Part shown: piece after piece, positions 1-64,000 of the stretch
Layout of the letters: each line of letters begins with the position of its first letter
Position numbering within the stretch: position 1 is the stretch's first letter
Origin: Desulfobotulus mexicanus
GTDB taxonomy: Bacteria > Desulfobacterota > Desulfobacteria > Desulfobacterales > ASO4-4
DNA: 64,000 nt
Reading direction: 5' to 3'
NCBI RefSeq assembly: GCF_006175995.1
Contig: NZ_VDMB01000001.1
Location: 62,001-126,000 of the forward strand
The notes under the pieces: generated by a model
The model's database searches: none
The model's input: only the letters and a program-made list of their open reading frames with translations
Told to the model about the DNA's origin: nothing
Translations under genes and position numbers: made by a program

Positions 1-1656
1 AATCACAAGGCCTGCGGGTGGTATGTTTTTCCGGGCAAGGGCGTATTTTCCCAGGGCTGCCGTGGCCGCCAGGCCGAACCAGAAGAAAAGGGGCAGGGGA
101 AAGCTGTGGTGGAAGAGGGCGATGGCAAGGCCGAAGCCAATGCCCCAGGTCATGCCCCAGATACGCAGGGCCACGCCGGAGAGCATGACCAGAAAAAAGA
201 GATCCAGCAGGGTCCATCGGGAAGTAAAGCTGTCGTCCATGGCTGTTTTTCCGCCCTGTATGCCTGCCAGATGCCAGCCCGGAGGCAGATGCAGGGTGAT
301 ATCCGTCTGCTCATGTCGGTGCTGCCATCCCCCAGAAAGGGGAGTGCCGGAGAGTTTTTCATCCATGCGGCTTAGGGCCGTAAGGGAAAGGGGACCCGGT
401 GGCAGTTCAATGCCCTGCAGGCTGTCCTGCAGGGTGATCATGCGATCCTGTTCATTGAGGGTGATGAGACCCGGCAGGAGCGGGCCTTTTGTATCCATGC
501 CCATATAGCGGCGGGTATTGAGGGTACCCGTGAGCTGATCCCGCACCGTGGCTCCTTTTCCGTCAAAGTCCAGCCAGATGTCCCGTTTCAGCCTGATCCT
601 GTCCTCTGCGGGCTGCTGCCGGGTTTCCCGGATGGCAAGTCCGGGGCTGGCATCTGCTGCCATACGGTAGGCGGCATGGTGTTTCCAGGCATCGGGCAGT
701 GGGGTCTGTCTGGGATCTACGGACTGCCCGCCCATAAGCTCTGCGGCCCTCAGTTCCGGTGCTGGAACAAAAACCCAGAGTTCGTCTTCCGTGCGACCGG
801 GCAGGCGTAATTTTGTATCCGATCCGGATATCAGGTGCACAAGGCGGATGGTGAAATTGCCGGGCCGAAGATCCATGATAAGGCCCTCTTTCATACCCGG
901 TTTCAGGGGCAGGGGACTGTCCACAGATACAAGGGAGGCGTGTTCCGGCATGGACACGGCCAGTTTCTCCTGACGGGGGCTTCCTGAAACAGCCAGCTGT
1001 ATCAGTGTTTCCAGTTCCAGAGGGTGACCATCCTTAAGCTTTCTGAAGATGCGCATCTCCGTCTGGCCCTGATTTGTTTCTTCTCTGGCAGCCGGAGGGG
1101 CCTTCAGCCAGAGCCTGCCCCTGGCATCCCTTTGCAGCTTATGGAGGGTTTTCTGGTTTTTCTGCACCTGTATCAGGGATATTTCATGGGGCAGGGCCAG
1201 GGTGTCGGGAAGGGTACGCCATGCAAACTCACCTTTTATAATATGGCTCCCCGGCTCAAGGTAGATGACGGGCCGGTTTTTTTCCAGAAGCACCGGCTGT
1301 TCCCTTCCATTGACCATCACCCTTCGGGGCATCTCTGCGGCGTCTCCGGGAAGGGGTACGGCACCTTCAAACAATACATCCCAGCCAATGGTAAAATGGC
1401 CGCCCTTTTCTTCCAGTTTAAGGCTAAGGGGACCGGGCCAGATACAGAGGGTTTCAGCCGGATTTCCAGCAGTCTGGGGACAGAAGCTTGCTCTGTCCTG
1501 TTTTTGCACCCATGGCACCCAGGGTTTCAGGGCTTCCGGGATGTTTTCCGGGCTGCGGGCCTGCACACCGGATAAGGGAAAAAAGACAAGCATGGAAAGG
1601 GAAAGGCAGAAAAGGAAGATGGGGAAAGGGCTTTTTTGGGACGGGCAGGTGTGCAT
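1..1656 (-). CDS. Partial membrane/periplasmic protein of unknown function
   Basis: The frame is open for 552 codons from an ATG at 1656 to the window edge, so the C-terminus is missing. An AAAGGAG ribosome site lies about 8 bases upstream. The protein starts with a basic stretch and a hydrophobic segment (about residues 12-30) that looks like a signal peptide. A long soluble region of roughly 450 residues follows, without motifs I recognise. Near the visible end at least two hydrophobic segments appear (for example LLDLFFLVMLSGVAL and PLFFWFGLAATAAL), so it is probably a large exported domain anchored by C-terminal helices. It follows the unknown gene at 1815-2402 on the same strand after 158 bases and may share its transcript. 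I do not recognise the family. Confidence 0.75.
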   Translation of the reverse strand, partial: MHTCPSQKSPFPIFLFCLSLSMLVFFPLSGVQARSPENIPEALKPWVPWVQKQDRASFCPQTAGNPAETLCIWPGPLSLKLEEKGGHFTIGWDVLFEGAVPLPGDAAEMPRRVMVNGREQPVLLEKNRPVIYLEPGSHIIKGEFAWRTLPDTLALPHEISLIQVQKNQKTLHKLQRDARGRLWLKAPPAAREETNQGQTEMRIFRKLKDGHPLELETLIQLAVSGSPRQEKLAVSMPEHASLVSVDSPLPLKPGMKEGLIMDLRPGNFTIRLVHLISGSDTKLRLPGRTEDELWVFVPAPELRAAELMGGQSVDPRQTPLPDAWKHHAAYRMAADASPGLAIRETRQQPAEDRIRLKRDIWLDFDGKGATVRDQLTGTLNTRRYMGMDTKGPLLPGLITLNEQDRMITLQDSLQGIELPPGPLSLTALSRMDEKLSGTPLSGGWQHRHEQTDITLHLPPGWHLAGIQGGKTAMDDSFTSRWTLLDLFFLVMLSGVALRIWGMTWGIGFGLAIALFHHSFPLPLFFWFGLAATAALGKYALARKNIPPAGLVI

Positions 1657-1814
1657 GGTTTTCTCCTTTAAAAGAATCCGGTGGGACTACGGAGAGTTTA
1701 TGGAATGAATTCAAAATTTGACTGTCAGGATATGATATTTTTATATTTTTTAAAACCTTGAACTGAAAGGATAAAGATCGTTTTTGAGACTGGAATCGGT
1801 ACTTGTTATGTGTT

Positions 1815-2402
1815 TCAAGGTATATTGCCCTTCAGAAAAGCGGCCCTCTGTGAAGGGCTGGCAAGATTGAGGGAAAAGGAGCGGAACTGTCCGAAACGGT
1901 AAACTGCGGCGGGTACAACCCCTGTGGCGGATGGCGGATATTCCCATAAAATCAGGTCGCCCTGGGGATTGGTAAAACCCTCATCTCTGGTGTGGAAGAT
2001 GCCCCTTACCTGTTCCCATAGGGAAAGTCGCAGGTGCAGAAGAACTTCCCATCCCTGATGGGACTGCACCTCTTCCATGGGATGTATTTCATAGAGCATG
2101 TTGATTTTTCTAAAGTATTTTTCAAGCCAGCGGGCCCCGGAAAGGGGAAGGCCGTGGCGGATTTCTTCTTTGAGTTTTTCTTTTCTGGCTTCGGCCAGGG
2201 GGCTGTCCGTCAGGGGGATGCGGCACAAAAGGGCCAGATCCCTGTTTTCGGGATCGCGGACAAGGATCTGCTCCCAGGGGTACTGGCCGGGATTTTCCGG
2301 AATCAGGGGGATGGCTGGAAAGAGCGAATTCATATTCTGCTGGAGTTGCGGGATGGAAGGAACCCTTTTTTCCTTTGTGAAGAGGCGCAGGGTGTAGGTC
2401 AT
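1815..2402 (-). CDS. Hypothetical protein, 195 aa
   Basis: An ATG-start frame with a clear AAGGAGAAA ribosome site. No signal peptide or membrane helix is visible. The protein is mixed alpha/beta in character, with an amphipathic Lys/Glu-rich stretch near residues 72-85 and aromatic residues in the second half (LLHLRLSLWEQVRG, LILWEYPP). I recognise no family and assign no function. It lies upstream of the partial membrane-protein gene on the same strand and is divergent from the ATPase gene at 2734, so its promoter should be in the 2403-2733 gap. Confidence 0.7.
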   Translation of the reverse strand: MTYTLRLFTKEKRVPSIPQLQQNMNSLFPAIPLIPENPGQYPWEQILVRDPENRDLALLCRIPLTDSPLAEARKEKLKEEIRHGLPLSGARWLEKYFRKINMLYEIHPMEEVQSHQGWEVLLHLRLSLWEQVRGIFHTRDEGFTNPQGDLILWEYPPSATGVVPAAVYRFGQFRSFSLNLASPSQRAAFLKGNIP

Positions 2403-2733
2403 GGGGTTTCTCCTTAAGGTATGGCGCAGGATAAAGCGTTTTTATCTGGTTTTTTGTGTTCAGTCTTTTTGGGATCTGAAAGGTGTGCCATGGCAATCAT
2501 TAGTTCTGCTGACTTTATGCGAATATTGGAAGGGCTGTAAAGACTTCGGGGGGTGTTTTAACACCTTCAGGGATTGCAGTAAGGTGAGGAGTGTGCGAAG
2601 ATTTTTTCAGATAAAAACGATAATCTGACCGATGGGAAACAGGCTCAGGATTGTCTGCAGGTTCAATGTAATCTTTGGAAAAAATGTAGGAATTTATTCT
2701 GTCCGCTAAGGTGGAAACGGAAATGGTGGCCCC
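2403..2733. other. Divergent intergenic region, 331 bp
   Basis: Separates the unknown minus-strand gene (start 2402) from the plus-strand ATPase gene (start 2734). It must hold promoters for both directions, but I see no convincing -35/-10 pair, hairpin or repeat. Confidence 0.5.
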
Positions 2734-3891
2734 ATGTACCTGAAAAATCTCAAACTTAAAAACTGGCGGAACTTCCGTGAAGCGGAAATATTTCCTGCAC
2801 AGATTTCTTATCTGATAGGTCCCAATGCTTCCGGAAAATCCAACCTCATGGATGTATTCCGGTTTATGCGGGATATATGCAGGCCCGACGGGGGTGGCCT
2901 TCAGAAGGCAGTAAAAGATCGCGGTGGCATACAGAAACTCCGTTGCCTTCATCACAGACGGGATACGGAGGTGAGCGTAGAGGTCGGATTTTCCGAAAAA
3001 CAGGATAGCGATCTTATCGACTGGAAATATATACTTGCCTTCAGGCCTGAAGGCAAAGGAGCCCAGCGGCTTCTTGTCAGTCGGGAAGAGGTTTGGTGTA
3101 AAGGGCGGCTGATACTCCAAAGGCCCAATACAGATGATGGTGAAGACAGCCTGCTGCTGACGGAAACCCATCTGGAACAGACCCTTGCCAACCGGGAATT
3201 TAGAATCATATCTGATTTTTTTTCGGAGATTACTTACCTGCACCTGATTCCTCAGCTTTTGAGATACGGCGATCAGATTGGTGGTAATCGACTTGAAGAA
3301 GATCCCTTTGGACAGGGTTTTCTGGAACGCCTTGCCACCTGCCAGAAAAGAACACGGGATGTCAGGCTTCGTAAAATTAAAGAAGTGCTTGCCCTTGCCG
3401 TTCCACAGTTCAGGGATCTTCGTTTCATAAAGGATAATTTGGGGCATCCCCACCTGGAAGCCTTATATGCACACCATCGGCCCAATGCGGGCTGGCAGTC
3501 CGAAGAGCATTTTTCCGACGGAACACTGCGCTTGATAGGTATCCTGTGGGTATTGCTGGAGGGAAGGGGGCTTTTGCTTCTGGAGGAGCCGGAGCTGTCC
3601 CTGCACGAGGCCATTGTGGAGCAGATTCCTCTTTTTCTGGATCGTGCACAGCGGGATCGATCCGGGAAAAAACGTCAGATATTTATCAGTACCCACAGTG
3701 AGGCTCTGCTGAGAAATCCTGGTGTTGATGCCGGTGGGATCATGGTTCTGGAGCCGGGAACGGAAGGCAGCACGATCCGGAAGGTCAGTGAGAATGAAGA
3801 CAGGGCTTTGGATGCAGGCCTGACCATTGCCGATGTGGTTTTTCCCAAGACCCGGCCAAAGGGTGTGGAGCAGATGGTGCTATGGGAGTGA
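2734..3891 (+). CDS. AAA_21/OLD-type ATPase, 385 aa, probable defence-module subunit
   Basis: The N-terminus (MYLKNLKLKNWRNF) is the typical first strand of SMC/ABC-like stand-alone ATPases. Walker A GPNASGKS is at residues 29-36, an ABC-signature-like FSDGT near 260-264, Walker B plus D-loop LLLLEEPELSLH at 280-291, and the switch histidine ISTHSE at 318-323. No C-terminal nuclease domain is fused. The stop overlaps the start of the next gene (3882), whose product is TOPRIM-like, so the two are translationally coupled. ATPase plus TOPRIM pairs of this layout (OLD, PARIS AriA/AriB) are known anti-phage modules; that role here is inference. The ribosome site is weak. Confidence 0.85.
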   Translation: MYLKNLKLKNWRNFREAEIFPAQISYLIGPNASGKSNLMDVFRFMRDICRPDGGGLQKAVKDRGGIQKLRCLHHRRDTEVSVEVGFSEKQDSDLIDWKYILAFRPEGKGAQRLLVSREEVWCKGRLILQRPNTDDGEDSLLLTETHLEQTLANREFRIISDFFSEITYLHLIPQLLRYGDQIGGNRLEEDPFGQGFLERLATCQKRTRDVRLRKIKEVLALAVPQFRDLRFIKDNLGHPHLEALYAHHRPNAGWQSEEHFSDGTLRLIGILWVLLEGRGLLLLEEPELSLHEAIVEQIPLFLDRAQRDRSGKKRQIFISTHSEALLRNPGVDAGGIMVLEPGTEGSTIRKVSENEDRALDAGLTIADVVFPKTRPKGVEQMVLWE

Positions 3892-4496
3892 TGCCCTTTT
3901 ATCTGGCAACGGAAGATCCCATCAGTCAGGCACTTGTAATACAGGTGGTGGAACAGACAGGCACAGGGCCTTTTGTCTTTGAGGCTTTGAAAACTTCGGG
4001 ATTTGGTCATCTGAAGAAAAACCTTCCTGCACTTATACGCCTTGCCGCCCATTGTCCGGTTTTTCTTCTTACGGATCTGGACCAGAAGCCATGTGCTCCT
4101 TTTTTGATACAGCAATGGCTGGGAGAGAACCCTTTGCCGGAAAAATTTCTGTTTCGGGTGGCTGTTCGGGAAGTTGAAAGCTGGCTTCTTGCAGACAGAA
4201 AGGGAATGGCAGATTTTATGGGTGCCCCCCTTGAGCAGGTTCCTGCCAATCCGGATTTTCTGGCTGATCCCAAAGAGACAGTTTTAAAAATAGCCAGACG
4301 CTATGCCTCCAGAGCTGTCTGGCAGGACATTGTTCCGGCAAAGGGTGTTCGGGCAAAGGTAGGCGTGGGTTATAATCAGCGTTTGATGGCTTTTGTTCAG
4401 GAAAGCTGGAGTCTTGAGAGAGCTGTTATTCATTCGGAAAGTCTTGGGCGTGCACATCAGCGCCTTCAGGTGATGTTACAGAAGCTGGAAGTATGA
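3882..4496 (+). CDS. DUF4276/TOPRIM-like partner of the ATPase, 204 aa
   Basis: Starts inside the end of the ATPase gene (an ATG at 3891 is an alternative). The N-terminal block has Glu11 followed by a short helix, and residues 60-67 read VFLLTDLD, giving the Glu...Asp-x-Asp arrangement of a TOPRIM metal site. REVESWLLAD at 96-105 is the block I associate with DUF4276-type proteins. I infer a metal-dependent nuclease or nicking effector controlled by the ATPase. The fold assignment rests on motifs only. It could instead be a non-catalytic TOPRIM relative. Confidence 0.7.
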   Translation: MGVMPFYLATEDPISQALVIQVVEQTGTGPFVFEALKTSGFGHLKKNLPALIRLAAHCPVFLLTDLDQKPCAPFLIQQWLGENPLPEKFLFRVAVREVESWLLADRKGMADFMGAPLEQVPANPDFLADPKETVLKIARRYASRAVWQDIVPAKGVRAKVGVGYNQRLMAFVQESWSLERAVIHSESLGRAHQRLQVMLQKLEV

Positions 4497-4563
4497 GAAT
4501 GATTACTGTCCTAATGTCAGGCATCCATGCCGTACCGGAGACAGTCTTGTTAAGGAGTAAGAA

Positions 4564-5142
4564 ATGCTTTCTGAAAAATACGCCCTTATGATCATTGATA
4601 TGCAGAAGGATTTTGTTCTGCCGGATGCACCTTTATGCATTGCCGGTGCCGCAGAAACCCTGCCCCGCATAGGAGAGCTTCTGGAGGCTTTCCGTGTCAG
4701 GCGGCTTCCCGTGATCCATGTGATCCGTCATCACAGGGCCGATGGCGTGGACGTGGAAGGCATCCGGGAGAAGTATTTCACCGAGGGTCCGGGCTTTGCC
4801 GTACCGGGAACGGAAGGTGCGGAGATTGTTGATGAACTGACTCCCCTTGCAAATGAGTATGTGCTGGTGAAGCGGCGTTTCAGTGCCTTCATGCAGACGG
4901 AGCTGGATTTTATTCTGCGCCGACTTGGAGTAGATCATCTTGTGGTCTGCGGTACCCAGTGGCCCGTATGCATCCGCACCACGATTTTTGATGCTCTGGC
5001 ACTTGGTTATGGAGTCACCAGCATTGTGGATGCCACGTCCGCCAGCAGTGAAGAGGTGGCTCAGGCCAATATCCGGGATATTAAGGCCATGGGAGTATCC
5101 TGTCTTGAGGTGAACAGCTTTATCCGGGACTGCCTTTTCTGA
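4564..5142 (+). CDS. Isochorismatase-family cysteine hydrolase, 192 aa
   Basis: Residues 7-17 (ALMIIDMQKDF) give the catalytic Asp12. Lys103 lies in YVLVKRRFSAF, and Cys136 in CGTQWPVCIRTT, completing the Asp-Lys-Cys triad of the isochorismatase-like fold (nicotinamidase, ureidoacrylate and related amidohydrolases). The usual cis-peptide region (GTQWPVC) and the C-terminal DATSASSEE block are present, and the length is normal. Substrate cannot be read from the sequence. A TAAGGAG ribosome site precedes the ATG. It follows the ATPase/TOPRIM pair after 67 bases and may be co-transcribed. Confidence 0.85.
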   Translation: MLSEKYALMIIDMQKDFVLPDAPLCIAGAAETLPRIGELLEAFRVRRLPVIHVIRHHRADGVDVEGIREKYFTEGPGFAVPGTEGAEIVDELTPLANEYVLVKRRFSAFMQTELDFILRRLGVDHLVVCGTQWPVCIRTTIFDALALGYGVTSIVDATSASSEEVAQANIRDIKAMGVSCLEVNSFIRDCLF

Positions 5143-5340
5143 ACCTCCCCATGGCTAAAGCCAAGGGCTTTGCGGCGACTTTCGGTAAGGGGGTCTGTTT
5201 TACCTGAAAATCAGTTTTTTCAGGTGCCATACCACCCGTTTTATGGATTTTGTCCAGATAAAACCGGGTTGCCTTTTTACGGGCTTCCCGGTTCTTTATT
5301 TACGGGTGGGGCTTTGACTTCATTTTCATGGCAGAGCTTT

Positions 5341-6294
5341 TCAGGCGGGTTTCAGCGGGATGCAGATATCCACAATCCACTTTCCTTCGGGGTGTTTTCC
5401 GGGATTGTTGTGGTAGCGTTCAAAGCAGGGACTGTCGTCACAGGCGTATCCTTTTTCCATGAACCACCTGAAGGCCTCATCCCAGGCTTTGGGAAAGTCA
5501 GCGTCTGAAATTTCAAAGTGGCAGACGGCGTAGGGGCCACCGCGAAGTTTCTGTACACTGATACTTCCGTCGGGTTCTTCTCCTTCGGGCAGGGTAATGC
5601 AGGCATCCATGCGGCATTTTTCAGGCGGAGTGACTTCGGGATTATCCCAGTACACACCGAAAACAGTTTCTGATCCAGGGTATCCCTTAGGGCCTGCCCA
5701 TGCCATGAGCTCGCCAAAGGCTTTTTCACAGGTTTCATGTCCGTAGACACCAAGCTTTCGGATATAGGCCACCCTGTATGCGGGCACCTGCTGTATGCTT
5801 CCTTCCATACTCAACTCCCTTCTTTTTTTCAGGTTTTGAAAAAATGGACTGCCTGCAGGCAGCATGTCCGCAGAATAGGCGAATTCCGGATGAAAGACTT
5901 TTCCTGGCTTGCTGCAAGTGTTTCCTGTCTTGCTTTTTCTGTAGTCCGTTGGGCTCATGGAAAAAGACTGGCGAAAGGCCTTGGCAAAATTCTGGGAGCT
6001 TGAAAAACCACAGTCCAGGGCAATGTCAGTGATGCTTTCCTCAGGTTTTTGAAGCAGTCGGTTTGCGGCCCGCTCCAGACGTAAGCGCCGGGTGAAGGCG
6101 GCCACACTTTCTCCGGTGAGGGTGGTGAAGATTCTGTGAAAATGGAAGGGAGAAAAAGCAGCAGATTTTGCGATCTCATCCAGTGACAGCTCACGGTCCA
6201 GGTGGCGGTGGATATAGTTCATGGCTTCGCAGATACGCCTGCGGTAATCCATGAGTGTCACCGGAGCTGTGGAAAGGGAGGATTTTTGTTCCAT
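5341..6294 (-). CDS. AraC-family regulator with GyrI-like effector domain, 317 aa
   Basis: Two helix-turn-helix motifs of the AraC/XylS type occupy about residues 15-115 (ELSLDEIAKSAAFSPFHFHRIF and ITDIALDCGFSSSQNFAKAF, each shown only in part). About 150 C-terminal residues form a GyrI/Rob-like ligand-binding domain (VAYIRKLGVYG, GGPYAVCHFEI, DICIPLKP). Such proteins bind small amphipathic or drug-like ligands and control efflux or stress genes. I place the start at the ATG at 6294, with AAAGG upstream, rather than the in-frame TTG 48 bases further out. The divergent neighbour is the zinc-ribbon HAMP gene. Confidence 0.85.
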   Translation of the reverse strand: MEQKSSLSTAPVTLMDYRRRICEAMNYIHRHLDRELSLDEIAKSAAFSPFHFHRIFTTLTGESVAAFTRRLRLERAANRLLQKPEESITDIALDCGFSSSQNFAKAFRQSFSMSPTDYRKSKTGNTCSKPGKVFHPEFAYSADMLPAGSPFFQNLKKRRELSMEGSIQQVPAYRVAYIRKLGVYGHETCEKAFGELMAWAGPKGYPGSETVFGVYWDNPEVTPPEKCRMDACITLPEGEEPDGSISVQKLRGGPYAVCHFEISDADFPKAWDEAFRWFMEKGYACDDSPCFERYHNNPGKHPEGKWIVDICIPLKPA

Positions 6295-6607
6295 GGAAAT
6301 AACCTTTAAGGAATATTTTTGTGGATATTGTTCCTGTGGCAATGACTGACCAATGTGATGCCTGAGGTAAGATTCTTGATTTTAAGGGTGTTTTGAATGT
6401 TTCAGTTCTTTTAACAGGATGATAATTTTATGGACATGGTAAAAAGAAAATAACAATATCAGTAATTGCTTTTTTGTATATAAAATGCTTTTAAAATAAG
6501 GGTTTGTTTTTGGATTGGCAAGACGGCCTGCTTTTTGCGTTATATTCGGTCCGGTATTATAGAATTCGTATATCTGTTGGACTGGAATTAAAAAAAGGAG
6601 CCGTAAC
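6295..6607. other. AT-rich divergent promoter region, 313 bp
   Basis: Lies between the AraC-type regulator (minus) and the HAMP-protein gene (plus). It is clearly more AT-rich than the neighbouring genes. A TATTAT hexamer near 6554 could be a -10 element for the plus strand. I see no good operator palindrome. Confidence 0.4.
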
Positions 6608-7600
6608 ATGCTTATATCATGTGGTAAGTGTGGAAAGCGTTATTCTGTGAATGATAACAGAATCCCGCAGGGTGCTGTCAGTGTCCGTTGTCCTTACTGT
6701 GAAGCCTCGGTGCCTCTGTCTGCATCAAGGTTGCCCGAGAAAAAGCATAAGGAATCTGAATTAGATGAAACCTTTAGAGAAAAATCAGAATCAGCAGTAG
6801 AAAGGGTTTTTTTAAAGAATACAGCCTCATTTGGTGGAAGTATTGTATTCCGCTTGTTTATGCCATTTATTCTTGTGGTTCTGACTGTGACATCTTGTAT
6901 TCTATATTCTTATTTTTTTTCTGTGCCAAAGCTTATCGAAGATCAGATTAATCAACGGGCCTTTGCCCTTTCTAGGACCTTAAGTTCTGCCATATCCCAG
7001 CCCCTTGTACTTCGTAACTATCTGGCCGTCAATCAGTCTGCCGCTCTTTATGCTGAACTTCCGGGCGTTGCCTATGTTTCGGTACAGAGCAGGGATGGAA
7101 GTCTTGTTACGGGCCTGTTTGGCAGTATGGACCGTTTTGACCAGAACTTTGCAAGGGATGTTCTTGCCCGGGGTTTTCCTGTAGAGATAGTTCATATGAA
7201 CCCCATACCGGAAAAAGCAACAGTCTCTGCTAGTAATATTATCGTAGGAGGTCGTAAAATTCATGACATTGGCGTTGCGGTTCGGGGTAACTCAGGAGTG
7301 GTACATGTAGGTCTGTTCATGGATGATATTGATGCGGCCATTATGCGGAGCCTCAGACCCCTTGTCGCAGTAATTGTTTTAATTTTTGTAGCTGGAGCTA
7401 TGGGGATCTGGTGGGTCAGCAGTAGCCTTTCAAGGCCTTTGAAAAAACTGACTCGAACCACAGAGGCCATAGCCCTTGGTGACTTTGACAAGGAGGTTCA
7501 GATTCATGGTAAGGGGGAGATTATGGATCTGGCCCTTGCCGTTGAATCCATGCGTATCGCCATTAAATCCGCCATTACCCGGCTGAAAAACCGTCAGTAA
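6608..7600 (+). CDS. Zinc-ribbon plus HAMP membrane protein without output domain, 330 aa
   Basis: Residues 1-40 carry two CxxC pairs (CGKC at 5-8, CPYC at 28-31) typical of the short MJ0042-like zinc ribbon. A membrane helix follows at about 80-103, then a periplasmic domain of about 145 residues, a second helix near 250-272, and a HAMP-type segment (SLSRPLKKLTRTTEAIA...) to the end. The protein stops right after HAMP: there is no kinase, cyclase or chemotaxis output domain. An AAAAAAGGAG site precedes the ATG. It lies 48 bases upstream of a PhnD-like binding protein, so the two probably form one transcript and one sensing unit. A partner output protein must be encoded elsewhere, if signalling is its role. 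Confidence 0.8.
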   Translation: MLISCGKCGKRYSVNDNRIPQGAVSVRCPYCEASVPLSASRLPEKKHKESELDETFREKSESAVERVFLKNTASFGGSIVFRLFMPFILVVLTVTSCILYSYFFSVPKLIEDQINQRAFALSRTLSSAISQPLVLRNYLAVNQSAALYAELPGVAYVSVQSRDGSLVTGLFGSMDRFDQNFARDVLARGFPVEIVHMNPIPEKATVSASNIIVGGRKIHDIGVAVRGNSGVVHVGLFMDDIDAAIMRSLRPLVAVIVLIFVAGAMGIWWVSSSLSRPLKKLTRTTEAIALGDFDKEVQIHGKGEIMDLALAVESMRIAIKSAITRLKNRQ

Positions 7601-7648
7601 ATCTGCCAGTAACCCCGTAACAGAAATTTTTTTCGGGAGGATAATGAT

Positions 7649-8467
7649 ATGCGATTATCATTGAGTGTTGCCTTTATTTTCTTTTTTGTCAGCCTTTCTT
7701 TTGCTGCAGCCGGAACGGTCTACAGGCTTTCCATGCTTCCGCTGCATAGTCCCGAGGAAGTTATGGATAGAATATCTCCCCTGGCACTGTATCTGAGCCT
7801 GAGGACAGGTGAAAAAATTATACCCGTTGTGTATAGGGATTATGCTGAATATGAAAGTAAGATTTTATCCGGAGAGCTTGCTATAGGATATCAGAATCCT
7901 TCCGTTTATATTAAAATATCAGATATGCATGAGCCTCTTTTCCTTGCAGAAGATGGTATTGGCGGAAGCCGGTTCAGGGGACTTGTTATCCTAAGGTCAG
8001 ACAGTCCTGTGCAGTCACTGTCCGATCTGAGGGGAAAAACTATCGGCATTGTTGGAAAGACTTCTACAGGAGGTTTTCTCTCGCCAAGGCTGACTCTGCA
8101 GAAAGCCGGGCTTGAAGCAGGCAGGGATTACCGGGTTGTTGAGGCAACGGACAATACCCAGGAAAATGTGATTTTCTCCGTTCATCTGAATGAGGTTGAT
8201 GCCGGATTCATCAGGGAGTCAGCCCTTCATATGGCAGATACCTATCTTCCTCGGGGGCGTATCCGGGTACTTGCGGAAGGGGAGTGGATTCCAAATTATT
8301 GTATTTCTGTGAACAGGAATCTTCCTGAAAAGTTCAGGATGGACATCCGTAAGGCGCTGGCGGAAATACGACCGGGAGATCCGGTATTCAAAAGTCTTTA
8401 TATAACAGGACTTCAGCCTGTGGATGATGATGCTTTTGATGTAATAAGAGAGGCTGCGGGTCGATAA
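7649..8467 (+). CDS. PhnD-like periplasmic phosphate/phosphonate-type binding protein, 272 aa
   Basis: A signal peptide (about residues 1-22) is followed by the two-lobed PhnD-family fold: the N-lobe has YRDYAEYESKILSGELAIG and YQNPSVYIK, and the hinge region LSDLRGKTIGIVGKTSTGGFLSPR is recognisable. No ABC permease or ATPase genes are nearby, so it more likely feeds ligand information to the HAMP membrane protein encoded just upstream than to a transporter; that is inference. The start has a GGGAGG ribosome site. The ligand is unknown. Confidence 0.85.
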   Translation: MRLSLSVAFIFFFVSLSFAAAGTVYRLSMLPLHSPEEVMDRISPLALYLSLRTGEKIIPVVYRDYAEYESKILSGELAIGYQNPSVYIKISDMHEPLFLAEDGIGGSRFRGLVILRSDSPVQSLSDLRGKTIGIVGKTSTGGFLSPRLTLQKAGLEAGRDYRVVEATDNTQENVIFSVHLNEVDAGFIRESALHMADTYLPRGRIRVLAEGEWIPNYCISVNRNLPEKFRMDIRKALAEIRPGDPVFKSLYITGLQPVDDDAFDVIREAAGR

Positions 8468-8529
8468 CCGGTATCCAAATTATTTATCAGATATGAAGGG
8501 GGGCTGTTCAGGTAAGGAAGAGCTGTTTC

Positions 8530-8566
8530 AGCCGGAAGTTCCGTTGAAGTTTTTTTTCTTCCGGCT
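8530..8566 (+). terminator. Possible terminator after the PhnD-like gene
   Basis: AGCCGGAAG at 8530-8538 pairs with CTTCCGGCT at 8558-8566. The loop contains a T-run rather than following the stem, so this is only a weak terminator candidate. Confidence 0.35.
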
Positions 8567-8637
8567 TCATGCTATGCTCCCCTTCGTGATGTTTTTTTGC
8601 ACAGGAACGGCTTTGAACCCTAATTCTGGAGGAAGAT

Positions 8638-9177
8638 ATGGTAGAGGGCACCAAGGAAGAAAGACGGGCAAAGGTGATTGAGGTTTTGAATCAGGCTCGG
8701 GCCATGGAGCTGCAGGCCATTCACCAGTATATGAATCAGCACTACAATCTGGATGACAGGGATTTCGGGGAGCTGGCGGCCAAGCTGAAGCTCATTGCCA
8801 TTGATGAAATGCGCCATGCTGAAATGTTTGCAGAACGCATCAAGGAGCTGGGTGGTGAGCCTACTGTTACACCCGCAGGCGGCGTGGAAAGGGGTCAGGA
8901 GGTTGAAGTGGTTTTTGCCTTTGACGCCGACAAGGAAGATGAAGCCCTTGATGCTTACAATCAGTTCCTGCTGGTCTGCCGGGAAAACGGCGATGCCATT
9001 AGCATGAAGCTTTTTGAGACCATTATTGAGGAAGAGCAGGCCCATTTCAATTATTTTGATAATGTAAATGATCACATTAAAAAGCTGGGTGCTTCCTATC
9101 TGGCCCGTGTTGCAGGCACACCTGCGGAAACGGGCGCCATGTCCGGCGGATTTATCGGCGCACAGGGCGGAGCCTGA
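8638..9177 (+). CDS. Bacterioferritin-like diiron protein, 179 aa
   Basis: A four-helix ferritin-like protein. Iron ligands fit the bacterioferritin pattern: Glu24 in MELQAIHQYM, Glu57-x-x-His60 in DEMRHAEMF, and Glu133-x-x-His136 in EEEQAHFNYF. It should oxidise and store iron in the cytoplasm. The usual haem-binding Met is not obvious, and the C-terminus carries a Gly/Ala-rich tail absent from classical Bfr. A GGAGGA ribosome site precedes the ATG, and the gene is closed by the strong terminator at 9233, so it is probably monocistronic. Confidence 0.85.
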   Translation: MVEGTKEERRAKVIEVLNQARAMELQAIHQYMNQHYNLDDRDFGELAAKLKLIAIDEMRHAEMFAERIKELGGEPTVTPAGGVERGQEVEVVFAFDADKEDEALDAYNQFLLVCRENGDAISMKLFETIIEEEQAHFNYFDNVNDHIKKLGASYLARVAGTPAETGAMSGGFIGAQGGA

Positions 9178-9232
9178 TCTTTTTTTTTAGGGGTTTCCCC
9201 CTTGAGTATTCGGAAACCTCTGGTATGAAGTG

Positions 9233-9282
9233 AAAAAAGCTGAACCATGGAAAGCTGTGTTTCTAAGGTTCAGCTTTTTTTT
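9233..9282. terminator. Strong intrinsic terminator
   Basis: GCTGAACC pairs perfectly with GGTTCAGC, flanked by an A-run and a T-run of eight, so it can work in both directions. It ends the bacterioferritin-like gene. Confidence 0.85.
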
Positions 9283-9384
9283 ATCACATTTGTTAAGCGG
9301 TCTCGTAGGGGCATTCGTAGACAAGTATTGCAAATTCTATTCAGTTGTATATATGTGAAGAGTATTTGCAAAAAAGGAGGCTCC
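9283..9384 (+). promoter_or_regulatory. Promoter/operator region of the AbiE pair
   Basis: AT-rich leader with two related motifs, GTATTGCAAA (about 9327) and GTATTTGCAAA (about 9361), the second just before the ribosome site AAGGAGG. A TTGCAA ... TATATA arrangement could be the promoter. AbiEi proteins repress their own operon by binding repeats at this position, so these motifs are candidate operators. Confidence 0.45.
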
Positions 9385-9981
9385 ATGGGGCAGCAGAAAA
9401 AAATACTTGAGTTAGCCAGGGAGAAAGGGATTATCCGGGCTATGGATGTAGAGGCGCTTGGAATTTCAAGAAATTATCTGTATCGGATGCATAAAGCAGG
9501 GCTTCTGGAGAGATGTGCCGTTGGTCTCTACAAGTTGACGGAAGCTCCCGTAAACGAGAATTTTTATCTGGCAGAGATTGCAAAGAGGCTGCCCCGTGCG
9601 GTTATCTGTCTTGTTTCCGCCCTGAGCTACCATGGACTTACTACCCAGATTCCCCATGAGATATGGTTGACCATTCCCAGAGCGTCCTGGCTTCCCCATG
9701 TGGACTATCCGCCAGTTAATCTGACCTATGTTTCTGGTCTGGCTTATTCGTTCGGTATTCAGGAGCATGTCATAAATGGTGTGTCGGTTAGAATTTACAG
9801 TCCTGCAAAGACGGTGGCCGACTGTTTCAAGTTTCGAAGTAAGGTTGGTCTGGATGTTGCTATTGAAGCACTCAGGGAGGCATGGCGTTCACGTAAAGTT
9901 ACCATGGATGAGCTGGTGGAAGCTGCCGGAGTGGACAGGGTATCGAAAATTATGCGTCCATATCTGGAGGCGGTTGTATGA
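9385..9981 (+). CDS. AbiEi-type antitoxin / autorepressor, 198 aa
   Basis: The N-terminal winged helix-turn-helix (AMDVEALGISRNYLYRMHKAG) and the following AbiEi block (GLYKLTEAP, ICLVSALSYHGLTTQIPHEIW, TVADCFKFR) are typical of antitoxins of the type IV AbiE system. The start at 9385 is set by AAGGAGG seven bases upstream; an earlier in-frame start lacks a site. The stop overlaps the toxin start at 9978. It counters the nucleotidyltransferase toxin and represses the operon. Confidence 0.88.
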   Translation: MGQQKKILELAREKGIIRAMDVEALGISRNYLYRMHKAGLLERCAVGLYKLTEAPVNENFYLAEIAKRLPRAVICLVSALSYHGLTTQIPHEIWLTIPRASWLPHVDYPPVNLTYVSGLAYSFGIQEHVINGVSVRIYSPAKTVADCFKFRSKVGLDVAIEALREAWRSRKVTMDELVEAAGVDRVSKIMRPYLEAVV

Positions 9982-10927
9982 ACCAGAGCAGAAAGAATCC
10001 TGCCCATTCAGTTTTTCAGCGGCTTCTGAACTTTGCCCGAATCAACAGGGTTGATTTTAACCTTCTGCTTTCCAGGTATGGTATGGAGCGCTTCCTTTAC
10101 AGGCTCAGCGTTTCGCCCCACAGCGATCGGTTTGTTCTGAAAGGAGCCAGCCTGTTTCTTGTCTGGAAAGGTCAGAACTACCGGGTGACCCGTGATGTGG
10201 ATTTTCTTGGATTCGGTAGTTCCAATATACGGCAGCTTGCAGACGAATTTTCCGAGATCTGCCGTATTGAATTTCAGGACGATGGCATGATTTATTTACC
10301 TGAGTCCCTGAATGCGGAAGGGATACGTGATAATCAGGAATACGATGGGGTAAGAATCAGTCTGGTTGGCTTGCTCAATCAGGCCCGGATTCCCCTTCAG
10401 ATTGATATCGGTTTTGGGGATGCTGTAACTCCAGCTCCAGAAAAGATCGAATATCCAACTATTTTTGATAGTCCGCCACCTGTTTTGAAAGCTTATCCTC
10501 GATATACGCTGGTGGCCGAAAAAGTTGAAGCAATGGTAAGGCTTGGCATGGCGAACAGCCGGATGAAGGATTTCTATGATATCTGGCTGGTCTCAAAGCT
10601 CTTTTTTTTGATGGGAGTCTTTTGTTACAAGCCCTTGAGAATATCTTCGAGCGGCGACGTACAACTTTTCCGGTATCAACACCGCCTGCCTTTGTTCCTG
10701 CATTTTATGAAGATCCACAGAAGAAAGTACAGTGGAAAGCCTTTGTCAAAAGATCAAAGCCCGATATTCCTGTTGGTGAACTGTCTGTCGTTATCACTGA
10801 TATAATCGTTTTTCTTGCACCTGTCATTGAAAGCCTGCAATCCCACTTACCTATGGGTAAGACATGGCTGCCTGATCGGGGATGGTGTTTCCGGTCGCAG
10901 GAACGAAGACCGGAGGAGAAAGGTTGA
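9978..10927 (+). pseudogene. AbiEii-type nucleotidyltransferase toxin, frameshifted in a T tract
   Basis: The first 210 residues show the nucleotidyltransferase core: FVLKGAS, TRDVDFLGFGS with the metal-binding Asp-x-Asp, and LVAEKVEAMVRLG...MKDFYDIW. After KDFYDIWLVSKL the frame passes through C followed by eight T (10600-10608) and turns into unrelated sequence. The correct C-terminus continues in another frame (LLQALENIFERRR...WKAFVKRSK...FLAPVIESL, stop at 10927). One more T would restore a protein of about 316 residues, the normal length. It may be a pseudogene, a phase-variable gene or a sequencing error. As it stands the product is 275 residues with an abnormal tail. Confidence 0.85.
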
Positions 10928-10964
10928 TCCATTTTTTTTTAGGAAGGGGATAGAAGAAGAAAAA

Positions 10965-11004
10965 GAGCTGAGTCCCGCTAGTTTTTCGGGATTCAGCCCT
11001 TTTG
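10965..11004. terminator. Bidirectional terminator
   Basis: GCTGAGTCCCG (10968-10977 region) pairs with CGGGATTCAGC (10987-10997) with one G-T pair, flanked by A-rich and T-rich sequence. It sits between the convergent AbiE and TonB-receptor genes and can serve both. Confidence 0.75.
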
Positions 11005-11042
11005 TGTTTTTGGGGTGCTGGTTCGGGTCTGATTTTTTAGTA

Positions 11043-12890
11043 TCAGAATCTGAAATTCATGCCCGCCATCCATTCGCTACCGTCGATGTCCGGCTCATCG
11101 CCCACATTCTTTTCATTGGTGAGGTTTTCAAGGCGGGTAAAAATTTCAAGATTTTTCGTGACATGGTGGGTAATGGCCAGATCCACCATGGTGTAGGCAC
11201 TGCGGGTTTTTCTTATGGCCTGGGTCTGACCGTGCTGCCCGGCCATTTGTTCTTCATAATCCCGTTCCCCTGTCCAGGCCGTGGTAAGGCGGAAACGCAG
11301 GTCGGGCCGTGTCAGATGGTAATCCAGATCCAGTGTTGCCCTGTGTTCGGGCCGGTCGAGAAGGTTTTTCCCCGTATCTTTGTTTTCCGTATCCGTCCAG
11401 GTGTAGCCAAGGGTGGCGGCAAAGGATGATACGGGCCGCCAGATTATGCTGGTTTCTGCTCCCTGGGTGACTGCCTCACTGACGTTGTGGAAGGTCATGG
11501 TGCTTGCCTGGGTGTTTCTTAAGGTTTCAATGAGATCATCGATTTCATTGCGGAAGAAACCTGCCCGTACCAGAAGGCTTTCATGGATCTGATAGTCCAT
11601 GCCTGCCTGATAGGAGAGGGATTTTTCAGGCTTGAGGTCTGGGTTGGCATTCATGGTCCAGTGGCCCATGCGCCAGCCATCGGCATAGAGTTTCAAAAGG
11701 GTGGGGGCCATGAAGGCCGTGCCTGCGGAAGCCCTGAGCCGGAGATTGTCCGTTGCACGGAAAAGAATGCCTGCCCTGGGATGAGCCTCTGTGCCCCACT
11801 CATCATGGTGATCCACACGGCCTCCCACAGTAAGGGAAAGCCTGCCGAAGTCCATTTCATCCTGTAGAAAAACAGCATGGGTATCCTGGGAATCTTTTGT
11901 GTAATCCTTATGCTTGTCGTCAATGGACTCGCCTGAATAGGCATAGCCTGCGCTCAGGGTGTGAAGGCCCACCATGCGGGAATACCCGGTTTCAAATTCA
12001 TGGAGGGTGGACACGGAATCAAAACTTTTGTCCTTTATTTTGTGGTCATGGGAAAAATAACTGCCCCGGACCTGGATTTTTGAGAGGGCATCGGGACGGA
12101 TATCCGCACTGGCATTGAGGCGGCTGCGTTCCTGAATGCGGTTGGCTTTTCCTGTAACCTCATTTGTCTGACGGGAAAAAAAGGGCTGGATGCGCAGGGC
12201 CACCTTATCTGTGGGCCGGTAATCGAGGCTTGCGGCAAGGGTTGAATTTTCCACGGTGTCTTTATCTTTATCAACGCCGGTGGTGCGGCTGTGGGAGTAA
12301 TCCAGGCGCAGTCCCATGTTTTCATTGCCCGTATTCATCCCTGCCGTGGCAAGGGATCGGTTCCGGCTGCCTGCACTGAGACCGGTGCGAAAGTCTGTTC
12401 CTGTTCCTGCTTTTTTTGTGATGATGTGAATGACACCGGCCATGGCGTCGGACCCATAAAGGGCTGAGCCGGGGCCTTTTACGATTTCTATGCGCTCAAT
12501 GTTTTCCACGGGGATGGAGGAAATATCCACACTGTCGTGCCCACCGGTGAAGCGCTGACCATCCACAAGGATGAGGGTCTGGTCCGGGTTCATGCCCATG
12601 AGCCGCACATTGCCGCCATCGCCCCAGGAGCCTGTGTTCTGTTTGATCTGAACGCCGGGGATATCCCTTAAAAGCCCCTGAACGCTTTTAATCTGCCGGG
12701 CTTCAATATCCGCTGCGGTGATGACATAAACCTGACTGATGGCGTCTTCCACCCGCTGCTCACTGCGGCTGGCGCTGACCACAATCTGCTCCAGTTCGCT
12801 TTCGGGTGGGTGAAAGGCCTGGGCTGGCAGGGTCAGAAGGCCTGCTGCCAGAAATGGAAAGAAGGTTTTTTTCAAACTGCTGCAATGCAT
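11043..12890 (-). CDS. TonB-dependent outer-membrane receptor, BtuB/colicin-I-receptor type, 615 aa
   Basis: A signal peptide ending near FPFLAAGLLTLPAQAF is followed by a TonB box (LEQIVVSASR), a plug domain (VYVITAADIEARQIKSVQGLL..., LMGMNPDQTLILVDGQRFTG, ERIEIVKGPGSALYGSDA) and a 22-strand-type barrel ending in the terminal aromatic FRF. It should import a scarce ligand such as a corrinoid, metal chelate or siderophore. No cobalamin riboswitch is visible upstream. Its own promoter region holds a perfect 7-2-7 palindrome (13003-13018) whose half matches a site before the adjoining operon, so the receptor is probably co-regulated with the double-cubane reductase genes. Confidence 0.92.
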   Translation of the reverse strand: MHCSSLKKTFFPFLAAGLLTLPAQAFHPPESELEQIVVSASRSEQRVEDAISQVYVITAADIEARQIKSVQGLLRDIPGVQIKQNTGSWGDGGNVRLMGMNPDQTLILVDGQRFTGGHDSVDISSIPVENIERIEIVKGPGSALYGSDAMAGVIHIITKKAGTGTDFRTGLSAGSRNRSLATAGMNTGNENMGLRLDYSHSRTTGVDKDKDTVENSTLAASLDYRPTDKVALRIQPFFSRQTNEVTGKANRIQERSRLNASADIRPDALSKIQVRGSYFSHDHKIKDKSFDSVSTLHEFETGYSRMVGLHTLSAGYAYSGESIDDKHKDYTKDSQDTHAVFLQDEMDFGRLSLTVGGRVDHHDEWGTEAHPRAGILFRATDNLRLRASAGTAFMAPTLLKLYADGWRMGHWTMNANPDLKPEKSLSYQAGMDYQIHESLLVRAGFFRNEIDDLIETLRNTQASTMTFHNVSEAVTQGAETSIIWRPVSSFAATLGYTWTDTENKDTGKNLLDRPEHRATLDLDYHLTRPDLRFRLTTAWTGERDYEEQMAGQHGQTQAIRKTRSAYTMVDLAITHHVTKNLEIFTRLENLTNEKNVGDEPDIDGSEWMAGMNFRF

Positions 12891-13002
12891 TTCACATCTC
12901 CTTTGAGTCTTAAAAGTGAATCTGATACCACGCAGTCTGAGCTTTGCTGGTCATCAGAAAGGTTAAAGATTTTATGTAAAATAATTTTGCTATGCTTAAT
13001 GG

Positions 13003-13018
13003 TTTAGTCTTGACTAAA
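13003..13018. promoter_or_regulatory. Candidate operator, perfect 7-2-7 palindrome
   Basis: TTTAGTC-TT-GACTAAA, about 113 bases upstream of the TonB-receptor start. The flanking 12-mer GGTTTAGTCTTG (13001-13012) recurs in reverse at 18494-18505 before the operon starting at 18311. Likely bound by a dimeric repressor whose gene is not identified here. Confidence 0.55.
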
Positions 13019-13085
13019 ACAGCGGCAATGACTGTTCAATGCAGGGTATGAACTTCCATGGCCGCAAGGATCACTACTCCTGCAC

Positions 13086-13733
13086 TCAGGCCATCGCCAG
13101 GCCCAGTATCAGGGTTTTGATACCGAAAATGGCCACCACCAGACCTGCAGCCCTGGAAAAGCCTTCAATCTGCCGGGGGAGCTTCCCGGCCATGCCCGCC
13201 CCTACCCAGCCCATGGCCATGCAGGCCAGAATCAGGGGAGAAAGGCTGGTGCCAAGGGTGAAAACCATGGCAAGACCCGCACCCTTCATGGCGGAACCCG
13301 AGGCTGCCGCTGCCGCCATCATGGCCGCATAGGGCAGGCAGGGCACCAGAGGGCTTGCCAGGCCCAGCAGCAGGGGAGGGGCAGCGGCCCTTTTTCTGCT
13401 TGCACATCCGCTGCACCTTGGCCGGAACAGGAGAAAAAGTCCTGCCAGCAGGGTGAAAAGGCCGGAAGCCAGAGTCATGGACGGTGTTTCTAACCGGGCC
13501 ATGGCTGCCTGCCCCAGCCCGCCGAAGATGGCACCGAGAAGTCCTGCGGTGAACAGCCTGCCGGAAATAAAGCTTAGCAGGGCCAGTATGCCGTCCGAAG
13601 GTTTCCGGCTGTTACCCAGAATGCAGGTTCCCATCAGTGGAAGACAGGAGGTGCTGCAGATGCCAAGGCCAAAGGCCAGCCCCGCGAGAAAGAGGGCTGG
13701 AAATTCCAGGGGAAGCGCAGGCAGACCACTCAT
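13086..13733 (-). CDS. DsbD_2/TauE-like (ArsG-like) membrane protein, 215 aa
   Basis: About six hydrophobic helices. The first contains GLGICSTSCLPLMG, a Cys-x3-Cys-Leu-Pro motif at a helix start as in the short DsbD/CcdA and UreH-like group, where it moves electrons or metal ions across the membrane. A second cysteine cluster (RPRCSGCASRKR) is on a loop. Related proteins have been annotated as sulfite exporters, urease-accessory UreH or arsenical permease ArsG; which applies cannot be told from sequence. The start codon overlaps the stop of the activase gene, so it belongs to that operon. Confidence 0.75.
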   Translation of the reverse strand: MSGLPALPLEFPALFLAGLAFGLGICSTSCLPLMGTCILGNSRKPSDGILALLSFISGRLFTAGLLGAIFGGLGQAAMARLETPSMTLASGLFTLLAGLFLLFRPRCSGCASRKRAAAPPLLLGLASPLVPCLPYAAMMAAAAASGSAMKGAGLAMVFTLGTSLSPLILACMAMGWVGAGMAGKLPRQIEGFSRAAGLVVAIFGIKTLILGLAMA

Positions 13734-14530
13734 GCGGCGGCCACCATGTGGGCATCCCTTGCCAGCAGGGCAGCACCGATGGCCGTTGTTATCTGCGGCC
13801 AGGCCGGGACATGGATATCCAGGGCCAGTTCATCTTCTATGGCCTTTACAAGGCCTTTATTCAGGGCAGGTCCGCCGTCAAAGGCCACGGGTTCCGTTAC
13901 GCCCACCCGCCGTGCCATGCGGGAAAGTCGCCTTGCTATGGCATAATGGGCCCCTGCTGCGATTTCCGATGGGGCTTTTTTACGGGCAATGAGGGAGATT
14001 ATTTCCGATTCAGCAAACACGGCACAGGTGGCATTGATTTTAAGAGGAATCTCCGCTTCCATGGAAAGGGGGCCTAAGTCTGTCATATTGATTTCCAGAA
14101 TCCTTGCCACGGTTTCCAGAAAACGGCCGGTTCCTGCGGCGCACTTGTCATTCATGGCAAAGTTTTCCGTAACGCCGAAGCTGTCTACGCTAATGACCTT
14201 GCTGTCCTGACCGCCGATGTTGAGGATGGTGCGCACGGGTGTTTCAAGATCCGTGCAGCTCCAGGAGGTTCCCCGGACATTGGCCGTGATTTCACTGATC
14301 ACCTCATCGGCAAAGGGAATCAGGCGGCGGCCATAGCCCGTTGCCACGGTTTTGCGGATGTCTTCCCGCTGGAGGCCGGTTTCACGGAGAAGATCCTTCA
14401 GGGCTGTTTCCACGGTGTCTCCGCAGTGTACGCCCGTGGGCTGCACCCTGCTTCCCATAAGGCCTTCGGTATCCATGAGGGCTATTTTTGTGGTGGTGGA
14501 GCCGATGTCTATGCCAAGGTAAAGATCCAT
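13730..14530 (-). CDS. ATP-dependent activase of 2-hydroxyacyl-CoA-dehydratase / double-cubane type (HgdC/BadF family), 266 aa
   Basis: An actin/Hsp70-fold ATPase: phosphate-1 loop GIDIGSTTTK (residues 6-15), NIGGQDSK near 104-111, and the two cysteines Cys130 (NDKCAAGTG) and Cys169 (INATCAVFAES) that hold one 4Fe-4S cluster between the subunits of the homodimer. The enzyme uses ATP to push an electron at very low potential into its partner, here the HgdB-like protein encoded 88 bases upstream. AGGAGG sits before the ATG. Coupling to a NapH-like iron-sulfur protein in the same operon suggests quinol or ferredoxin as electron source (inference). Confidence 0.92.
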   Translation of the reverse strand: MDLYLGIDIGSTTTKIALMDTEGLMGSRVQPTGVHCGDTVETALKDLLRETGLQREDIRKTVATGYGRRLIPFADEVISEITANVRGTSWSCTDLETPVRTILNIGGQDSKVISVDSFGVTENFAMNDKCAAGTGRFLETVARILEINMTDLGPLSMEAEIPLKINATCAVFAESEIISLIARKKAPSEIAAGAHYAIARRLSRMARRVGVTEPVAFDGGPALNKGLVKAIEDELALDIHVPAWPQITTAIGAALLARDAHMVAAA

Positions 14531-14618
14531 ATATCCTCCTTTCCCATAGGGACGCCCCAGCTTCTGACCTGAAAGCTAAAATGATCTTTTTCAGGGAAGG
14601 CGGGGGCAAAAAATTTGT

Positions 14619-15995
14619 CTATGCGCTTTTTCCCATGCGCATCCGTCTGCCTTTAAGGGTTTCCACAAAGGCTTCCACACGGGTGCGCAGGGGTTCCGTA
14701 TCTTCGGGACTGTAGTCCGTTTCTATTTTGAGCTGTGAAACCCCTGCCGCAGCAAGCTCCGCTTCCAGGGGGCGCAGCTCCATGTCATAGGGATGACACC
14801 CCTTCAGTACATGGTGCACCACGCCTTCCACCTTGTAATCCTTTATCATTCTGAAAAGTCTGGTTTTTCGGTCTTCCCTGTCCGTGAACACGGGGCAGGT
14901 GCAGGGCAGGAGGCAGCGGTCCGCCAGAGCATCCAGCATATCGTCAAAAAGGGGTTCGTCTATGCAGGCCATGTCCCAGAGCAGCCTGCCGGAGCTGCAC
15001 AATTCGTCACAGGTGAGGGTGCCACCAGCATTTTCAATGAGATCCGGTATTTTCCAGTTGGGAAAAATCACAGGGGAGCCGGTGAGCAGAATGCGGGGGG
15101 CCGCCTTCGGAGCTGTGCCAAGGCCTTTTTTCTTTCTTTCCAGAAGCTCTTCATTGAGATTTTTTGCAGCAAGGGTCCAGTCCGCCGCATCCATATAAAA
15201 CCAGGCATTGGCTACGGCAGCCGCATCCCTGCCCCGGATAAGGGAAAGGTCATCCATGCGCAGGGTCTGCAGCCTTCTGAATTCCTGCTGGGCCTTGTGC
15301 ATCATATCCATGGCAGCCCTCAGTTTTTTTCTGGTGATGCGCTTTCCGGTAATCTTTTCCAGTGCATGCATAAGTCTGCGGATTTCTGCGTACCAGAACC
15401 TGCGGGAGCTTTCCGCAGCCTTGAATTTTGGGACAGAGAGCATCATGACCGGAACATGACGGGAGATCAGCTCCCCCAGCTTGACCTTCCAGTCGCAGGT
15501 GGTGGGAATGATGATGAGATCGCATTCCCTGTACATGGGCAGAACACCGGTGCGGGTGAAGCCCGTGGCTGCTTTGACCATGGGACAGGAGACATCGGGA
15601 AAAAGAGCTTCTCCGGCTTCTGCGGCATCGCCGCTGCCTGCACAGAGCCTTACGGGAAGGGCACCTGCGGCATAGATCAGTTCTTCAGGTACGGCCATGC
15701 AGTAGATGCCGATTTTTTTTCTGCGTGTTGGGGGCAGAATTTTTTCCGGTGCATCGGCAAAGTTTTTAAAAAGCGTGTCAAAGGGGGCCATGGATGCGGG
15801 CCGGTTTTTTTCCAGGGCAATGTTGTCAAAGATTTCCCGCACGGCCATGCCCATGTGCAGGGACAGGCGTCTGGCCACACGGTCTTCGGGAGAGATTTTT
15901 GAAGATTCCTTCGGGTCTGTTGGGACCTCAGGGGTTCCGGCAGCTTTTATTTTTCCGGAAATGGCCGATAGTTTCTGGATAAGGGCAGATTTCAT
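14619..15995 (-). CDS. HgdB-like double-cubane-type iron-sulfur reductase, 458 aa
   Basis: A single-subunit member of the 2-hydroxyacyl-CoA dehydratase family. Family landmarks: GIYCMAVPEELIYAAGALPVR (given in part, about 96-116), Cys137 in FPDVSCPMVK, Cys167 in IIPTTCDWK, Cys329 and Cys333 in CDELC, Cys365/367 in PCTCP, and Cys400 in LKGCHPYDME. True dehydratases use two different subunits; one subunit plus an activase matches the double-cubane cluster proteins, ATP-driven reductases of small molecules. No CoA-pathway genes are nearby. The stop of the upstream NapH-like gene overlaps its start (ATGA). Substrate unknown. Confidence 0.85.
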   Translation of the reverse strand: MKSALIQKLSAISGKIKAAGTPEVPTDPKESSKISPEDRVARRLSLHMGMAVREIFDNIALEKNRPASMAPFDTLFKNFADAPEKILPPTRRKKIGIYCMAVPEELIYAAGALPVRLCAGSGDAAEAGEALFPDVSCPMVKAATGFTRTGVLPMYRECDLIIIPTTCDWKVKLGELISRHVPVMMLSVPKFKAAESSRRFWYAEIRRLMHALEKITGKRITRKKLRAAMDMMHKAQQEFRRLQTLRMDDLSLIRGRDAAAVANAWFYMDAADWTLAAKNLNEELLERKKKGLGTAPKAAPRILLTGSPVIFPNWKIPDLIENAGGTLTCDELCSSGRLLWDMACIDEPLFDDMLDALADRCLLPCTCPVFTDREDRKTRLFRMIKDYKVEGVVHHVLKGCHPYDMELRPLEAELAAAGVSQLKIETDYSPEDTEPLRTRVEAFVETLKGRRMRMGKSA

Positions 15996-17011
15996 CTGGA
16001 AGCACTTTCTGGGTCTGTGACGGAATCTTGCAGAACCTTGGCATCATCATGGGCCTTGGCTGCGTAAGCTGTTTTTGCCTGACGTTTAAGGAAGCCTTCG
16101 GCGGATGCGGAAAAAACGGGCAGTCCTATGATGGTGGCCGTCAGGGCCTTGTTTTCCGGGCATACTTCAATGCAGCGCATGCAGAGCATGCAGTCCTGGG
16201 TGACAATGTGTTTTTTGTCCCGCAGCTCTGCGATCTCCCGGATTTCCATGGGACAGGCCCTGAAACAGTTGCCGCAGCAGGTGCAGGCTTCCCCCTTTTT
16301 TTTAAGTCCCACAAGACCGATGCGGTCAAAGAGGGAAAGCAGGGCAGCCATGGGGCAGAAGGCGCAGATGTAGCGGCGTTTGACAAAGCCTCCCACAAGG
16401 AAAAGTCCTGCAATGAGCATGGAAAGGCTAGAGAGAATGAGCTTGGTGGCACTGGAAAAATCAATGATCAAATGGCTGGTGTCGCCTGCAAAAAGGGGAA
16501 TGATGGGTTTACCCGGACAGATCTGGCAGAAGGGGACTGCCAGATCCGCTGTGAACCGGGGCAGTCCCATGAGGCTGTTTCCTATGCCCATGGGTAAAAG
16601 AATGAGCAGCACTAGAAGGGCGTATTTAACCCACTGGAAGCGGTCCCGGGTTTTCCATGCAAAGCGGGAGCCGTCAATGCCCACCCATTCCCGGATTTTT
16701 GTGATCATATCCTGAAGAAAACCCAAGGGGCATATCCAGCCGCAGAAGGTTTTGCCAAAAACTAAGGCCCAGATGAAAAAGGTGCCCAGATAGACAAGGA
16801 AGGGGATGGCAGCGCTGCCGAAGAGGCTGGCCCAGGGCATGGAAAGAAAACGCTGGAATGGATAAAGAAAACAGGAGCCTCCCCGGTTTTCCGCATAAAT
16901 ACAGGCCATGGTGGGAATGGCACTGCCAATGGAAAATACGCTAAGGCCGCCATATATGAGAAAAACAAAGCACAGGGTTTGAACAAAGAGTCGGATACGG
17001 TCTATGCGCAT
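15992..17011 (-). CDS. NapH/CcoG-like membrane 4Fe-4S electron-transfer protein, 339 aa
   Basis: Four to five membrane helices with the paired Cys-x3-Cys-Pro motifs of the NapH/NosR/CcoG group (TFCGWICPLGF and YICAFCPMAAL). A C-terminal two-cluster ferredoxin domain follows (CTCCGNCFRACPMEI and CMLCMRCIEVCPENK). Such proteins take electrons from quinol at the membrane and pass them to a soluble or periplasmic partner. Here the next two genes encode the double-cubane reductase and its activase, so it may be their electron donor (inference). GGAGG precedes the ATG. Confidence 0.88.
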   Translation of the reverse strand: MRIDRIRLFVQTLCFVFLIYGGLSVFSIGSAIPTMACIYAENRGGSCFLYPFQRFLSMPWASLFGSAAIPFLVYLGTFFIWALVFGKTFCGWICPLGFLQDMITKIREWVGIDGSRFAWKTRDRFQWVKYALLVLLILLPMGIGNSLMGLPRFTADLAVPFCQICPGKPIIPLFAGDTSHLIIDFSSATKLILSSLSMLIAGLFLVGGFVKRRYICAFCPMAALLSLFDRIGLVGLKKKGEACTCCGNCFRACPMEIREIAELRDKKHIVTQDCMLCMRCIEVCPENKALTATIIGLPVFSASAEGFLKRQAKTAYAAKAHDDAKVLQDSVTDPESASR

Positions 17012-17081
17012 GGTTTTTTCCTCCGGACTGTCGAAAAAACGGGTGTTTCCTTGCGGATATTAGTGCTTGAGGGTGGTAGTA

Positions 17082-18311
17082 TCAGAACCATCTTCCCCTC
17101 CTTTTTCTTCTCCGGATGGCCGTACCCAGTCCGATGGCAAGGCCCGTGAGAATGAGGGTATAAAATCCTGCGGCACGGCTTTCCCAGTCCAGGGGGGTGG
17201 GATGAACGGGCAGGGCAAGGGATGTGCGGAGAATTTCTGATTTTCCAGCAGGGTGTTCTTCACCTGTTTTAGCCCGGGCCTTTTTTATTAGCTGCCGGTG
17301 CCCTTCGTAATCACTGTTCAGTTCTGTCCTTGCATAAAAGGTGATGGGTGCTTTGTTTACACCTTTGCCATGGAACCTTTCTTTGATCAGGACGAAAGTG
17401 ACCAGACCGGCCTCATCGGTGTTCAGGGTCTGTTGCCAGCCCTCTGCCGTGGTGAGGGTAACGGGAAGGTCCGGTACGGGGATGCCCCCCAGCCGGATTC
17501 TCAGGGGCAGGGTGTCGCCCGTGTATTTTCTGTGGACTCTTGCAAAGTTTTTGCCCGGATCCGGACTCAGGTCTTCCATGGAAAACCATGGCAGATGGAC
17601 GTCAAGGGCAGCTTCCGGATTTTTTTCGGGGGGGTCTGTCTTTTCTCCTGTGTTGCGCATGGAAGCCGTGGTGAAAAGCCTGAATATCCTGCCCACATCG
17701 TCGGTTTTTTCCAGTGCTGCGCTGATGTGGTAGGTTCCCTGAATCAGGGCCGCATCCCGGATGCGGATGGCAGGACCTTCTTTTTCTGGTGCAAGAATCT
17801 CTCTGGAAAGGTCCGGTCTCAGGATGGCAGTCTCTGCCCTGAGAAGCTCCTTTGAGGCTTCGGCTTTAATGGCAGGCGGCCAGCCCAGAAGCAGGGTATA
17901 GTGGGCGGGGTGGGACATGGCAGCTCTTTTTTCCCGTTCTTTTTTTTCTCCTTTTTCCGGTTCAGAAGCCCTTGATCCGGGATGCCCCTTTCCCTGGGAT
18001 TCCATGGGGCTTTTTTCTCCCTTTTCCTTCATTCCTGTTTTTTTGCTGCCGGAGTGTGTTTCATTTTCTGATGTATCCTGCCCCTCTTTTTTTCTCTGTG
18101 TGCCAGCACCTGAACCATGACCACCTCCATGGGCATTGCCGCCACCGGAACGTCGCATTTCAGGGCCGGGTTCAAGGAAAAGAAAGCCCGGGTCTGCAGG
18201 GCTTGTCATGGGAAGGAAAAAAAGAAGAGTAAGGAGCAGTGGAAAAAAACATGTCCCTCTGCGGGGTTCGGGTATGGGCAGAATGCATATGGCCGAGGAA
18301 CGCTTCTTCAT
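17082..18311 (-). CDS. Exported protein with Gly/His- and Lys/Glu-rich linker and C-terminal helix, 409 aa
   Basis: Signal-peptide-like helix at about residues 21-38, then a low-complexity stretch at about 52-130 beginning with GGGNAHGGGHGSGAG and continuing as Lys/Glu/Ser-rich sequence. A beta-rich domain follows (about 135-375) in which IRLGGIPVPDLPVTLTTAEG and TDEAGLVTFVLI resemble the DUF4198/NikM-type periplasmic fold seen in the divergent gene at 18997. The end is a membrane helix and a basic tail (IRRRKRRGRWF). Histidines in the linker could bind metal. It is the first gene of the operon that continues to 13086. Function is not established. Confidence 0.75.
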   Translation of the reverse strand: MKKRSSAICILPIPEPRRGTCFFPLLLTLLFFLPMTSPADPGFLFLEPGPEMRRSGGGNAHGGGHGSGAGTQRKKEGQDTSENETHSGSKKTGMKEKGEKSPMESQGKGHPGSRASEPEKGEKKEREKRAAMSHPAHYTLLLGWPPAIKAEASKELLRAETAILRPDLSREILAPEKEGPAIRIRDAALIQGTYHISAALEKTDDVGRIFRLFTTASMRNTGEKTDPPEKNPEAALDVHLPWFSMEDLSPDPGKNFARVHRKYTGDTLPLRIRLGGIPVPDLPVTLTTAEGWQQTLNTDEAGLVTFVLIKERFHGKGVNKAPITFYARTELNSDYEGHRQLIKKARAKTGEEHPAGKSEILRTSLALPVHPTPLDWESRAAGFYTLILTGLAIGLGTAIRRRKRRGRWF

Positions 18312-18487
18312 GGGTAAAAAAAACCTTTTAAAAATTATGTATAGTTTTCTGGGTGATGTTCTGAACAGTCAGGGATTTTTTTTTGTATTTTTTTAGTCCG
18401 TATTCAGCCCTGGAAAAGTGGGAGCTGAAAATCCCTGCGTTATTTCGGGAAGAGATAGTCGGGCTTTCCTGTGAAGTCAAGAATAAA

Positions 18488-18505
18488 ATTTGCCAAGACT
18501 AAACC
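18488..18505. promoter_or_regulatory. Second copy of the operator-like sequence
   Basis: Positions 18494-18505 are the exact reverse complement of the 12-mer at 13001-13012. The palindrome is imperfect here (ATTTGCC-AA-GACTAAA). It lies about 180 bases upstream of the 18311 start codon. Confidence 0.5.
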
Positions 18506-18534
18506 AGTTTATGCCTGTAAAGAATCTTTAGCAA

Positions 18535-18553
18535 TGTAAAGATGCGCTTTACA
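18535..18553. promoter_or_regulatory. TGTAAAG-N5-CTTTACA inverted repeat
   Basis: A perfect 7-5-7 palindrome next to a related 5-3-5 palindrome at 18518-18530. The GTAAAG word occurs again near 18895. Possible binding sites of a second regulator of this locus. Confidence 0.4.
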
Positions 18554-18723
18554 AAATCATTGAAGGGAGAGCCGGAAGATATGGGAAAGGGGAACCCTCT
18601 ACGGGTGCCCATTGAGGGCACAGAGCTTGTTTTTGGTATTTTGCTATTGTTCAGCTCATTTTATTCCGAGATTTCAACCTTGTAACTTTAACAGCTTTAA
18701 GCCGTTGCAAGTCACCTTCGCTG

Positions 18724-18754
18724 TTTGCAAGTGACCTTGCAATCGTTTCGGATT
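18724..18754. repeat. Dispersed intergenic repeat, copy 1
   Basis: A 31-base stretch matching the reverse complement of 52124-52154 at 30 of 31 positions. It is preceded by a partial direct copy at 18704-18717 (TTGCAAGTCACCTT). Confidence 0.7.
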
Positions 18755-18996
18755 GCGTCACGGACAAATGGCCTGGGTGTCTTTGCATCTGCCTGACGCT
18801 TATGGTTTTTAGAAAAATGTGCTGAAAGGTTACCTTGTTTTTTTGATTCAGGTTCCCGCAGCTTAAGATGTATGGGTCAAAAAAGTTTGTCTTTGTAAAG
18901 TTTGTTTTTACAATTTAAAAACAAATTGACTTTTAAAAAACGGAAATGTAGGCATTGCTTTAGATTTTTCGTTTAAACTAAAAAAGGGAGAAAGTG

Positions 18997-19815
18997 ATGA
19001 AGAAAAAAGCAGGAAAGATTATCACCGGTGCAATTTTGGGGTTGGGTTTACTGGTATCCCAGGTTTCTGCCCATGATCTGTGGGTGAATATGACGGAATA
19101 TACTCCTGCCCTCTGGCAGCATGCCAAGTATGCGCCAACGGCAAGGGCCAAGACAGTGGTTTATTTCGGATGGGGTCACAGTTATCCCATGGCGGATTTT
19201 ATTTCTGACAGGGTATGGGGAGGACTGGAGCGCATAGAGCCCGATGGCAGTCGTATTCCCATGGAAGTGGGAACGGAGGGCTTCCGGGCATTGCGTGTGG
19301 ATATGCATACCCCCGGTGCCAGGGTTTTTGCGGCCCATACAAAGCCAGCTTATTATGGGCCTGTGGAAGGGAAAAAGGATTTTCACCAGATCTATTATGA
19401 AAAATATGCCAAGGCTCTGGTTTCTGTGCTGCCCCAGCGAACCCTTCCCCTGGACGGGCCGGACAGCAATCCCTTTGCAACACCCATAGGACATAAGGTG
19501 GAGATTGTGCCCATGGTTAATCCCAACCGGCTGCAGCCGGGGGACAGCCTTGAGGTCAGGGTGCTGGTGGATGGGAAGCCTGCTGCGGATTATGAACTGG
19601 CAGCCAGCAGCCTTTTTGCTGCCAATGCGAAGGAAGTGAAGACCCGGACCGATAAGTCTGGCATGGGAAGTCTTGTTCTTGAAGAATTTTACGGTCCATG
19701 GATAGTGAAGGCCAGCCGGAGTTTTCCCGCAACAGGGGAAAAGGCATTGAAATGTGAGAGTATCAGTTACACTGCCACCATGACCTTTGCTTTGCCCTAT
19801 ATCAGAGGTAATTAA
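18997..19815 (+). CDS. DUF4198 (NikM-like) periplasmic protein, 272 aa
   Basis: A signal peptide ends at VSQVSAHDLW; the mature N-terminus HDLWVN supplies the histidine seen in DUF4198/NikM-type metal-uptake proteins. The C-terminal half contains LQPGDSLEVRVLVDGKPAADY and DKSGMGSLVLEEFYGPW, typical of this beta-sandwich family. It probably binds a metal or metal chelate delivered by the TonB receptor, as such proteins often accompany nickel or cobalt importers; no ECF importer genes are present here. I take the ATG at 18997 (GGGAG upstream) over the GTG three bases before it. Confidence 0.85.
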   Translation: MKKKAGKIITGAILGLGLLVSQVSAHDLWVNMTEYTPALWQHAKYAPTARAKTVVYFGWGHSYPMADFISDRVWGGLERIEPDGSRIPMEVGTEGFRALRVDMHTPGARVFAAHTKPAYYGPVEGKKDFHQIYYEKYAKALVSVLPQRTLPLDGPDSNPFATPIGHKVEIVPMVNPNRLQPGDSLEVRVLVDGKPAADYELAASSLFAANAKEVKTRTDKSGMGSLVLEEFYGPWIVKASRSFPATGEKALKCESISYTATMTFALPYIRGN

Positions 19816-19843
19816 AGGAAAAGGCCTCCTCTTTTCTCTATAA

Positions 19844-19887
19844 AATAAAACTGCCAGTCTCCTCAGGGGGACTGGCAGTTTTATTTT
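19844..19887. terminator. Bidirectional terminator
   Basis: AAAACTGCCAGTC (19847-19859) pairs perfectly with GACTGGCAGTTTT (19870-19882), followed by ATTTT. It separates the convergent DUF4198 and OFA-carrier genes. Confidence 0.9.
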
Positions 19888-19925
19888 AGGTCTTATTCAT
19901 ATTTTTTTATATGGAGAATCCCTTT

Positions 19926-21215
19926 TTATGCGGCTTCCATTTCGGCATCCATGGCTTCATCCGTTTTTTTTTCAGGGGCGCGCAGCATCATGGTAAGAAC
20001 ACCACCCATGATACAGAGGATGCCGCAGATGGTGAAGGCCATACCAAATTTGCCCATGCCACCCAGAATACCACCCAGATTGGGGCCCAGCAGAGCGCCT
20101 GCTCCATAGGCAAGGAAGATAAGGGGGTAGTTTCTGCCCACACTCTGGGAACCGAAGGTGTCTGCCGTCAGTGTTGGAAAGAGGGCAAGACCACCGCCGA
20201 AGTTAAAGCCGATGAGGGTGGCACCGAGGTAGAGGAGGGCCGGGGTTCCGGCCATGGAGGTAAAGGCCATGACTACGGCACCCTGGGAGAAGGCAAGGAT
20301 GACCATGGAGTTTTTCCGGCCCAGAACATCTGATATAATCCCCCATACTACTCGGCCTGCGGCATTGGCAATGGAGAAGAAAACCGCCATGGCGGTTCCG
20401 GCAACGGCCATGGCCGAAGCCCTGTCCATGCCATTGGCCATCAGAGCTTCCATGGGGTAAAGCTGCATAAGGCCGATGCTCATGAGACCAGCACTGGCAA
20501 GGAAGGCAAAGGTGAAAAAGATCATCCAGAATTGCGGGGTTTTTACCATTTCACCGGCACCGAATTCTGCAGCTACACTGCTGGTTCCTCCGGTAGTGCT
20601 GGTCTCAGGTGTGTATCCTGCGGGCAGCCAGCCTTCGGGGGGGAAGACCATGAACATCCCGCCTATGGTTACAAAGACGGCAAAGGTGATACCCAGAATG
20701 ACAAAGGTGGTGCCCAGGCCGAAATTAGCAATGAGATTGCCCATGCTTCCTGCCAGTTTTACCCAGAGCATGGCACCGAGGCCAAAGCCAGCTACGGCAA
20801 GTCCGGTGATAAGCCCCTTTTTATCGGGAAACCAGCGCATGCCCACGGCAATGGGTACCACATAGCCCACACCAATACCGGTGCCGCCCACAATGCCGAT
20901 GAAGATCAGCAGCATCCAGAAACTGGTGCCGCCGAAAAGTCCGGCAATTACATAGCCGATGCCAAGAATCAGGCCACCCAGTATGGCCATATTCCTGGGG
21001 CCTACCGTATTTAGTTTGAAGCCTGCACCCACCATGGACAGGGCATAGGAAACCAGTGCCACGGAAAAGACCACCTGGGTCTGGGCCGCTGTCCAACCGG
21101 CATCCTGCAACGCTCCCGTGAATACGGACCAGGCGTAGATTGCGCCCAGGCACATCTGAACCATGATGGCACCCATAACCACCAGCCACCGGTTCATGAC
21201 CTTACCTTCAGTCAT
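19926..21215 (-). CDS. OFA-family MFS carrier (oxalate/formate antiporter type), 429 aa
   Basis: Twelve predicted helices. The N-terminus RWLVVMGAIMVQMCLGAIYAW and the block GIGVGYVVPIAVGMRWFPDKKGLITGLAVAGFG (partly given) are family signatures of OFA carriers, which exchange small carboxylates such as oxalate, formate or lactate. No adjoining catabolic genes reveal the substrate. GGAGG lies before the ATG. The upstream gap has a GATACCG ... CGGTATC inverted repeat (about 21257-21290) that could be an operator. Confidence 0.88.
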   Translation of the reverse strand: MTEGKVMNRWLVVMGAIMVQMCLGAIYAWSVFTGALQDAGWTAAQTQVVFSVALVSYALSMVGAGFKLNTVGPRNMAILGGLILGIGYVIAGLFGGTSFWMLLIFIGIVGGTGIGVGYVVPIAVGMRWFPDKKGLITGLAVAGFGLGAMLWVKLAGSMGNLIANFGLGTTFVILGITFAVFVTIGGMFMVFPPEGWLPAGYTPETSTTGGTSSVAAEFGAGEMVKTPQFWMIFFTFAFLASAGLMSIGLMQLYPMEALMANGMDRASAMAVAGTAMAVFFSIANAAGRVVWGIISDVLGRKNSMVILAFSQGAVVMAFTSMAGTPALLYLGATLIGFNFGGGLALFPTLTADTFGSQSVGRNYPLIFLAYGAGALLGPNLGGILGGMGKFGMAFTICGILCIMGGVLTMMLRAPEKKTDEAMDAEMEAA

Positions 21216-21780
21216 TGTACGTCCTCCTTAATATAATGCTTTGCGCCCCGGGTATGATACCGGCCGGATGAATTACCGACATCGGTATCAACGGGGATGT
21301 TTTCATGTTACGCATATCTTTAATGTTTTCGATTCTTGCTGTCAAATACAGACTGGGCATCCTGAACCCTTATTCTGATGGGTATACCATGATTTTGTTG
21401 TAAACAAAGTATTTTTTTTGATTGTTTTTTCAGGCATAAAAACAGGCTGGCCCTTTTTTTCCAAATAAAACAGGAGTGGCTGCCGCAGATTGGTGTACTG
21501 GCGGATAAAATTCACAGCCTTTCAGGTTCATCTTCAGAGCCTGGCGGAATGAATCTCCGTCATAGAATATGGCTGATCTCAGGTTTGTATGGTGTGCAAA
21601 GTATGCTTCAAAGGGGCTAGGCAAGCTGTGATTTCTGAATGCCTGGAGGGAAGAGAAAAAAATGATATGACTTTAAAGGCTGCCGGGGCTGAATATTGGC
21701 AGGGTTCAGAGGGCAGGGCCACGGGGCAGGCTGTGCTTTCCGGTTTATTTAAATGGGAATCGGAAAAAAATGTAAAATGC
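21216..21780. other. 565 bp intergenic region upstream of the OFA carrier
   Basis: Holds the promoter side of the OFA gene, including a 7-base inverted repeat GATACCG/CGGTATC around 21257-21290. The remainder has only short frames without a ribosome site or recognisable product, and looks like decayed sequence next to the broken SulP copy. Confidence 0.45.
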
Positions 21781-22505
21781 TTATTTGCGCGGATCCAGTT
21801 TTCTTGCCTCTTCCAATGACTTGTTAAAATCCATAAACAGAATTTCTTCTGGCAGGTCCCGGTCATGGAGGTGCACAAGCTCATCTCGAAGTGCTTCAGT
21901 CAGAACTACAAAGGATTGAATCTTTGATCCTTTAAGCCTAAGAATGGTTTCTTCTAGGGCAAAGGTGGCACTTAAGTCAATGAAGGGAATTCTGCGGCAG
22001 TCAAAAATCACCACCTTTGTACCCAGCACCTCGTCCACCTCATCCACAAGCTTGCTCGTGGAGCCGAAGAAAAAGGGTCCGTCGATTTCCAGGATACGTA
22101 TGTTGCCTTCCATGGCATCGGAGCGGTTGTCATCCGGGGGATGAATGCAGAGGTTGTCTGCCGGATCATGCGATGGATGATCATGGCCATCAGGCAGCCC
22201 ATGATGATCTGGATGAGTCCTGCAATGAGTACAGCAGCCATGGCCATGGAAAGATCACCGCCTACGGAAACAATAACGGAAGCAAAAACAACGGTCATGG
22301 GTCCGGTGGGACCGGATATCTGGGTACGGGTTCCACCAAAAATGGCGGCCATCATGCCCAGCATTATGGCTCCGTAAAGGCCTGCGGCTGCTCCTGCGCC
22401 GGAAGCGACTCCAAAGGCCAGGGCCAGGGGGAGGGCGACAATACCGGCGGTTAGTCCGCCGAAAAGATCTCCCCGGAGGGTGTTGATGGAAAAGACTTTA
22501 GTCAT
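21781..22505 (-). pseudogene. SulP-STAS anion carrier remnant: internal deletion plus frameshift
   Basis: The first 110 codons are nearly identical to the intact SulP gene at 31955-33532 (SINTLRGDLFGGLTAGIVAL...). The reading then jumps from IQIIMGC straight to MIIHRMIRQ, losing about 290 residues of membrane core. Shortly after, the frame shifts, so the STAS half (MEGNIRILEIDGPFFFGSTSKLVDEVD... to 21781) is in another frame. The STAS part alone is an intact 110-residue frame starting at 22113 and could be translated, but transport is impossible. ATGATC-like words flank the deletion joint. Confidence 0.9.
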
Positions 22506-23098
22506 GGTATTCTCTCCGAATCCTTCATCATTGGTGTATGAGTACAGGGTGCCCGGATGAAAACCAGGATTTTTTGTTCCGTTCAGGGGAGGCGGGAATT
22601 TTACCTTTTTTCCAGTTTAATGAATAAGGGTGGAAATTCGGGCCTGACGAAGGGGGCAAAAAAGGCGGTTTTGGCTCAGGCGTGATATTGTATTGCCGGA
22701 TACTTCCCTGTCGTTTTACAGGGCGGAATTCCGGAAATATAAAAACCTGTGTGGAAAGGACAGGGCCTTCGGATGGGCCAGCCCTGCGTAAAAGATGTTT
22801 TTTGCATTGCTGTAATGATCTCCTTCTTAAAAGAGTTAAAAATAAACACATACGGGCATACTTCCTCTGAAGGGAAGATGCCCATGTAATATCTGTCTAT
22901 GAAATACCTTATATTTTTGAGAATAAAGAATTCATGCGACCCCTTCCGGATCAAACAGAGAAGGTCTGATAGCATGGTAATTTTTGCTTGTCCATTTTTT
23001 TTAGGAATAAGGAGTTTCGAAGGATCTGAAGTCTCACTGCCAGAATGCTTTTATTGTGTACTGTCCGGGCTGTTTTTTATTTTATGAAGGGGTGAGGT
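22506..23098. repeat. Duplicated SulP leader, copy 1, and gap to the LysR gene
   Basis: From 22506 to about 22990 the sequence is clearly homologous to 33533 to about 34010, upstream of the intact SulP gene (for example TGAGTACAGGGTGCCCGGAT and CTTCCTCTGAAGG). Conservation is highest in the first 110 bases. The last 100 bases before the LysR stop show nothing. Confidence 0.75.
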
Positions 23099-24025
23099 TT
23101 AAAGGAAAGGTTCCGGTGTCATGCTGGAAACATCCGTGGAGAAGAGGCCGCTGGCAATTTTTCTGACTGCCAGAACGGCTGGGTGCTTCAGCCGTCGTTC
23201 AAGGGAAATGGCAAAAAACCTGATACTTTCCCCCTCAGATTTACCAATGATCCTAACGTTATACTGCCTGACAACCTCATCGGCTGTGACCGAAGGCACG
23301 GGAAAGATTCCCAGCCCCGTGTGGCCAAAGGCTTTCAGAAGTGCAGTATCGGCAAATTCGGCCACAATCTGCGGCCGGAGCTGATTTTTTGAAAGCCACT
23401 GGCTTACTGCCGACCTCAGAGATGTGCCCTGGGAGGGCAGAAGCATAGGAGCATTATGAAGGGAGTCGGGGAAACTGCCCTTCAGTGAGCTGATCAGGGA
23501 GGGGCTGGCACAGAAGGTCACTCCGGACTGTCCCAGTTCATGGCTGTAGGCCTTGACTCCCAGTTCCCTTGGCAGGGGCTGGTCGGCAATCACCAGATCC
23601 AGACGGTGAATGGCCAGCTCTCCAAAAAGCCGTTCGGGCTTATCACTGTGGCAGACCAGCCGGATTGGTTCCGGGAGGTTCAGGGTGGCACTGAGCAGTT
23701 GATAGGCGATGGATTTTGGAACCGTATCCACGACGCCTGCCCGGAAAACAAAACCACCGCTGATGGCCCGGTCCCTCACGAGCAGTTCTATCTCATTGCC
23801 TATCTGAAAGATTTCATCCGCACGGGAGAGAGTCACTTCCCCTGCCTGGGTCAGTTCCATGCGCTTACCTACCCGCCTGAAGAGTCTTGTCCCCAGAGAT
23901 GTTTCCAGCTCGCTTACCTGGTGGCTGATGGTCTGTGGCGTTATATTCAGTTGCTTTGCAGCATGTGTCACACCACCAGATTTTGCAACATTCCAAAAAT
24001 AATACAGCTGTTTGTAATTTATCAT
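23099..24025 (-). CDS. LysR-family regulator, NhaR-like, 308 aa
   Basis: The N-terminal winged helix-turn-helix starts MINYKQLYYFWNVAKSGGVT and includes HAAKQLNITPQTISHQVSELE, characteristic of the NhaR branch. A periplasmic-binding-like effector domain follows. The start is placed at the ATG at 24025 because AGGAACCGGGG precedes it; an upstream in-frame ATG has no ribosome site. It is divergent from purE with a 212-base gap and may regulate the purEK-OFOR operon or the neighbouring carriers. NhaR-type proteins respond to sodium in enterobacteria; the signal here is unknown. Confidence 0.85.
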   Translation of the reverse strand: MINYKQLYYFWNVAKSGGVTHAAKQLNITPQTISHQVSELETSLGTRLFRRVGKRMELTQAGEVTLSRADEIFQIGNEIELLVRDRAISGGFVFRAGVVDTVPKSIAYQLLSATLNLPEPIRLVCHSDKPERLFGELAIHRLDLVIADQPLPRELGVKAYSHELGQSGVTFCASPSLISSLKGSFPDSLHNAPMLLPSQGTSLRSAVSQWLSKNQLRPQIVAEFADTALLKAFGHTGLGIFPVPSVTADEVVRQYNVRIIGKSEGESIRFFAISLERRLKHPAVLAVRKIASGLFSTDVSSMTPEPFL

Positions 24026-24237
24026 CCCCGGTTCCTGTTCAACAATCATCAGTTTTTTTCGAACAATAAATCAAAATAATACGACTTTTCTTTGGTTATG
24101 GCAAGGTGTATGCCGTCTTTCTTAAGTTAAGACTGGCTGCGGCAGAGCTGTTTTAAGAATTGCACCGGGCAGCTGTCATCATGGTTTTATGTTATGAACC
24201 AAGGAAAGATCCCTTTTGGAAAGGATATGCGAACGCC

Positions 24238-24753
24238 ATGAAAACAGCCGAAACTGAATGTCCTTTGGTTGGAATCATCATGGGATCCCGCTCGGACTGG
24301 GAAACCATGCGTCATGCGGCGGATATGCTGGATGAGCTGGGCGTTTCCCACGAGGTGGAAGTGGTATCGGCCCACAGAACACCGGATAAGCTGTTTCAGT
24401 ATGCCGAATCCGCAGAGGAGAGGGGTCTTGAGCTTGTGATTGCCGGAGCCGGTGGCGCGGCCCATCTTCCGGGTATGGTTGCGGCAAAGTGCGTCCTGCC
24501 TGTTCTGGGGGTTCCCGTGCAGTCCAGGGCACTCAATGGCATGGACTCCCTTCTTTCCATTGTACAGATGCCAGCCGGTATTCCCGTTGGCACCCTTGCC
24601 ATTGGCCGGGCTGGAGCCATTAACGCCGCATTGCTGGCCGCAAGTATACTGGGCATCCGCTACCCTCAGATTCGTCAGGCCGTGGCTGCCTATAGGCGCA
24701 GCCAGACGGAAAGCGTTCTGGCGCAGCCGGATCCGCGAAGGCAGACACCATGA
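24238..24753 (+). CDS. purE: N5-carboxyaminoimidazole ribonucleotide mutase
   Basis: Class I PurE, about 171 residues from the ATG at 24238: [24 protein letters not shown] and [15 protein letters not shown] are the substrate- and phosphate-binding blocks. It converts N5-CAIR to CAIR in purine synthesis. The stop overlaps the purK start. GAAAGGA lies 11 bases upstream; earlier in-frame starts exist without good sites. Confidence 0.93.
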
Positions 24754-25895
24754 AAATCGGGATGCTGGGAGGCGGGCAGCTGGCCCGAATGCTGGCTCTG
24801 GCCGGTATTCCCCTTGGCTGTGAATTTACCATTTTTTCCCCGGACCGGGAGGCCTGCGCTGCGCCACTGGGACGCTCATGCTGTTATGATTACAGCGATG
24901 CAGAAGCTCTCATGGATCTGGCGGCCAGCTCTGATGTTATTGGTTTTGAATTTGAAAATGTTCCTGTCCGGACACTGGATTTTCTTGCGGACCATTTACC
25001 TGTCCGTCCCGGGCCGGAAGCATTAAGGCTGGCCCAGGATCGTGTCCATGAAAAGGAACTTTTCACGGAGCTGGACATACCCTGTGCGGCCTTTTTTCCA
25101 GTGGATTCTCTGGAAGATCTTCACAGGGCAGCGGCACTCATAGGTCTGCCCGCCGTTCTCAAGGCGAGACGGCAGGGATATGACGGCAGGGGTCAGACCC
25201 TTATACGGCAGATGGATGAAATGGCTCCGGCCTGGCAGCTTCTGGGTGGGCAGCCCGCAATTCTGGAAAGTCTTGTGGATTTTGACCGGGAAATATCCGT
25301 CATTGCCGTACGTGCCGCATCCGGGGAAACGGCCTTTTATGCCCTTTCCGAAAACACCCATCACCATGGCATACTGCGCCTTGCCGTAAGTCAGCCCCAT
25401 GATTCCATGCAGGCGCAGGCCGAGCGTTATGCCCAAAGGCTCCTTGACAGGCTCGATTATGTCGGGGTGCTGGCTTTGGAACTTTTTCAGGCAGGTGACC
25501 ACCTGCTTGCCAATGAATATGCACCAAGGGTCCATAATTCAGGCCACTGGACCATCGAGGGAGCGGCAACAAGTCAGTTTGAAAATCATCTGCGGGCCAT
25601 CATGGGACTGCCGCTGGGTTCAACTGCTCTTCGGGGGGTTGCCGCCACCATCAACCTCATCGGTACCGTGCCGGATATGGCCCGGATACTTGGAACTCCC
25701 AACACCTGTCTGCACCTTTACGGCAAGGCCTGTAAACCAGGTCGCAAGCTCGGCCACGTAACGGTATGCGCCGACAGCATGAAGCAGTTGAATCAGATCC
25801 TATCGGATCTGTCAGGACTGTTCTCATCTGAAGCGGTGTCTGCCGTGGCCGAAGCTGGCCATTATCAGAATCAGAAACAAGGAGGATGTGCATGA
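24750..25895 (+). CDS. purK: N5-carboxyaminoimidazole ribonucleotide synthase
   Basis: An ATP-grasp enzyme of normal length (381 aa): N-terminal nucleotide fold [15 protein letters not shown]-grasp lid [11 protein letters not shown], and the catalytic block [20 protein letters not shown]. It carboxylates AIR with bicarbonate and ATP to give the substrate of PurE. Its last codons overlap the ribosome site and start of the ACDS-epsilon-like gene, so purine synthesis and the oxidoreductase genes are translationally coupled, an uncommon linkage. Confidence 0.93.
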
Positions 25896-26476
25896 GAGAG
25901 TCAAGCTACAAAGTGCTTCCCGGTCCGGAGGGCTATCTGCCCCCTGCGGCCGCTACAATGGGGGTGATGCTTCCCGATCCCGGTCAGGCGATCATGGAAG
26001 GGGAGTCGGTGGACAGGGATATCGCCCTGCGGGCGGCTGCCCGGAAACTGATTGAAGCCAGAAATCCGGTTTTCTTCCCCGGTCCGCTGATCCTCTGGGA
26101 CTGGAAACCCGGCGTGGCGGAAAAGGCCACAGCCCTCAAAGAGCTTGCAGAAGCCGTTGGGGCAAAGATGATTCCCATGCCGGACTACCGGCCCAAGTAT
26201 CCGATGATCAACCCGGCCATTGAGGTCAACCCCAACCACCCGAATCTTACCATCTGGCACAACAAGATTGATGTCTGCCTTTTTATCGGTGTTCATTGTC
26301 ACTATGCCAATCTTGCCCTGAAGATCATCCGCGGCGGAACCGACTGCTACACCATTGCCGTATGCGCCGAGGCGGGTCATGAGGAAGCCATGATTTCCCT
26401 GCGGGATGCCGGTCTTTGCGAACTGCAGCGATTGCGGGAACTTGTAATTGAACTGAAAGGTGGCAAGAACCAATGA
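25892..26476 (+). CDS. CO dehydrogenase/acetyl-CoA synthase epsilon-like (CO_dh family) protein, 194 aa
   Basis: A Rossmann-like protein with blocks AARKLIEARNPVFFPGPL, LAEAVGAKMIPMPDYRPKYPMINPAIEVNP and KIDVCLFIGVHCHYANLALKIIRGG, each shown in part, which resemble the epsilon subunit of archaeal ACDS complexes and the central domain of TPP enzymes. No CODH catalytic subunit is nearby. GGAGG is seven bases before the ATG at 25892. Its stop overlaps the OFOR alpha start, and I infer an accessory subunit of that oxidoreductase. Confidence 0.75.
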   Translation: MRESSYKVLPGPEGYLPPAAATMGVMLPDPGQAIMEGESVDRDIALRAAARKLIEARNPVFFPGPLILWDWKPGVAEKATALKELAEAVGAKMIPMPDYRPKYPMINPAIEVNPNHPNLTIWHNKIDVCLFIGVHCHYANLALKIIRGGTDCYTIAVCAEAGHEEAMISLRDAGLCELQRLRELVIELKGGKNQ

Positions 26477-27615
26477 TAGATCAGAAGATTGTTGATCCGG
26501 ATTATCTATTGTTTGAAGCCCCCCGCACCAGTGAGTACATCACCGGCAGCGAGGCTGTCAGGGAGGCCATAAAACGTGCCAACGTTGATATGGCCATTGC
26601 CTATCCCATTACACCCCAGTCCGAAAGCATGCATCTGGTTGGAGATATTTATGCCCAGGGGTATGTGAAGGAATATTTCCGGGGTGAAAATGAATTTGCC
26701 GTCATGTCTTCGGTTGCGGGTGCATCCATGGCCGGGGTGCGTGTTTTTACGGCCACGGGCGGTCCCGGAACCATGCGGGCCTTTGAGGTGTTCCCCACCT
26801 GGGCCGGTGCCCGTCTTCCCATTGTCTGTGCCTTCATGACCCGCGGAGTGAACTCCCCCCTGACCATCCAGCCGGACACCATTGAGATGGCCTATCTGCT
26901 GGAAACGGGCATCCTGATGCTGCATGCGGAAAATTCCCAGGATCTGCATGACATGCTCCTCATGGCCTTCATGGTGGCAGAAAAAACGGACGTGCATATT
27001 CCTGTGGGAGTCTTTGCAGACGGGTTTTTCGTGACCCATACCCGGGACAAGGTGAATATGCTCCCCGAAGACTGCAAGCTCCCCTCCTATGATCCCTATA
27101 GTGCTCCGGTTCCGGTTATGGATATGGAAAATGTACCGGTACGGCAGATGCGTGATCCCTTTGTTATGAAGAGTAACTTCATCAGCTATGCTGCCCATGC
27201 TTCCTGGCAGCAGGAGATTGATGCGGCCGCAGAACGTTCCCGCAAATATCTTAATCACTACCTTGGCGGCCTGATTGATGTGGAACACGAGGATGCGGAT
27301 ATCTTTATTGCAACCTCGGGTACGGCTGTGAGTCAGAGCCGTGAGGCCATTGCCATTGCCCGGGAAGAGGGAATTAATGTGGGCCTCATCAAGATTAAAA
27401 GCATCCGTCCCTTCCCCCGGGAAGAGATCTGTGCCCTGGCATCCCGGGCAAAGGGCATCATTGTACCGGAATTCAACCGCGTGGGCTGGCTTGCCAAGGA
27501 AATATGCAATGTGATTGATGAACCCCGCAAGGTTGTCCGGGGGCCCAGGGTTTTTGGCGGTATGACCATGCCACCGGAGCTTATTCTTGCAGAAATCAGG
27601 AGGATCCATCAATGA
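26473..27615 (+). CDS. 2-oxoacid:ferredoxin oxidoreductase alpha subunit (PorA/VorB-like), 380 aa
   Basis: The pyrimidine-binding domain starts TGSEAVREAIKRANVDMAIAYPITPQSE, followed by GENEFAVMSSVAGASMAGVRVFTATGGPG (partly given) with the conserved glutamate, and a transketolase C-terminal domain (NVGLIKIKSIRPFPREE). It forms the TPP site with the beta subunit and oxidises a 2-oxoacid to its acyl-CoA, reducing ferredoxin. Substrate (pyruvate, branched or aryl 2-oxoacid) is not determinable. It overlaps the preceding and following genes by four bases each. Confidence 0.9.
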   Translation: MIDQKIVDPDYLLFEAPRTSEYITGSEAVREAIKRANVDMAIAYPITPQSESMHLVGDIYAQGYVKEYFRGENEFAVMSSVAGASMAGVRVFTATGGPGTMRAFEVFPTWAGARLPIVCAFMTRGVNSPLTIQPDTIEMAYLLETGILMLHAENSQDLHDMLLMAFMVAEKTDVHIPVGVFADGFFVTHTRDKVNMLPEDCKLPSYDPYSAPVPVMDMENVPVRQMRDPFVMKSNFISYAAHASWQQEIDAAAERSRKYLNHYLGGLIDVEHEDADIFIATSGTAVSQSREAIAIAREEGINVGLIKIKSIRPFPREEICALASRAKGIIVPEFNRVGWLAKEICNVIDEPRKVVRGPRVFGGMTMPPELILAEIRRIHQ

Positions 27616-28466
27616 AAACCGGAATGCTGAAAATATCTCCCGGATTTGAGGATATCATGCCGCCGGAATACCGGGAGCTGGTGGATAATGGTCCCTACGG
27701 CAAAAACTACGGCATCGGTGACCTTGGATCTTACAAGGAGCTTCTGGAAGAACACCCCCTTTGTGCCGGCTGTGGTCTGGCCCTTTCCCTGCGTCTCACA
27801 CTGGCATCCCTTCCCATGCCGGAAGATACGGTGATTGTCGGTTCCACCGGTTGCAGTGCGCTGGCTTTCCCCCAGGTGGCACTGCACAATATCCACTCCC
27901 TGTTCGGCAATCAGAATGCCGTTGCCTCCGGACTGAAACGGGCATTGAAACTGCGCTTCCCGGATAAGGAAAAGGATGTGGTGGTCATTGCCGGAGACGG
28001 TGCCACCGCCGACATCGGCCTTGATATGGTAATGCAGTCCTGGCTGCGCCGTGAAAAAATCACCACCATCATGCTGGACAATGAGGCCTATGCCAATACC
28101 GGTGGTCAGGAAAGCGGCATGTCCATGCAGGGTGCGGTTCTGAACATGGCACCTACGGGGAAAAAGTTTCCCAAGCTTTCTTTGCCGGAGATTGCCCAGA
28201 CCTGTGGCTGCGCCTATGTGGCTGCGGCTTCACCGGCCAAACCCAAGCAGCTGGCAAAGGTTGTGAGGCGGGCCATTCTGGTGGCAAGGGAGATTGGTCC
28301 CACCTATGTGCAGCTCTACAGTCCCTGTCCCACAAACTACAAGTTCAACCCCAAAGAGACCGTATCCCTGATCAAGCAGCGGGAGAAGGATGGGCTTTAT
28401 CAGAGCAAAGAGTATATTTCACAGGAAGCCAAGGCGTTTCTGGAGAGTATTGAGGTGAAAAAATGA
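27612..28466 (+). CDS. 2-oxoacid:ferredoxin oxidoreductase beta subunit, 284 aa
   Basis: The TPP diphosphate-binding subunit: CAGC in HPLCAGCGLALSLR, the GDG...N motif in VIAGDGATADIGLDM ... MLDNEAYANTGGQ, and a C-terminal YVQLYSPCPTNYKF. It pairs with the alpha subunit at 26473. A paralogue with the same landmarks is encoded at 30640. Start and stop each overlap the neighbouring genes, giving one coupled operon. Confidence 0.92.
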   Translation: MKTGMLKISPGFEDIMPPEYRELVDNGPYGKNYGIGDLGSYKELLEEHPLCAGCGLALSLRLTLASLPMPEDTVIVGSTGCSALAFPQVALHNIHSLFGNQNAVASGLKRALKLRFPDKEKDVVVIAGDGATADIGLDMVMQSWLRREKITTIMLDNEAYANTGGQESGMSMQGAVLNMAPTGKKFPKLSLPEIAQTCGCAYVAAASPAKPKQLAKVVRRAILVAREIGPTYVQLYSPCPTNYKFNPKETVSLIKQREKDGLYQSKEYISQEAKAFLESIEVKK

Positions 28467-29152
28467 ATGCAATGGAAAGAGTCTTTATCCGGATGTCCGG
28501 CCTTGGAGGGCAGGGTGCAGTAACAGCCGCCCATATTCTTGGAAGTGCTGCCAACAAGGACGGCCTTGAAAGTACAGTCAATCCCTTTTTCGGTGCGGAA
28601 AAGCGCCTTGCGCCTGCGGAAAGCTATGTTCGTATTTCTTCAGAGAAGGTTTATGAAAAGGGGGAAGTGCTGTATCCCAACATAATTATGATCTTTCATC
28701 CCCACGTCATCACCATGGGCAAGTGCTACACCATGCCCTTTTTTGACGGACTGCAGGAAGGAGGCTCCATTCTCATAAACTCCGATGAACCCCTCATCAG
28801 TGATGAGGATCTGAAGCGTCTTTCTGATCTGAATGCAAAAATCTACTATGTACCGGGTACAAGGGTTGCCACGGAAGTCGCAGGTTCAGAGCTTTCAACC
28901 AACATTGCCATGCTCGGCGGCCTTTACGCCATGCGGAAACTCACCTCCATGGAAGCCCTGAAGGAATCCATGATAGAGCGTTTTGGTGGCGGAAAGTTTG
29001 TTGCTTCGGGAACAACGGCTGCACTGGATGATGCTGTTACGGGTAAATTTGCTAAGGTCAGTCAGATGATAGAGAAAAATATGGAACTGATTGATGCAGC
29101 CGGGGCCGCTTTGACGGAGTTCCCTCTGCCGGGAACAAAGGGAGGTGAGTGA
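28463..29152 (+). CDS. 2-oxoacid:ferredoxin oxidoreductase gamma subunit, 229 aa
   Basis: The Rossmann-type gamma domain with the family signature RMSGLGGQGAVTAAHILG near the N-terminus and EVAGSELSTNIAMLGGLYA in the second half; it contributes to CoA binding. The C-terminal 40 residues (AKVSQMIEKNMELIDAAGAAL) are helical. This is the only gamma gene in the locus, so both alpha/beta cores probably share it. Confidence 0.9.
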   Translation: MNAMERVFIRMSGLGGQGAVTAAHILGSAANKDGLESTVNPFFGAEKRLAPAESYVRISSEKVYEKGEVLYPNIIMIFHPHVITMGKCYTMPFFDGLQEGGSILINSDEPLISDEDLKRLSDLNAKIYYVPGTRVATEVAGSELSTNIAMLGGLYAMRKLTSMEALKESMIERFGGGKFVASGTTAALDDAVTGKFAKVSQMIEKNMELIDAAGAALTEFPLPGTKGGE

Positions 29153-29154
29153 TT

Positions 29155-29343
29155 ATGTATTTATCAGTCAGAGTGGATAAGGAAAAATGTATCGGGTGCA
29201 AAATCTGCATCACCAGTTGTCCGGAACCCAATGTATTTATTTTTTTGCCGGAGCAAAAGCTTGTGGAAGTCAATGAGAGCCGCTGCAAGGCCTGCGGACT
29301 CTGCACAACGGTCTGTGCGAAGGAAGCCCTGAAAATCGGCTGA
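29155..29343 (+). CDS. Two-cluster 4Fe-4S delta subunit/ferredoxin, 62 aa
   Basis: Two complete ferredoxin motifs: CIGCKICITSCPEPN and CKACGLCTTVCAKEA. As the delta subunit it carries electrons out of the OFOR core to free ferredoxin. GGAGG nine bases before the ATG at 29155 favours this start over the GTG at 29149. Residues 12-25 also form a hydrophobic turn between clusters, normal for the family. Confidence 0.9.
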   Translation: MYLSVRVDKEKCIGCKICITSCPEPNVFIFLPEQKLVEVNESRCKACGLCTTVCAKEALKIG

Positions 29344-29465
29344 TCTGGCTGCTTTTCCTGTGTGATATTATTTGCTTTGGGGGGCAGAAATTTTGTCCTC
29401 CAAAGTGAAATGCAGAATTATTCGTCTCTGCCTTTATCAGAGCAGTGCGGGTCAGGAGACTTACA

Positions 29466-30638
29466 ATGTGTTCAGAAAAAAAGAAGAACAGGGATACCAT
29501 TGCAGAGCTGCTCCACGGTTTGCGCAATAAAGCCTTCATCACCGGCAGTGAAGCCGTTGCCGAGGCCGTTAAGCGGGCCAATGTTGATATGGCCATTGCC
29601 TATCCCATTACACCGCAGTCGGAAAGCATGCATCTGGTGGGTGAGCTTTTCGCCAAAGGGCATATCAAGGATTATTACAGGGCGGAAAACGAGTTTGCCG
29701 TCATGGCAGCGGTGCATGGTGCTGCCTTAGGTGGCGGTCGGGTCTTCACCGCCACAAGCGGACCGGGCACCCTCCGGGCCATGGAGATGTTTCCGGTATG
29801 GGCCGGTGCCAGGCAGCCCATTGTCTGTGCCTTTATGTGCCGTGGCGTTTCCCTGCCTCCATCCATTCAACCGGAAAATATTGAGATGGGGATGCTGCTG
29901 GATACGGGCATGCTGATGCTTCACGCCGAGAATGGTCAGGATTTTTTCGATATGATCCTTCAGGCCTATCTGGTGGCGGAACAGCCCGATGTTCACCTGC
30001 CCGTGGGGGTCTTTGCCGATGGTTTTTTTGTGACCCACACAAGGGAGGAAATGCTGCTGCCACCGGAGGACTGCTGTCTTCCTCCCTATGATCCGGGTTT
30101 TGCCCCGGTGCCTGTATTTGATATGGAAACCCCTCCCATGCGCATCACCCGTGATCCCCTGCTGAATAAAAGTAATTTCATCAGTGGCAACGCCAATGCC
30201 AGCTGGCATCAGGAAGTGCTGGCAGCAGCGGAGCGGGCCAGAAAGCATATCGCACATTTCATGGGCGGACTGCTGGAAGTGGAAAACCCCGGCGCAAAAA
30301 TTTTCATTGCCGCATCGGGAACGGCCGTATCCCAGTCACGGGAAGCCCTGCGTATGATGCAGGCTGAGGGAATGGATGTGGGCCTTATTAAAATTAAATC
30401 CATCCGTCCCTTTCCGGGCAGCGAACTGTCTAAGGCACTGGAAGCGGCAGATCTGGTTGTGGTGCCGGAATTCAATGCAGGCGGGTGGCTTGCACGGGAA
30501 ATCAGGGCAACCATCGACCGGAATCACCGTGTCATCGGTGCGCCAAGGGTTTTTGGTGGCATGACCATGCCCCCATGGCTGATTGTGGAAGAAGTCAAAA
30601 AGGCCCTTGGGGCCGGACAAAGCAGGGGAGGGTGCTGA
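29466..30638 (+). CDS. Second OFOR alpha subunit (alpha'), 390 aa
   Basis: A clear paralogue of the 26473 gene with the same blocks (ITGSEAVAEAVKRANVDM, AYPITPQSESMHLVGE, GLIKIKSIRPFPGSE) but a different N-terminal extension (CSEKKKNRDTIAELLHGLRNK). Differences cluster around the substrate-facing loops (ATSGPGTLRAMEMFPVW against ATGGPGTMRAFEVFPTW). AGGAG precedes the ATG at 29466. It is followed after one base by its own beta', but no second gamma or delta, so it probably uses the shared subunits for another 2-oxoacid. Confidence 0.9.
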   Translation: MCSEKKKNRDTIAELLHGLRNKAFITGSEAVAEAVKRANVDMAIAYPITPQSESMHLVGELFAKGHIKDYYRAENEFAVMAAVHGAALGGGRVFTATSGPGTLRAMEMFPVWAGARQPIVCAFMCRGVSLPPSIQPENIEMGMLLDTGMLMLHAENGQDFFDMILQAYLVAEQPDVHLPVGVFADGFFVTHTREEMLLPPEDCCLPPYDPGFAPVPVFDMETPPMRITRDPLLNKSNFISGNANASWHQEVLAAAERARKHIAHFMGGLLEVENPGAKIFIAASGTAVSQSREALRMMQAEGMDVGLIKIKSIRPFPGSELSKALEAADLVVVPEFNAGGWLAREIRATIDRNHRVIGAPRVFGGMTMPPWLIVEEVKKALGAGQSRGGC

Positions 30639-30639
30639 T

Positions 30640-31506
30640 ATGTCAAAAAAGATCATTACTCCCGTAGCATCTCTGGCCCATATTCTGCCGGAGGATTACA
30701 GGGATCTGGTGGAAAAGGGTCCCCACGGAAAATCTGTGGGTATCAAAGATCTGGGCAGCTTCAAGGAAATTACCGAGGAACACCCCCACTGTGCCGGGTG
30801 CGGCGTGTCTCTGGGCGTGCGTCTGGCCCTTGCCGCACTGCCCGCCCCGGAAGATACTCTTGTGGTGGGTACTCCCGGATGTTCCTTCTTTGCCCTTTCC
30901 CAGACGGCAGTGAATTATTCCAATACCGCTTTTGGTAATCAGAATTCCGTTGCCTCAGGGTTGAAGCGCATGCTGTCCATCCGGTATCCGGATAAGGATA
31001 AGGACGTGGTGGTGATGGCCGGAGATGGTGGTATTGCCGATATCGGTCTGGACATGACCCTGCATTCCTGGTTCAGGGGGGAAAAGATAAGCACCATCAT
31101 GCTGGACAATGAGGTGTACGGTAATACCGGCGGTCAGGAAAGCGGGATGTCTCCTGAAGGGCAGGTGCTGCATATGGCTCCAAAGGGAAAGAATTTTAAG
31201 AAAATTCCTGTTTTTGAAATGGCAAGAACTGCAGGTTGTGTTTATGGGGCAAGAGTTACCATTGCCAGCCCGAAGCGGCTTGGCAGGGCTGTGAACAGGG
31301 CCATTCTCCTTGCACGGGAACTGGGGCCCACCTATGTTCAGATTTACACGCCCTGTCCCACCAACATGAAATTCAGTCCTGCGGACACCATTCGGATAGC
31401 TAAGGAGGCGGGCAGCACCCATTATGCCTTTGAGGAATTCATGACGGAGGAAGCTGCTTTAAGGATAGCGGTCATGGAAGGTGAACAGGGTAAGATTCAG
31501 GACTGA
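30640..31506 (+). CDS. Second OFOR beta subunit (beta'), 288 aa
   Basis: A paralogue of the 27612 gene: HPHCAGCGVSLGVR, VMAGDGGIADIGLDM, DNEVYGNTGGQESGM and YVQIYTPCPTNMKF. The start at 30640 follows GGGGAGGG. The C-terminal HYAFEEFMTEEAALRIAV is of interest because its coding DNA recurs as a fragment at 34153-34182, a sign that this end of the operon was once duplicated. Confidence 0.92.
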   Translation: MSKKIITPVASLAHILPEDYRDLVEKGPHGKSVGIKDLGSFKEITEEHPHCAGCGVSLGVRLALAALPAPEDTLVVGTPGCSFFALSQTAVNYSNTAFGNQNSVASGLKRMLSIRYPDKDKDVVVMAGDGGIADIGLDMTLHSWFRGEKISTIMLDNEVYGNTGGQESGMSPEGQVLHMAPKGKNFKKIPVFEMARTAGCVYGARVTIASPKRLGRAVNRAILLARELGPTYVQIYTPCPTNMKFSPADTIRIAKEAGSTHYAFEEFMTEEAALRIAVMEGEQGKIQD

Positions 31507-31568
31507 TTTACCTTGTACCTGCTGTCCGTAGTTCAGTTTTTTTGATTTCTCACCAGTATGCGGCTACT

Positions 31569-31769
31569 ACACCTGCCACATTCCCGTTGCGTGCGGAGTT
31601 TTGTGCTTTCACGCATCAGTGCATTGTCTGTATCAGGCCACTTTGGATGGATCTGTGATGGTCTCCGCTGAATTTCTGAAGAAACAGGGCCATGTTTCTA
31701 AGGCCAGCGGGCAGGTTCAGACATCTCTTTTTCAGGCAGAATGACAATGCATGGGAATGTGGCAGGTGT
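31569..31769. repeat. 17-bp inverted repeat bracketing about 170 bp
   Basis: ACACCTGCCACATTCCC at 31569-31585 is the exact reverse complement of 31753-31769. The enclosed DNA holds a further pair (GCATTGTC/GACAATGC) and no gene. It could be a small miniature-element remnant or a recombination scar between the OFOR operon and SulP. Confidence 0.6.
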
Positions 31770-31854
31770 GTGTAGTCTCTATTATTTTATCCTTTGTTTA
31801 TAAATTTTTATAATTTCTGTTGCCACAGCCCTCTGACTTCAAAGGCCGGTACAA

Positions 31855-31918
31855 AAAAGGCCCCGCACGGAGCAGAAGGCAGAATATCCGGGTGCATATT
31901 TTGCACGATCTGCTCCGT
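31855..31918 (-). terminator. Terminator of the intact SulP gene
   Basis: ACGGAGCAGA (31867-31876) pairs with TCTGCTCCGT (31909-31918), with an inner GTGCA/TGCAC stem. On the minus strand it is followed by GGCC and a T-run, so it ends transcription from 33532. Confidence 0.7.
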
Positions 31919-31954
31919 ACTTTGAAATGAGGGTTCAGAAAAAATATAAAGCGT

Positions 31955-33532
31955 TTATTTCTCTTTGTCTATTTTTTTTGCTTCTTCAAGTGCTTTTTCA
32001 AAATCCACAAAGAGAATTTCTTCGGGAAGATCTTTGTCGTGGAGATGCACAAGTTCATTTCTGAGTACTTCACTTAGTACAATGAAGGTTTGAATGTGCG
32101 AACTCTTAAGGCGGAGAATAATTTCTTCCAGAGCAAAAATAGCACTGAGGTCAATGAAGGGAACCTTGCGGCAATCAAAAATAATTACCTTTGTATCCAG
32201 TACCGTGTCCACTTCATCCACAAGCTTGCTCATGGAACCGAAGAAAAAGGGGCCGTTTATTTCAAGGATACGGATTCTGCCTTCCATGGCATCGGATCGG
32301 GTGTTATCCAGAGGGTAAATTTTGAAGTTGGCCTGCCGGACCATGCGGTGGATGATCATACCCATAGACATGAAAACACCTGCGCCCACGGCAATGATGA
32401 GATCCACAAAAACCGTGAGTCCGAAAACCACGGTCATAACGGAAAGGTCTGTCCGGGGAGCGGTTTTTATGAGGCGAAGAAGCTTGTAGTCCAGAATATC
32501 AACGCCGACCTTGATGAGAATACCCGCAAGAACCGCCATGGGGATGTTGGTGGCCAGGGGCGCGGCTCCCAGAAGAAGGATGAGCAGAAGGCTTGCATGG
32601 GTGACACCGCTGATTCTTGTCTGTCCGCCTGCTTTGATGTTGACCACCGTGCGCATGGTGGCGCCTGCGCCGGGAAGGCCACCCACAAAGGAACACATCA
32701 TATTTCCCAGGCCCTGACCGATCAGTTCCCGGTTGGGTTTATGGCGGGTGCCTGTGACCGAGTCTGCCACAAGGGAAGTGAGCAGGGAGTCAATGCTTCC
32801 CAGAAGGGCAAGGGTGATGCCCAGAACAAGGATGGTGGTCCATGCCTGGAGACAGAAGGCTGGCATGATAAATTCCGGAAGTCCAAGGGGAATTTCACCG
32901 ATGACGGGAACCTTGAAGCCCAGCCCCATAGAGAGAAGGGTTATGGCGATCAGGGCAATCAGAGGGGATGGAATTATCCGGCTGATGCGCATGGGAGTAA
33001 AAAAAACGATGAGCAGGGTCAGCCCACCTAGTATCAGTGCCTGAAAATTAACGGCCATAAGGGTGGAGGGCAGTGTCATGATGGCAAGGAAGGGTGAGGT
33101 TTTGGGAGATGTTCCCATTAGAGGGGCTATCTGCAGCAGAATGATTATAATGCCGATGCCGCTCATAAAACCGGATATCACAGGGTAGGGGATAAAGCGC
33201 ACGAGGCCGCCAACCTTTACGCAGCCCATGATGATCTGGATAAGTCCCGCAATGAGCACAGCAGACATTGCAGTGGCAAGGTCACTGCCTACAGCCACGA
33301 GAATGGATGCAAATACAACGGTCATGGGTCCGGTGGGACCGGATATCTGGGTACGGGTACCGCCGAAAATGGCGGCCATCATACCCAGCATGATGGCTCC
33401 GTAAAGGCCTGCGGCGGCTCCTGCACCGGAAGCGACGCCAAAGGCAAGGGCAAGGGGCAGGGCGACAATACCGGCGGTGAGTCCGCCGAAAAGATCTCCC
33501 CGGAGGGTTTTGATGGAAAAGGTGTTAGTCAT
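31955..33532 (-). CDS. SulP-family anion (probably sulfate) transporter with STAS domain, 525 aa
   Basis: N-terminal RGDLFGGLTAGIVALPLALAFG (partly given) starts a membrane core of 10-14 helices including GTRTQISGPTGPMTVVFA and the FLAP-type SIDSLLTSLVADSVTGTRH block. A cytoplasmic STAS domain fills about residues 420-515 (RILEINGPFFFGSMSKLVDEVD, FIDLSAIFALEE). SulP carriers move sulfate, bicarbonate or other anions; in sulfate reducers sulfate import is the usual proposal. The start at 33532 is set by GGAGAG; the broken copy at 21781-22505 shares both coding ends and the leader. Confidence 0.93.
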   Translation of the reverse strand: MTNTFSIKTLRGDLFGGLTAGIVALPLALAFGVASGAGAAAGLYGAIMLGMMAAIFGGTRTQISGPTGPMTVVFASILVAVGSDLATAMSAVLIAGLIQIIMGCVKVGGLVRFIPYPVISGFMSGIGIIIILLQIAPLMGTSPKTSPFLAIMTLPSTLMAVNFQALILGGLTLLIVFFTPMRISRIIPSPLIALIAITLLSMGLGFKVPVIGEIPLGLPEFIMPAFCLQAWTTILVLGITLALLGSIDSLLTSLVADSVTGTRHKPNRELIGQGLGNMMCSFVGGLPGAGATMRTVVNIKAGGQTRISGVTHASLLLILLLGAAPLATNIPMAVLAGILIKVGVDILDYKLLRLIKTAPRTDLSVMTVVFGLTVFVDLIIAVGAGVFMSMGMIIHRMVRQANFKIYPLDNTRSDAMEGRIRILEINGPFFFGSMSKLVDEVDTVLDTKVIIFDCRKVPFIDLSAIFALEEIILRLKSSHIQTFIVLSEVLRNELVHLHDKDLPEEILFVDFEKALEEAKKIDKEK

Positions 33533-34152
33533 GGTGTTCTCTCCGAATCCTTCATCAATATTGTATGAGTACAGGGTGCCCGGATGAAAACCAGGATTTT
33601 TTGTTCCGTTCAGGGGAGGCGGGAATTTTGATCCTATTTTGCACAGTGGCATGAAAGGGATAAATTCGGGCCTGACGAAAGGGGCAAAAAAGGCGGTTTT
33701 GGCTCAGGCATGAATGATTAAATTACCGAAAGACATTTCTTGGGTTTTAGGAAATGGCATTTCGGGAATACAAATATTTCTGTGAAAAGAATTGCGCCCT
33801 TGTGTGGGGGAGGTTTGGTTTAAAAAGATTTTTCCCATAGATATCAAGGTTTCCTTTTGAAAAAAGTTGAAATAAAATACATACAGGCATGCTTCCTCTG
33901 AAGGAAAGATGCCTATAGTTCATCTGTATATGAAGCGTCTTATCTTTCTATATTTAATTTGATAAGAACATTTCATGATCAGGTAGGAAAATCTGATAGC
34001 ACGGAAAAATAAGGAAGTCTATTTTTTTTATAAATGCTGTTCAGAACAGGCGAATGGGGTTTTGTCTTTGAGGGCTAAGGGTATTGCAGTATTCATTTTT
34101 ATCGACACGGCCCGGGCTGTAAAGGTGGATGGTGCATGAAACAGGCATGTTT

Positions 34153-34182
34153 CATTATGTCTTTGAGGAATGTATGACGGAG
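34153..34182 (+). pseudogene. Fragment of an OFOR beta' 3' end
   Basis: 27 of 30 bases match 31420-31449 in the beta' gene and still read HYVFEECMTE in frame against HYAFEEFMTE. It shows that a duplication once covered the end of the OFOR operon and a SulP gene. Confidence 0.55.
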
Positions 34183-34290
34183 AAAATCGCAGGAAGGGAA
34201 GCAGGAAAAAATGCGGAAAACTCCAGTAAAAAACCAGGACAGTGCAAAAATTGTATTTTGAGTTGCTTCGGCCTGTTTCGATAAATCAGT

Positions 34291-34330
34291 GCCGTTTCTT
34301 GAGCAATGCCTCAGGTACTCAAGAAACGGC
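34291..34330. terminator. 13-bp hairpin after the SulP-REC gene
   Basis: GCCGTTTCTTGAG pairs perfectly with CTCAAGAAACGGC across a 14-base loop, 12 bases beyond the SulP-REC stop. No T-run follows on the minus strand, so it may act as an mRNA 3' end stabiliser rather than a classical terminator. Confidence 0.6.
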
Positions 34331-34341
34331 AGGTCTGAAGA

Positions 34342-36393
34342 TTAGTTTTCCTGATGCTGCAGTCCTGTACCTTGGGAAGTCCGGGGAGATATAAGTCTTT
34401 CTTCTGCCTGACGAATACGCTCTTCCTGGCTGATCTTGCGCCTTCGGGCTGCCTTGATTTTATCCAGAAGTTCTGAAAATTCTGCGGGTTTAAGGAGGTA
34501 GTCAAAGGCTCCCATGCGCATACCCTGAACGGCACTTTCTTCGCTTCCGTGGCCTGTGAGAAGAATAACCTCTACGGAGGGAAACTCTTTTTTCAACTCT
34601 GCCAGTACCTCAAGTCCGCCCATCCCGGGCATACGGAGATCCAGTACAACCACATCCTGTGGTTTTTCCCTAAGAAGGTTCAGTCCTTCCCTGCCGTCGT
34701 GGGTAAGGGAAATAATGTGTCCCCTTTCTTCAAGGCGCAGAGCAAGCATTTCCGTGAAGTCCTTTTCATCATCCACCAGCAGAATACGGGCACCGGGGAC
34801 CAGAGCTTTGGGGCTTTTTTCAGGCTGCGTAAAGATTTCTGCTTCCATGAGTGCACTTTTAAGGTCCGGAAATATTATTTGGGATGGAAGTCCTTCATGG
34901 TTCAGATTAATGAGCTGTGCCCTGATCTGCGGGGGCATGACCACAAGGGATGTGATTTTTGAGGCTTTGAGCCGTTCAATGGTTTCCTCCAGCGCAAAAA
35001 CGGCACTCAGGTCAATGAAGGGGATGCGACTGCAGTTGAAAATGATGACCTTTGTGCCCAGTACCTGATCCACATTGTCCGTAAGGCGACTGGTGGATCC
35101 GAAGAAAAAAGCCCCCTGAATTTCAAGTACCCTTACTTGTCCCTGCATATGGCTGGTGGCACTCTCGTCATCGGGCCAGATGCTGACGCGGGCCTGATTG
35201 CTGACCCTTTTGGTGATCAGTGCCATGGAAAAGAGAACCCCCACTCCTACGGCAATGATGAGATCCACAAAAACCGTGAGTACAAAGACGGCGGTCATGA
35301 CCATGAGATCATCTTTGGGGGCTGTTTTAAGAAGCTTGATAAAACGGTAGTCCAGAATATCCAGTCCTACTTTGATGAGGATGCCTGCAAGAACGGCCAG
35401 AGGAATGTTCTGGGCCAGAGGGGCGGCACCCAGAAGAAGAATCAGAAGAAAAACCGCATGGGTGACGCCGCTGATGCGTGTACTTCCCCCTGCTTTGATA
35501 TTCACGACTGTGCGCATGGTGGCTCCGGCTCCGGGAATCCCCCCCACAAAGGCGCAGAGGCTGTTGCCAAGGCCCTGCCCTACAAGCTCCCGGTTGGAGT
35601 TGTGCCGGGTACCCGTTACGGAGTCCGCCACAAGGGAGGTGAGAAGGCTGTCTATGCTGCCGAGAAGGGCAAGGGTAACGCCTGCAACAATCACGGGCTT
35701 CAGTGTTTCCATACTGAAGAGAGGCAGGGTGAGATCCGGCAGCCCCATGGGAATTTCTCCTATGACAGGCACCTTGAAGCCCGCAATAATGGAGATGAGG
35801 GTTACGCTGATGAGGGCCATCAGGGGAGAGGGGAGAATACGGCTGATGCTCATGGGAGTGAGGAAAACAATGAGCAGGGTAAGGAGGGACAGAAAGGCCG
35901 CCTGAAAATTAATGGACATTAAAGTCGCAGGTATGGCAAAAATTGCACCCGTGGGTGAAGCCTGTGAGGGTGCGCCCAGCAGTGGGGCAATCTGAAGAAG
36001 GATAATGATCAGTCCGATGCCGCTCATGAAACCCGATACCACCGGGTAGGGAATAAATCTGACAAGGGCTCCGGTCTTGCTGAGGCCTAGCAGGATCTGT
36101 ACCACACCACAGACAAGAACGGCACCCATGACCATGGCAATGTTTCCCTCCATGGATATGAGAATGGCTGCAAAAACCACGGTCATGGGGCCGGTTGGTC
36201 CGGAGATCTGCATTTTCGTCCCGCCCGCCAGAGCTGCAATTAGGCCCAGCATGATGGCTCCGTATAAGCCTGCCGCAGCTCCGGCTCCCGAAGCCACACC
36301 AAAGGCCAGTGCCAGGGGAAGGGCCACAACTCCTGCGGTCAGCCCTCCGAAAAGATCACCCCGGATGCGGGGCATGGATAAGGTGGAAGTCAT
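34342..36393 (-). CDS. SulP-STAS anion transporter fused to a receiver domain, 683 aa
   Basis: Residues 1-520 are a complete SulP-STAS carrier paralogous to the 31955 gene (MPRIRGDLFGGLTAGVVAL, SIDSLLTSLVADSVTGTRH, STAS with FIDLSAVFALEE). A short linker leads to a full receiver domain at about 535-655: ARILLVDDEKDF, phospho-acceptor Asp585 in VVVLDLRMPG, LLTGHGS, and Lys635 in DYLLKPAE. The tail is a charged helix (RRRKISQEERIRQAEERL). The start at 36393 has GGAGGATTT. It is the last gene of an operon with two histidine kinases and separate receivers. I infer that phosphorylation of the receiver gates transport. All receiver catalytic residues are present. Confidence 0.93.
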   Translation of the reverse strand: MTSTLSMPRIRGDLFGGLTAGVVALPLALAFGVASGAGAAAGLYGAIMLGLIAALAGGTKMQISGPTGPMTVVFAAILISMEGNIAMVMGAVLVCGVVQILLGLSKTGALVRFIPYPVVSGFMSGIGLIIILLQIAPLLGAPSQASPTGAIFAIPATLMSINFQAAFLSLLTLLIVFLTPMSISRILPSPLMALISVTLISIIAGFKVPVIGEIPMGLPDLTLPLFSMETLKPVIVAGVTLALLGSIDSLLTSLVADSVTGTRHNSNRELVGQGLGNSLCAFVGGIPGAGATMRTVVNIKAGGSTRISGVTHAVFLLILLLGAAPLAQNIPLAVLAGILIKVGLDILDYRFIKLLKTAPKDDLMVMTAVFVLTVFVDLIIAVGVGVLFSMALITKRVSNQARVSIWPDDESATSHMQGQVRVLEIQGAFFFGSTSRLTDNVDQVLGTKVIIFNCSRIPFIDLSAVFALEETIERLKASKITSLVVMPPQIRAQLINLNHEGLPSQIIFPDLKSALMEAEIFTQPEKSPKALVPGARILLVDDEKDFTEMLALRLEERGHIISLTHDGREGLNLLREKPQDVVVLDLRMPGMGGLEVLAELKKEFPSVEVILLTGHGSEESAVQGMRMGAFDYLLKPAEFSELLDKIKAARRRKISQEERIRQAEERLISPRTSQGTGLQHQEN

Positions 36394-36463
36394 AAATCCT
36401 CCGGTTATTTCGTTATTCAGGGGATAAGAAAACCTCCCTGTGTTTTTTTGATGGTGAGGTTTG

Positions 36464-37627
36464 TCAGGTGGATGCAGTTTTTGGCAGTACTCCGGGAAGG
36501 GTGAGGATAAAGGAGGCTCCTTCTCCGGGCCGACTGGAAACCACAATATCTCCGCCCAGCTGATGGGCCAGATCCCTACAGAGGTAAAGGCCAAGGCCCG
36601 TACCCTTACCCTGGGGCTTTGTGGTGTAAAAGGGGTCAAATATTCGCTTTTTAACGCTTTCAGGGATGCCGGGGCCTGTGTCTTTAACCTCTATGGAAAT
36701 TCTTTCCTTTTCCGGTGAAAAGGCGGAAAGGCTGATGCAACCCCCCTTGGGCGTGGCCTGTATGGCATTTTCCACAAGATTCACAAGGATCTGCCGAAGT
36801 CTGTGCGGATCGGTGAAAAGGGTAAGATCAGGGCTTTCTTCCACCACAATGGAAATTTCATTTTCAGGATGGATGGTGCGGCTCAGGGAGGCCACTTCCT
36901 GAAGAAAAGCCGGCATGTCACAGGCCCCTGGTGCTTCCGCCTCCCTGCGGACCATGCCCAGAAGCTGATGGGTGATGCGCCTTGCCCTTTCCACGGCCGT
37001 CTGTATGATATCCGAGGCCCGTTTCAGGCTGGCTTTTTCCGGAAGATCCTGCATGGAAGGCCTGTCCATCACCTGGGCTATCCATCCTGCCGCCTCATTG
37101 ATTATGGCAAGGGGATTGTTGATCTCATGGGCAACTCCCGTGGCAAGGGTGCCCACTGTGGCAAGCTTTTCCGCCTGAAGGGCCCTTTCTTCAAGTTCTT
37201 TGCGGATTTCGCCTTCAGCCTTTCTTTCCCTGCGGCGGCGTACCGCAGCCGCAGCCTGAAAGATCTTGCTTTCTATGTGGTCTATCTCCACAGGCTTGGT
37301 GATGTAGTCAAAAGCTCCGGCCCTTATGCCCTCAACACCCTCGCGGATGTCTCCCTGACCCGTGAGAAGAATCACCTCCATGTCCGGATAAAGCTCCCGG
37401 ATACGGTTCATGAGGCTGAGGCCGTTTTCCTCGGGCATGCGTATGTCGGAAACCACCACGTCGGCATTTTCCTTTTCCAGCAGGGCCATGGCCTCACGGG
37501 CGGAACCCGTGGGGTAAACCTTCAGTTCACGTTTTTCAAGGCGTTTGGCCAGGGCTTCGCGGAAGGCCTGTTCATCGTCCACCAGCACAAGGGAAATATC
37601 ATGGTAGCGTCTTCCGGTGTTGGGCAT
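36464..37627 (-). CDS. Receiver-histidine kinase hybrid, 387 aa, cytoplasmic
   Basis: N-terminal receiver (SLVLVDDEQAF, Asp61 in VVVSDIRMPEENG, LLTGQGD, Lys111 in YITKPVE), then a coiled linker, a HisKA domain with GVAHEINNPLAIINEAAGW, and a HATPase domain ([41 protein letters not shown]). No membrane segment. It should take phosphate from another kinase and relay or tune the signal. It lies 70 bases upstream of the SulP-REC gene and 4 bases downstream of a stand-alone receiver. Confidence 0.92.
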   Translation of the reverse strand: MPNTGRRYHDISLVLVDDEQAFREALAKRLEKRELKVYPTGSAREAMALLEKENADVVVSDIRMPEENGLSLMNRIRELYPDMEVILLTGQGDIREGVEGIRAGAFDYITKPVEIDHIESKIFQAAAAVRRRRERKAEGEIRKELEERALQAEKLATVGTLATGVAHEINNPLAIINEAAGWIAQVMDRPSMQDLPEKASLKRASDIIQTAVERARRITHQLLGMVRREAEAPGACDMPAFLQEVASLSRTIHPENEISIVVEESPDLTLFTDPHRLRQILVNLVENAIQATPKGGCISLSAFSPEKERISIEVKDTGPGIPESVKKRIFDPFYTTKPQGKGTGLGLYLCRDLAHQLGGDIVVSSRPGEGASFILTLPGVLPKTAST

Positions 37628-37631
37628 GGAG

Positions 37632-38006
37632 CTATCCCCTTATTTCAAGGATTCTGTTGATGGCTTCCAGCATGGTTTCCAGTTCACAGGGTTTGGTCAG
37701 GTAGTCCGAGGCCCCTGTCTTCAGGGCTTCCATTTTGGCTTCTTCGCTGCCGTGGCCGGTCAGCATTATGACAGCGGTTTCCGGGGCCATGCGCCGGAAA
37801 ATTTTAAGAACATCCATGCCGTCCATATCTTCCATCTTCAGATCCAGTATGGCCACATCCGCAGTATCATGGCGGAGAAGACGTATGGCATCAGCACCGC
37901 TGGTGGCCCGAAGCACGGAAAAGCCCCTTTTTTCCAGCCGGTTGCCCAGAACACGGACATAGCCGGTTTCATCGTCCACAAGGAGCAGGCGGCGGTTTTC
38001 TGGCAT
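37632..38006 (-). CDS. Stand-alone receiver protein, 124 aa
   Basis: A CheY-like single domain: LLLVDDETGY, phospho-acceptor Asp55 in VAILDLKMEDMDGMD, MLTGHGSEEAK and Lys105-type SDYLTKPCELE. No output domain. GGGGGGA precedes the ATG, which overlaps the upstream receiver's stop region (38006). In this operon it probably shuttles phosphate between the two kinases and the receiver fused to the SulP carrier. Confidence 0.9.
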   Translation of the reverse strand: MPENRRLLLVDDETGYVRVLGNRLEKRGFSVLRATSGADAIRLLRHDTADVAILDLKMEDMDGMDVLKIFRRMAPETAVIMLTGHGSEEAKMEALKTGASDYLTKPCELETMLEAINRILEIRG

Positions 38007-38440
38007 CAGTCCCCCCTCTGGTTGGCGATGGACATGGCCTTGGCAGTCACGATTTTTTCTTCATGGGCCTGCTTTTTGAGGGAGGCCTCATCCACCTTGG
38101 CTGTGAGGACATCAATGTCACAGGGTTTCATGAGATAATCAAAGGCACCTTTTTTCATGCCGTCTATGGCTGTTTCCACCGTGGCATGGCCTGTGAGCAT
38201 TATTACTTCCACCAGGGGAAATTCCAGCTTGATGCGGCTTAGGGTCTCAATGCCGTCCATGCCGGGCATTTTTACATCCAGAATGACCACATCCACCCAT
38301 GGATTTTCCGCCAGGGTTCTTAGGGCCTCATCTCCCGAAAAGGCCGCAACCAGTCGGAAATCTCTTTTTTCAAGGCGCTTGGAAAGGGTTTCCACAAAAC
38401 CGGTTTCATCATCTGTGAGAAGAACTTTTCTTTTAGCCAT
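38006..38440 (-). CDS. Receiver protein with short helical tail, 144 aa
   Basis: A receiver domain (VLLTDDETGFVETL, Asp55 in VVILDVKMPGMDG, MLTGHATVETA, Lys in DYLMKPCDID) followed by about 25 charged residues (ASLKKQAHEEKIVTAKAM). GGAGTGAAACC precedes the ATG. It lies 23 bases downstream of the membrane histidine kinase gene, which is therefore its likely kinase. Confidence 0.9.
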   Translation of the reverse strand: MAKRKVLLTDDETGFVETLSKRLEKRDFRLVAAFSGDEALRTLAENPWVDVVILDVKMPGMDGIETLSRIKLEFPLVEVIMLTGHATVETAIDGMKKGAFDYLMKPCDIDVLTAKVDEASLKKQAHEEKIVTAKAMSIANQRGD

Positions 38441-38463
38441 GGTTTCACTCCTTGCCTGATGCG

Positions 38464-40260
38464 TTAAAGGTCTTGATTCTGTTTATGGTCCGTGAAGGAC
38501 TGCTCTTCACTCTCTTTTATTTCCTGTATGGCAGGCAGAAGAATCCGGAAGGTTGTGCCTGCACCCATCATGCTTTCCACCTCAAGCTTTCCGCCCATGG
38601 TGGCAATGATGCCGTAACAGATGGAAAGGCCCAGACCCGTTCCCTTGCCCACGGGTTTGGTGGTGAAAAAGGGATCAAAGATGCGTTTCAGGTTGGCTTC
38701 TGGTATGCCGGGACCCGTATCTGTTATGAGTATTTCCAGAAAATCATCGTGATTCACCGTTTCAAAGCAAAGGCTGCCCCCTTCGTTTTCCATGGCATCA
38801 ATGGCATTGTTGGCAAGGTTCAGTATTACCTGCTGTACCTCAGTTCTTGAAGCCATGACCCTGTGCAGATCCGGAGCAAGCCGGGTTTCTATGCTCACCT
38901 GGGCATAGCGGGCCCTTGGTTCGCAGAGGGGAAGCACTTCCCGGATCATCTCGTTGACCAGAAGGGCTTCGTTGCTGGATTCTGATTTGCGGGCAAAGGT
39001 GAGGAGCTTGCGGGTAATCTCCTTGCATCTCTGGCCCTGGGTGCGGATCTGGTTCAGGGAGGTGCGGAATTCATGCATGTTTTTGATTTGTTCGGGATTT
39101 TCTTCCGCGAGGAGATCGTCTATCCATCCGGCTTCTTCCACCATAATGGCCACTGGATTATTGATTTCATGGGCAATACCCGCAGCCAGCTCACCGATGG
39201 ATGCCAGTTTGCCCGTTTCAATGACCTGTCGGTTCATCAGCTGTTTTTCCGTTTCCTTTCTCTGGAGGGCATGCACCAGTTTTTTGGAAAAACGGATGGC
39301 CAGAAAGGCAATGACAAGAGCGCAGCCAAGGAAGAGGAAGATTCCAAGTTTTCTGGTCCGGATAAGATGGTAAAAGGCCTCGGATTCGGGCTGCTGGGAA
39401 ATCAGCATCCAGTCTCCGTTTTTTAAAAAGCCTGCCACATAAATCTGCTTATGCCCGTTTTTATCTTTGCCCTGATGAAAAATAAGGGCATCCCCGGAGC
39501 GGGTACTTAAAAGTTTCTGGTAAACCTGGGTATGGGGAGAAATATCCTGAAGGGGCCGGGTCTGTAGTTCTCCCTGGCGGTTAAGGATTGTTACAAAGCC
39601 GCGTTCGCCTATTCTGAGATTGCGGACAATGGTGTTAAAGGATTCAAAATCGATGGTGGCCCGGAGTATCCATGGTTTGCCTTCACTGTCATTGGCTTTT
39701 ACCATGACAATGAAGTGGGGCATGCCCCTCAGGCCAAGGAAGACATCGCTTGCCGCATGGGTTTTATTGCTCTTAAGAAATTCCAGGTACCATTCTGCCT
39801 GACTGTAATCCGCAGCGCCCAGCCTGAAGGGGCCTGCATAACTCACAAGGCGGCCCGTGGTGGCGGAGACCAGTCCCATATCTTCAAAAACGGGGCCATA
39901 TACCCGCCGCATTCTGCGGAGATGGGATTCCAGAACCTCGGGTTTCTGAAGCTCTTCCGGGGGGGACAAAAGAACGAGGCTCTGGAGGTTGGAAGTTTTC
40001 TCATTTAGAAAAGCATCAATTTCCGACCGGTTATGCTCCACAATTGCACTGAGGTTATTGGATATTTTTTCCCTTGTGGTGCTGTCATACTGGTTCAGGG
40101 TAATGGCCAGCACAAGGAGAAGGGGGGCAAGGCCTATGAAAAGGGAGGTGATGACCATGCGCCGGGCAAGCTTTGAATAGGCATCATGGGGTTTTGTGGC
40201 ATCTCCATGTGCAGAGGGCAGGGGAACAAAGGAAAGGTTATTATGTTTTATTTTTTTCAT
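38464..40260 (-). CDS. Membrane histidine kinase with Cache sensor domain, 598 aa
   Basis: A cytoplasmic N-terminus, a helix at about 33-53, a periplasmic double-Cache-type sensor (about 55-310, with [26 protein letters not shown] in part and [16 protein letters not shown]), a second helix near 316-336, then HisKA ([24 protein letters not shown], in part) and HATPase ([40 protein letters not shown]). It should sense a small external ligand, possibly a carboxylate or other anion, and phosphorylate the receivers encoded downstream. The ribosome site is poor, so translation is probably coupled to the preceding small gene. Confidence 0.92.
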
Positions 40261-40263
40261 ATT

Positions 40264-40662
40264 TTAATGGTCCCCCTGCCATTGTATGCGGGTTTCAATG
40301 AGTCTGCGGATACGGATGTGGCTGCTGCTGTTTTTTTCCATGAAAATCAGAAGGGGCGGCAGGGGTATATCCATACGGTGCCTTTGCCCTGCATGGAGGG
40401 AGTGCAGCACCAGCGGTGTTGCGGGAAGCTGCATGTGCAGGGCAGCCAGCAGGTCTTCTCTGCGGATATCCGCCAGATCCGGATCCAGTACCACAAGATC
40501 CGGTATGGTGCCTTTTCTGGTATCCTGCTGAATTCTTTCCATGAGTGCATATCCTGTACAGAAGGTTAGTGCCCTGCAGGGAAGCATGCGGAGCTCCCGC
40601 TGCAGAAGCTGGCATATATGGGGATTGGGGTCCGCAAAAAGAATGTATAGGCACGGGCTCAT
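40264..40662 (-). CDS. Degenerate receiver-like protein, 132 aa
   Basis: From the ATG at 40662 (AAAGGAAGG upstream) the fold resembles a receiver: ILFADPNPHICQLLQREL, a central strand LVVLDPDLADI with an aspartate at the phospho-site position, and a final strand LLIFMEKNSS. The acidic pair at the first strand is reduced to one Asp, and the conserved Thr/Ser and Lys are not where expected, so phosphorylation is doubtful. It is the first gene of the kinase-SulP operon, with its stop three bases before the kinase start. Confidence 0.65.
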   Translation of the reverse strand: MSPCLYILFADPNPHICQLLQRELRMLPCRALTFCTGYALMERIQQDTRKGTIPDLVVLDPDLADIRREDLLAALHMQLPATPLVLHSLHAGQRHRMDIPLPPLLIFMEKNSSSHIRIRRLIETRIQWQGDH

Positions 40663-41100
40663 GGTTTTTCCTTCCTTTGGCTGGGGAGGCTGTCCCACGG
40701 CCCCCCGCACAGCTCATCTGTATCCTGTGCAAATACGGGGCCGGAGTCTTATGTCTTAGGCTTGTGGCTGTAAAAATAAGAATTTTTTATATGTTATCAA
40801 AAGAAGGGTGGCATGTTTTTTTACAGGGTGCTGGTTTCTTTTCCGGGCTTCTTTTACAGGGTGTTAAAAAAAATGACAGGGATTCCGGTTTTTTTGGATG
40901 GAACGGGCAGTCTTTGTCTGAGGCCTGCATTTGCAAGGGGAGTGCCATGGCTTATTTTACTTTTTTAGGCTTTAAAACAAAGGGTTTCGGGTGTTTGGAG
41001 AATGCGGGAACTGTCCGCTCACTTGGCAATATGCAGGGTCGGGTGTAAGGGCATTGTTCAGGGATGCTCCGGTGTGGGAGCAGAAATGTTTTTCCCTTTT
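40663..41100. other. 438 bp intergenic region upstream of the kinase-SulP operon
   Basis: Must hold the promoter of the operon starting at 40662. A near-duplicated TTTTTACAGGGTG / CTTTTACAGGGTG word occurs around 40820-40862. No gene, strong hairpin or convincing terminator of the chemotaxis gene is visible. Confidence 0.45.
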
Positions 41101-42969
41101 TCATCCCATACCCTGACCCGCAGCCCTTCCTCCCACCATGGCCACCAGTTCCTGTACCATGGATTTCATCTGTTCGGCTTGGGCGCTCATTTCCTCGGAT
41201 GCGGATGCTGATTCTTCGGCATTGGCCGCATTCTGCTGAACTACCTTGTCCATTTCTGCAACGGCTTTGTTAATTTGCTCTATGCCCTGGGCCTGTTCCC
41301 TGGATGCTGCAGCAATTTCTTCCACAAGCTGCCCCACCCTGGAAGAACTTGAGGATACCTCGGTAAAGGCTTCGTTGGTGCGTGTAACAAGTTCATTCCC
41401 ATGGGTCACTTTTTTTACGGTTCCCTCAATCATCTCTGCCGTGTTTTTTGCCGCTTCCGCAGCCCGCAAGGCAAGGTTTCTCACCTCGTCTGCCACCACG
41501 GCAAATCCGGCGCCAGCTTCCCCGGCTCGGGCCGCTTCAACGGCGGCATTGAGGGCCAGAAGATTGGTCTGGAAGGCAATCTCATCAATGGTTTTTATGA
41601 TTTTTGATGTTTCCTCGCTGGCTCTGGAGATCTCTGTCATGGAGCGGGTGAGTTCATTCATGGATGTATTGGCACTTTCAACAACCTGACGGGACTGGCC
41701 CGTAAGCGTGTTGGCTTCTCCTGCATTATCCGCATTCTGCCTGATCATGGAAGACATTTCTTCCATGGAAGAAGAGGTTTCTTCAAGGGAAGCCGCCTGC
41801 TCACTGGCACCCTCGGCAAGGGAAATACTGGCCGAAGAGATCTGGCCTGCGGCAGAAGCCACCTGAGCAGCACCATCGCTGAGGCCTGTAATGACCCGGC
41901 TTAAGTTCCTGTTGATACTCCGGGTGATGATAAGGCCAAGGCCGATGGCCGTCACTACGGCAAAAATTGCAGAAATGCTTATAATGGTAGAAGCAAGGCT
42001 CAGTTGTTGGGTCACGGAAAGGGCGGCCTGGCCTGTGTCGGCAATGCCTGCGGCAGCCGTAGCTGAAGCCGCCTGCAGCACCTGTTCCGCAGCCCTGTTG
42101 CTCTGTTCCCCCAGCGCTTCCCGCTCCAGCCACGCCTTAAGAAAAGTCTCCATGTTTTCATGGTAGTCCGAAGCTGCCCTGAGGCAGGTCTGGAGCAGCC
42201 TCAGGTTGTGCTCCTGCCGGGTTACCCGTATCAGATCTTCAAGGCTGCGGTTGAGTCCGTCAAAGCGCTCCATGGTCTGCCTGAACCGCTGCACGTCCCT
42301 GCCCGCAATGGCCCGCCATGTGTCTGTGATGATGGCGGTTCCCAGATCCAGAATGTCGTTGCCGGCCTTTATTCTGATGGTGCGTATCCACACCTCGTCA
42401 CGGATGAAGCGGCGGCCTTCTTCGCTCATGGACCTTTCTGCCGTAGAAAGGTTTTGTTCAAGAAAGCTTTCCATGGCCCTTTCCTGCACCCCGAGATAGG
42501 CTTCCATGCTCTGCACGAACTGTTCTGCTGCCCCATCGGCACTTAAGACAGCCCTGCCAATGATTTCCGTCTGCTGTACCGTCTGGTCCAGAAGCTGGCC
42601 GTAGGCTGTCGTGGCCCTTGCCGCCCTGTCCGAATTGTCTGAAAGAAAGGCCATGTTTCTTGCGGAGGCATGGGCACTGGCTTCCCTGATGTGTTCCATG
42701 GTGAGGGCAAGGCTCTCCCTTGCGATGCCAAGGAATTCCCTGTTTTCCGTATAGGCGTATCCGCGGGAGGCATACATGGTCATCATGGCCATGCGTTCCA
42801 CATCGTTTGCCACGGCTACGGCGGGTACGCTGCTTTGGGCAAGGTTTTCTGCCACACCGGATACGCGGAACATGCTGACAAAACTGACAAGACCCACAAA
42901 GAGGGTAATGAGGGAAACGGAAAGGAAAGCCGTGATGAGTTTTTTTCCTATGGTCCAGGATTTTTTCAT
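41101..42969 (-). CDS. Methyl-accepting chemotaxis protein with helical (HBM-like) sensor, 622 aa
   Basis: A transmembrane helix at about 12-34, a purely helical periplasmic sensor of about 275 residues containing [20 protein letters not shown], a second helix at about 326-348, a short HAMP-like segment, then the signalling domain with hairpin tip [20 protein letters not shown] and [16 protein letters not shown]. No CheR-tethering pentapeptide at the C-terminus. The VTRQ..N sensor motif recurs in the chemotaxis protein at 47567 and the GGDEF protein at 49954. No che genes are in the window. Confidence 0.92.
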
Positions 42970-43154
42970 GGAATTTTCCCTTTTTGAAAGAGTTGACAGA
43001 AGTCTTCCGGGTCCAGACTCCCTCTTTTAAGACGTAAAAATCATTGATCTTTACGGCCTTTCAGAGTTTTTCTCTGCGGGAGCCACGGGCACATCAGAGG
43101 GTGTTATACTCCGCATGGTCATTCTTGATACATGGGGCAATCTTGAAACGATAT

Positions 43155-43215
43155 TGTAGGGGCAGGCCCCCGTGCCTGCCCTGGTTTTGGGCAACCACAG
43201 GGGGTTGCCCCTACA
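43155..43215. repeat. MITE-like palindromic intergenic element, 61 bp
   Basis: Begins TGTAGGGGCA and ends TGCCCCTACA, with internal GGCAGGCCCCCGTGCCTGCC and GGCAACC/GGGTTGCC stems. Elements of this TGTAGGGG...CCCCTACA kind are common between genes in many bacteria, including deltaproteobacteria. Confidence 0.75.
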
Positions 43216-43288
43216 GAAAACCCATTAATGTTTCACGGTTGACCGCTTGGAGTATATACGGAGGCAGGGTATGCAAATTCCGGTCCTG

Positions 43289-44047
43289 TCAACACTTGGG
43301 GTAGGGGAGAAAGCCCCGGATTTCACCGGAAAGCTCCCCGGTTTTGACAATATGCAGGCTGCCGCCAAAGGTTTCTATGACTCTGTGGGCCACAACAGGT
43401 GCAAGTCCCAGCTCCTGGGCCTGGGATGCGCCCCGGACGGGGGAGGGGAGATCAAAAAAAGACGCTGCCTGATTCTGGCTGAGCCTCATTGTGTTCATGG
43501 GTAATGTCAGCCCTATGCCATTTTCCGTATCGGTGACAGAAATTTTTACACATTGTCGATTTTTTGAAAAAGAGGTGGCAAGGAGAATCAGGGTTCCCAT
43601 GGTTTTTTTCAGAAGCTCCCTGTCCATATTCAGAAGACCTGGGGAAAGGTTGCCGGAAAGCTCTATATCCATGGAAATCTTTGGCAGAAAAGCCTGCACT
43701 TCTATCATGAGTTCCGGGAACAGAAAGCCTTCTTTGCCGTTGCAGACGGCCATGTCCATGGAAACGATGAGTTCTGCATCCTCAATCAGGTTTCTCATGC
43801 GCTGGTATTCAGACTTATTAAGATCGTCAGCAGATCCCGATAAAGCCATGACCCGTTCAGGGTTGATGGTTTCCGCAAGAAGCTCTGTTTGTACCAGCAG
43901 GCGGTCAAGATAATTCTCTTCGGCGAGTTGAATTTTCCACCATGTGAGCAGAAGGGTTCCTGCAAGAAGGAGGATCAGCAGTGCAGCAATGGCGGGCTGC
44001 CTTATCAGGGGAGTATGTGTTTTCTGTTCCGGCAGAGTGATAATCAT
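43289..44047 (-). CDS. Rearranged histidine-kinase-like membrane protein, 252 aa
   Basis: A membrane helix (about 20-38) is followed by LLAETINPERVMALSGSADDLNKSEYQRM, given in part, a segment I associate with the sensor region of many PAS-kinases. The protein then passes directly into a HATPase-like region ending LGLAPVVAHRVIETFGGSLHI (G2-box-like). The phospho-accepting HisKA helix and the N and G1 boxes are missing or unrecognisable. It looks like an internally deleted kinase that kept its ends. It could still bind ATP poorly, or act as a phosphatase or scaffold. No strong ribosome site. Confidence 0.6.
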   Translation of the reverse strand: MIITLPEQKTHTPLIRQPAIAALLILLLAGTLLLTWWKIQLAEENYLDRLLVQTELLAETINPERVMALSGSADDLNKSEYQRMRNLIEDAELIVSMDMAVCNGKEGFLFPELMIEVQAFLPKISMDIELSGNLSPGLLNMDRELLKKTMGTLILLATSFSKNRQCVKISVTDTENGIGLTLPMNTMRLSQNQAASFFDLPSPVRGASQAQELGLAPVVAHRVIETFGGSLHIVKTGELSGEIRGFLPYPKC

Positions 44048-44245
44048 AGCTCAACCATTCTGTTTCATGTTTTTTCAATCCCAGTATTGCAGGAAGTGAA
44101 AAGCTTGGTGTCTGATCCGGTTTGTGCGCAATGATGTTCTGTCAAGACAAAGATTTTTCCGCATTGACTTTGCGGGCTGTGATCTTTATTGTTTAGACAG
44201 TCTAGCTTGATCATGTGGCTTTAACAAGGGTAAGTAGGTGACATT

Positions 44246-44500
44246 ATGATTGAAAATTACTGGCAGCTCCAGGACGCAAAAAACAAATTCAGCCATCTTG
44301 TAGAGACTGCTCAAAAAAAAGGGCCTCAGATTGTAACCAGACATGGAAAGGAAGCCGTTGTTGTGCTTTCAGTTGAAGAGTACAAAAGCCTTACAAAACC
44401 CAAAACGAGTCTGGTGCAGTTCTTTAAAAATTCACCACTGGCAGATGCAGATATTGATTTATCAAGGAGCAAGGATATTTCAAGGGATATGGACCTATGA
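44246..44500 (+). CDS. Phd/YefM-type antitoxin, 84 aa
   Basis: The N-terminal DNA-binding fold WQLQDAKNKFSHLVETAQKKGPQIVTRHGKEAVVVLS, given in part, is typical of Phd/YefM antitoxins. The C-terminal 30 residues (FFKNSPLADADIDL) should wrap the toxin. AGGTGA precedes the ATG. Its stop overlaps the toxin start. It neutralises the PIN toxin and represses the module; the DNA is more AT-rich than the signalling genes on both sides, which fits recent acquisition. Confidence 0.9.
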   Translation: MIENYWQLQDAKNKFSHLVETAQKKGPQIVTRHGKEAVVVLSVEEYKSLTKPKTSLVQFFKNSPLADADIDLSRSKDISRDMDL

Positions 44501-44916
44501 ATTATCTTCTGGATACATGTGTTATTTCGGAGCTGATCAAAAAGCATCCGGATTCCAAAGTAGTTCAATGGATCTCCAGTGTTGAAGAAATACAATTATT
44601 CATCAGTGTTTTGACCATTGGTGAACTGTACAGAGGTATTGAAAAGCTGCCAGAAGGCAAAAAGCGAAACGATCTTCACTGGTGGGTCTCCTTTGATTTG
44701 AAAAAAAGATTTCAGCATAAAATAATAAATTTTGACTTAAAGACCGCAGCCATCTGGGGTAAAATTCAGGCAAAGGCAGAAAGGTCGGGACAAAAACTGC
44801 CCGTCATGGATTCTCTTATCGCTGCTACCGGGATATCCCATGATCTTGTTGTGGTGACAAGAAATATAAAGGATATGGAAAACAGCGGTGTAGAATTGCT
44901 TAATCCCTGGGACTGA
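44497..44916 (+). CDS. PIN-domain toxin, VapC/FitB type, 139 aa
   Basis: Acidic metal-site residues of the PIN fold: Asp6 in YLLDTCVISEL with Glu12, Glu in LTIGELYRGI, and Asp in LPVMDSLIAATG, ending LVVVTRNIKDM. It is a metal-dependent ribonuclease that targets tRNA or rRNA in characterised relatives. Its last 17 bases overlap the 3' end of the truncated PAS sensor gene on the other strand, so the module marks a breakpoint in that gene. Confidence 0.9.
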   Translation: MNYLLDTCVISELIKKHPDSKVVQWISSVEEIQLFISVLTIGELYRGIEKLPEGKKRNDLHWWVSFDLKKRFQHKIINFDLKTAAIWGKIQAKAERSGQKLPVMDSLIAATGISHDLVVVTRNIKDMENSGVELLNPWD

Positions 44917-46168
44917 GGGCGGTTTTCCGGGCCAGAACACTGGCATGGGCGATGGTTTTTTCCAGCATCATGTTGCTGCTGCGGAGTTCCGCCTCGGTTT
45001 CCTTGTGGCCTGTGATGTCAAAGAGGGTCAGGAGAACATGGTTGCTGCCGTCCAGAAAGAGGGGCGCTGCGCTGATCTGAAAAAAGAAATTTTCCGTTCT
45101 TCCGTGTATGCTGAGGGTATGGGCGCTTTCCACGGCCCGTATTTCCTTGCGGGCGTCAAGGGCGCACTCAAGGGCTGCCCGGATACGGCACTGGCCGCAG
45201 GGGCCTTCTTTTCTGTATCCGCAGCCCTTTGCCGGTAAATGGGCATGGATGCAGTTCAGAAATTCCCCAATCTGCCTGAACATTCCGGAACTTCCCGGCA
45301 TGCCTGTTATGCCTGAAACAACGGGGTTGATATGGCGGACTTTTCCTTCCCCATTGAGAAGAATCATTCCTACTGGTGCCGTATCAAAAATTGCCTGAAG
45401 ATTGGCTCTTCTGCGTTCAAGATCCTGATGGGCATTCCACCTCTGCCGGGCTGCTTCATTCCTTGCTTTATGGCTCAGTATAAAAAGAAAAATGGATATT
45501 CCCGTACCCAGCAGGAGGGAAAAGATGGCACCTTTCTGCAGGATGCCTGCAATGCCAAGGCTGCGTTCCACCATGGCGGATGTGTTGGCTATATTGTTGT
45601 CCGTAAGGGCATCGAATGTCAGGTATATGGTATTGGACAGGGGCAGGGTCTCTGCCGTTAGTTCCATGTACTGGCGGTGGAGTTCATTATACTGGCTATG
45701 ATTTTCGGGGTCTGTCAGCTTCAGGAGAATGCTGTCCATGCGTTTATGGGCATTGCGCCAGGCATTGTAATCGCTTTCTGCCTGTTGAAGGAGTTCCTTT
45801 CCCCTGTCCGACTGCCTGGGGTTGGCCCGTAAGGCTATCCAGGCTTCATCAATGTTTTTCCACGCCTGTTGCTGATGCTTTCGGATATCGGCAAAGGCTT
45901 CTGCCGGACCCTCCTGATGCAGGAGAAGGCTGACAGCAAAGGTCTCGCCGCGGATGACCATGCGATGCTGGTTCAAAATGGCCAGGGCCTTTAAATCCGG
46001 TATGCGGTTTTCTCCAAAATTTTTTAAGGATGTCTGCAGCATGGAAACAGCCCCAAAACCAGCCATGCCCACACAGAGAATAATGCTGACCATGGCAATA
46101 AAGGAGAGGGTTGTTTTGAAATCCACGGCCCAGATGGCGTGGGAAGACCGGTCGGACAGGGGTTTCAT
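44900..46168 (-). CDS. PAS-domain membrane sensor, apparently truncated before its kinase core, 422 aa
   Basis: A helix at about 20-42, a helical extracytoplasmic sensor, a second helix near 212-233, a coiled linker (WNAHQDLERRRANLQAIFD) and a PAS domain (APVGMILLNGEGKVRHINPVVSGITGM to LLTLFDITGHKETE). The PAS loop has an extra cysteine set (CGYRKEGPCGQCRIRAALEC). The sequence ends in AELRSSNMMLEKTIAHASVLARKTAL, the helix that in related proteins leads into HisKA, then stops inside the toxin gene end. I infer truncation of a histidine kinase by the toxin-antitoxin insertion. Confidence 0.8.
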   Translation of the reverse strand: MKPLSDRSSHAIWAVDFKTTLSFIAMVSIILCVGMAGFGAVSMLQTSLKNFGENRIPDLKALAILNQHRMVIRGETFAVSLLLHQEGPAEAFADIRKHQQQAWKNIDEAWIALRANPRQSDRGKELLQQAESDYNAWRNAHKRMDSILLKLTDPENHSQYNELHRQYMELTAETLPLSNTIYLTFDALTDNNIANTSAMVERSLGIAGILQKGAIFSLLLGTGISIFLFILSHKARNEAARQRWNAHQDLERRRANLQAIFDTAPVGMILLNGEGKVRHINPVVSGITGMPGSSGMFRQIGEFLNCIHAHLPAKGCGYRKEGPCGQCRIRAALECALDARKEIRAVESAHTLSIHGRTENFFFQISAAPLFLDGSNHVLLTLFDITGHKETEAELRSSNMMLEKTIAHASVLARKTALSPRD

Positions 46169-46227
46169 TGGCTTTTCCTTTCATTACCCGTTTCAGATGC
46201 TGGAAAAGGAGGTTTCCGGTGATTCTT

Positions 46228-47514
46228 TCAGGAATCCTGCCATGGCTCCCGTATGTCGCAGCAGAAGATGATGCTGTATCCGGATTCGTCATTGCTGATC
46301 ATTCTCGAAAGGGTGACACAGAGTCCGTCCTGAAAAAATGATCGGTAAGGACGGGTCCGGCAGGTTTTTCCAGGATAGCGCAGGGCATTTTTCAGGTAGG
46401 GCCGGAAAAGATTGTCCCTGGCTTTGCCGGGAATCAGGGGCATTAGGGAGGGAGGCGGAGCCTTGGATGCAGCTTCTGGGAATGCAGGTTCTCCCAGAAG
46501 GTGTCCCTCGGAAGTGAGGCAGAAACAGCGAAGCACATCGGGGTGATCAAGGAGATTTTTGCATGCATCCATAAGACTGCTTCCTTTGGCAATGGCATCA
46601 CAGCCTTTACTGAAGGCTTCCCCCAGCAGGGCATACCTGTCGTGGTTTTTTTCTTCTGACAAGGCGTTATTTTTATGATGGTTTCTGTAAAGATTTCCCC
46701 AGCCTTTGAAATCAAAGGATGGGATTGATGCAGGCCTTTCAAAATAATAGCCCTGGACCAGATCCGCTCCTGCCTCAAGGACGATGACAGCCTCTTCTTC
46801 GCATTCAACTCCTTCTACCAGCACAAGGCTTCCACTCTGCTGGAGCAGGGAAACCATACCGCAGAAGATATGCCTTATGCGGGAATTTTCCCTTGCATGG
46901 GCGATGAGATTTCTGTCTAGCTTAACTATCTGGGGGTTAATACGCCATACCCGGTCAAAATGGGACCGGCCCGCACCGAAATCATCCAGAGCAATGTTGC
47001 AGCCGGTTTCCCGGTAAAAGGCCATGGCTGAATCAAGGAGAAGCGGGTCTTCTACTGGGTGTTCCATGATCTCAAGGACAATATTCTCGGGCCGGATGGC
47101 AAGTTTTGAGAACACTTCTTTAAGAAAGGGTCCATAACTGCGGCCATGGACAGCCACTTCATGGGCGATGTTGACGGATAACCAGAAATTATCCCTTTTC
47201 AGGCAAAGATAATTTTTTGCATGGAGCAGGCGGCAGATACGGTCTGCCAGCACAATGCGTTTCCGGTTTTTTCCTGCAAAAAGCTGGGGAGGAGGAATGT
47301 GGTTGCCCTGACTGTTCTGTACACGCACCAGGGCTTCCATGCCCACGCAGGCCTGATGGGCAGGACTGAAAACGGGCTGAAAAACCGATGACAGGGTGAA
47401 GCCTTCAAAACGGGCATACCAGCGGTCATCCCTTTCATAAAGGAAGGGTTCTATATCCACCAGCTCAAAGGAGTCTTTATCGACATAGTCATTGTCCAGC
47501 TGTACGATATTCAT
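46228..47514 (-). CDS. EAL-domain c-di-GMP phosphodiesterase, 428 aa
   Basis: The EAL domain is at about residues 40-265 with MEALVR (the EAL motif), Asn in WLSVNIA, EIMEHP, the Asp pair in IALDDFGAG, KLDR and VEGVECEEE, so the metal and catalytic residues are present. No membrane helix or receiver. The C-terminal 150 residues (ALLGEAFSKGCDAIAKGSSLMD...) resemble a small regulatory domain that I do not recognise. It lies between two sensors in the same orientation and opposes the GGDEF protein at 49954. Confidence 0.9.
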   Translation of the reverse strand: MNIVQLDNDYVDKDSFELVDIEPFLYERDDRWYARFEGFTLSSVFQPVFSPAHQACVGMEALVRVQNSQGNHIPPPQLFAGKNRKRIVLADRICRLLHAKNYLCLKRDNFWLSVNIAHEVAVHGRSYGPFLKEVFSKLAIRPENIVLEIMEHPVEDPLLLDSAMAFYRETGCNIALDDFGAGRSHFDRVWRINPQIVKLDRNLIAHARENSRIRHIFCGMVSLLQQSGSLVLVEGVECEEEAVIVLEAGADLVQGYYFERPASIPSFDFKGWGNLYRNHHKNNALSEEKNHDRYALLGEAFSKGCDAIAKGSSLMDACKNLLDHPDVLRCFCLTSEGHLLGEPAFPEAASKAPPPSLMPLIPGKARDNLFRPYLKNALRYPGKTCRTRPYRSFFQDGLCVTLSRMISNDESGYSIIFCCDIREPWQDS

Positions 47515-47566
47515 GGCGGTACGCTCACTCTTTTTAATATGCCTGTCCGCATCCGGATTTTCCGTT

Positions 47567-49654
47567 TCAGGATGTTCTGAAACGCCCCACCATGGCCTTC
47601 AGGGATTCTGCAAGGCCTGCCAGTTCTTCGGCTCCTTTTTTTACTCCGTGGCTGCCGGATTCCATGCGGGTGGCGGCCTGGGCCACCTCTGTGGTTTCAT
47701 GGCTGGAGTCCTTGATGCGCTCTGCGGAGCTTCCCACCTTTTTATTGACCTCGGAGATGCCCGCAGCGGCTTCGGCAATGTTGGAGGCCACCTCCTGCAT
47801 GGTAAAGGCCTGTTCTTCCACGGCGGCGGCAATGCTGGTCACAATATCCTCAATCTCGTTGATGATTTTTGTGATGCCGATGATTTCCTGCTCTGAGTTT
47901 CTGCTGCTTTCCTGAATGTCTTCAATGCGGGATTTGATTTCCTGGGTTGATTCTCCGGTCTGTCTGGCCAGTTCTTTTATTTCATTGGCAACAACGGCAA
48001 AGCCCCTGCCTGCCTCTCCTGCCCGGGCAGCCTCAATGGTGGCGTTCAGGGCCAGAAGGTTGATCTGGGCGGAAATGGCTTCAATGGCTTCGGTAACCTT
48101 GTCGATGCTTCGGGCAGAGGCTCCGAGGCTGGCCATGCGTTCCGAGGCGGAAGCACCCTCAATGGCGGCTTTTTTGGCAATGTCACTGGCACTGGAAGCG
48201 TTTCTGGCGATTTCTGAAATGCTGGCCGTCATTTCCTCGCTGGCTGCAGCAATGGTGGAAAGGTTACCCGAAGCCTGGGATACGGCGGCGGCCACATCCT
48301 GCATGTCCCGGCTGGTGCTGGAAAGGGAGATTTCCGTATTTTTTGAAAGGCTGCGGGTATGCACGGACTCTTCATCCATGCTGGCGGAAAGCCTTGTCAG
48401 TTCTTTAGCCGTGGTGCTGAGGTCCGCTGATTTATGGCTGATCTGCTGAACCATTTTACGGATATTTTCCGCAAAACGGTTGAACCATTCTGCCATTTCT
48501 CCCATTTCATCACGGGTTTTCACCTCAAGTCTTTTTGTAAGATCACCTTCGCCTTCCGCAATATTTTTAAGCAGAAGGGATGTTTCCCGGATGGGCCTTG
48601 TGATGGCCCTGATGATGAGGAAGGTGAGGATGATGGCCAGCGCAAGCCCTGCCGCAGCCATTTGTATGAGGGTTTTCATGGAACCCTGCACAATGCGGTT
48701 GGTCTGCCCGCCGCCTTCCATGGCATGTCCATGGGCTTCTTTCGAAAGTGCCGTGGCAAGGCTGAGAAGTTCCTGATAGGCAAGGGTCTGGGACTTTGCC
48801 GTTTCTACGGCTCCCTGCCGCAGGCGTATCAGGCTTTCAACGGAGCTGACATTGGTATCCAGAGCACCCATGGCAGTCCTGAGCTGTTTGAGGTTCTGGG
48901 GCTGGCGGGTTACTTCCACAAGTTTCGTCATGGTTTGGTGCAGTCTTCGGATTTCGGGGAGAAGGGCATAAAGGGCCTCGCTGTCTCTGCGGGATTCCGC
49001 CTTCCAGAGGGCCGCATACAGGGCATTGCCGCTGCTTAAGATATTGCTGCCCGCCTGAATGCGGTCATGGCGGATCTGCAGTTCCTCTTCGGAAGCCAGA
49101 TCCAGGCCCGCCCGGACCATGCCCCTGTCACCAAAGGCTGAGGAAAGTTGCTGCACCATGGCTTCTTTCTGCATGCTGTTGTATGCGGTGATGTTTTCAA
49201 TGAAAAGGTGGGCGGATCTTGCAACGGCCTTATGGTTTTCACTGATGCTTTCCGCAGCACTCCGGGAGCGCTTCATTAAATCCTGATATCGGGAAAGAAT
49301 GCTTTCCATCTCCTGCATTTTTTTTGAAAATTCAGGATTTTTTCTTTCAAGGCCGGTTTTTCTTCCTTCCAGGACGGTTTTCATGGCCAGATCCGAGGCA
49401 TTAACCGCAGCCTTGAAATCGTTTTCATTGCCGCTCAGTTCATAGGCGGCCATGTGATAGCCGGTGGCTGTCACCTCGGCATAGATGCTGTTGGCAGAGG
49501 ACCACTGGGGGAGATTGTCATGGATGAGTTTGTCTGTCTGGGAGCGGATATTTCCAAGATTGACGGCCGCACCAAGGCTCATCAGGAAAAGGATGAACGT
49601 AAGAATGCCAAAGCCTGCAAAAAGTCTGGTGCGTAATTTCAATGTTTTTAGCAT
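47567..49654 (-). CDS. Methyl-accepting chemotaxis protein with HBM-like sensor and HAMP, 695 aa
   Basis: Helix at about 9-31, a long helical sensor with [18 protein letters not shown], a helix near 330-352, HAMP ([22 protein letters not shown] in part), then the signalling domain with [17 protein letters not shown] and [21 protein letters not shown]. The sensor motif is shared with the proteins at 41101 and 49954. The ATG at 49654 is chosen for its AGGAGG five bases upstream. No CheR-binding tail. Confidence 0.92.
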
Positions 49655-49836
49655 CACTGCCTCCTCTGGGGAAAAAACAAGGTTATCTGCCTCCTTAAAG
49701 GAAGCTTCTATGAAGACTTAGCAATAAGTATTCCACAGAGAAGAAGCACAAGATGCCTTTGATGGCGGGGGAATACGCTGTTCAGGGTTGTGGTTTTTGC
49801 GGGGGGAGTCAGTTTTTTTTACATGGTGTAAGGGGG

Positions 49837-49867
49837 GCTGATTGCAGGGGGGCACCCTGCAATCAGC
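49837..49867. terminator. 13-bp perfect hairpin
   Basis: GCTGATTGCAGGG pairs with CCCTGCAATCAGC across a 5-base loop, downstream of the GGDEF gene stop on the minus strand. No T-run follows. Confidence 0.6.
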
Positions 49868-49953
49868 AGTGACCTGATGAATAAAAATGTGCGCCGCAGC
49901 ACGGCGTGGGTTGCTGTTCTGACCGGACATGGCTCTTTCCAGAGTGGACAGGA

Positions 49954-51954
49954 TTATATCTGGCCAGTGGCTGCTTCTTCAGCATAACGGCAGACCCGGT
50001 TTCTGCCCGAAGCCTTGGCTGTATACAGGCCCCTGTCCGCAGCACGTATCAGCCCTTCTGGATCATCTGCATCATAGGGATACACGGCAAGGCCCATGGA
50101 AACGGTGATGGATATTTTCCTGCCATCTTCCGTTTCTGTGGGTCTGAGGGCAACCTCTCTGCGGATTTCTTCGGCCCTTTTAAGGGCTGAGTCCGGGCAG
50201 AGGCCCGGCAGGATGAGGAGGAATTCCTCGCCGCCGATGCGGCAGGCCACGTCATCTGCCCTCACATCCTGTTTCAGAAGGGAGGCGAGATGCATGAGTA
50301 CAAGATCGCCGGTTTCATGGCCATGGGTATCATTGACCTTTTTAAAATGATCCGCATCCAGCAGAAGAAGGCTGAGGCAGCAGTTTTTTCGATGGCAGCG
50401 TAAAAATTCCCGGCGCAGGGTTTCTTCCATGTATCTGCGGTTATAAAGGCCTGTGAGGGCATCGGTAATGGATTCCATGCGGAGTTTTTCCATAAGATGC
50501 AGGGCATTGAGGCTGGCGGTAAGGTGGTCCGCCACGTTTCTGGCAAGGGCTGCACCTGCGGCCTGCCTCTGCATGGGAAAGCCGTGGCGGAATCTGATTG
50601 CCAAGAAGGCTGAGAGTCCTTCCTGGGGCTGAATTAAGTGAAAAAAGATCCCCTTTGTGTCCGCATCCCTTTGTTTGTTTTTTTTCTTGCTGCCAAGGCC
50701 TGCAATGTCCGGTGGTTTTTTCCCCCAGGCCTTTTGCCACAGGGGAGCGCCATCCCCGTCCATGAGGGTTACTATGCCGGATTCTTCATAAAAAAGCCTT
50801 CTGCACCCTTCAAGGGTGAATTCTGCCGCAGCCTCGGGTGTGGGAGCTTTCTGAAGTTTTTCCGCAAGGAGGCTGAGCTGGTTCATTTCCCTTCTCTGTT
50901 TTTCAAGGTGGGCCACCTGAACATAAAGAATAAAAAGGATGCAGATCCCTATAAATCCTGAAGGTACAAGAATTTTTACAAAACCGTCGGCAATGGTGCG
51001 GGTGCGGTTTCCACCCTGCATGGCATTTTCATGGGCCTGGTCCGCAATGCTGGCTGCAAGGCGGAACAGCTCGCCATAGGCTGCATTGTGATCATGCAGG
51101 GTTTTTGATACATTTTTTCTGATTTCAATGAGGTTTTTTATGGCAAGGCTGGTATCTTCCATGGATGCCATGGCCCTGTTCAGCAGCTCCGTATTATGGC
51201 GCTGCCGCGTGACAAGCAGGAGTTCTGCCATGCTCTGCTGCAGTACAGGGATGCGGGGAAGAAGGTGAGCCAGAAGGGAAGGGCTGCGGTGGACTTCGCC
51301 TTTCCACAACTCGTTTTCTATCATCCGGCCCATGTCCAGAATGCGGGAGCCTGCAAGAAGGCGCTGCTGGCGGATGACCAGCTCTTCTTCCGTGGAAAGG
51401 TTCAGTCCTTCCCGCAGCAGGGGTGTCCCTGTGAAAACCGATTCTATCTGTCTGTCCAGTTCTGCCCACTGCATGTCCATGTAGGCATGGATGTTCTGGA
51501 CAAAGGTCTGTGAAGCTTTTTGGGCTGCAAGATGGTTTTTCTCTATGCTTTCCATGGCATGTCCGATGTCGGAGAGGGCCTGGCTGTAGTTGTTCAGGGC
51601 CTTTTCCATTTCAAGGATCTGCCTTTGAAATGCATGGAGATTTTTTTGGTGGGACAGGGTCTTTCCATTTTCAAGAATCAGTTCGCAGGCAAGGATGGAT
51701 TGCCGGACCCTTTCCCATGCATCCGCATCTGCGTGAAGAATGTAGTTGAGTATATGGTAACCGGTGTGGGAGACTTCCTGATGGATCTGATGGCCGATCT
51801 GAAGCTGGGGCAGATTCTGTTTCATCAGAATTTCCGCATGGCTGCGGACCTGCATGAGGTTGAAAAATGCCATGCCCCCTGTCACCATGGCAAGGATGGC
51901 CAGGGCGGCAATACCCGTGAAAATACGCTGGCGCATTTCTGGTCCCGGCAGCAT
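49954..51954 (-). CDS. HBM-sensor diguanylate cyclase (GGDEF), 666 aa
   Basis: Helix at about 10-32, a helical sensor of about 300 residues with SMAELLLVTRQRHNTELLNRA, a helix near 335-355, a GAF-like domain (about 385-500) and a GGDEF domain (about 510-655). The active-site motif is RIGGEEFLLILPG, and RADD just before it is an intact inhibitory RxxD site. Other landmarks are TDALTGLYNRRYMEE, DADHFKKVNDTHGHETGD and VSMGLAVYP. It should make c-di-GMP with product feedback. The sensor resembles those of the two chemotaxis proteins. AAGGAAG precedes the ATG. Confidence 0.93.
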   Translation of the reverse strand: MLPGPEMRQRIFTGIAALAILAMVTGGMAFFNLMQVRSHAEILMKQNLPQLQIGHQIHQEVSHTGYHILNYILHADADAWERVRQSILACELILENGKTLSHQKNLHAFQRQILEMEKALNNYSQALSDIGHAMESIEKNHLAAQKASQTFVQNIHAYMDMQWAELDRQIESVFTGTPLLREGLNLSTEEELVIRQQRLLAGSRILDMGRMIENELWKGEVHRSPSLLAHLLPRIPVLQQSMAELLLVTRQRHNTELLNRAMASMEDTSLAIKNLIEIRKNVSKTLHDHNAAYGELFRLAASIADQAHENAMQGGNRTRTIADGFVKILVPSGFIGICILFILYVQVAHLEKQRREMNQLSLLAEKLQKAPTPEAAAEFTLEGCRRLFYEESGIVTLMDGDGAPLWQKAWGKKPPDIAGLGSKKKNKQRDADTKGIFFHLIQPQEGLSAFLAIRFRHGFPMQRQAAGAALARNVADHLTASLNALHLMEKLRMESITDALTGLYNRRYMEETLRREFLRCHRKNCCLSLLLLDADHFKKVNDTHGHETGDLVLMHLASLLKQDVRADDVACRIGGEEFLLILPGLCPDSALKRAEEIRREVALRPTETEDGRKISITVSMGLAVYPYDADDPEGLIRAADRGLYTAKASGRNRVCRYAEEAATGQI

Positions 51955-52034
51955 GGGGGGCTTCCTTTCAATTATGGTAATTGTTCAGCACAATTTTAGG
52001 TTTAATAGCTGTCAGACAGGTGCACAGGCACCCA

Positions 52035-52158
52035 AGCTATTTGCCCGTGACGCACTCCGGCACTCAAGTTTCAAAAGCCCATTGTTTTCATCGCAGGCTT
52101 TGGGTTTTTGGCTTGAGTGCCGGAATCCGAAACGATTGCAATGTCACTTGCAAATAGC
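52035..52158. repeat. Dispersed repeat, copy 2, with an inverted mate
   Basis: 52124-52154 matches the reverse complement of 18724-18754 (30/31). Together with 52035-52068 it forms a long imperfect inverted repeat (GCTATTTGC..GTGAC and CCGGCACTCAAG in both arms) around a 45-base centre. It fills the gap between the GGDEF gene and the receiver gene. Confidence 0.7.
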
Positions 52159-52218
52159 CAGGATGCCTTGCAGCGGTACGAAGCTGTTGAAATTACAGCG
52201 GTGGAAATTCTGAATAAG

Positions 52219-52662
52219 CTAAAACCGCATGCTCTTTTCCAGTTTGTCCAGCCGGGATCGCTCTTCGGCCCTCCGGATACGGGCTTTCCTTGCCCTTTTG
52301 ATTTCTGCGGCCTCTTTTATTTTTTCCACCAGATCCTTGAAGTCATAGGGCTTCAGGGCATAGTCAAAGGCACCCCGCTTCATGCCTTCCACAGCGGTTT
52401 CCGTGGAGCCGTGGCCCGTCAGAAGGATCACTTCCGTTGAGATATGATCGGTCTTGATCTGCCGTAGCACCTGAAGTCCGTCCATGCCGGGCATGCGGAT
52501 ATCCAGAATCAGCACGTCATAGGGCCGGGTATCCAACATTTTCAGGCCGTCCTGACCACTATGGACTTCGTCGGCCTGAAAGCCTGCGGCGTTGAGTCTC
52601 ATGCAGAGTATTTCCGTAAAGTCCTTTTCATCGTCCACCACAAGGATGCGGATGGGTTCCAT
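52219..52662 (-). CDS. Receiver protein paired with DASS carrier, copy 2, 147 aa
   Basis: A receiver domain (IRILVVDDEKDF, Asp54 in VLILDIRMPGMDG, LLTGHGSTETA, Lys in DYALKPYDF) plus a 28-residue charged helical tail with AEERSRLDKLEKSMRF. The same tail, with few changes, ends the paralogue at 58882; a similar AEER helix ends the SulP-REC fusion. No DNA-binding domain. It lies downstream of a DASS carrier and a small membrane protein, so I infer an effector on the carrier rather than on transcription. Confidence 0.9.
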   Translation of the reverse strand: MEPIRILVVDDEKDFTEILCMRLNAAGFQADEVHSGQDGLKMLDTRPYDVLILDIRMPGMDGLQVLRQIKTDHISTEVILLTGHGSTETAVEGMKRGAFDYALKPYDFKDLVEKIKEAAEIKRARKARIRRAEERSRLDKLEKSMRF

Positions 52663-52825
52663 GGATGTCTCCTTTCTGTGCAGCCCTTTGGGCTGTCTGT
52701 TTTTAAGGCTGCTTCAGAGATTAAATGTGACTTTAAATTGAATCTTCACCCCGGCTGCCGGTTTTGAAAATCTCAGCCACCGGGAGATAAGGGGGGGCAG
52801 TAGCTGGCCTTAGAAAGCCTGCGTT

Positions 52826-53083
52826 TTATCCAGCGGAGCCTGAGGCAAAAAAATCCCAGATCAGTGGATAAAGATAATAAAGAATCATCAGAATGGCCAC
52901 ACTGAGGGGCCAGAACCATGATTTTTTAATGATTGCAGGGTTCCATGTGTTTTTACCCCTGGGCAGATGATGCAGGGGACGGAGGAGATCATAGAGGTGA
53001 TCTGCCTCGCTTTTAATTTTCTCATCATTTTTCTTTTCGTCATCTGAAAAATCTTTCAAGTTTTTTTCTGCATCTCTGCCCAT
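52826..53083 (-). CDS. Small one-helix membrane protein, 85 aa
   Basis: A charged N-terminal half (EKNLKDFSDDEKKNDEKIKSE in part) with HLYDLLRPLHHLPRGKN, then one membrane helix (FWPLSVAILMILYYLYPLIWDFF) near the C-terminus, shown only in part here. AAAGGAG precedes the ATG, 18 bases after the DASS stop, so it is co-transcribed. There is no counterpart in the other DASS-receiver copy. It could be a small carrier subunit or adaptor for the receiver; I do not recognise a family. Confidence 0.75.
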   Translation of the reverse strand: MGRDAEKNLKDFSDDEKKNDEKIKSEADHLYDLLRPLHHLPRGKNTWNPAIIKKSWFWPLSVAILMILYYLYPLIWDFFASGSAG

Positions 53084-53101
53084 GGGTAAGCTCCTTTTTT
53101 A

Positions 53102-54565
53102 TCAGTGTATGCCGATCAAAGGCCAGTAGAGAAGGGCCGCTGCCACGGATACAAGAAGCAGGATCAGGCACCAGGGTACGGCCACCTTGATGAAGTCGAT
53201 CTGGGTGAAATAGCCTGAGCTGTAGGCAATGATGGTTGGAGGACAGCCGATGACCAGCATAATGAAGGAGGTGGTCACAGGGGCCAGCAGGGCTACGGCC
53301 ACAGGAGACATGTTCAGCATGTCCGCCATGGGCAGGGTGATGGGCAGGGTCAGTGCCACCGCTGCGGAGTTGCTCATAAGGCTGGAGAGGAAGGAGCCGA
53401 AAAGTCCAAGGCCATAGAAAATGGTGAAGCTGCTTTTTCCTTCCAGCATGGGCAGAAGGCTTTCCGCAAGGAACTGGCCTGCTCCTGTCTGCAGCATGGC
53501 CATACCAAGAGAAACCCCGGCACCGAAGACAATCCAGGATTCCCAGGGGAATTTGTCGCAGATGGTTTTAAAGGAGACCCATCCGGGACCACAGAAACCA
53601 ACCATGGCAATACAGGCGGCAACACTGACATGCCAGCCCGTAAAGTCTCCCAGAAACCAGAGGACAAAGGTCAGAACAAAAACAATGCTGACCCCCAGTT
53701 CCGCCCTGCTCATGGGACCGGGGTCGTCCAGTTCAATGCCTTTGAGTTCCTTTTCTTCGGGTCTGAAAAGAAAATATACCACGGCCCAGGTGGCAACGGC
53801 CGTAAAGATACTGATGGGCATCTGGATGATGAGGTACTCCATAAAGCCGATAACTTTTCCCACGCCCGTGGTTTCCTCGGTATATCGGTAGAGGACTTCC
53901 AGGGCCAGCGGGTTACGACCGCCACCGATCATGGTGCCAAAGCCTCCTGCGGATGCGGCCATGGGAATGAGCATGAGAAAGAATTTTGGAAGTTTGTGCC
54001 CGCTGCCCGGTTTCATGCCCATGGCCATAAAAACAGGAACAAAGGCAAACACCATGATAACGGTGACCGTTGCATCGTGGAGAACCGTTGCCGTAAGGGT
54101 GCATCCTACAGCAAGAATAAAGCTTAATTTTTTGACATTGGTTCCTGCAAATTTCAGCAGATGATACATAAGCCGTCTGGCAAGGCCCACCTCGTTCAGA
54201 ATGACACCAAACATGATGATCATGAGAACAAACATTACCGCAGGGTTGGCATAGGGTGTCCATGCATCGTTTCTGCCCACAATGTCAAAGGCTATCATGC
54301 CGCCCCCGACACAGAGGGCTGTGACACCTATGGGCAGGGCTTCTGTGGTCCATAGAACAAGAATGGTGACCAGAAGGGCCAGCAGTCTGTGGCCTTCGGG
54401 AGAGAGATTTTCCGGTGTGGGAAGAAGATAGACAAAGATACCCAGAGCAACGGCAATGGTGCATTTGATGATGATGCTCATGCCGGACTGCGGGGGACTT
54501 TGGGGTTCCTCATGGTGGTCAACGAGGCGGTTGGGGGGCGGGGTCGCATGATCCTGGGCTCCCAT
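53102..54565 (-). CDS. DASS (SLC13)-family anion carrier, copy 2, 487 aa
   Basis: Eleven to twelve helices with the DASS layout. The second substrate loop reads LMSNSAAVALTLPITLPMA; the first repeat has LHDATVTVIMVFAFVP in place of the usual Ser-Asn-Thr motif and GTMIGGGRNPLALE nearby. DASS carriers use sodium to import dicarboxylates, sulfate or related anions; sulfate is plausible in a sulfate reducer. The start at 54565 has AAAGGAG. It is near-identical over long stretches to the 59406 gene, so one is a duplicate of the other. Confidence 0.92.
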   Translation of the reverse strand: MGAQDHATPPPNRLVDHHEEPQSPPQSGMSIIIKCTIAVALGIFVYLLPTPENLSPEGHRLLALLVTILVLWTTEALPIGVTALCVGGGMIAFDIVGRNDAWTPYANPAVMFVLMIIMFGVILNEVGLARRLMYHLLKFAGTNVKKLSFILAVGCTLTATVLHDATVTVIMVFAFVPVFMAMGMKPGSGHKLPKFFLMLIPMAASAGGFGTMIGGGRNPLALEVLYRYTEETTGVGKVIGFMEYLIIQMPISIFTAVATWAVVYFLFRPEEKELKGIELDDPGPMSRAELGVSIVFVLTFVLWFLGDFTGWHVSVAACIAMVGFCGPGWVSFKTICDKFPWESWIVFGAGVSLGMAMLQTGAGQFLAESLLPMLEGKSSFTIFYGLGLFGSFLSSLMSNSAAVALTLPITLPMADMLNMSPVAVALLAPVTTSFIMLVIGCPPTIIAYSSGYFTQIDFIKVAVPWCLILLLVSVAAALLYWPLIGIH

Positions 54566-54689
54566 GGTATAAACTCCTTTCACACAATCTTCTGTTTTAT
54601 TTATGCTTCCCTGAACAGGGAAGGATGGTTGAAGAAAGGCCTGAATTCTTGAAGCTTTTTTATTTCAGGCCGCTTTTTAAGGTTTTTTG

Positions 54690-54706
54690 TGCAAGGATGA
54701 TACCGG
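54690..54706 (-). promoter_or_regulatory. Weak sigma-54-like promoter before DASS copy 2
   Basis: On the minus strand CCGGTATCATCCTTGCA has GG and GC ten bases apart and a TTGCA -12 element, about 126 bases upstream of the ATG. The -24 side is poor (GGTAT instead of GGCAC). Confidence 0.3.
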
Positions 54707-54877
54707 AAGGAGCTTTTCTGGCTTTTTTTAAAAGCAGTAAAGTTGTTTACATTTCTTTTTTTGAATTGGGATTCCCTGAAGGTGGCGAAGATGGGGATTT
54801 TTATGGTTTGAAGGATCTGACATTATTTTTTTGGGAAGGAAAAGCAAGGGGTATAAAGATGGGAGAAGGCAGGGGCT

Positions 54878-54934
54878 GAATTGAAAAGAAAGCCGACACT
54901 TTTTTTGGGGCCTTGTCAGCACTTTTTACACTTT
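54878..54934. repeat. Direct repeat A, copy 1 (about 56 bp)
   Basis: Starts TGAATTGAAAAGAAAGCCGA and runs to TTTTTACACTTT. Nearly identical to 58522-58578 in the same orientation. The pair brackets the TacAT-like genes and the broken chemotaxis gene. Confidence 0.8.
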
Positions 54935-55005
54935 CTGATGACTACTCTGACCCAGCCACAGTCTGCTGGTCCAGTTGTTGTCTGGCCCATGGTGGGGGCT
55001 TTCAT

Positions 55006-55130
55006 ACGACTCTGTGATGTAGGGGTACCCTTTACGGGTGCTAAGCCAACAATCATAAAATCTGGTCATGTAATCTCCATGACTTAAAGTTCCTATGGCT
55101 GAAAGACAGTGGTAATCAGATTACTTTATG
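55006..55130. repeat. Direct repeat B, copy 1 (about 125 bp, imperfect)
   Basis: ACGACTCTGTGATGTAGGG ... ACCCTTTACGGGTGC ... ATGGCTGAAAGA ... GGTAATCAGATT. Matches 56126-56249 in the same orientation and brackets the toxin-antitoxin pair. Confidence 0.7.
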
Positions 55131-55177
55131 GGAGAATCATGCATGGGAAGCTTTGATGAATGCGGATGGATGTGAAG

Positions 55178-55708
55178 CTAAGAAAATAAAGTATCAAGTG
55201 TTTTTATGGGTATGTACATTCTGATTTTTTGATTATGGTCGCATAGTTTCTCAAAACCGTATTTTGTATAAAAGCTTTGGGAAGATTCATTAAGGCAATC
55301 TACAATAACGGCATAGGCAGGAAGGTATGCATTTGCTTTCCATAAATATTCCAAGGCTTTTATCAGCGTTATTTTTCCTAACCCATAACCATGACATTCT
55401 TTGTGAACTGCAAGTTGAGCAATCAAAAATACAGGAACAGGATAAAGTGGTAATTTTTTAGCATGATTGACAGGCAGGGTTTCACGAGAGATCGTGTTAG
55501 GAGAAACCGTGAAAAAAGAACAGATCAGATGCTTTTGATTTGCTAAAATATCCTTTGCAGGGAGTACCATTGTACGGCTGATACCTGCTTTCATGTGTTT
55601 GGCAGCGTGGTTTTTTATAAAATAATTCAGCTCTTCTTCCCCACAATCAAAAGAAAGCCGATCATGTGAATTCTTGTTCAGTTCTTTAAAAATCTTATTA
55701 CAGAGCAT
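55178..55708 (-). CDS. GNAT acetyltransferase toxin, TacT-like, 176 aa
   Basis: N-terminal FDCGEEELNYFIKNHAAKH is characteristic of TacT-type toxins. The acetyl-CoA loop follows the strand VFLIAQLAVHKECHGYGLGK, and the C-terminal SSQSFYTKYGFEKL completes the GNAT core. Such toxins acetylate charged tRNA and stop translation. The ATG at 55708 overlaps the antitoxin stop. The DNA is distinctly AT-rich compared with the DASS genes, a sign of transfer. Confidence 0.9.
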   Translation of the reverse strand: MLCNKIFKELNKNSHDRLSFDCGEEELNYFIKNHAAKHMKAGISRTMVLPAKDILANQKHLICSFFTVSPNTISRETLPVNHAKKLPLYPVPVFLIAQLAVHKECHGYGLGKITLIKALEYLWKANAYLPAYAVIVDCLNESSQSFYTKYGFEKLCDHNQKIRMYIPIKTLDTLFS

Positions 55709-55974
55709 CAAAACCCTTTTTCTCTGGCAAAGACAGCAGCCTTTGATAAAGCCTCATTGGGTTTTTGAGCTTTCTCACAAGCAGAAATAAAATTATCAAA
55801 AATATTATCTTCTACAATGATACTTTTGTGCTGTTCCAAGACCTGTGTGGCATTTTCATCCATTATTTTGACAATATATTCTGTAAGGTTTTTTAAACCT
55901 AAAAGAGTGGATGCCTTTTCTGCTTTTCTTTTTATTTTTTCATCAAGTCTTATGTCTAATCTTGCCGTTGGCAT
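55708..55974 (-). CDS. DUF1778/TacA-type antitoxin, 88 aa
   Basis: A ribbon-helix-helix start (TARLDIRLDEKIKRKAEKAS) and the DUF1778 body (LLGLKNLTEYIVKIMDENA) followed by a toxin-neutralising tail. The ATG at 55974 is preceded by AAGGAGACTGAA; an upstream in-frame start falls inside the palindromic operator and is less likely. It binds the GNAT toxin and represses the pair. Confidence 0.9.
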   Translation of the reverse strand: MPTARLDIRLDEKIKRKAEKASTLLGLKNLTEYIVKIMDENATQVLEQHKSIIVEDNIFDNFISACEKAQKPNEALSKAAVFAREKGF

Positions 55975-55989
55975 TTCAGTCTCCTTTTT

Positions 55990-56014
55990 TATGTACGGAT
56001 TATTTCCGTACATA
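55990..56014. promoter_or_regulatory. Palindromic operator of the TacAT-like module
   Basis: TATGTACGGA and TCCGTACATA form a perfect 10-bp inverted repeat with a 5-base spacer, 16 bases upstream of the antitoxin ATG, the expected place for autoregulation by a ribbon-helix-helix antitoxin. Confidence 0.65.
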
Positions 56015-56125
56015 AAGATAGCTCACTATTTACTGCTCTGCAATAGAAAAATCTGTAAGTCAGTAAGGCGCAGGCTTTTGCCGGTCTGCGGTAAGGTTTC
56101 CGGATTTTTTACTGGAAGGGTTTTT

Positions 56126-56249
56126 ACGGCTCTGTGATGTAGGGCACCCTTTACGGATGCCCTCAGGCAGGTGTAAAAGCTGCCCTTGCAATGTTAATGA
56201 TTTGAAGTTCGCATGGCTGAAAGAAGGAGGTAATCAGATTGATTTATGT
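56126..56249. repeat. Direct repeat B, copy 2
   Basis: Partner of 55006-55130; it overlaps the last codon and stop of the chemotaxis gene. The sequence just before it (56075-56116, GCCGGTCTGCGGTAAGG...CTGGAAGG) recurs at 58436-58476. Confidence 0.7.
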
Positions 56250-58247
56250 ACGGAACTGCTCAACAAGCTTTTTGATGGATTCAGAGAGACCGGATAAATC
56301 ACTGGCACTGGCACTTACCTGACTGCCGCTCTTCTGCATTTCTCCCATGACATGGCTGATTCCGGCAATATCTCTGGCTACCTGTTCAACTACCAGGCTG
56401 TTTTCACTTGCATTTTCGTGTACCAGCTCAATGCTTCTCGATACCTGCCCAACATTATCCGCAATTTCTTCCGCAGCAGCAGACTGTTCTTCTACGGCAG
56501 CGGCAATGCCTCCCACAACATCGCTGACATCATTAATTACGGATGTAATTGCTGCCACATCCTTTACTGATGCCGAGGTTGTTTCCTGTATTTTCTGAAT
56601 TTTATCACTTATGTCCCGGGCTGCTTCGGCGGTTTGAGTGGCAAGCTGTTTTATTTCATTGGCAACTACGGCAAAGCCCTTGCCCGCATCTCCGGCTCTG
56701 GCTGCCTCTATGGTGGCATTCAGGGCCAGCAGGTTTACCTGTGCGGAAATATCTGTGATGGTTTCAATGACACGGCCGATGCCTCCTGCGGCTTTTTCAA
56801 GATTATCCATACTTATTGATACCCTGGAAGCACGGCCTGCTGCATCCTGGGATATGGCTCTGGCTTTGCCGGAATTTTGGGCGATTTCCCTTATGGTTGC
56901 AGACATTTCTTCCGTTGCCGTTGCCAGAAGACTGGTGTTGTGGGAAGACTGCTGCAGGGCTTCCGTGGATTGGGCCGTATTGGCGCTCATTTCTTCTGAA
57001 GCTGCGGCAACGCTTCCGGCTCTGCCGGATACATCCTGCACCCTTTCCTGAGTTTCCTGGGCAATGGCCGCAAGCTGTACGGAAGAAGCCGTGAGACTGT
57101 GGATATTGTTGCCTATGTTTCCGATAATACCCTGGAGCTTTTCCACAAAGGTGTTGAACCAGAGGGCCAGCTCTCCGGCCTCATCCTTTGTGCTGACCTC
57201 AAGGCGCATGGTAAGATCCCCATCCCCTTCGGCAATGTCCCTGAGACCTGCCACAGCTTTTTTAACAGGACTTACAATGGAACGACTGACAAAGCCAATG
57301 GCGGCAGAGGCTGCGGCAATGGAAATCAGCATGACCAGTATCAGGGCTTTTCGTATATCTCTGGCATTGGAAAGATACTCTTCTTCATTCTGAGCCATGA
57401 AAATATACCATCCGGTACTGTTTATGGGTGCAAATCCCCCCATGCGGGTTATTCCCTGAAAGACATAGGGAGAAGCACCGGGTCTGCCCTTCAGCATTTC
57501 TTCGCCAATTCCCCTCATTCCTTCAAAATCCCTGATATTGGCTTCCAGTACCAGAGAAGAGTCGGGATGGGCCAGAAACTGCCCGTTTCCATCCAGCATG
57601 AATCCATAGCCCGTTTAGCCAAAGGTACGTTGGGAAACAATCTGTGTCAGGTAGTCCGCCTTGATAATGATGGAAAAGGCTCCTATAAATTGGCCATTTT
57701 CCGAAACGATGGGAGATATGACCGGAAGGATCAGTTCCCCCGTTGCTGCGGATCTGAGCAGTTTTCCAGCAAAGCTTTCTCCGGTCTGTTTTGTGCGGAT
57801 GAAGTCCGGATTGGTGGCGATGCTTATGCCTCTGTACTCCCTGCCATCGGCCAGAATACCGGTAAAGATGTTTCCTTGCTGATCCGCCATGAAAATTCCC
57901 TGATAATTGCTGCCCATGCGCTCAAACTGTTTTTTGAGGCTTTCAAAAACCCTTTTTCTGGATATTTCCACGGACTGACTGTCATTGTCTGCAAGTGCCC
58001 TGGCAAGATCCACAGTGGTTTCATCTGCTGCATAGATTGCTGTGAGCCGGATTTCAGCAGTGAGCATATTGTCCACAAGGGAAGCAAGGTCTCTGGCAAC
58101 ATCCCGTGTATTTTCTGCTGCTGCATGGGTAAAAGCGGAAGTGGATCTTGAAACGGCCAGTATGCCGATGGCAAGAAGGGGAATGGTTACAGACAGCAGG
58201 GCAATGCAGATAAGCCTGAAAGAAATGGAGTGAATGTTCAGTTTCAT
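56244..58247 (-). pseudogene. Methyl-accepting chemotaxis protein with dCache sensor, interrupted by in-frame TAA
   Basis: Residues 1-210 (start 58247, GGAGAAACTCC upstream) give a helix and the first part of a double-Cache sensor, ending DYLTQIVSQRTFG. A TAA at 57615-57617 follows, and the same frame then continues without a break: [20 protein letters not shown], a helix, HAMP and a full signalling domain ([39 protein letters not shown]). Related sensors have a lysine at the stop position (FGKTGYGF), so AAA to TAA is the likely mutation. Both pieces are otherwise intact, which means the change is recent, a sequencing error, or subject to read-through. Confidence 0.88.
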
Positions 58248-58521
58248 GGAGTTTCTCCTTATTCGGACTTAAACATTAAATAGATATTTCATTCATATGT
58301 CTGAGAAAATGTTTTTGCAAGATCAATAGATTGGTGAAAATGAATGGTTGCTCATGATTCTGTGTATAAGTCCATTGAAAACGGGATCTTCCTTAAAATA
58401 AAAAATTTTGTCTTCCAGTAAGGATCAGGCCCATGCCGGTCTGTGGTAAAGATTTCGGGCTTTTCTCTGGAAAGATATTGGGTTTCGGCAAAAGCTTTGG
58501 GACTGCAGGCCCCTCTATCAC

Positions 58522-58578
58522 TGAATTGAAAAGAAAGCCGACACTTTTTTTGGGGCATTGTCAGCGGTTTTTACACTT
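58522..58578. repeat. Direct repeat A, copy 2
   Basis: Partner of 54878-54934; about 275 bases upstream of the broken chemotaxis gene, a distance similar to that of copy 1 from DASS copy 2. Confidence 0.8.
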
Positions 58579-58666
58579 TTAGCTGTCATCAGCAGGCAGG
58601 TCATAAGGAAAGGCTTTGTTCTGGCAAGGGAGTGTTTATTTTTCGCATTATATCCACCCAAAGAAA

Positions 58667-58692
58667 AAGGACACCGGAAAACCGGTGTCCTT
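58667..58692 (-). terminator. Intrinsic terminator of the CBS-DASS-receiver operon
   Basis: AAGGACACCGG pairs perfectly with CCGGTGTCCTT around AAAA. On the minus strand it is followed by TTTCTTT, so it should stop transcripts coming from 61488. Confidence 0.8.
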
Positions 58693-58715
58693 AATCAAGG
58701 GGAGTATGGGGGGAG

Positions 58716-58812
58716 GTTCCCGTCCGGGGGGGCGGGACCCCGCTGAATCTGGAGGATTGTATGATCCCTTTCCGGAGGGGGTGGAAAGGAACCTGCGGGG
58801 TTGGACGGGAAC
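58716..58812. ncRNA. Nested-hairpin GC-rich element, candidate structured RNA
   Basis: Three nested stems: GTTCCCGTCC (58716-58725) with GGACGGGAAC (58803-58812), ACCCCGC (58737-58743) with GCGGGGT (58795-58801), and CCTTTCC (58767-58773) with GGAAAGG (58783-58789). It lies in the 3' untranslated region of the receiver gene, just before the terminator. I know no family with this shape; it may equally be a palindromic repeat. Confidence 0.4.
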
Positions 58813-58881
58813 TCCCCGTTCGGGGCCTGTTCAATAGGTATTCAATAAATATTTAAATGCAACAAGCAGGCCATTGGCCTT

Positions 58882-59325
58882 TTAAAAACGCATGTGTTTT
58901 TCCAGTCTGTCGAGGCGGGAGCGTTCCTCCGCCTTTATGATCCGCTCTTCCCTTTCATTTTTGACCATGCGGGCTTCCTTGATTTTATCTAAGAGATCCT
59001 CAAAGTCGTAGGGCTTCAGGGCATAGTCAAAGGCACCTTTTTTCATGCCTTCCACGGCGGTTTCCGTTGAACCATGACCTGTGAGCAGGATCACTTCCGT
59101 TGAAATATGGTCTGTTTTAATCTGTCTGAGAACCTGCAGTCCGTCCATGCCGGGCATGCGGATATCCAGAATCAGAACGTCAAAGGGCTTTTCATCCAGT
59201 TTTTTGAGGCAGGACTGGCCGTCATGCACAGCTTCTGCGCTGTGTCCTGCCTCAGTCAGCCGCAGGCAGAGCATTTCCGTAAAATCCTTTTCATCGTCCA
59301 CCACCAGAATGCGTATGGGTTCCAT
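58882..59325 (-). CDS. Receiver protein paired with DASS carrier, copy 1, 147 aa
   Basis: A close paralogue of the 52219 protein: IRILVVDDEKDF, Asp54 in VLILDIRMPGMDG, LLTGHGSTETA, Lys in DYALKPYDFED, and the same charged C-terminal helix (AEERSRLDRLEKHMRF). No output domain. GGAGACAAACCCC precedes the ATG. It is the last gene of the sigma-54-driven operon CBS-DASS-receiver, 80 bases after the DASS stop. Confidence 0.9.
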   Translation of the reverse strand: MEPIRILVVDDEKDFTEMLCLRLTEAGHSAEAVHDGQSCLKKLDEKPFDVLILDIRMPGMDGLQVLRQIKTDHISTEVILLTGHGSTETAVEGMKKGAFDYALKPYDFEDLLDKIKEARMVKNEREERIIKAEERSRLDRLEKHMRF

Positions 59326-59405
59326 GGGGTTTGTCTCCTTTTTTTATGAACCGGACCTGAAGAGGCCCGGTTTTTTTGACGGTGTTGTTGCTTGAAAACA
59401 GGCCC

Positions 59406-60878
59406 TTAGCCTCCATACACTCCGATCATGGGCCAGTATAAAAGGGCTGCTGCCACGGAAATCACCAGCAGGGTTATACACCATGGTACGGCCACCTTAA
59501 TGAAGTCCACCTGGGTGAAGTAGCCAGCACTGTAGGCGATGATGGTGGGAGGGCAGCCGATGACCAGCATGATGAAGGAGGTGGTGATGGGCGCCAGCAG
59601 GGCTACAGCCACAGGGGACATGTTCAGCATGTCCGCCATGGGCAGGGTGATGGGCAGGGTCAGTGCCACCGCTGCGGAGTTGCTCATGAGACTGGAGAGG
59701 AAAGAGCCGAAGAAACCAAGGCCAAAGAAGGTGACAAAGGAGCCTTGACCTTCAAGGAGGGGCAGGCAGGATTCGGCCAGAAACTGTCCGGCTCCGGTTT
59801 TCAGCATGGCAAGGCCTAAGGAAACACCGGCACCGAATACAATCCAGGATTCCCAGGGAAATTTGTCGCATATGGTTTTAAAGGAGACCCATCCCGGGGC
59901 GCAGAAGCCCACCATGGCCATGGCAGCCACCACACTCACATGCCAGCCAGTGATATCTCCAAGGAACCAGAGAACAAAGGCACCAAGGAAAACAAGGCCC
60001 ACGCCCAGCTCCGCCGTGCTCATGGGACCGGGATCTTCCAGCTTCACACCCACAAGCTCCTTTTCCTCGGGCCTGAAGAGAAGGTAAACCACAGCCCAGG
60101 TGGCAACACCTGTGAAAAGGCTGATGGGAAACTGTATGATGAGATATTCCATAAATCCGATAACTTTACCGACTCCCGTTGTTTCATTGGTGTAGCGGTA
60201 GAGAATTTCCAGGGCCAGAGGGTTTCGGCCGCCACCGATCATGGTGCCAAAGCCCCCTGCGGATGCGGCCATGGGAATGAGCATTAGGAAAAACTTGGGC
60301 AATTTATGCCCCTGTCCCGGTTTCATGCCCATGGCCATGAACACAGGCACAAAGGCGAATACCATGACCACGGTGACAGTGGCATCGTGGAGGATGGTGG
60401 CCAGGGTGGTGCAGCCCACGGCAAGGATGAAGCTCAGTTTTTTAACGTTGGTTCCGGCAAGCTTTAAAAGGTGATACATCATGCGCTTGGCAAGGCCGAC
60501 CTCATTTAAGACTACGCCGAACATTATGATCATGAGAACGAACATGACCGCAGGGTTGGCATAGGGGGTCCAGGCGTCGTTTCTTCCCACAATTTTTAAG
60601 GCGATCATGCCTGCACCCACGCAGAGGGCCGTGACACCAATGGGTATGGCTTCGGAGATCCAGAGAACAAGAACTGTTACCAGAAGGGCCAGGAGTTTGT
60701 GGCCTTCGGGGGAAAGGTTGTCCGGTGTGGGAAGGATATAAACAAAAATCCCTAAGGCAAGGGCAATGGCACATTTGATGATGATGCTCATGCCGGACTG
60801 GGGAGGTGTTTCCGGATGCTCATCAATCACCAGTTCATTGGGGCCGGGTTTTTTCAGCTCCTGTGTGTTTTCAGCCAT
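59406..60878 (-). CDS. DASS (SLC13)-family anion carrier, copy 1, 490 aa
   Basis: Same architecture and motifs as the 53102 gene (LHDATVTVVMVFAFVP, GTMIGGGRNPLALE, LMSNSAAVALTLPITLPMA), differing mainly at the termini and in a few loops. A secondary sodium-anion symporter in the inner membrane. GGAGACTGAAAC precedes the ATG. It follows the CBS gene after 58 bases and precedes the receiver gene; all three should be under the sigma-54 promoter at 61562. Confidence 0.92.
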   Translation of the reverse strand: MAENTQELKKPGPNELVIDEHPETPPQSGMSIIIKCAIALALGIFVYILPTPDNLSPEGHKLLALLVTVLVLWISEAIPIGVTALCVGAGMIALKIVGRNDAWTPYANPAVMFVLMIIMFGVVLNEVGLAKRMMYHLLKLAGTNVKKLSFILAVGCTTLATILHDATVTVVMVFAFVPVFMAMGMKPGQGHKLPKFFLMLIPMAASAGGFGTMIGGGRNPLALEILYRYTNETTGVGKVIGFMEYLIIQFPISLFTGVATWAVVYLLFRPEEKELVGVKLEDPGPMSTAELGVGLVFLGAFVLWFLGDITGWHVSVVAAMAMVGFCAPGWVSFKTICDKFPWESWIVFGAGVSLGLAMLKTGAGQFLAESCLPLLEGQGSFVTFFGLGFFGSFLSSLMSNSAAVALTLPITLPMADMLNMSPVAVALLAPITTSFIMLVIGCPPTIIAYSAGYFTQVDFIKVAVPWCITLLVISVAAALLYWPMIGVYGG

Positions 60879-60936
60879 GTTTCAGTCTCCTTGTAATAAA
60901 AGAATGAATTTAAAAAGCGGACAGTTTTATCTGTCG

Positions 60937-61488
60937 TTAAATTTTACAGGCTTTGATCTGTCTCTGGATTTCCCGGTACACATCGGAAAAACGCAGAACA
61001 CCGGCCACCATTGGCCCGTCCATGGCAAATATGGCGTCATGGCCGAAAATCACAAAGGCGTGAAGGGCATCATTGAGGCTGGCATCTGCGGCAATGATCT
61101 GGGAGCGGGGTGTGCTTTTGATAAAATCTCTGACCCGTATGTCCTTTGCCTTGAGACAGAGATCGTCAACGGGCTTTGACCATAGCTGGGTCTGCTTTTT
61201 CATGGATTCAATGACGTAATTGACATTGGAGATAAAGGCACCTGCCTCCTTGTCCACTACCTTGTCAAAATTGGGTTCCAGCCCCCGGACAATATCAATG
61301 GGGGTGAGTTTGCCCACAATTTTACCGGCTTCATCATAGACAAGAATGATGCGCTGTTCCTGTCTGCCCGCAAGAAAAGCTTCCTGGGATGCCTCAAGGG
61401 CCAGTACGGCTTCGGTGAAGGTGGCGTTGTCCTGAATGGTGGGGAATTTTTCCGTGGGGACCATGAAATCTCTGACAAATTGTTGCAT
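60937..61488 (-). CDS. CBS-domain-pair protein, 183 aa
   Basis: Two CBS motifs: residues about 5-70 (FMVPTEKFPTIQDNATFTEAVLAL, ILVYDEAGKIVGKLTPIDIV, each in part) and 115-178 (RVRDFIKSTPRSQIIAADASLNDAL, VAGVLRFSDVYREI, in part). Such pairs bind adenosine nucleotides and gate carriers or enzymes. As first gene of the DASS operon it may couple transport to energy charge; sulfate activation costs ATP, so this would make sense in a sulfate reducer (inference). GGAGGAG precedes the ATG. Confidence 0.88.
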   Translation of the reverse strand: MQQFVRDFMVPTEKFPTIQDNATFTEAVLALEASQEAFLAGRQEQRIILVYDEAGKIVGKLTPIDIVRGLEPNFDKVVDKEAGAFISNVNYVIESMKKQTQLWSKPVDDLCLKAKDIRVRDFIKSTPRSQIIAADASLNDALHAFVIFGHDAIFAMDGPMVAGVLRFSDVYREIQRQIKACKI

Positions 61489-61561
61489 GGGCTTTTTCTC
61501 CTCCCGCTGGGGTTCATGGACACGGGCTTTTTTAAGCCCGGGTGTTTGCTGGAAGGAGTTA

Positions 61562-61578
61562 TTGCAAGGGAAGTGCCA
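61562..61578 (-). promoter_or_regulatory. Sigma-54 promoter of the CBS-DASS-receiver operon
   Basis: On the minus strand TGGCACTTCCCTTGCAA matches the -24/-12 consensus TGGCAC-N5-TTGCA completely, with GG and GC ten bases apart, about 75 bases upstream of the CBS start codon. The gene for a sigma-54 activator ends 124 bases further upstream. Confidence 0.85.
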
Positions 61579-61643
61579 GATGTTTTTTTCTTGTTATGGC
61601 CTTGAAATTATTTGATTTTTTTTAGGATGGGAAAGAGGGGCGT

Positions 61644-61690
61644 GTCCGGACTGTTTCCAGCCTGTCCAGGGGGGTGTAAGGTCTCTGGAC
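61644..61690. promoter_or_regulatory. Candidate enhancer sites for the NtrC-type activator
   Basis: The palindrome GTCCGGAC (61644-61651) and the pair GTCCAG (61664-61669) / CTGGAC (61685-61690) share the GTCC half and lie 65-115 bases upstream of the -24 element, the usual enhancer distance. Confidence 0.4.
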
Positions 61691-61701
61691 GGTGGAGGGG
61701 A

Positions 61702-63144
61702 TCAGTCTTCGGGTTCAACCCGTATGGAGGTTTCCATTTTCAGGTTGTACTTATCAATGCGGGCGTGGAGGGTGGGCCGTGACATGCCAAGCAGCCTTGC
61801 GGCCTGAGACCTGTTGCCACCAGTGAACTTAAGGGCTTCGCTGACCATAAGCCTGGCGCAGGTATCAATGGTTTCATCAAAAAAAGAGCTGCTTTCTCCC
61901 TTTTCCAGACCGGCGCGTATCCACTGGCGGATACCCGACTCCAGATCCGGCACCTTTTTTTCCGGAGCAGCTGCAGGCATGCTGCCCATATCCAGATCCT
62001 CGGCGGCAACGGGCATGCCCCGGTTGAAGATGATGGCCTTGTGCAGGATATTGCCGAACTCCCGGATATTGCCGGGCCAGTCATACAGCTCAAGTCTGTC
62101 ACGGGCTTCATCACTGATTCCAGGATTTTCCATGCCCGACTCCATGGCAAAACGATGGAGGAAATAATCCGTTAAAAGGGCAATGTCTCCCTTTCTTTCC
62201 CTTAGGGGCGGCAGGGTGAGGCTGACTACATTGAGGCGATAGTAGAGGTCTTCCCGGAATATACCTTCTTCTATGGCCTGCTCCAGATTGCGGTTGGTGG
62301 CGGCAATGATGCGAACATCCACAGGAATGGTGTCCCTTCCGCCAATGCGTTCAATGCTGCGTTCCTGCAGCAGCCTCAGCAGCTTGGACTGCAGGGAAAG
62401 GGGCATGTCTCCGATTTCATCGAGAAACACAGTACCGCCGTTGGCTTGTTCGATTTTCCCCATGCGCCGCTGTACGGCACCGGTAAAGGCTCCCTTTTCA
62501 TAGCCGAAGAGCTCGGATTCCAGAAGGGTTTCCGGTATGGCAACACAGTTGATGATCTGAAAGGGTTTTTTGGATCTGCTGCTGTGCTGGTAAATGGCGC
62601 TGGCCACAAGTTCCTTGCCCGTGCCGGATTCTCCCCGGATAAGTACTGTGGCCTCGGTGGCCGTAACCCTGCCGATGGCCTTGTAAACCTGCTGCATGGC
62701 AGGGCTGCGGCCGATGATGGCCTCGTTTACGATGACAGGGGTTTCGCTGTCTTCACCCTGAGAAATCTGGGTTTTCATAAATTTTCCCGCATCCAGGGCT
62801 TTTCCTATGAGCGTCAGCATATCCGGAATATCAAAGGGTTTTAAAATGTAATCAAAGGCTCCGGCCTTGGTGGCTTCTATGGCGGATTCTGTGGTGCCAA
62901 AGGCGGTCATTATGATGACGGGCAGACGGGGATGGTTTGCGTGGATGATGGCAAAGATTTCAAGGCCGTTTTTGCCGGGCATCTGTATGTCCACAATGAC
63001 CAGATCCGGTATCTTTTCTCCCATAAGCCTCAGGCCCGCCTCTCCGGATGCGGCGGTGCTGACCTGAAAGCCTTCTTTGGTGAGCAGGCGCTGAAAGCTG
63101 GTTCTGAGCTGATCATCGTCATCAATGATGAGAATATGGGCCAT
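61702..63144 (-). CDS. NtrC-family sigma-54 response regulator, 480 aa
   Basis: Receiver (HILIIDDDDQL, Asp in LVIVDIQMPGKNG, DYILKPFD), AAA+ domain with Walker A GESGTGKE, the sigma-54 contact loop GAFTGA, Walker B GGTVFLDEIGDMP and the arginine-finger region, then a Fis-type helix-turn-helix (GGNRSQAARLLGMSRPTLHA). All functional motifs are intact. Its start overlaps the stop of the histidine kinase gene (ATGA), so the two form a pair. Together with the promoter at 61562 it should control the DASS operon. Confidence 0.95.
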   Translation of the reverse strand: MAHILIIDDDDQLRTSFQRLLTKEGFQVSTAASGEAGLRLMGEKIPDLVIVDIQMPGKNGLEIFAIIHANHPRLPVIIMTAFGTTESAIEATKAGAFDYILKPFDIPDMLTLIGKALDAGKFMKTQISQGEDSETPVIVNEAIIGRSPAMQQVYKAIGRVTATEATVLIRGESGTGKELVASAIYQHSSRSKKPFQIINCVAIPETLLESELFGYEKGAFTGAVQRRMGKIEQANGGTVFLDEIGDMPLSLQSKLLRLLQERSIERIGGRDTIPVDVRIIAATNRNLEQAIEEGIFREDLYYRLNVVSLTLPPLRERKGDIALLTDYFLHRFAMESGMENPGISDEARDRLELYDWPGNIREFGNILHKAIIFNRGMPVAAEDLDMGSMPAAAPEKKVPDLESGIRQWIRAGLEKGESSSFFDETIDTCARLMVSEALKFTGGNRSQAARLLGMSRPTLHARIDKYNLKMETSIRVEPED

Positions 63145-64000
63145 CAGGCCTCTCCTTTTTTCTGTTCCATGGGGGGCAGCAGGATATCGAAAGAGGTGCC
63201 ATTTCCAGGCAGTGACATAACCTCTATGGAGCCACCGTGGTTTTCAATGATGCGACTTGCAATACTCAGGCCAAGGCCCGTGCCATCCTCCTTGGTGGTG
63301 ACAAAGGGATCAAAGATCCGGGGGAGCATTTCTTCAGGAATTCCAGGACCTGAGTCATGGATACGAATGCGGGTCATGGGCTTCTCATGGGTTTCAAGGC
63401 TTTCGGTTATTTCTATGTGCCCCGGCCTTCCTTCCATGGCCTGACAACTGTTTTCAATGAGGTTGACCAGCACCTCCTTGAGCTGTTCCGGATCTCCTGC
63501 GATATGGGGCAGGTTTTCTCTGCGTTTCACTGTGACGGTGACATCATAGGAGGCCAGTCTGTGTTTCAGCAGAGTCAGGGCCTGATCCACCACATCCGAG
63601 GGGCAGATGGACTGGATTTTTAGTTTCGGAGGTCTTGAAAACTCCAGAAAATGCTGGACAATTGTATCAATATGGTTGATTTCGTTTGATATAACATCAA
63701 AATCCTCCCTCTGGTCCTCATCCAGTTTCAGGGAGCGGGACAGGGAAAAAAGACGCATTTTGACGGAGGTGAGGGGATTGCGTATGGAGTGGGCCATGCC
63801 AGCGGCAAGCCTTGCCACAATGACCATTCGTTCGGCCTGTTCCAGATTTTCCCGGCTGCGCTCCAGTTTGCGGGAGGCTTCCCCTGCATTGCGGATCAGG
63901 CCCTGAACGCCCCTGCTGACAGCGTTGACCTCGTTGCCCCTTTGATAGTGCATGGCTCCCGTGGCCTGGGCCAGTTTCCTTAAGGGCCTTAGAATCTGTC
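63144..64000 (-). CDS. Histidine kinase, 5' part outside the window
   Basis: The frame is open to the window edge. The first visible residues, ILRPLRKLAQATGAMHYQRG, are the end of a HAMP domain, so membrane and sensor parts lie beyond 64000. Then come a coiled linker, HisKA with GMAHSIRNPLTSVKM, and HATPase ([43 protein letters not shown]). It is the cognate kinase of the overlapping NtrC-type regulator. An internal ATG at 63953 is not the true start. Confidence 0.9.
   Translation of the reverse strand, partial: QILRPLRKLAQATGAMHYQRGNEVNAVSRGVQGLIRNAGEASRKLERSRENLEQAERMVIVARLAAGMAHSIRNPLTSVKMRLFSLSRSLKLDEDQREDFDVISNEINHIDTIVQHFLEFSRPPKLKIQSICPSDVVDQALTLLKHRLASYDVTVTVKRRENLPHIAGDPEQLKEVLVNLIENSCQAMEGRPGHIEITESLETHEKPMTRIRIHDSGPGIPEEMLPRIFDPFVTTKEDGTGLGLSIASRIIENHGGSIEVMSLPGNGTSFDILLPPMEQKKGEA

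Follow-up and report, generated by a model that had tools for sequence, protein, structure and literature searches.

What does an ATP-driven reductase of the double-cubane type do in a locus that also encodes a TonB-dependent receptor and periplasmic DUF4198-type proteins? The question is raised by Desulfobotulus mexicanus, in a stretch of 64,000 nt (contig NZ_VDMB01000001.1 of assembly GCF_006175995.1, positions 62,001 to 126,000) hereafter called the window. A sequence-only reading had grouped these genes into one locus and suggested that something imported through TonB, be it a metal chelate, a corrinoid, an organometal or a thiol compound, is reduced there at very low potential. No description of this gene set was found among the titles listed in literature searches, which likewise returned no paper pairing "double-cubane" with TonB, or a cobalamin riboswitch with 2-hydroxyglutaryl-CoA dehydratase.

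Organization and recurrence of the locus

Domain and model searches found every gene named in that reading where it had been claimed to lie. On the minus strand the order of transcription is P6 (17082–18311), a NapH-like membrane ferredoxin protein (15992–17011), an HgdB-like double-cubane protein (14619–15995), a BcrAD/BadFG-type activase (13730–14530), a DsbD_2 family membrane protein (13086–13733) and the outer-membrane receptor (11043–12890); the gene for a secreted DUF4198 protein (18994–19815) diverges on the plus strand. The NapH and HgdB genes overlap by 4 bases, as do those of the activase and DsbD_2, and a gap of 195 bases separates the latter from the receptor gene, making a single transcript that includes the receptor only putative. 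The P6 operon and the DUF4198 gene have a palindromic operator in common, TGTAAAG-N5-CTTTACA, present at 18535–18553 upstream of the former and at 18894–18912 upstream of the latter; these are its only exact matches in the genome, and no shared operator was seen upstream of the receptor. The palindrome was discarded as a mark of a wider regulon because sites with one mismatch in the window's genome were chance-like (14 matches versus 6 in a reversed control).

The gene order is unchanged in two further Desulfobotulus genomes (L053 and L054), with the receptor gene syntenic in both, and the nearest named locus, that of D. alkaliphilus ASO4-4, encodes a NapH-like protein 90% identical to that of the window. 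When a NapH-like alignment was searched against 395 genomes of the phylum, relatives with E <= 1e-30 were found in 15. Named genomes, scanned once with selection by NapH similarity alone, yielded 67 loci spanning Desulfobacterota, Nitrospirota, Campylobacterota, Spirochaetes, Sporomusa, Fidelibacterota, Bacteroidota and others. HgdB directly followed NapH in 61 of the 62 loci with room for it (the exception being L157), and an activase gene came next in 54 of 55 (exception, L142). In 59 of 62 loci a DUF4198-fold partner was found. All these counts measure recurrence and not independence, since detection was queried with members of the same clusters; the clustering covered 92 loci, some of them the same genome under two identifiers. 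Receptor genes were present in 48 of the 67 loci and in 31 of the 37 whose flanks reach 4.5 kb or more on each side, the six without being L128, L134, L141, L145, L160 and L163. Among these 37 full-flank loci, TonB was encoded in 22, ExbB and ExbD in 19 each, and DsbD_2 in 20. Eighteen control loci, in which HgdB-like double-cubane genes occur without NapH, contained no DUF4198-fold partner and no TonB or Exb gene, an activase in 12 cases and a receptor in 3, all below 95 bits.

That the order is kept in the two other Desulfobotulus genomes and across many phyla indicates more than chance, and the linkage counts support the view that the receptor, the DUF4198-fold proteins, the NapH-like protein and the double-cubane pair are one evolving unit. 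For the window the earlier reading needs small corrections: the DUF4198 gene lies on the opposite strand, and a gap precedes the receptor gene in the direction of transcription. Missed by the earlier reading was that the cassette, judged by gene content, is widespread, often carries its own ExbB, ExbD and TonB, and exists as two subtypes. No inner-membrane importer was part of the core set in the loci surveyed. The absence of ECF and ABC importers claimed for the window holds there and does not extend to the whole family: Wtp (tungstate) genes, WtpB or WtpA, adjoin L085 and L153, a ZnuA-like gene adjoins L139, and L057 carries CbiM.

The reductase pair, its membrane carrier and the periplasmic proteins

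Double-cubane proteins are frequent in anaerobes, and we know of no natural substrate for them. The HgdB-like protein of the window (458 aa; PF06050, 326.5 bits) had double_cubane NF040772 as its top NCBIfam model, at 337.1 bits against a cut-off of 350. Its closest solved sequence was DCCP (PDB 6eno/7yyl; E 3e-69), which we take to be the double-cubane cluster protein of Carboxydothermus, with DCCP-R as the corresponding activase. Residues C99, C137, C167, C333, C367 and C400 all align with cysteines of 7yyl, and each is conserved in 73–76 of 75–78 members; in DCCP, six cysteines bind the [8Fe-9S] cluster. The HgdB-like protein is the sole HGD-D protein of the genome, which encodes no HgdA-type second subunit, in agreement with the earlier reading and setting the protein apart from the two-subunit 2-hydroxyacyl-CoA dehydratases and benzoyl-CoA reductases. 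The activase (PF01869, 194.1 bits; TIGR00241, 251.4) retains C130 and C169, conserved in 63 of 63 sequences, and activases accept electrons from ferredoxin-type donors. The pair is like DCCP and DCCP-R in closest solved sequence, in the six aligned cysteines and in having an activase as partner, and differs from them in its ties to a TonB receptor, to a NapH-like membrane protein and to proteins of the DUF4198 fold.

The membrane protein scored 80.2 bits with TIGR02163, below the curated cut-off of 213, and is referred to as NapH-like only; it contains the Fer4_5 domain (PF12801) and two 4Fe-4S motifs of a NapH-like Fe-S membrane protein. Its 16 cysteines are invariant, each being present in 71 of 71 or 72 of 72 sequences. 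Hydropathy and charge suggest that C37/C47 and C162/C165 lie at the outer face of the membrane and the remaining cysteines inside. The outer-face set was dropped as a hallmark of cassette NapH proteins, since 5 of 11 non-cassette NapH-like proteins have most of it. Four cysteines (C26, C30, C110 and C132) are conserved over 23 members of the DsbD_2 protein (PF13386, 62.9).

P6, a membrane-anchored protein predicted to be periplasmic, had no match in a Pfam sequence search. Despite this, its predicted structure (pLDDT 72) places it in the DUF4198 fold, with VIA Z 16.9 to Zcp and 14.8 to Ni-DUF4198 9gcb, the next unrelated fold being at 6.1; a main-clade P6 model (pLDDT 88) gave Z 17.6 and 14.3, respectively. 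Zcp structures have been solved with Zn, Cu or Co. Profile comparison with hhalign agreed with the DUF4198 fold for the C-terminal domain of main-clade P6 (93.6%), gave only 35% for window P6 with its three-row profile, and related P6 to c6, its counterpart in the other clade described below (94.9%). The motif HHxCxWGH is present in 24 of 46 P6 rows, which include duplicate genomes and truncated contigs, and is missing from window P6. In the same set, a DUF4198 gene accompanies 7 of the 22 P6-clade rows without the motif and none of the 24 with it, as if the metal site had shifted from P6 to a separate protein.

The secreted DUF4198 protein matched PF10670 with 82.3 bits (cut-off 34), and His27 directly follows its apparent signal peptide. 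His-x-[LM]-W occupies this position in all 14 members of the cluster, cleavage being judged by eye. In a published member, the N-terminal His and His18 bind Ni with a Kd of 18 nM, and the neighbouring genes include TonB receptors and NikR (PMC12537917). Assignment of the protein as a formyltransferase was rejected, as it came only from weak PDB sequence matches to entries so labelled, which the fold search calls Zcp.

The receptor (615 aa; PF00593, 187.5 bits; PF07715, 98.3) was closest among solved structures to CirA and, along its entire length, to BtuB, and reached 231.8 bits with the BtuB model TIGR01779, below the curated 599.7. Cassette receptors are diverse, and no conserved pocket residue was found across them. 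A heme pocket was considered and dropped, since the segment between the FRAP-like and NPNL-like boxes lacks a conserved His; where the window receptor has one, its relatives have Pro. At a locus without the reductase (L279), a relative of the window receptor (32% identity) is followed by a DUF4198 gene and a NikL-like gene (29.5 bits, under the cut-off of 100), next to CODH/ACS genes.

Corrinoid and metal signs in the two clades

Phylogenetic analysis of 70 NapH-like proteins set a clade with c6 partners apart from a P6/c21 clade that includes the window (SH-aLRT 96), and partner labels required 7 changes on this tree versus 30 in shuffles. Eight loci picked for corrinoid signs were searched for riboswitches, and 12 cobalamin riboswitches (Rfam) were found in six of them, all in the c6 clade. 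They lie directly upstream of c6-NapH-HgdB in L131, L134 and L082, and upstream of the receptor gene in L137. BtuF-CbiZ fusions (PF01497 plus PF01955) occur in L134, L130, L092 and L096, and other c6-clade loci contain CobN, CbiK, CbiG/CbiJ (CbiE-J-type) and NifH/NifDK-like genes. On the strength of the riboswitches and of the BtuF-CbiZ, CobN and CbiK genes, the c6 clade is corrinoid-linked, and its cargo, by the same genomic signs, is corrinoid-related. The P6 clade showed none of these signs, with no riboswitch in 8 of its loci or in the window.

For the P6 clade other clues were available. L057 has the same genes, ending with CbiM (288 against a cut-off of 173), together with DUF4198. It was not accepted as proof for the window: this is a single locus, and its short contig is possibly misassembled, as part of NapH is missing and a second fragment of CbiM stands in its place. 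The window locus contains no ECF Ni/Co transporter (CbiM/NikM with energising subunits), and two CbiM genes are present elsewhere in the genome. L089_6, a candidate nickel permease, was set aside for lack of Pfam support. A different operator-like motif was found upstream of the receptor in 9 distinct P6-clade loci. It recurs in 9 of 9 genomes, 1–5 times in each (1 in all for the reversed control), and also precedes NosL and C_GCAxxG_C_C genes, alongside genes for a sensor kinase and a Fis-type response regulator that are presumably RegB/RegA-like. This motif, which neither the window nor its close relatives contain, would suit redox control, and also copper, rather than Ni or Co. A Fur box was likewise sought and abandoned, upstream regions scoring no higher than shuffled controls in nearly all cases.

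Proposed outward electron transfer and its alternatives

The lack of an inner-membrane importer in the core loci and the near-constant presence of a periplasmic metal-binding partner beside NapH argue for periplasmic chemistry and outward electrons. The reading that we favour, giving it an even chance, is a periplasmic metal-complex reductase fed by the TonB receptor, with ATP-driven electrons running outward via NapH. A chelated metal in short supply would reach the periplasm through the receptor, and the secreted DUF4198 protein and membrane-anchored P6 would keep the complex on the periplasmic side of the inner membrane. On the cytoplasmic side, ATP hydrolysis by the activase would drive electrons one at a time onto the double-cubane protein. 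From there they would pass, at very low potential, to the NapH-like protein, entering through its ferredoxin domain and crossing the membrane to reach the complex. The complex would be weakened or activated by reduction, and the freed metal imported by a separate transporter such as CbiM, found once in such a locus. We infer that nickel or cobalt is the most likely cargo of the window. A wider proposal, in which this ATP-powered line of activase, double cubane and NapH-like wire would reductively strip or activate the metal of corrinoids and other Co or Ni complexes in the periplasm, is offered tentatively. In outline, the expectation of an imported corrinoid or metal was partly supported by the riboswitches, the corrinoid genes and Ni binding in the DUF4198 family; a thiol or an organometal gained no specific support.

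Electrons might also flow in reverse: the NapH-like protein would draw them from quinol, or from a different donor in the membrane, to supply the activase, and the double-cubane protein would act in the cytoplasm on a compound that has been imported and reduce it there. The use of ferredoxin-type donors by activases, the NapH gene directly preceding HgdB, and cytoplasmic reductive proteins nearby (RACo-like in L131, NifH/NifDK-like in L136) would fit this route, as would the published view of NapH proteins as quinol-linked; however, a core set without an inner-membrane importer, and with a periplasmic partner beside NapH in 59 of 62 loci, makes it doubtful. Slightly less likely still is that the window's clade handles copper, iron or another redox metal, the system being a redox-controlled reductase of the periplasm that serves assimilation or detoxification. 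The NosL-associated motif before the receptors points that way, and PepSY systems with DUF4198 proteins and TonB receptors reduce iron (PMC8238504), but the window and its close relatives lack the motif, no Fur box was detected, and the nearest subgroup has CbiM and NikL-like neighbours.

Reductive demetallation of heme or another tetrapyrrole, with the cassette as electron source for an HmuS-like reaction, was considered because CobN-like proteins accompany DUF2162 and ExbB-like genes in several sister-clade loci, HmuS being a CobN-like de-chelatase with an NADH-dependent reaction (PMC12583661). It appears improbable, given a window locus without a CobN-like gene, receptors without a conserved His, and riboswitches indicative of corrinoid. 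Least credible is a receptor that is an unrelated neighbour, with function confined to the NapH-HgdB-activase trio: the 195-base gap, the lack of a shared operator there and the six full-flank loci without a receptor are consistent with it, whereas retention in 31 of 37 loci, compared with 3 of 18 controls, and the frequent company of ExbB, ExbD and TonB speak against it.

Compared with known systems, the locus is like the PepSY assimilatory reductases (PMC8238504) in combining a TonB receptor, DUF4198 and transmembrane electrons to a periplasmic metal, and differs in that a NapH-like carrier and an ATP-driven double-cubane donor take the place of PepSY; no PepSY membrane protein was found among the locus proteins, and no flavinylation gene was seen in the window locus. 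It has DUF4198 and a TonB receptor, and in L057 CbiM, in common with Ni/Co systems comprising DUF4198 (NikK) and CbiM/NikM, from which it departs by its missing ECF transporter and added reductase. The Hmu heme system (PMC12583661) also couples TonB uptake to reductant-linked metal release, and CobN-like genes occur in some sister-clade loci; the window has no CobN-like protein and has a double-cubane reductase instead. In an architecture that resembles those of PepSY and Hmu, the ATP-driven double-cubane donor would be the new element.

The conserved partners, namely a receptor, a metal-binding protein and a membrane electron carrier, together with the corrinoid riboswitches of one clade, give a testable context for this double-cubane subfamily. 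If the wider proposal is true, the locus would give double-cubane proteins their first physiological role beyond CoA chemistry and would be the first case of a nitrogenase-like energised reductase acting on a periplasmic substrate; electrons that truly run outward would constitute a new coupling of ATP hydrolysis to periplasmic chemistry.

Genes flanking the window locus

The TonB receptor and double-cubane locus of the window is adjoined by an AbiEi/AbiEii-type pair (window 9247-10927), which looks broken: the AbiEii match covers the 238-position profile no further than position 170, and the next ORF overlaps it in a different frame. The SulP-type gene (window 21781-22505) consists of a 165 aa ORF and a separate small ORF, and is much shorter than its counterparts in the two other Desulfobotulus genomes with the same gene order (564 aa in L053 and 523 aa in L054).

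Operator-like motif and transporter genes in other genomes

The operator-like motif GCGACAATNNGNCACATT was observed upstream of or close to NosL genes and sensor kinase/Fis regulator pairs in four loci (L193, L198, L206 and L209) whose host genomes are those of sulfur-cycle bacteria. Tungstate transporter genes lie immediately upstream of cassettes belonging to two different clades: L153 (633-3452), in which WtpA scored above the cut-off, and L085 (169-1988), which carries a WtpB-like gene. At L139 (6368-9828), the reductase genes are followed by a ZnuA-like binding protein and ABC genes.

Tetrapyrrole-related neighbours

In L270 (6094-15015), a double-cubane locus without NapH, a different double-cubane protein is encoded with a CbiK-like gene, which bears a leader sequence, and a receptor lies nearby. 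In the Sporomusa ovata locus L136 (3505-9072), CobN pieces are followed by NifH/NifDK-like genes, governed by a cobalamin riboswitch, with the cassette directly after. These NifH/NifDK-like genes possibly represent a tetrapyrrole-reducing nitrogenase homologue.

Follow-up and report, generated by a model that had tools for sequence, protein, structure and literature searches.

Why would a bacterium build a response-regulator receiver into an anion carrier, and does the signal then run to the carrier or from it? The question is raised by one gene in a stretch of 64,000 nucleotides of Desulfobotulus mexicanus (contig NZ_VDMB01000001.1, positions 62,001 to 126,000; called the window below, and all positions are counted from its first letter), in which a SulP carrier with its STAS domain continues into a receiver domain. 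An earlier sequence-only reading had placed the gene at 34342-36393. These coordinates were right, but the minus strand went unmentioned: the reading frame goes from an ATG at 36393 to a stop at 34342 on the minus strand, with 683 codons, and in the frame read on the plus strand several stops interrupt this interval. The gene, its parts and its neighbours are as follows.

40264..40659, minus strand: degenerate receiver-like protein that opens the operon (Response_reg at E 3e-4, under the cut-off)
38464..40260, minus strand: membrane histidine kinase with dCache domain, 598 aa (Pfam dCache_1, HisKA, HATPase_c)
38006..38440, minus strand: single-domain response regulator RR2, operon position a (Pfam; 98/84 in the receiver tree with a receivers)
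37632..38006, minus strand: single-domain response regulator RR1, operon position b (Pfam; 100/99 in the receiver tree with b receivers)
36464..37627, minus strand: histidine kinase with receiver (REC-kinase, K), 387 aa (Pfam, family alignment, family search)
34342..36393, minus strand: SulP-STAS-REC fusion gene, 683 aa (single open frame, three Pfam domains, full length in three Desulfobotulus genomes)
35290..36363, minus strand: SulP transmembrane domain, BicA-like, residues 11-368 (Pfam, 6KI1 match, Foldseek)
34903..35145, minus strand: STAS domain, residues 417-497 (Pfam)
34792..34833, minus strand: linker between STAS and receiver, residues 521-534 (the unfused paralogue stops near here)
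34453..34785, minus strand: receiver domain, residues 537-647 (Pfam, residue positions, receiver tree)
34639..34641, minus strand: codon of the phospho-acceptor Asp585
34345..34452, minus strand: C-terminal helix and tail (RRRKISQEERIRQAEERL..., by alignment common to free terminal receivers)
34291..34330, minus strand: 13-bp perfect inverted repeat just 3' of the fusion stop (RNA fold z -4.53)
31955..33532, minus strand: unfused paralogue of SulP-STAS with 67% identity, some 800 bp beyond the fusion gene

The three Pfam domains of this one frame were all well above their cut-offs: Sulfate_transp at residues 11-368 (1.2e-81), STAS at 417-497 (7.8e-12) and Response_reg at 537-647 (2.9e-28). The run from SulP-STAS into the receiver is thus unbroken, as the earlier reading had it. 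With both carrier domains in one polypeptide and an SLC26 fold, the protein belongs to the SulP/SLC26 carriers with STAS. The fused domain is a response-regulator receiver with a complete active site, and the acidic pair (D541/D542), the acceptor D585, T613 and K635 were found at the places first reported. The AlphaFold model (mean pLDDT 80) has an SLC26-type membrane domain, STAS, a linker and a receiver whose last helix is long. Residues 524-532 of the linker had pLDDT below 50 and are predicted to be disordered.

Such a junction could come from an error in the sequence, but the same SulP-STAS-REC protein was found at full length in D. alkaliphilus ASO4-4 (98% identity) and in a third Desulfobotulus genome (87% identity). 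In all three assemblies STAS passes into the receiver without a stop, including between residues 520 and 535, where a stop had been named as the thing to look for. Because the same fusion is present in two further assemblies, a sequencing error is excluded, and an assembly artefact at the junction, to which we leave practically no probability, is refuted. The receiver might still be an accidental passenger, gained when a stop codon was lost and without a role in the carrier, and the restriction of the fusion to one genus among the genomes searched would agree with this. We consider it very improbable, since the protein is kept at full length at 86-98% identity with its catalytic residues intact, and since two unrelated carriers gained receivers in these bacteria (see below). 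Against the third Desulfobotulus species the receiver had a dN of 0.079, with dS saturated, similar to the SulP domain (dN 0.082), and the drift in the protein was confined to the last 31 residues. The fused receiver is under purifying selection; chance or frameshift fusion is ruled out by the three assemblies together with dN/dS. Because of the conservation at full length in three genomes and the selection on the receiver, the fusion is genuine: it is no artefact, and no passenger either.

The fusion gene ends a row of genes in the same direction, in which neighbours either overlap slightly or are up to 70 bp apart, and lies 70 bp downstream of the REC-kinase. The kinases are encoded in the operon of the fusion, just upstream on the same strand, as had been proposed. 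The dCache kinase is the candidate sensor of the system. At the place of the degenerate receiver, weak receiver homologues were seen in L122, L123, L126 and L150 of the relatives. By Pfam, no operon receiver has a DNA-binding domain, nor, except for the kinase's own, an enzymatic output domain. The inverted repeat at 34291-34330, which has no T-run, is a probable transcript end of the operon, and the unfused paralogue beyond it is probably a separate unit. A third SulP copy in the window (21781-22505, minus strand) is broken: about 110 N-terminal residues and the STAS part stand in different frames, and most membrane helices are deleted.

Free receivers with about 60% identity to the fused one occur in many Desulfobacterales, in an operon of the order dCache kinase, receiver a, receiver b, DASS/SLC13 carrier, REC-kinase, receiver z. 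A profile search for the REC-kinase family in 194 genomes of the order gave scores that split into a high and a low group; the Desulfobotulus kinases were within the high group, and the window kinase scored 554 bits. Besides the window, 64 loci were examined, two from Desulfobotulus and 62 from other bacteria. Among these 62, a DASS gene stood directly upstream of the REC-kinase at 44, and at 41 of the 44 a receiver followed directly downstream; two were at contig ends, and SulP-REC was present at none. All three Desulfobotulus loci have SulP-REC instead of the DASS layout. The DASS proteins of the operon are close to each other (mean column identity 67%), and no copy of this type was found in the three Desulfobotulus genomes, where the best match reached 300 bits. 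These 300-bit matches are a divergent DASS pair at 53-61 kb of the window and its counterparts in the other Desulfobotulus. In this genus the operon no longer contains a DASS gene, and its terminal receiver is part of a SulP carrier.

In relatives, unknown open reading frames near exceptional REC-kinase loci were inspected by eye for a different carrier in place of DASS, and among those inspected none was recognised as such a carrier (for example anthranilate synthase in L180 and a universal stress protein in L201). The window also has a cluster at 52219-63953 (minus strand) in which a single-domain receiver of the fused receiver's clade comes after each of two DASS carriers; a CBS protein, a kinase and a regulator of the NtrC type are also encoded there. 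In the REC-kinase at 36464-37627, the receiver branch is unusually long (0.9) compared with other members, as if this domain had been altered at the carrier exchange.

Where the fused receiver came from was read from a tree of 133 receiver domains, of which only the large clades were used, as the alignment has few columns and the bootstrap was unsettled. The fused receivers shared a clade (100/98) with 18 z receivers and with those receivers of Desulfobotulus that lie next to DASS genes (window 52219 and 58882); inside this clade, the pairing with the latter had only 94/84. The other operon receivers of the window grouped by position, RR2 with a (98/84), RR1 with b (100/99) and the kinase receiver with K (100/97). 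Mean identity of the fused receiver was 58% to terminal receivers versus 45-46% to the other operon positions, and the alignment showed that the z tail RKxxQEERIRxAE is kept. Its place, directly downstream of a REC-kinase of the family, is also that of receiver z. The z clade and the shared tail therefore point to a terminal-type receiver joined to a SulP carrier, and by this comparison the fused receiver descends from the free terminal receiver that is encoded beside an anion carrier in relatives.

Fusion of a receiver to an anion carrier was also found in another form. A 688-aa protein of L128 (15187-17253, minus strand) has, by Pfam, an N-terminal receiver followed by a DASS carrier, in the same kind of neighbourhood. 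Such REC-DASS fusions of about 690 aa occur in about 15 Desulfobacterales genomes (L128, L219, L232-L245); a search of the order returned about 15 besides that of L128, 48-78% identical, and the gene order at most loci is dCache kinase, REC-DASS, receiver. Those of L128 and L232-L245 resemble SulP-STAS-REC in joining a receiver to an anion carrier beside a dCache kinase, but the receiver is N-terminal and the carrier is of another family. Their receivers form a clade of their own outside the z clade, so an origin of both fusions from the same receiver clade was rejected. Two unrelated carrier families thus gained receivers independently, one at the C-terminus and the other at the N-terminus, and in signalling operons of one kind.

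The search for SulP-STAS-REC and its gene neighbours, which the earlier reading had proposed, covered about 490 genomes of the phylum and plasmids. It returned the fusion in three Desulfobotulus genomes and nowhere else in the phylum genomes searched: there was no further SulP-receiver fusion among 96 relatives, and none in 395 phylum genomes, where two candidates per genome were scored and a divergent one could escape. The plasmids gave no SulP-receiver fusion either, and their four long matches were SulP with universal stress protein. Long SulP frames of relatives were fusions to cNMP-binding, MCP and YqeY domains, none with a receiver. The SulP-STAS-cNMP-binding proteins of L136-L142 are like SulP-STAS-REC in having a regulatory or partner domain behind STAS; these and the other C-terminal fusions differ from it in that they have no phosphorylatable receiver. 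Carbonic anhydrase is also found fused behind SulP-STAS. In L140 (2432-4678, minus strand) a YqeY-like domain takes the C-terminal place. Giant MCP-SulP-STAS proteins of 1363-1411 aa were seen in L142 (7347-11582, plus strand), L141 (12547-16638, minus strand) and L143 (3676-7818, plus strand), of which the L141 and L142 proteins end in a cNMP-binding domain (the Pfam scan for this covered these two); they are possible transporter-chemoreceptors. Receiver-CBS fusions stand near DASS carriers in L124 (16850-17755, plus strand) and L126 (17786-18715, plus strand).

The earlier reading had put the emphasis on sulfate uptake, which is probably wrong, as the carrier is closest to BicA, a Na+/HCO3- symporter of the SulP/SLC26 family. 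The SulP membrane domain is 50% identical to BicA (6KI1; E 3e-99), its best sequence match in the PDB, and the BicA membrane domain was also the top match of the fusion in Foldseek (TM 0.91 on the target). The HCO3-/Na+ ligands of BicA are T69, A301, D258, T262, G300 and T302 (PMC13249358). All six are identical in the fusion: T69, D258, T262, G300, A301 and T302 correspond to T67, D248, T252, G290, A291 and T292, with the PDB chain numbering offset by one residue. In several of the phylum's SulP proteins, IESLLS takes the place of IDSLLT. The fusion differs from BicA in its extra C-terminal receiver and in its host, a heterotrophic sulfate reducer. It scored 456 bits on the NCBIfam BicA equivalog model; because this is below the cut-off of 880, we call the carrier BicA-like, not BicA proper, and the substrate is a guess from homology: probably Na+/bicarbonate, more likely than sulfate. 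The habitat of D. alkaliphilus is the soda lake, which fits a Na+/bicarbonate carrier and proves nothing. A review on soda lakes names this species (PMC4158274).

We propose that the SulP-STAS carrier is the output of the phosphorelay: the kinases would phosphorylate the receiver borne on the carrier and so modulate transport. To this reading we give a probability of roughly 0.55. The dCache kinase would sense an extracellular cue, the phosphate would reach Asp585 through the kinases and receivers of the operon, and the phosphorylated receiver would alter STAS, the carrier conformation or the STAS dimer, so that the transport rate changes within seconds. Applied to relatives, this would make the DASS carrier the target of the free terminal receiver. 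Attachment of a receiver behind STAS is plausible because the STAS domain of BicA is required for transport and dimerization (PMC13249358). That the carrier is a two-component output is favoured, from comparative genomics, by the ancestry of the receiver, the lack of output domains and the independent fusion of receivers to transporters. The strongest evidence is the swap from DASS to SulP, the origin from the terminal receiver and the REC-DASS fusions, all of which the earlier reading had missed. It suggests that this two-component system works directly through the transporter, and not through genes. The disordered linker of the AlphaFold model counts against gating of STAS by the receiver.

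The receiver could instead inform the kinases or withdraw phosphate from them. In the main rival explanation, the carrier is a sensor or transceptor: flux of substrate through SulP-STAS would alter the attached receiver, which as a phosphate sink or phosphatase target would tune the kinases and the other receivers, and the output would be elsewhere. Other receivers of the operon could serve as this output, but none of them has an output domain. Transporters upstream of a two-component system have precedents in the SLC5-STAC kinases (PMC9100948, PMC13022988) and in DauA-DctA-DcuS (PMC5703999); these carriers, however, bear or contact a kinase, and the fusion carrier bears a receiver. That the terminal receiver stays free beside the carrier in relatives also speaks against such sensing, and we regard it as unlikely, at somewhat over one chance in five.

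Less likely again, at about half that chance, the receiver would be a tether that recruits the kinases or further receivers to the carrier or to the cell pole and does not gate the carrier. The predicted disorder of the linker and the several receivers in one operon would suit a tether, and receivers bind their own kinases in both phosphorylation states. Simple docking, though, has no need of the full active site, which is under purifying selection in three species. The carrier as output of the phosphorelay thus remains the reading we prefer.

Fusions of a carrier with a two-component module are already known, and those found are joined to kinases. The SLC5-STAC histidine kinases CbrA, CrbS and RpuS combine a solute carrier with a two-component module in a single chain (PMC9100948, PMC13022988), with the carrier joined to the kinase as input of the pathway; in SulP-STAS-REC the carrier is a SulP protein and is joined to a receiver, the output by position, so the fusion is not a SLC5-STAC kinase. 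In DauA-DctA-DcuS of E. coli a SulP carrier is physically linked to a two-component system (PMC5703999). Unlike in the fusion, the link there is made by protein contacts, gene expression is what it controls, and the SulP protein has no receiver. A survey of sulfate transporters in sulfate reducers lists DASS proteins as candidate sulfate transporters and does not mention response regulators (PMC5840216). Our literature search, mainly of openly readable papers, found no SulP-receiver or DASS-receiver protein; an earlier listing is possible.

In many two-component systems it remains open how a receiver that lacks an output domain exerts its effect. Here a natural fusion and an exchange of carrier family within one signalling operon name the probable target, an anion carrier. 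More tentatively, with slightly less than an even chance of being right, single-domain response regulators in Desulfobacterales may be direct and fast controllers of anion carriers, forming a receiver-gated class with three or more forms (DASS beside a free receiver, REC-DASS and SulP-STAS-REC), and the operon may be a portable module in which the carrier is exchangeable. If this is true, anion uptake in these sulfate reducers would be set by phosphorylation in seconds, and SulP-STAS-REC would offer a single purifiable system for the control of SLC26-type transport by STAS.
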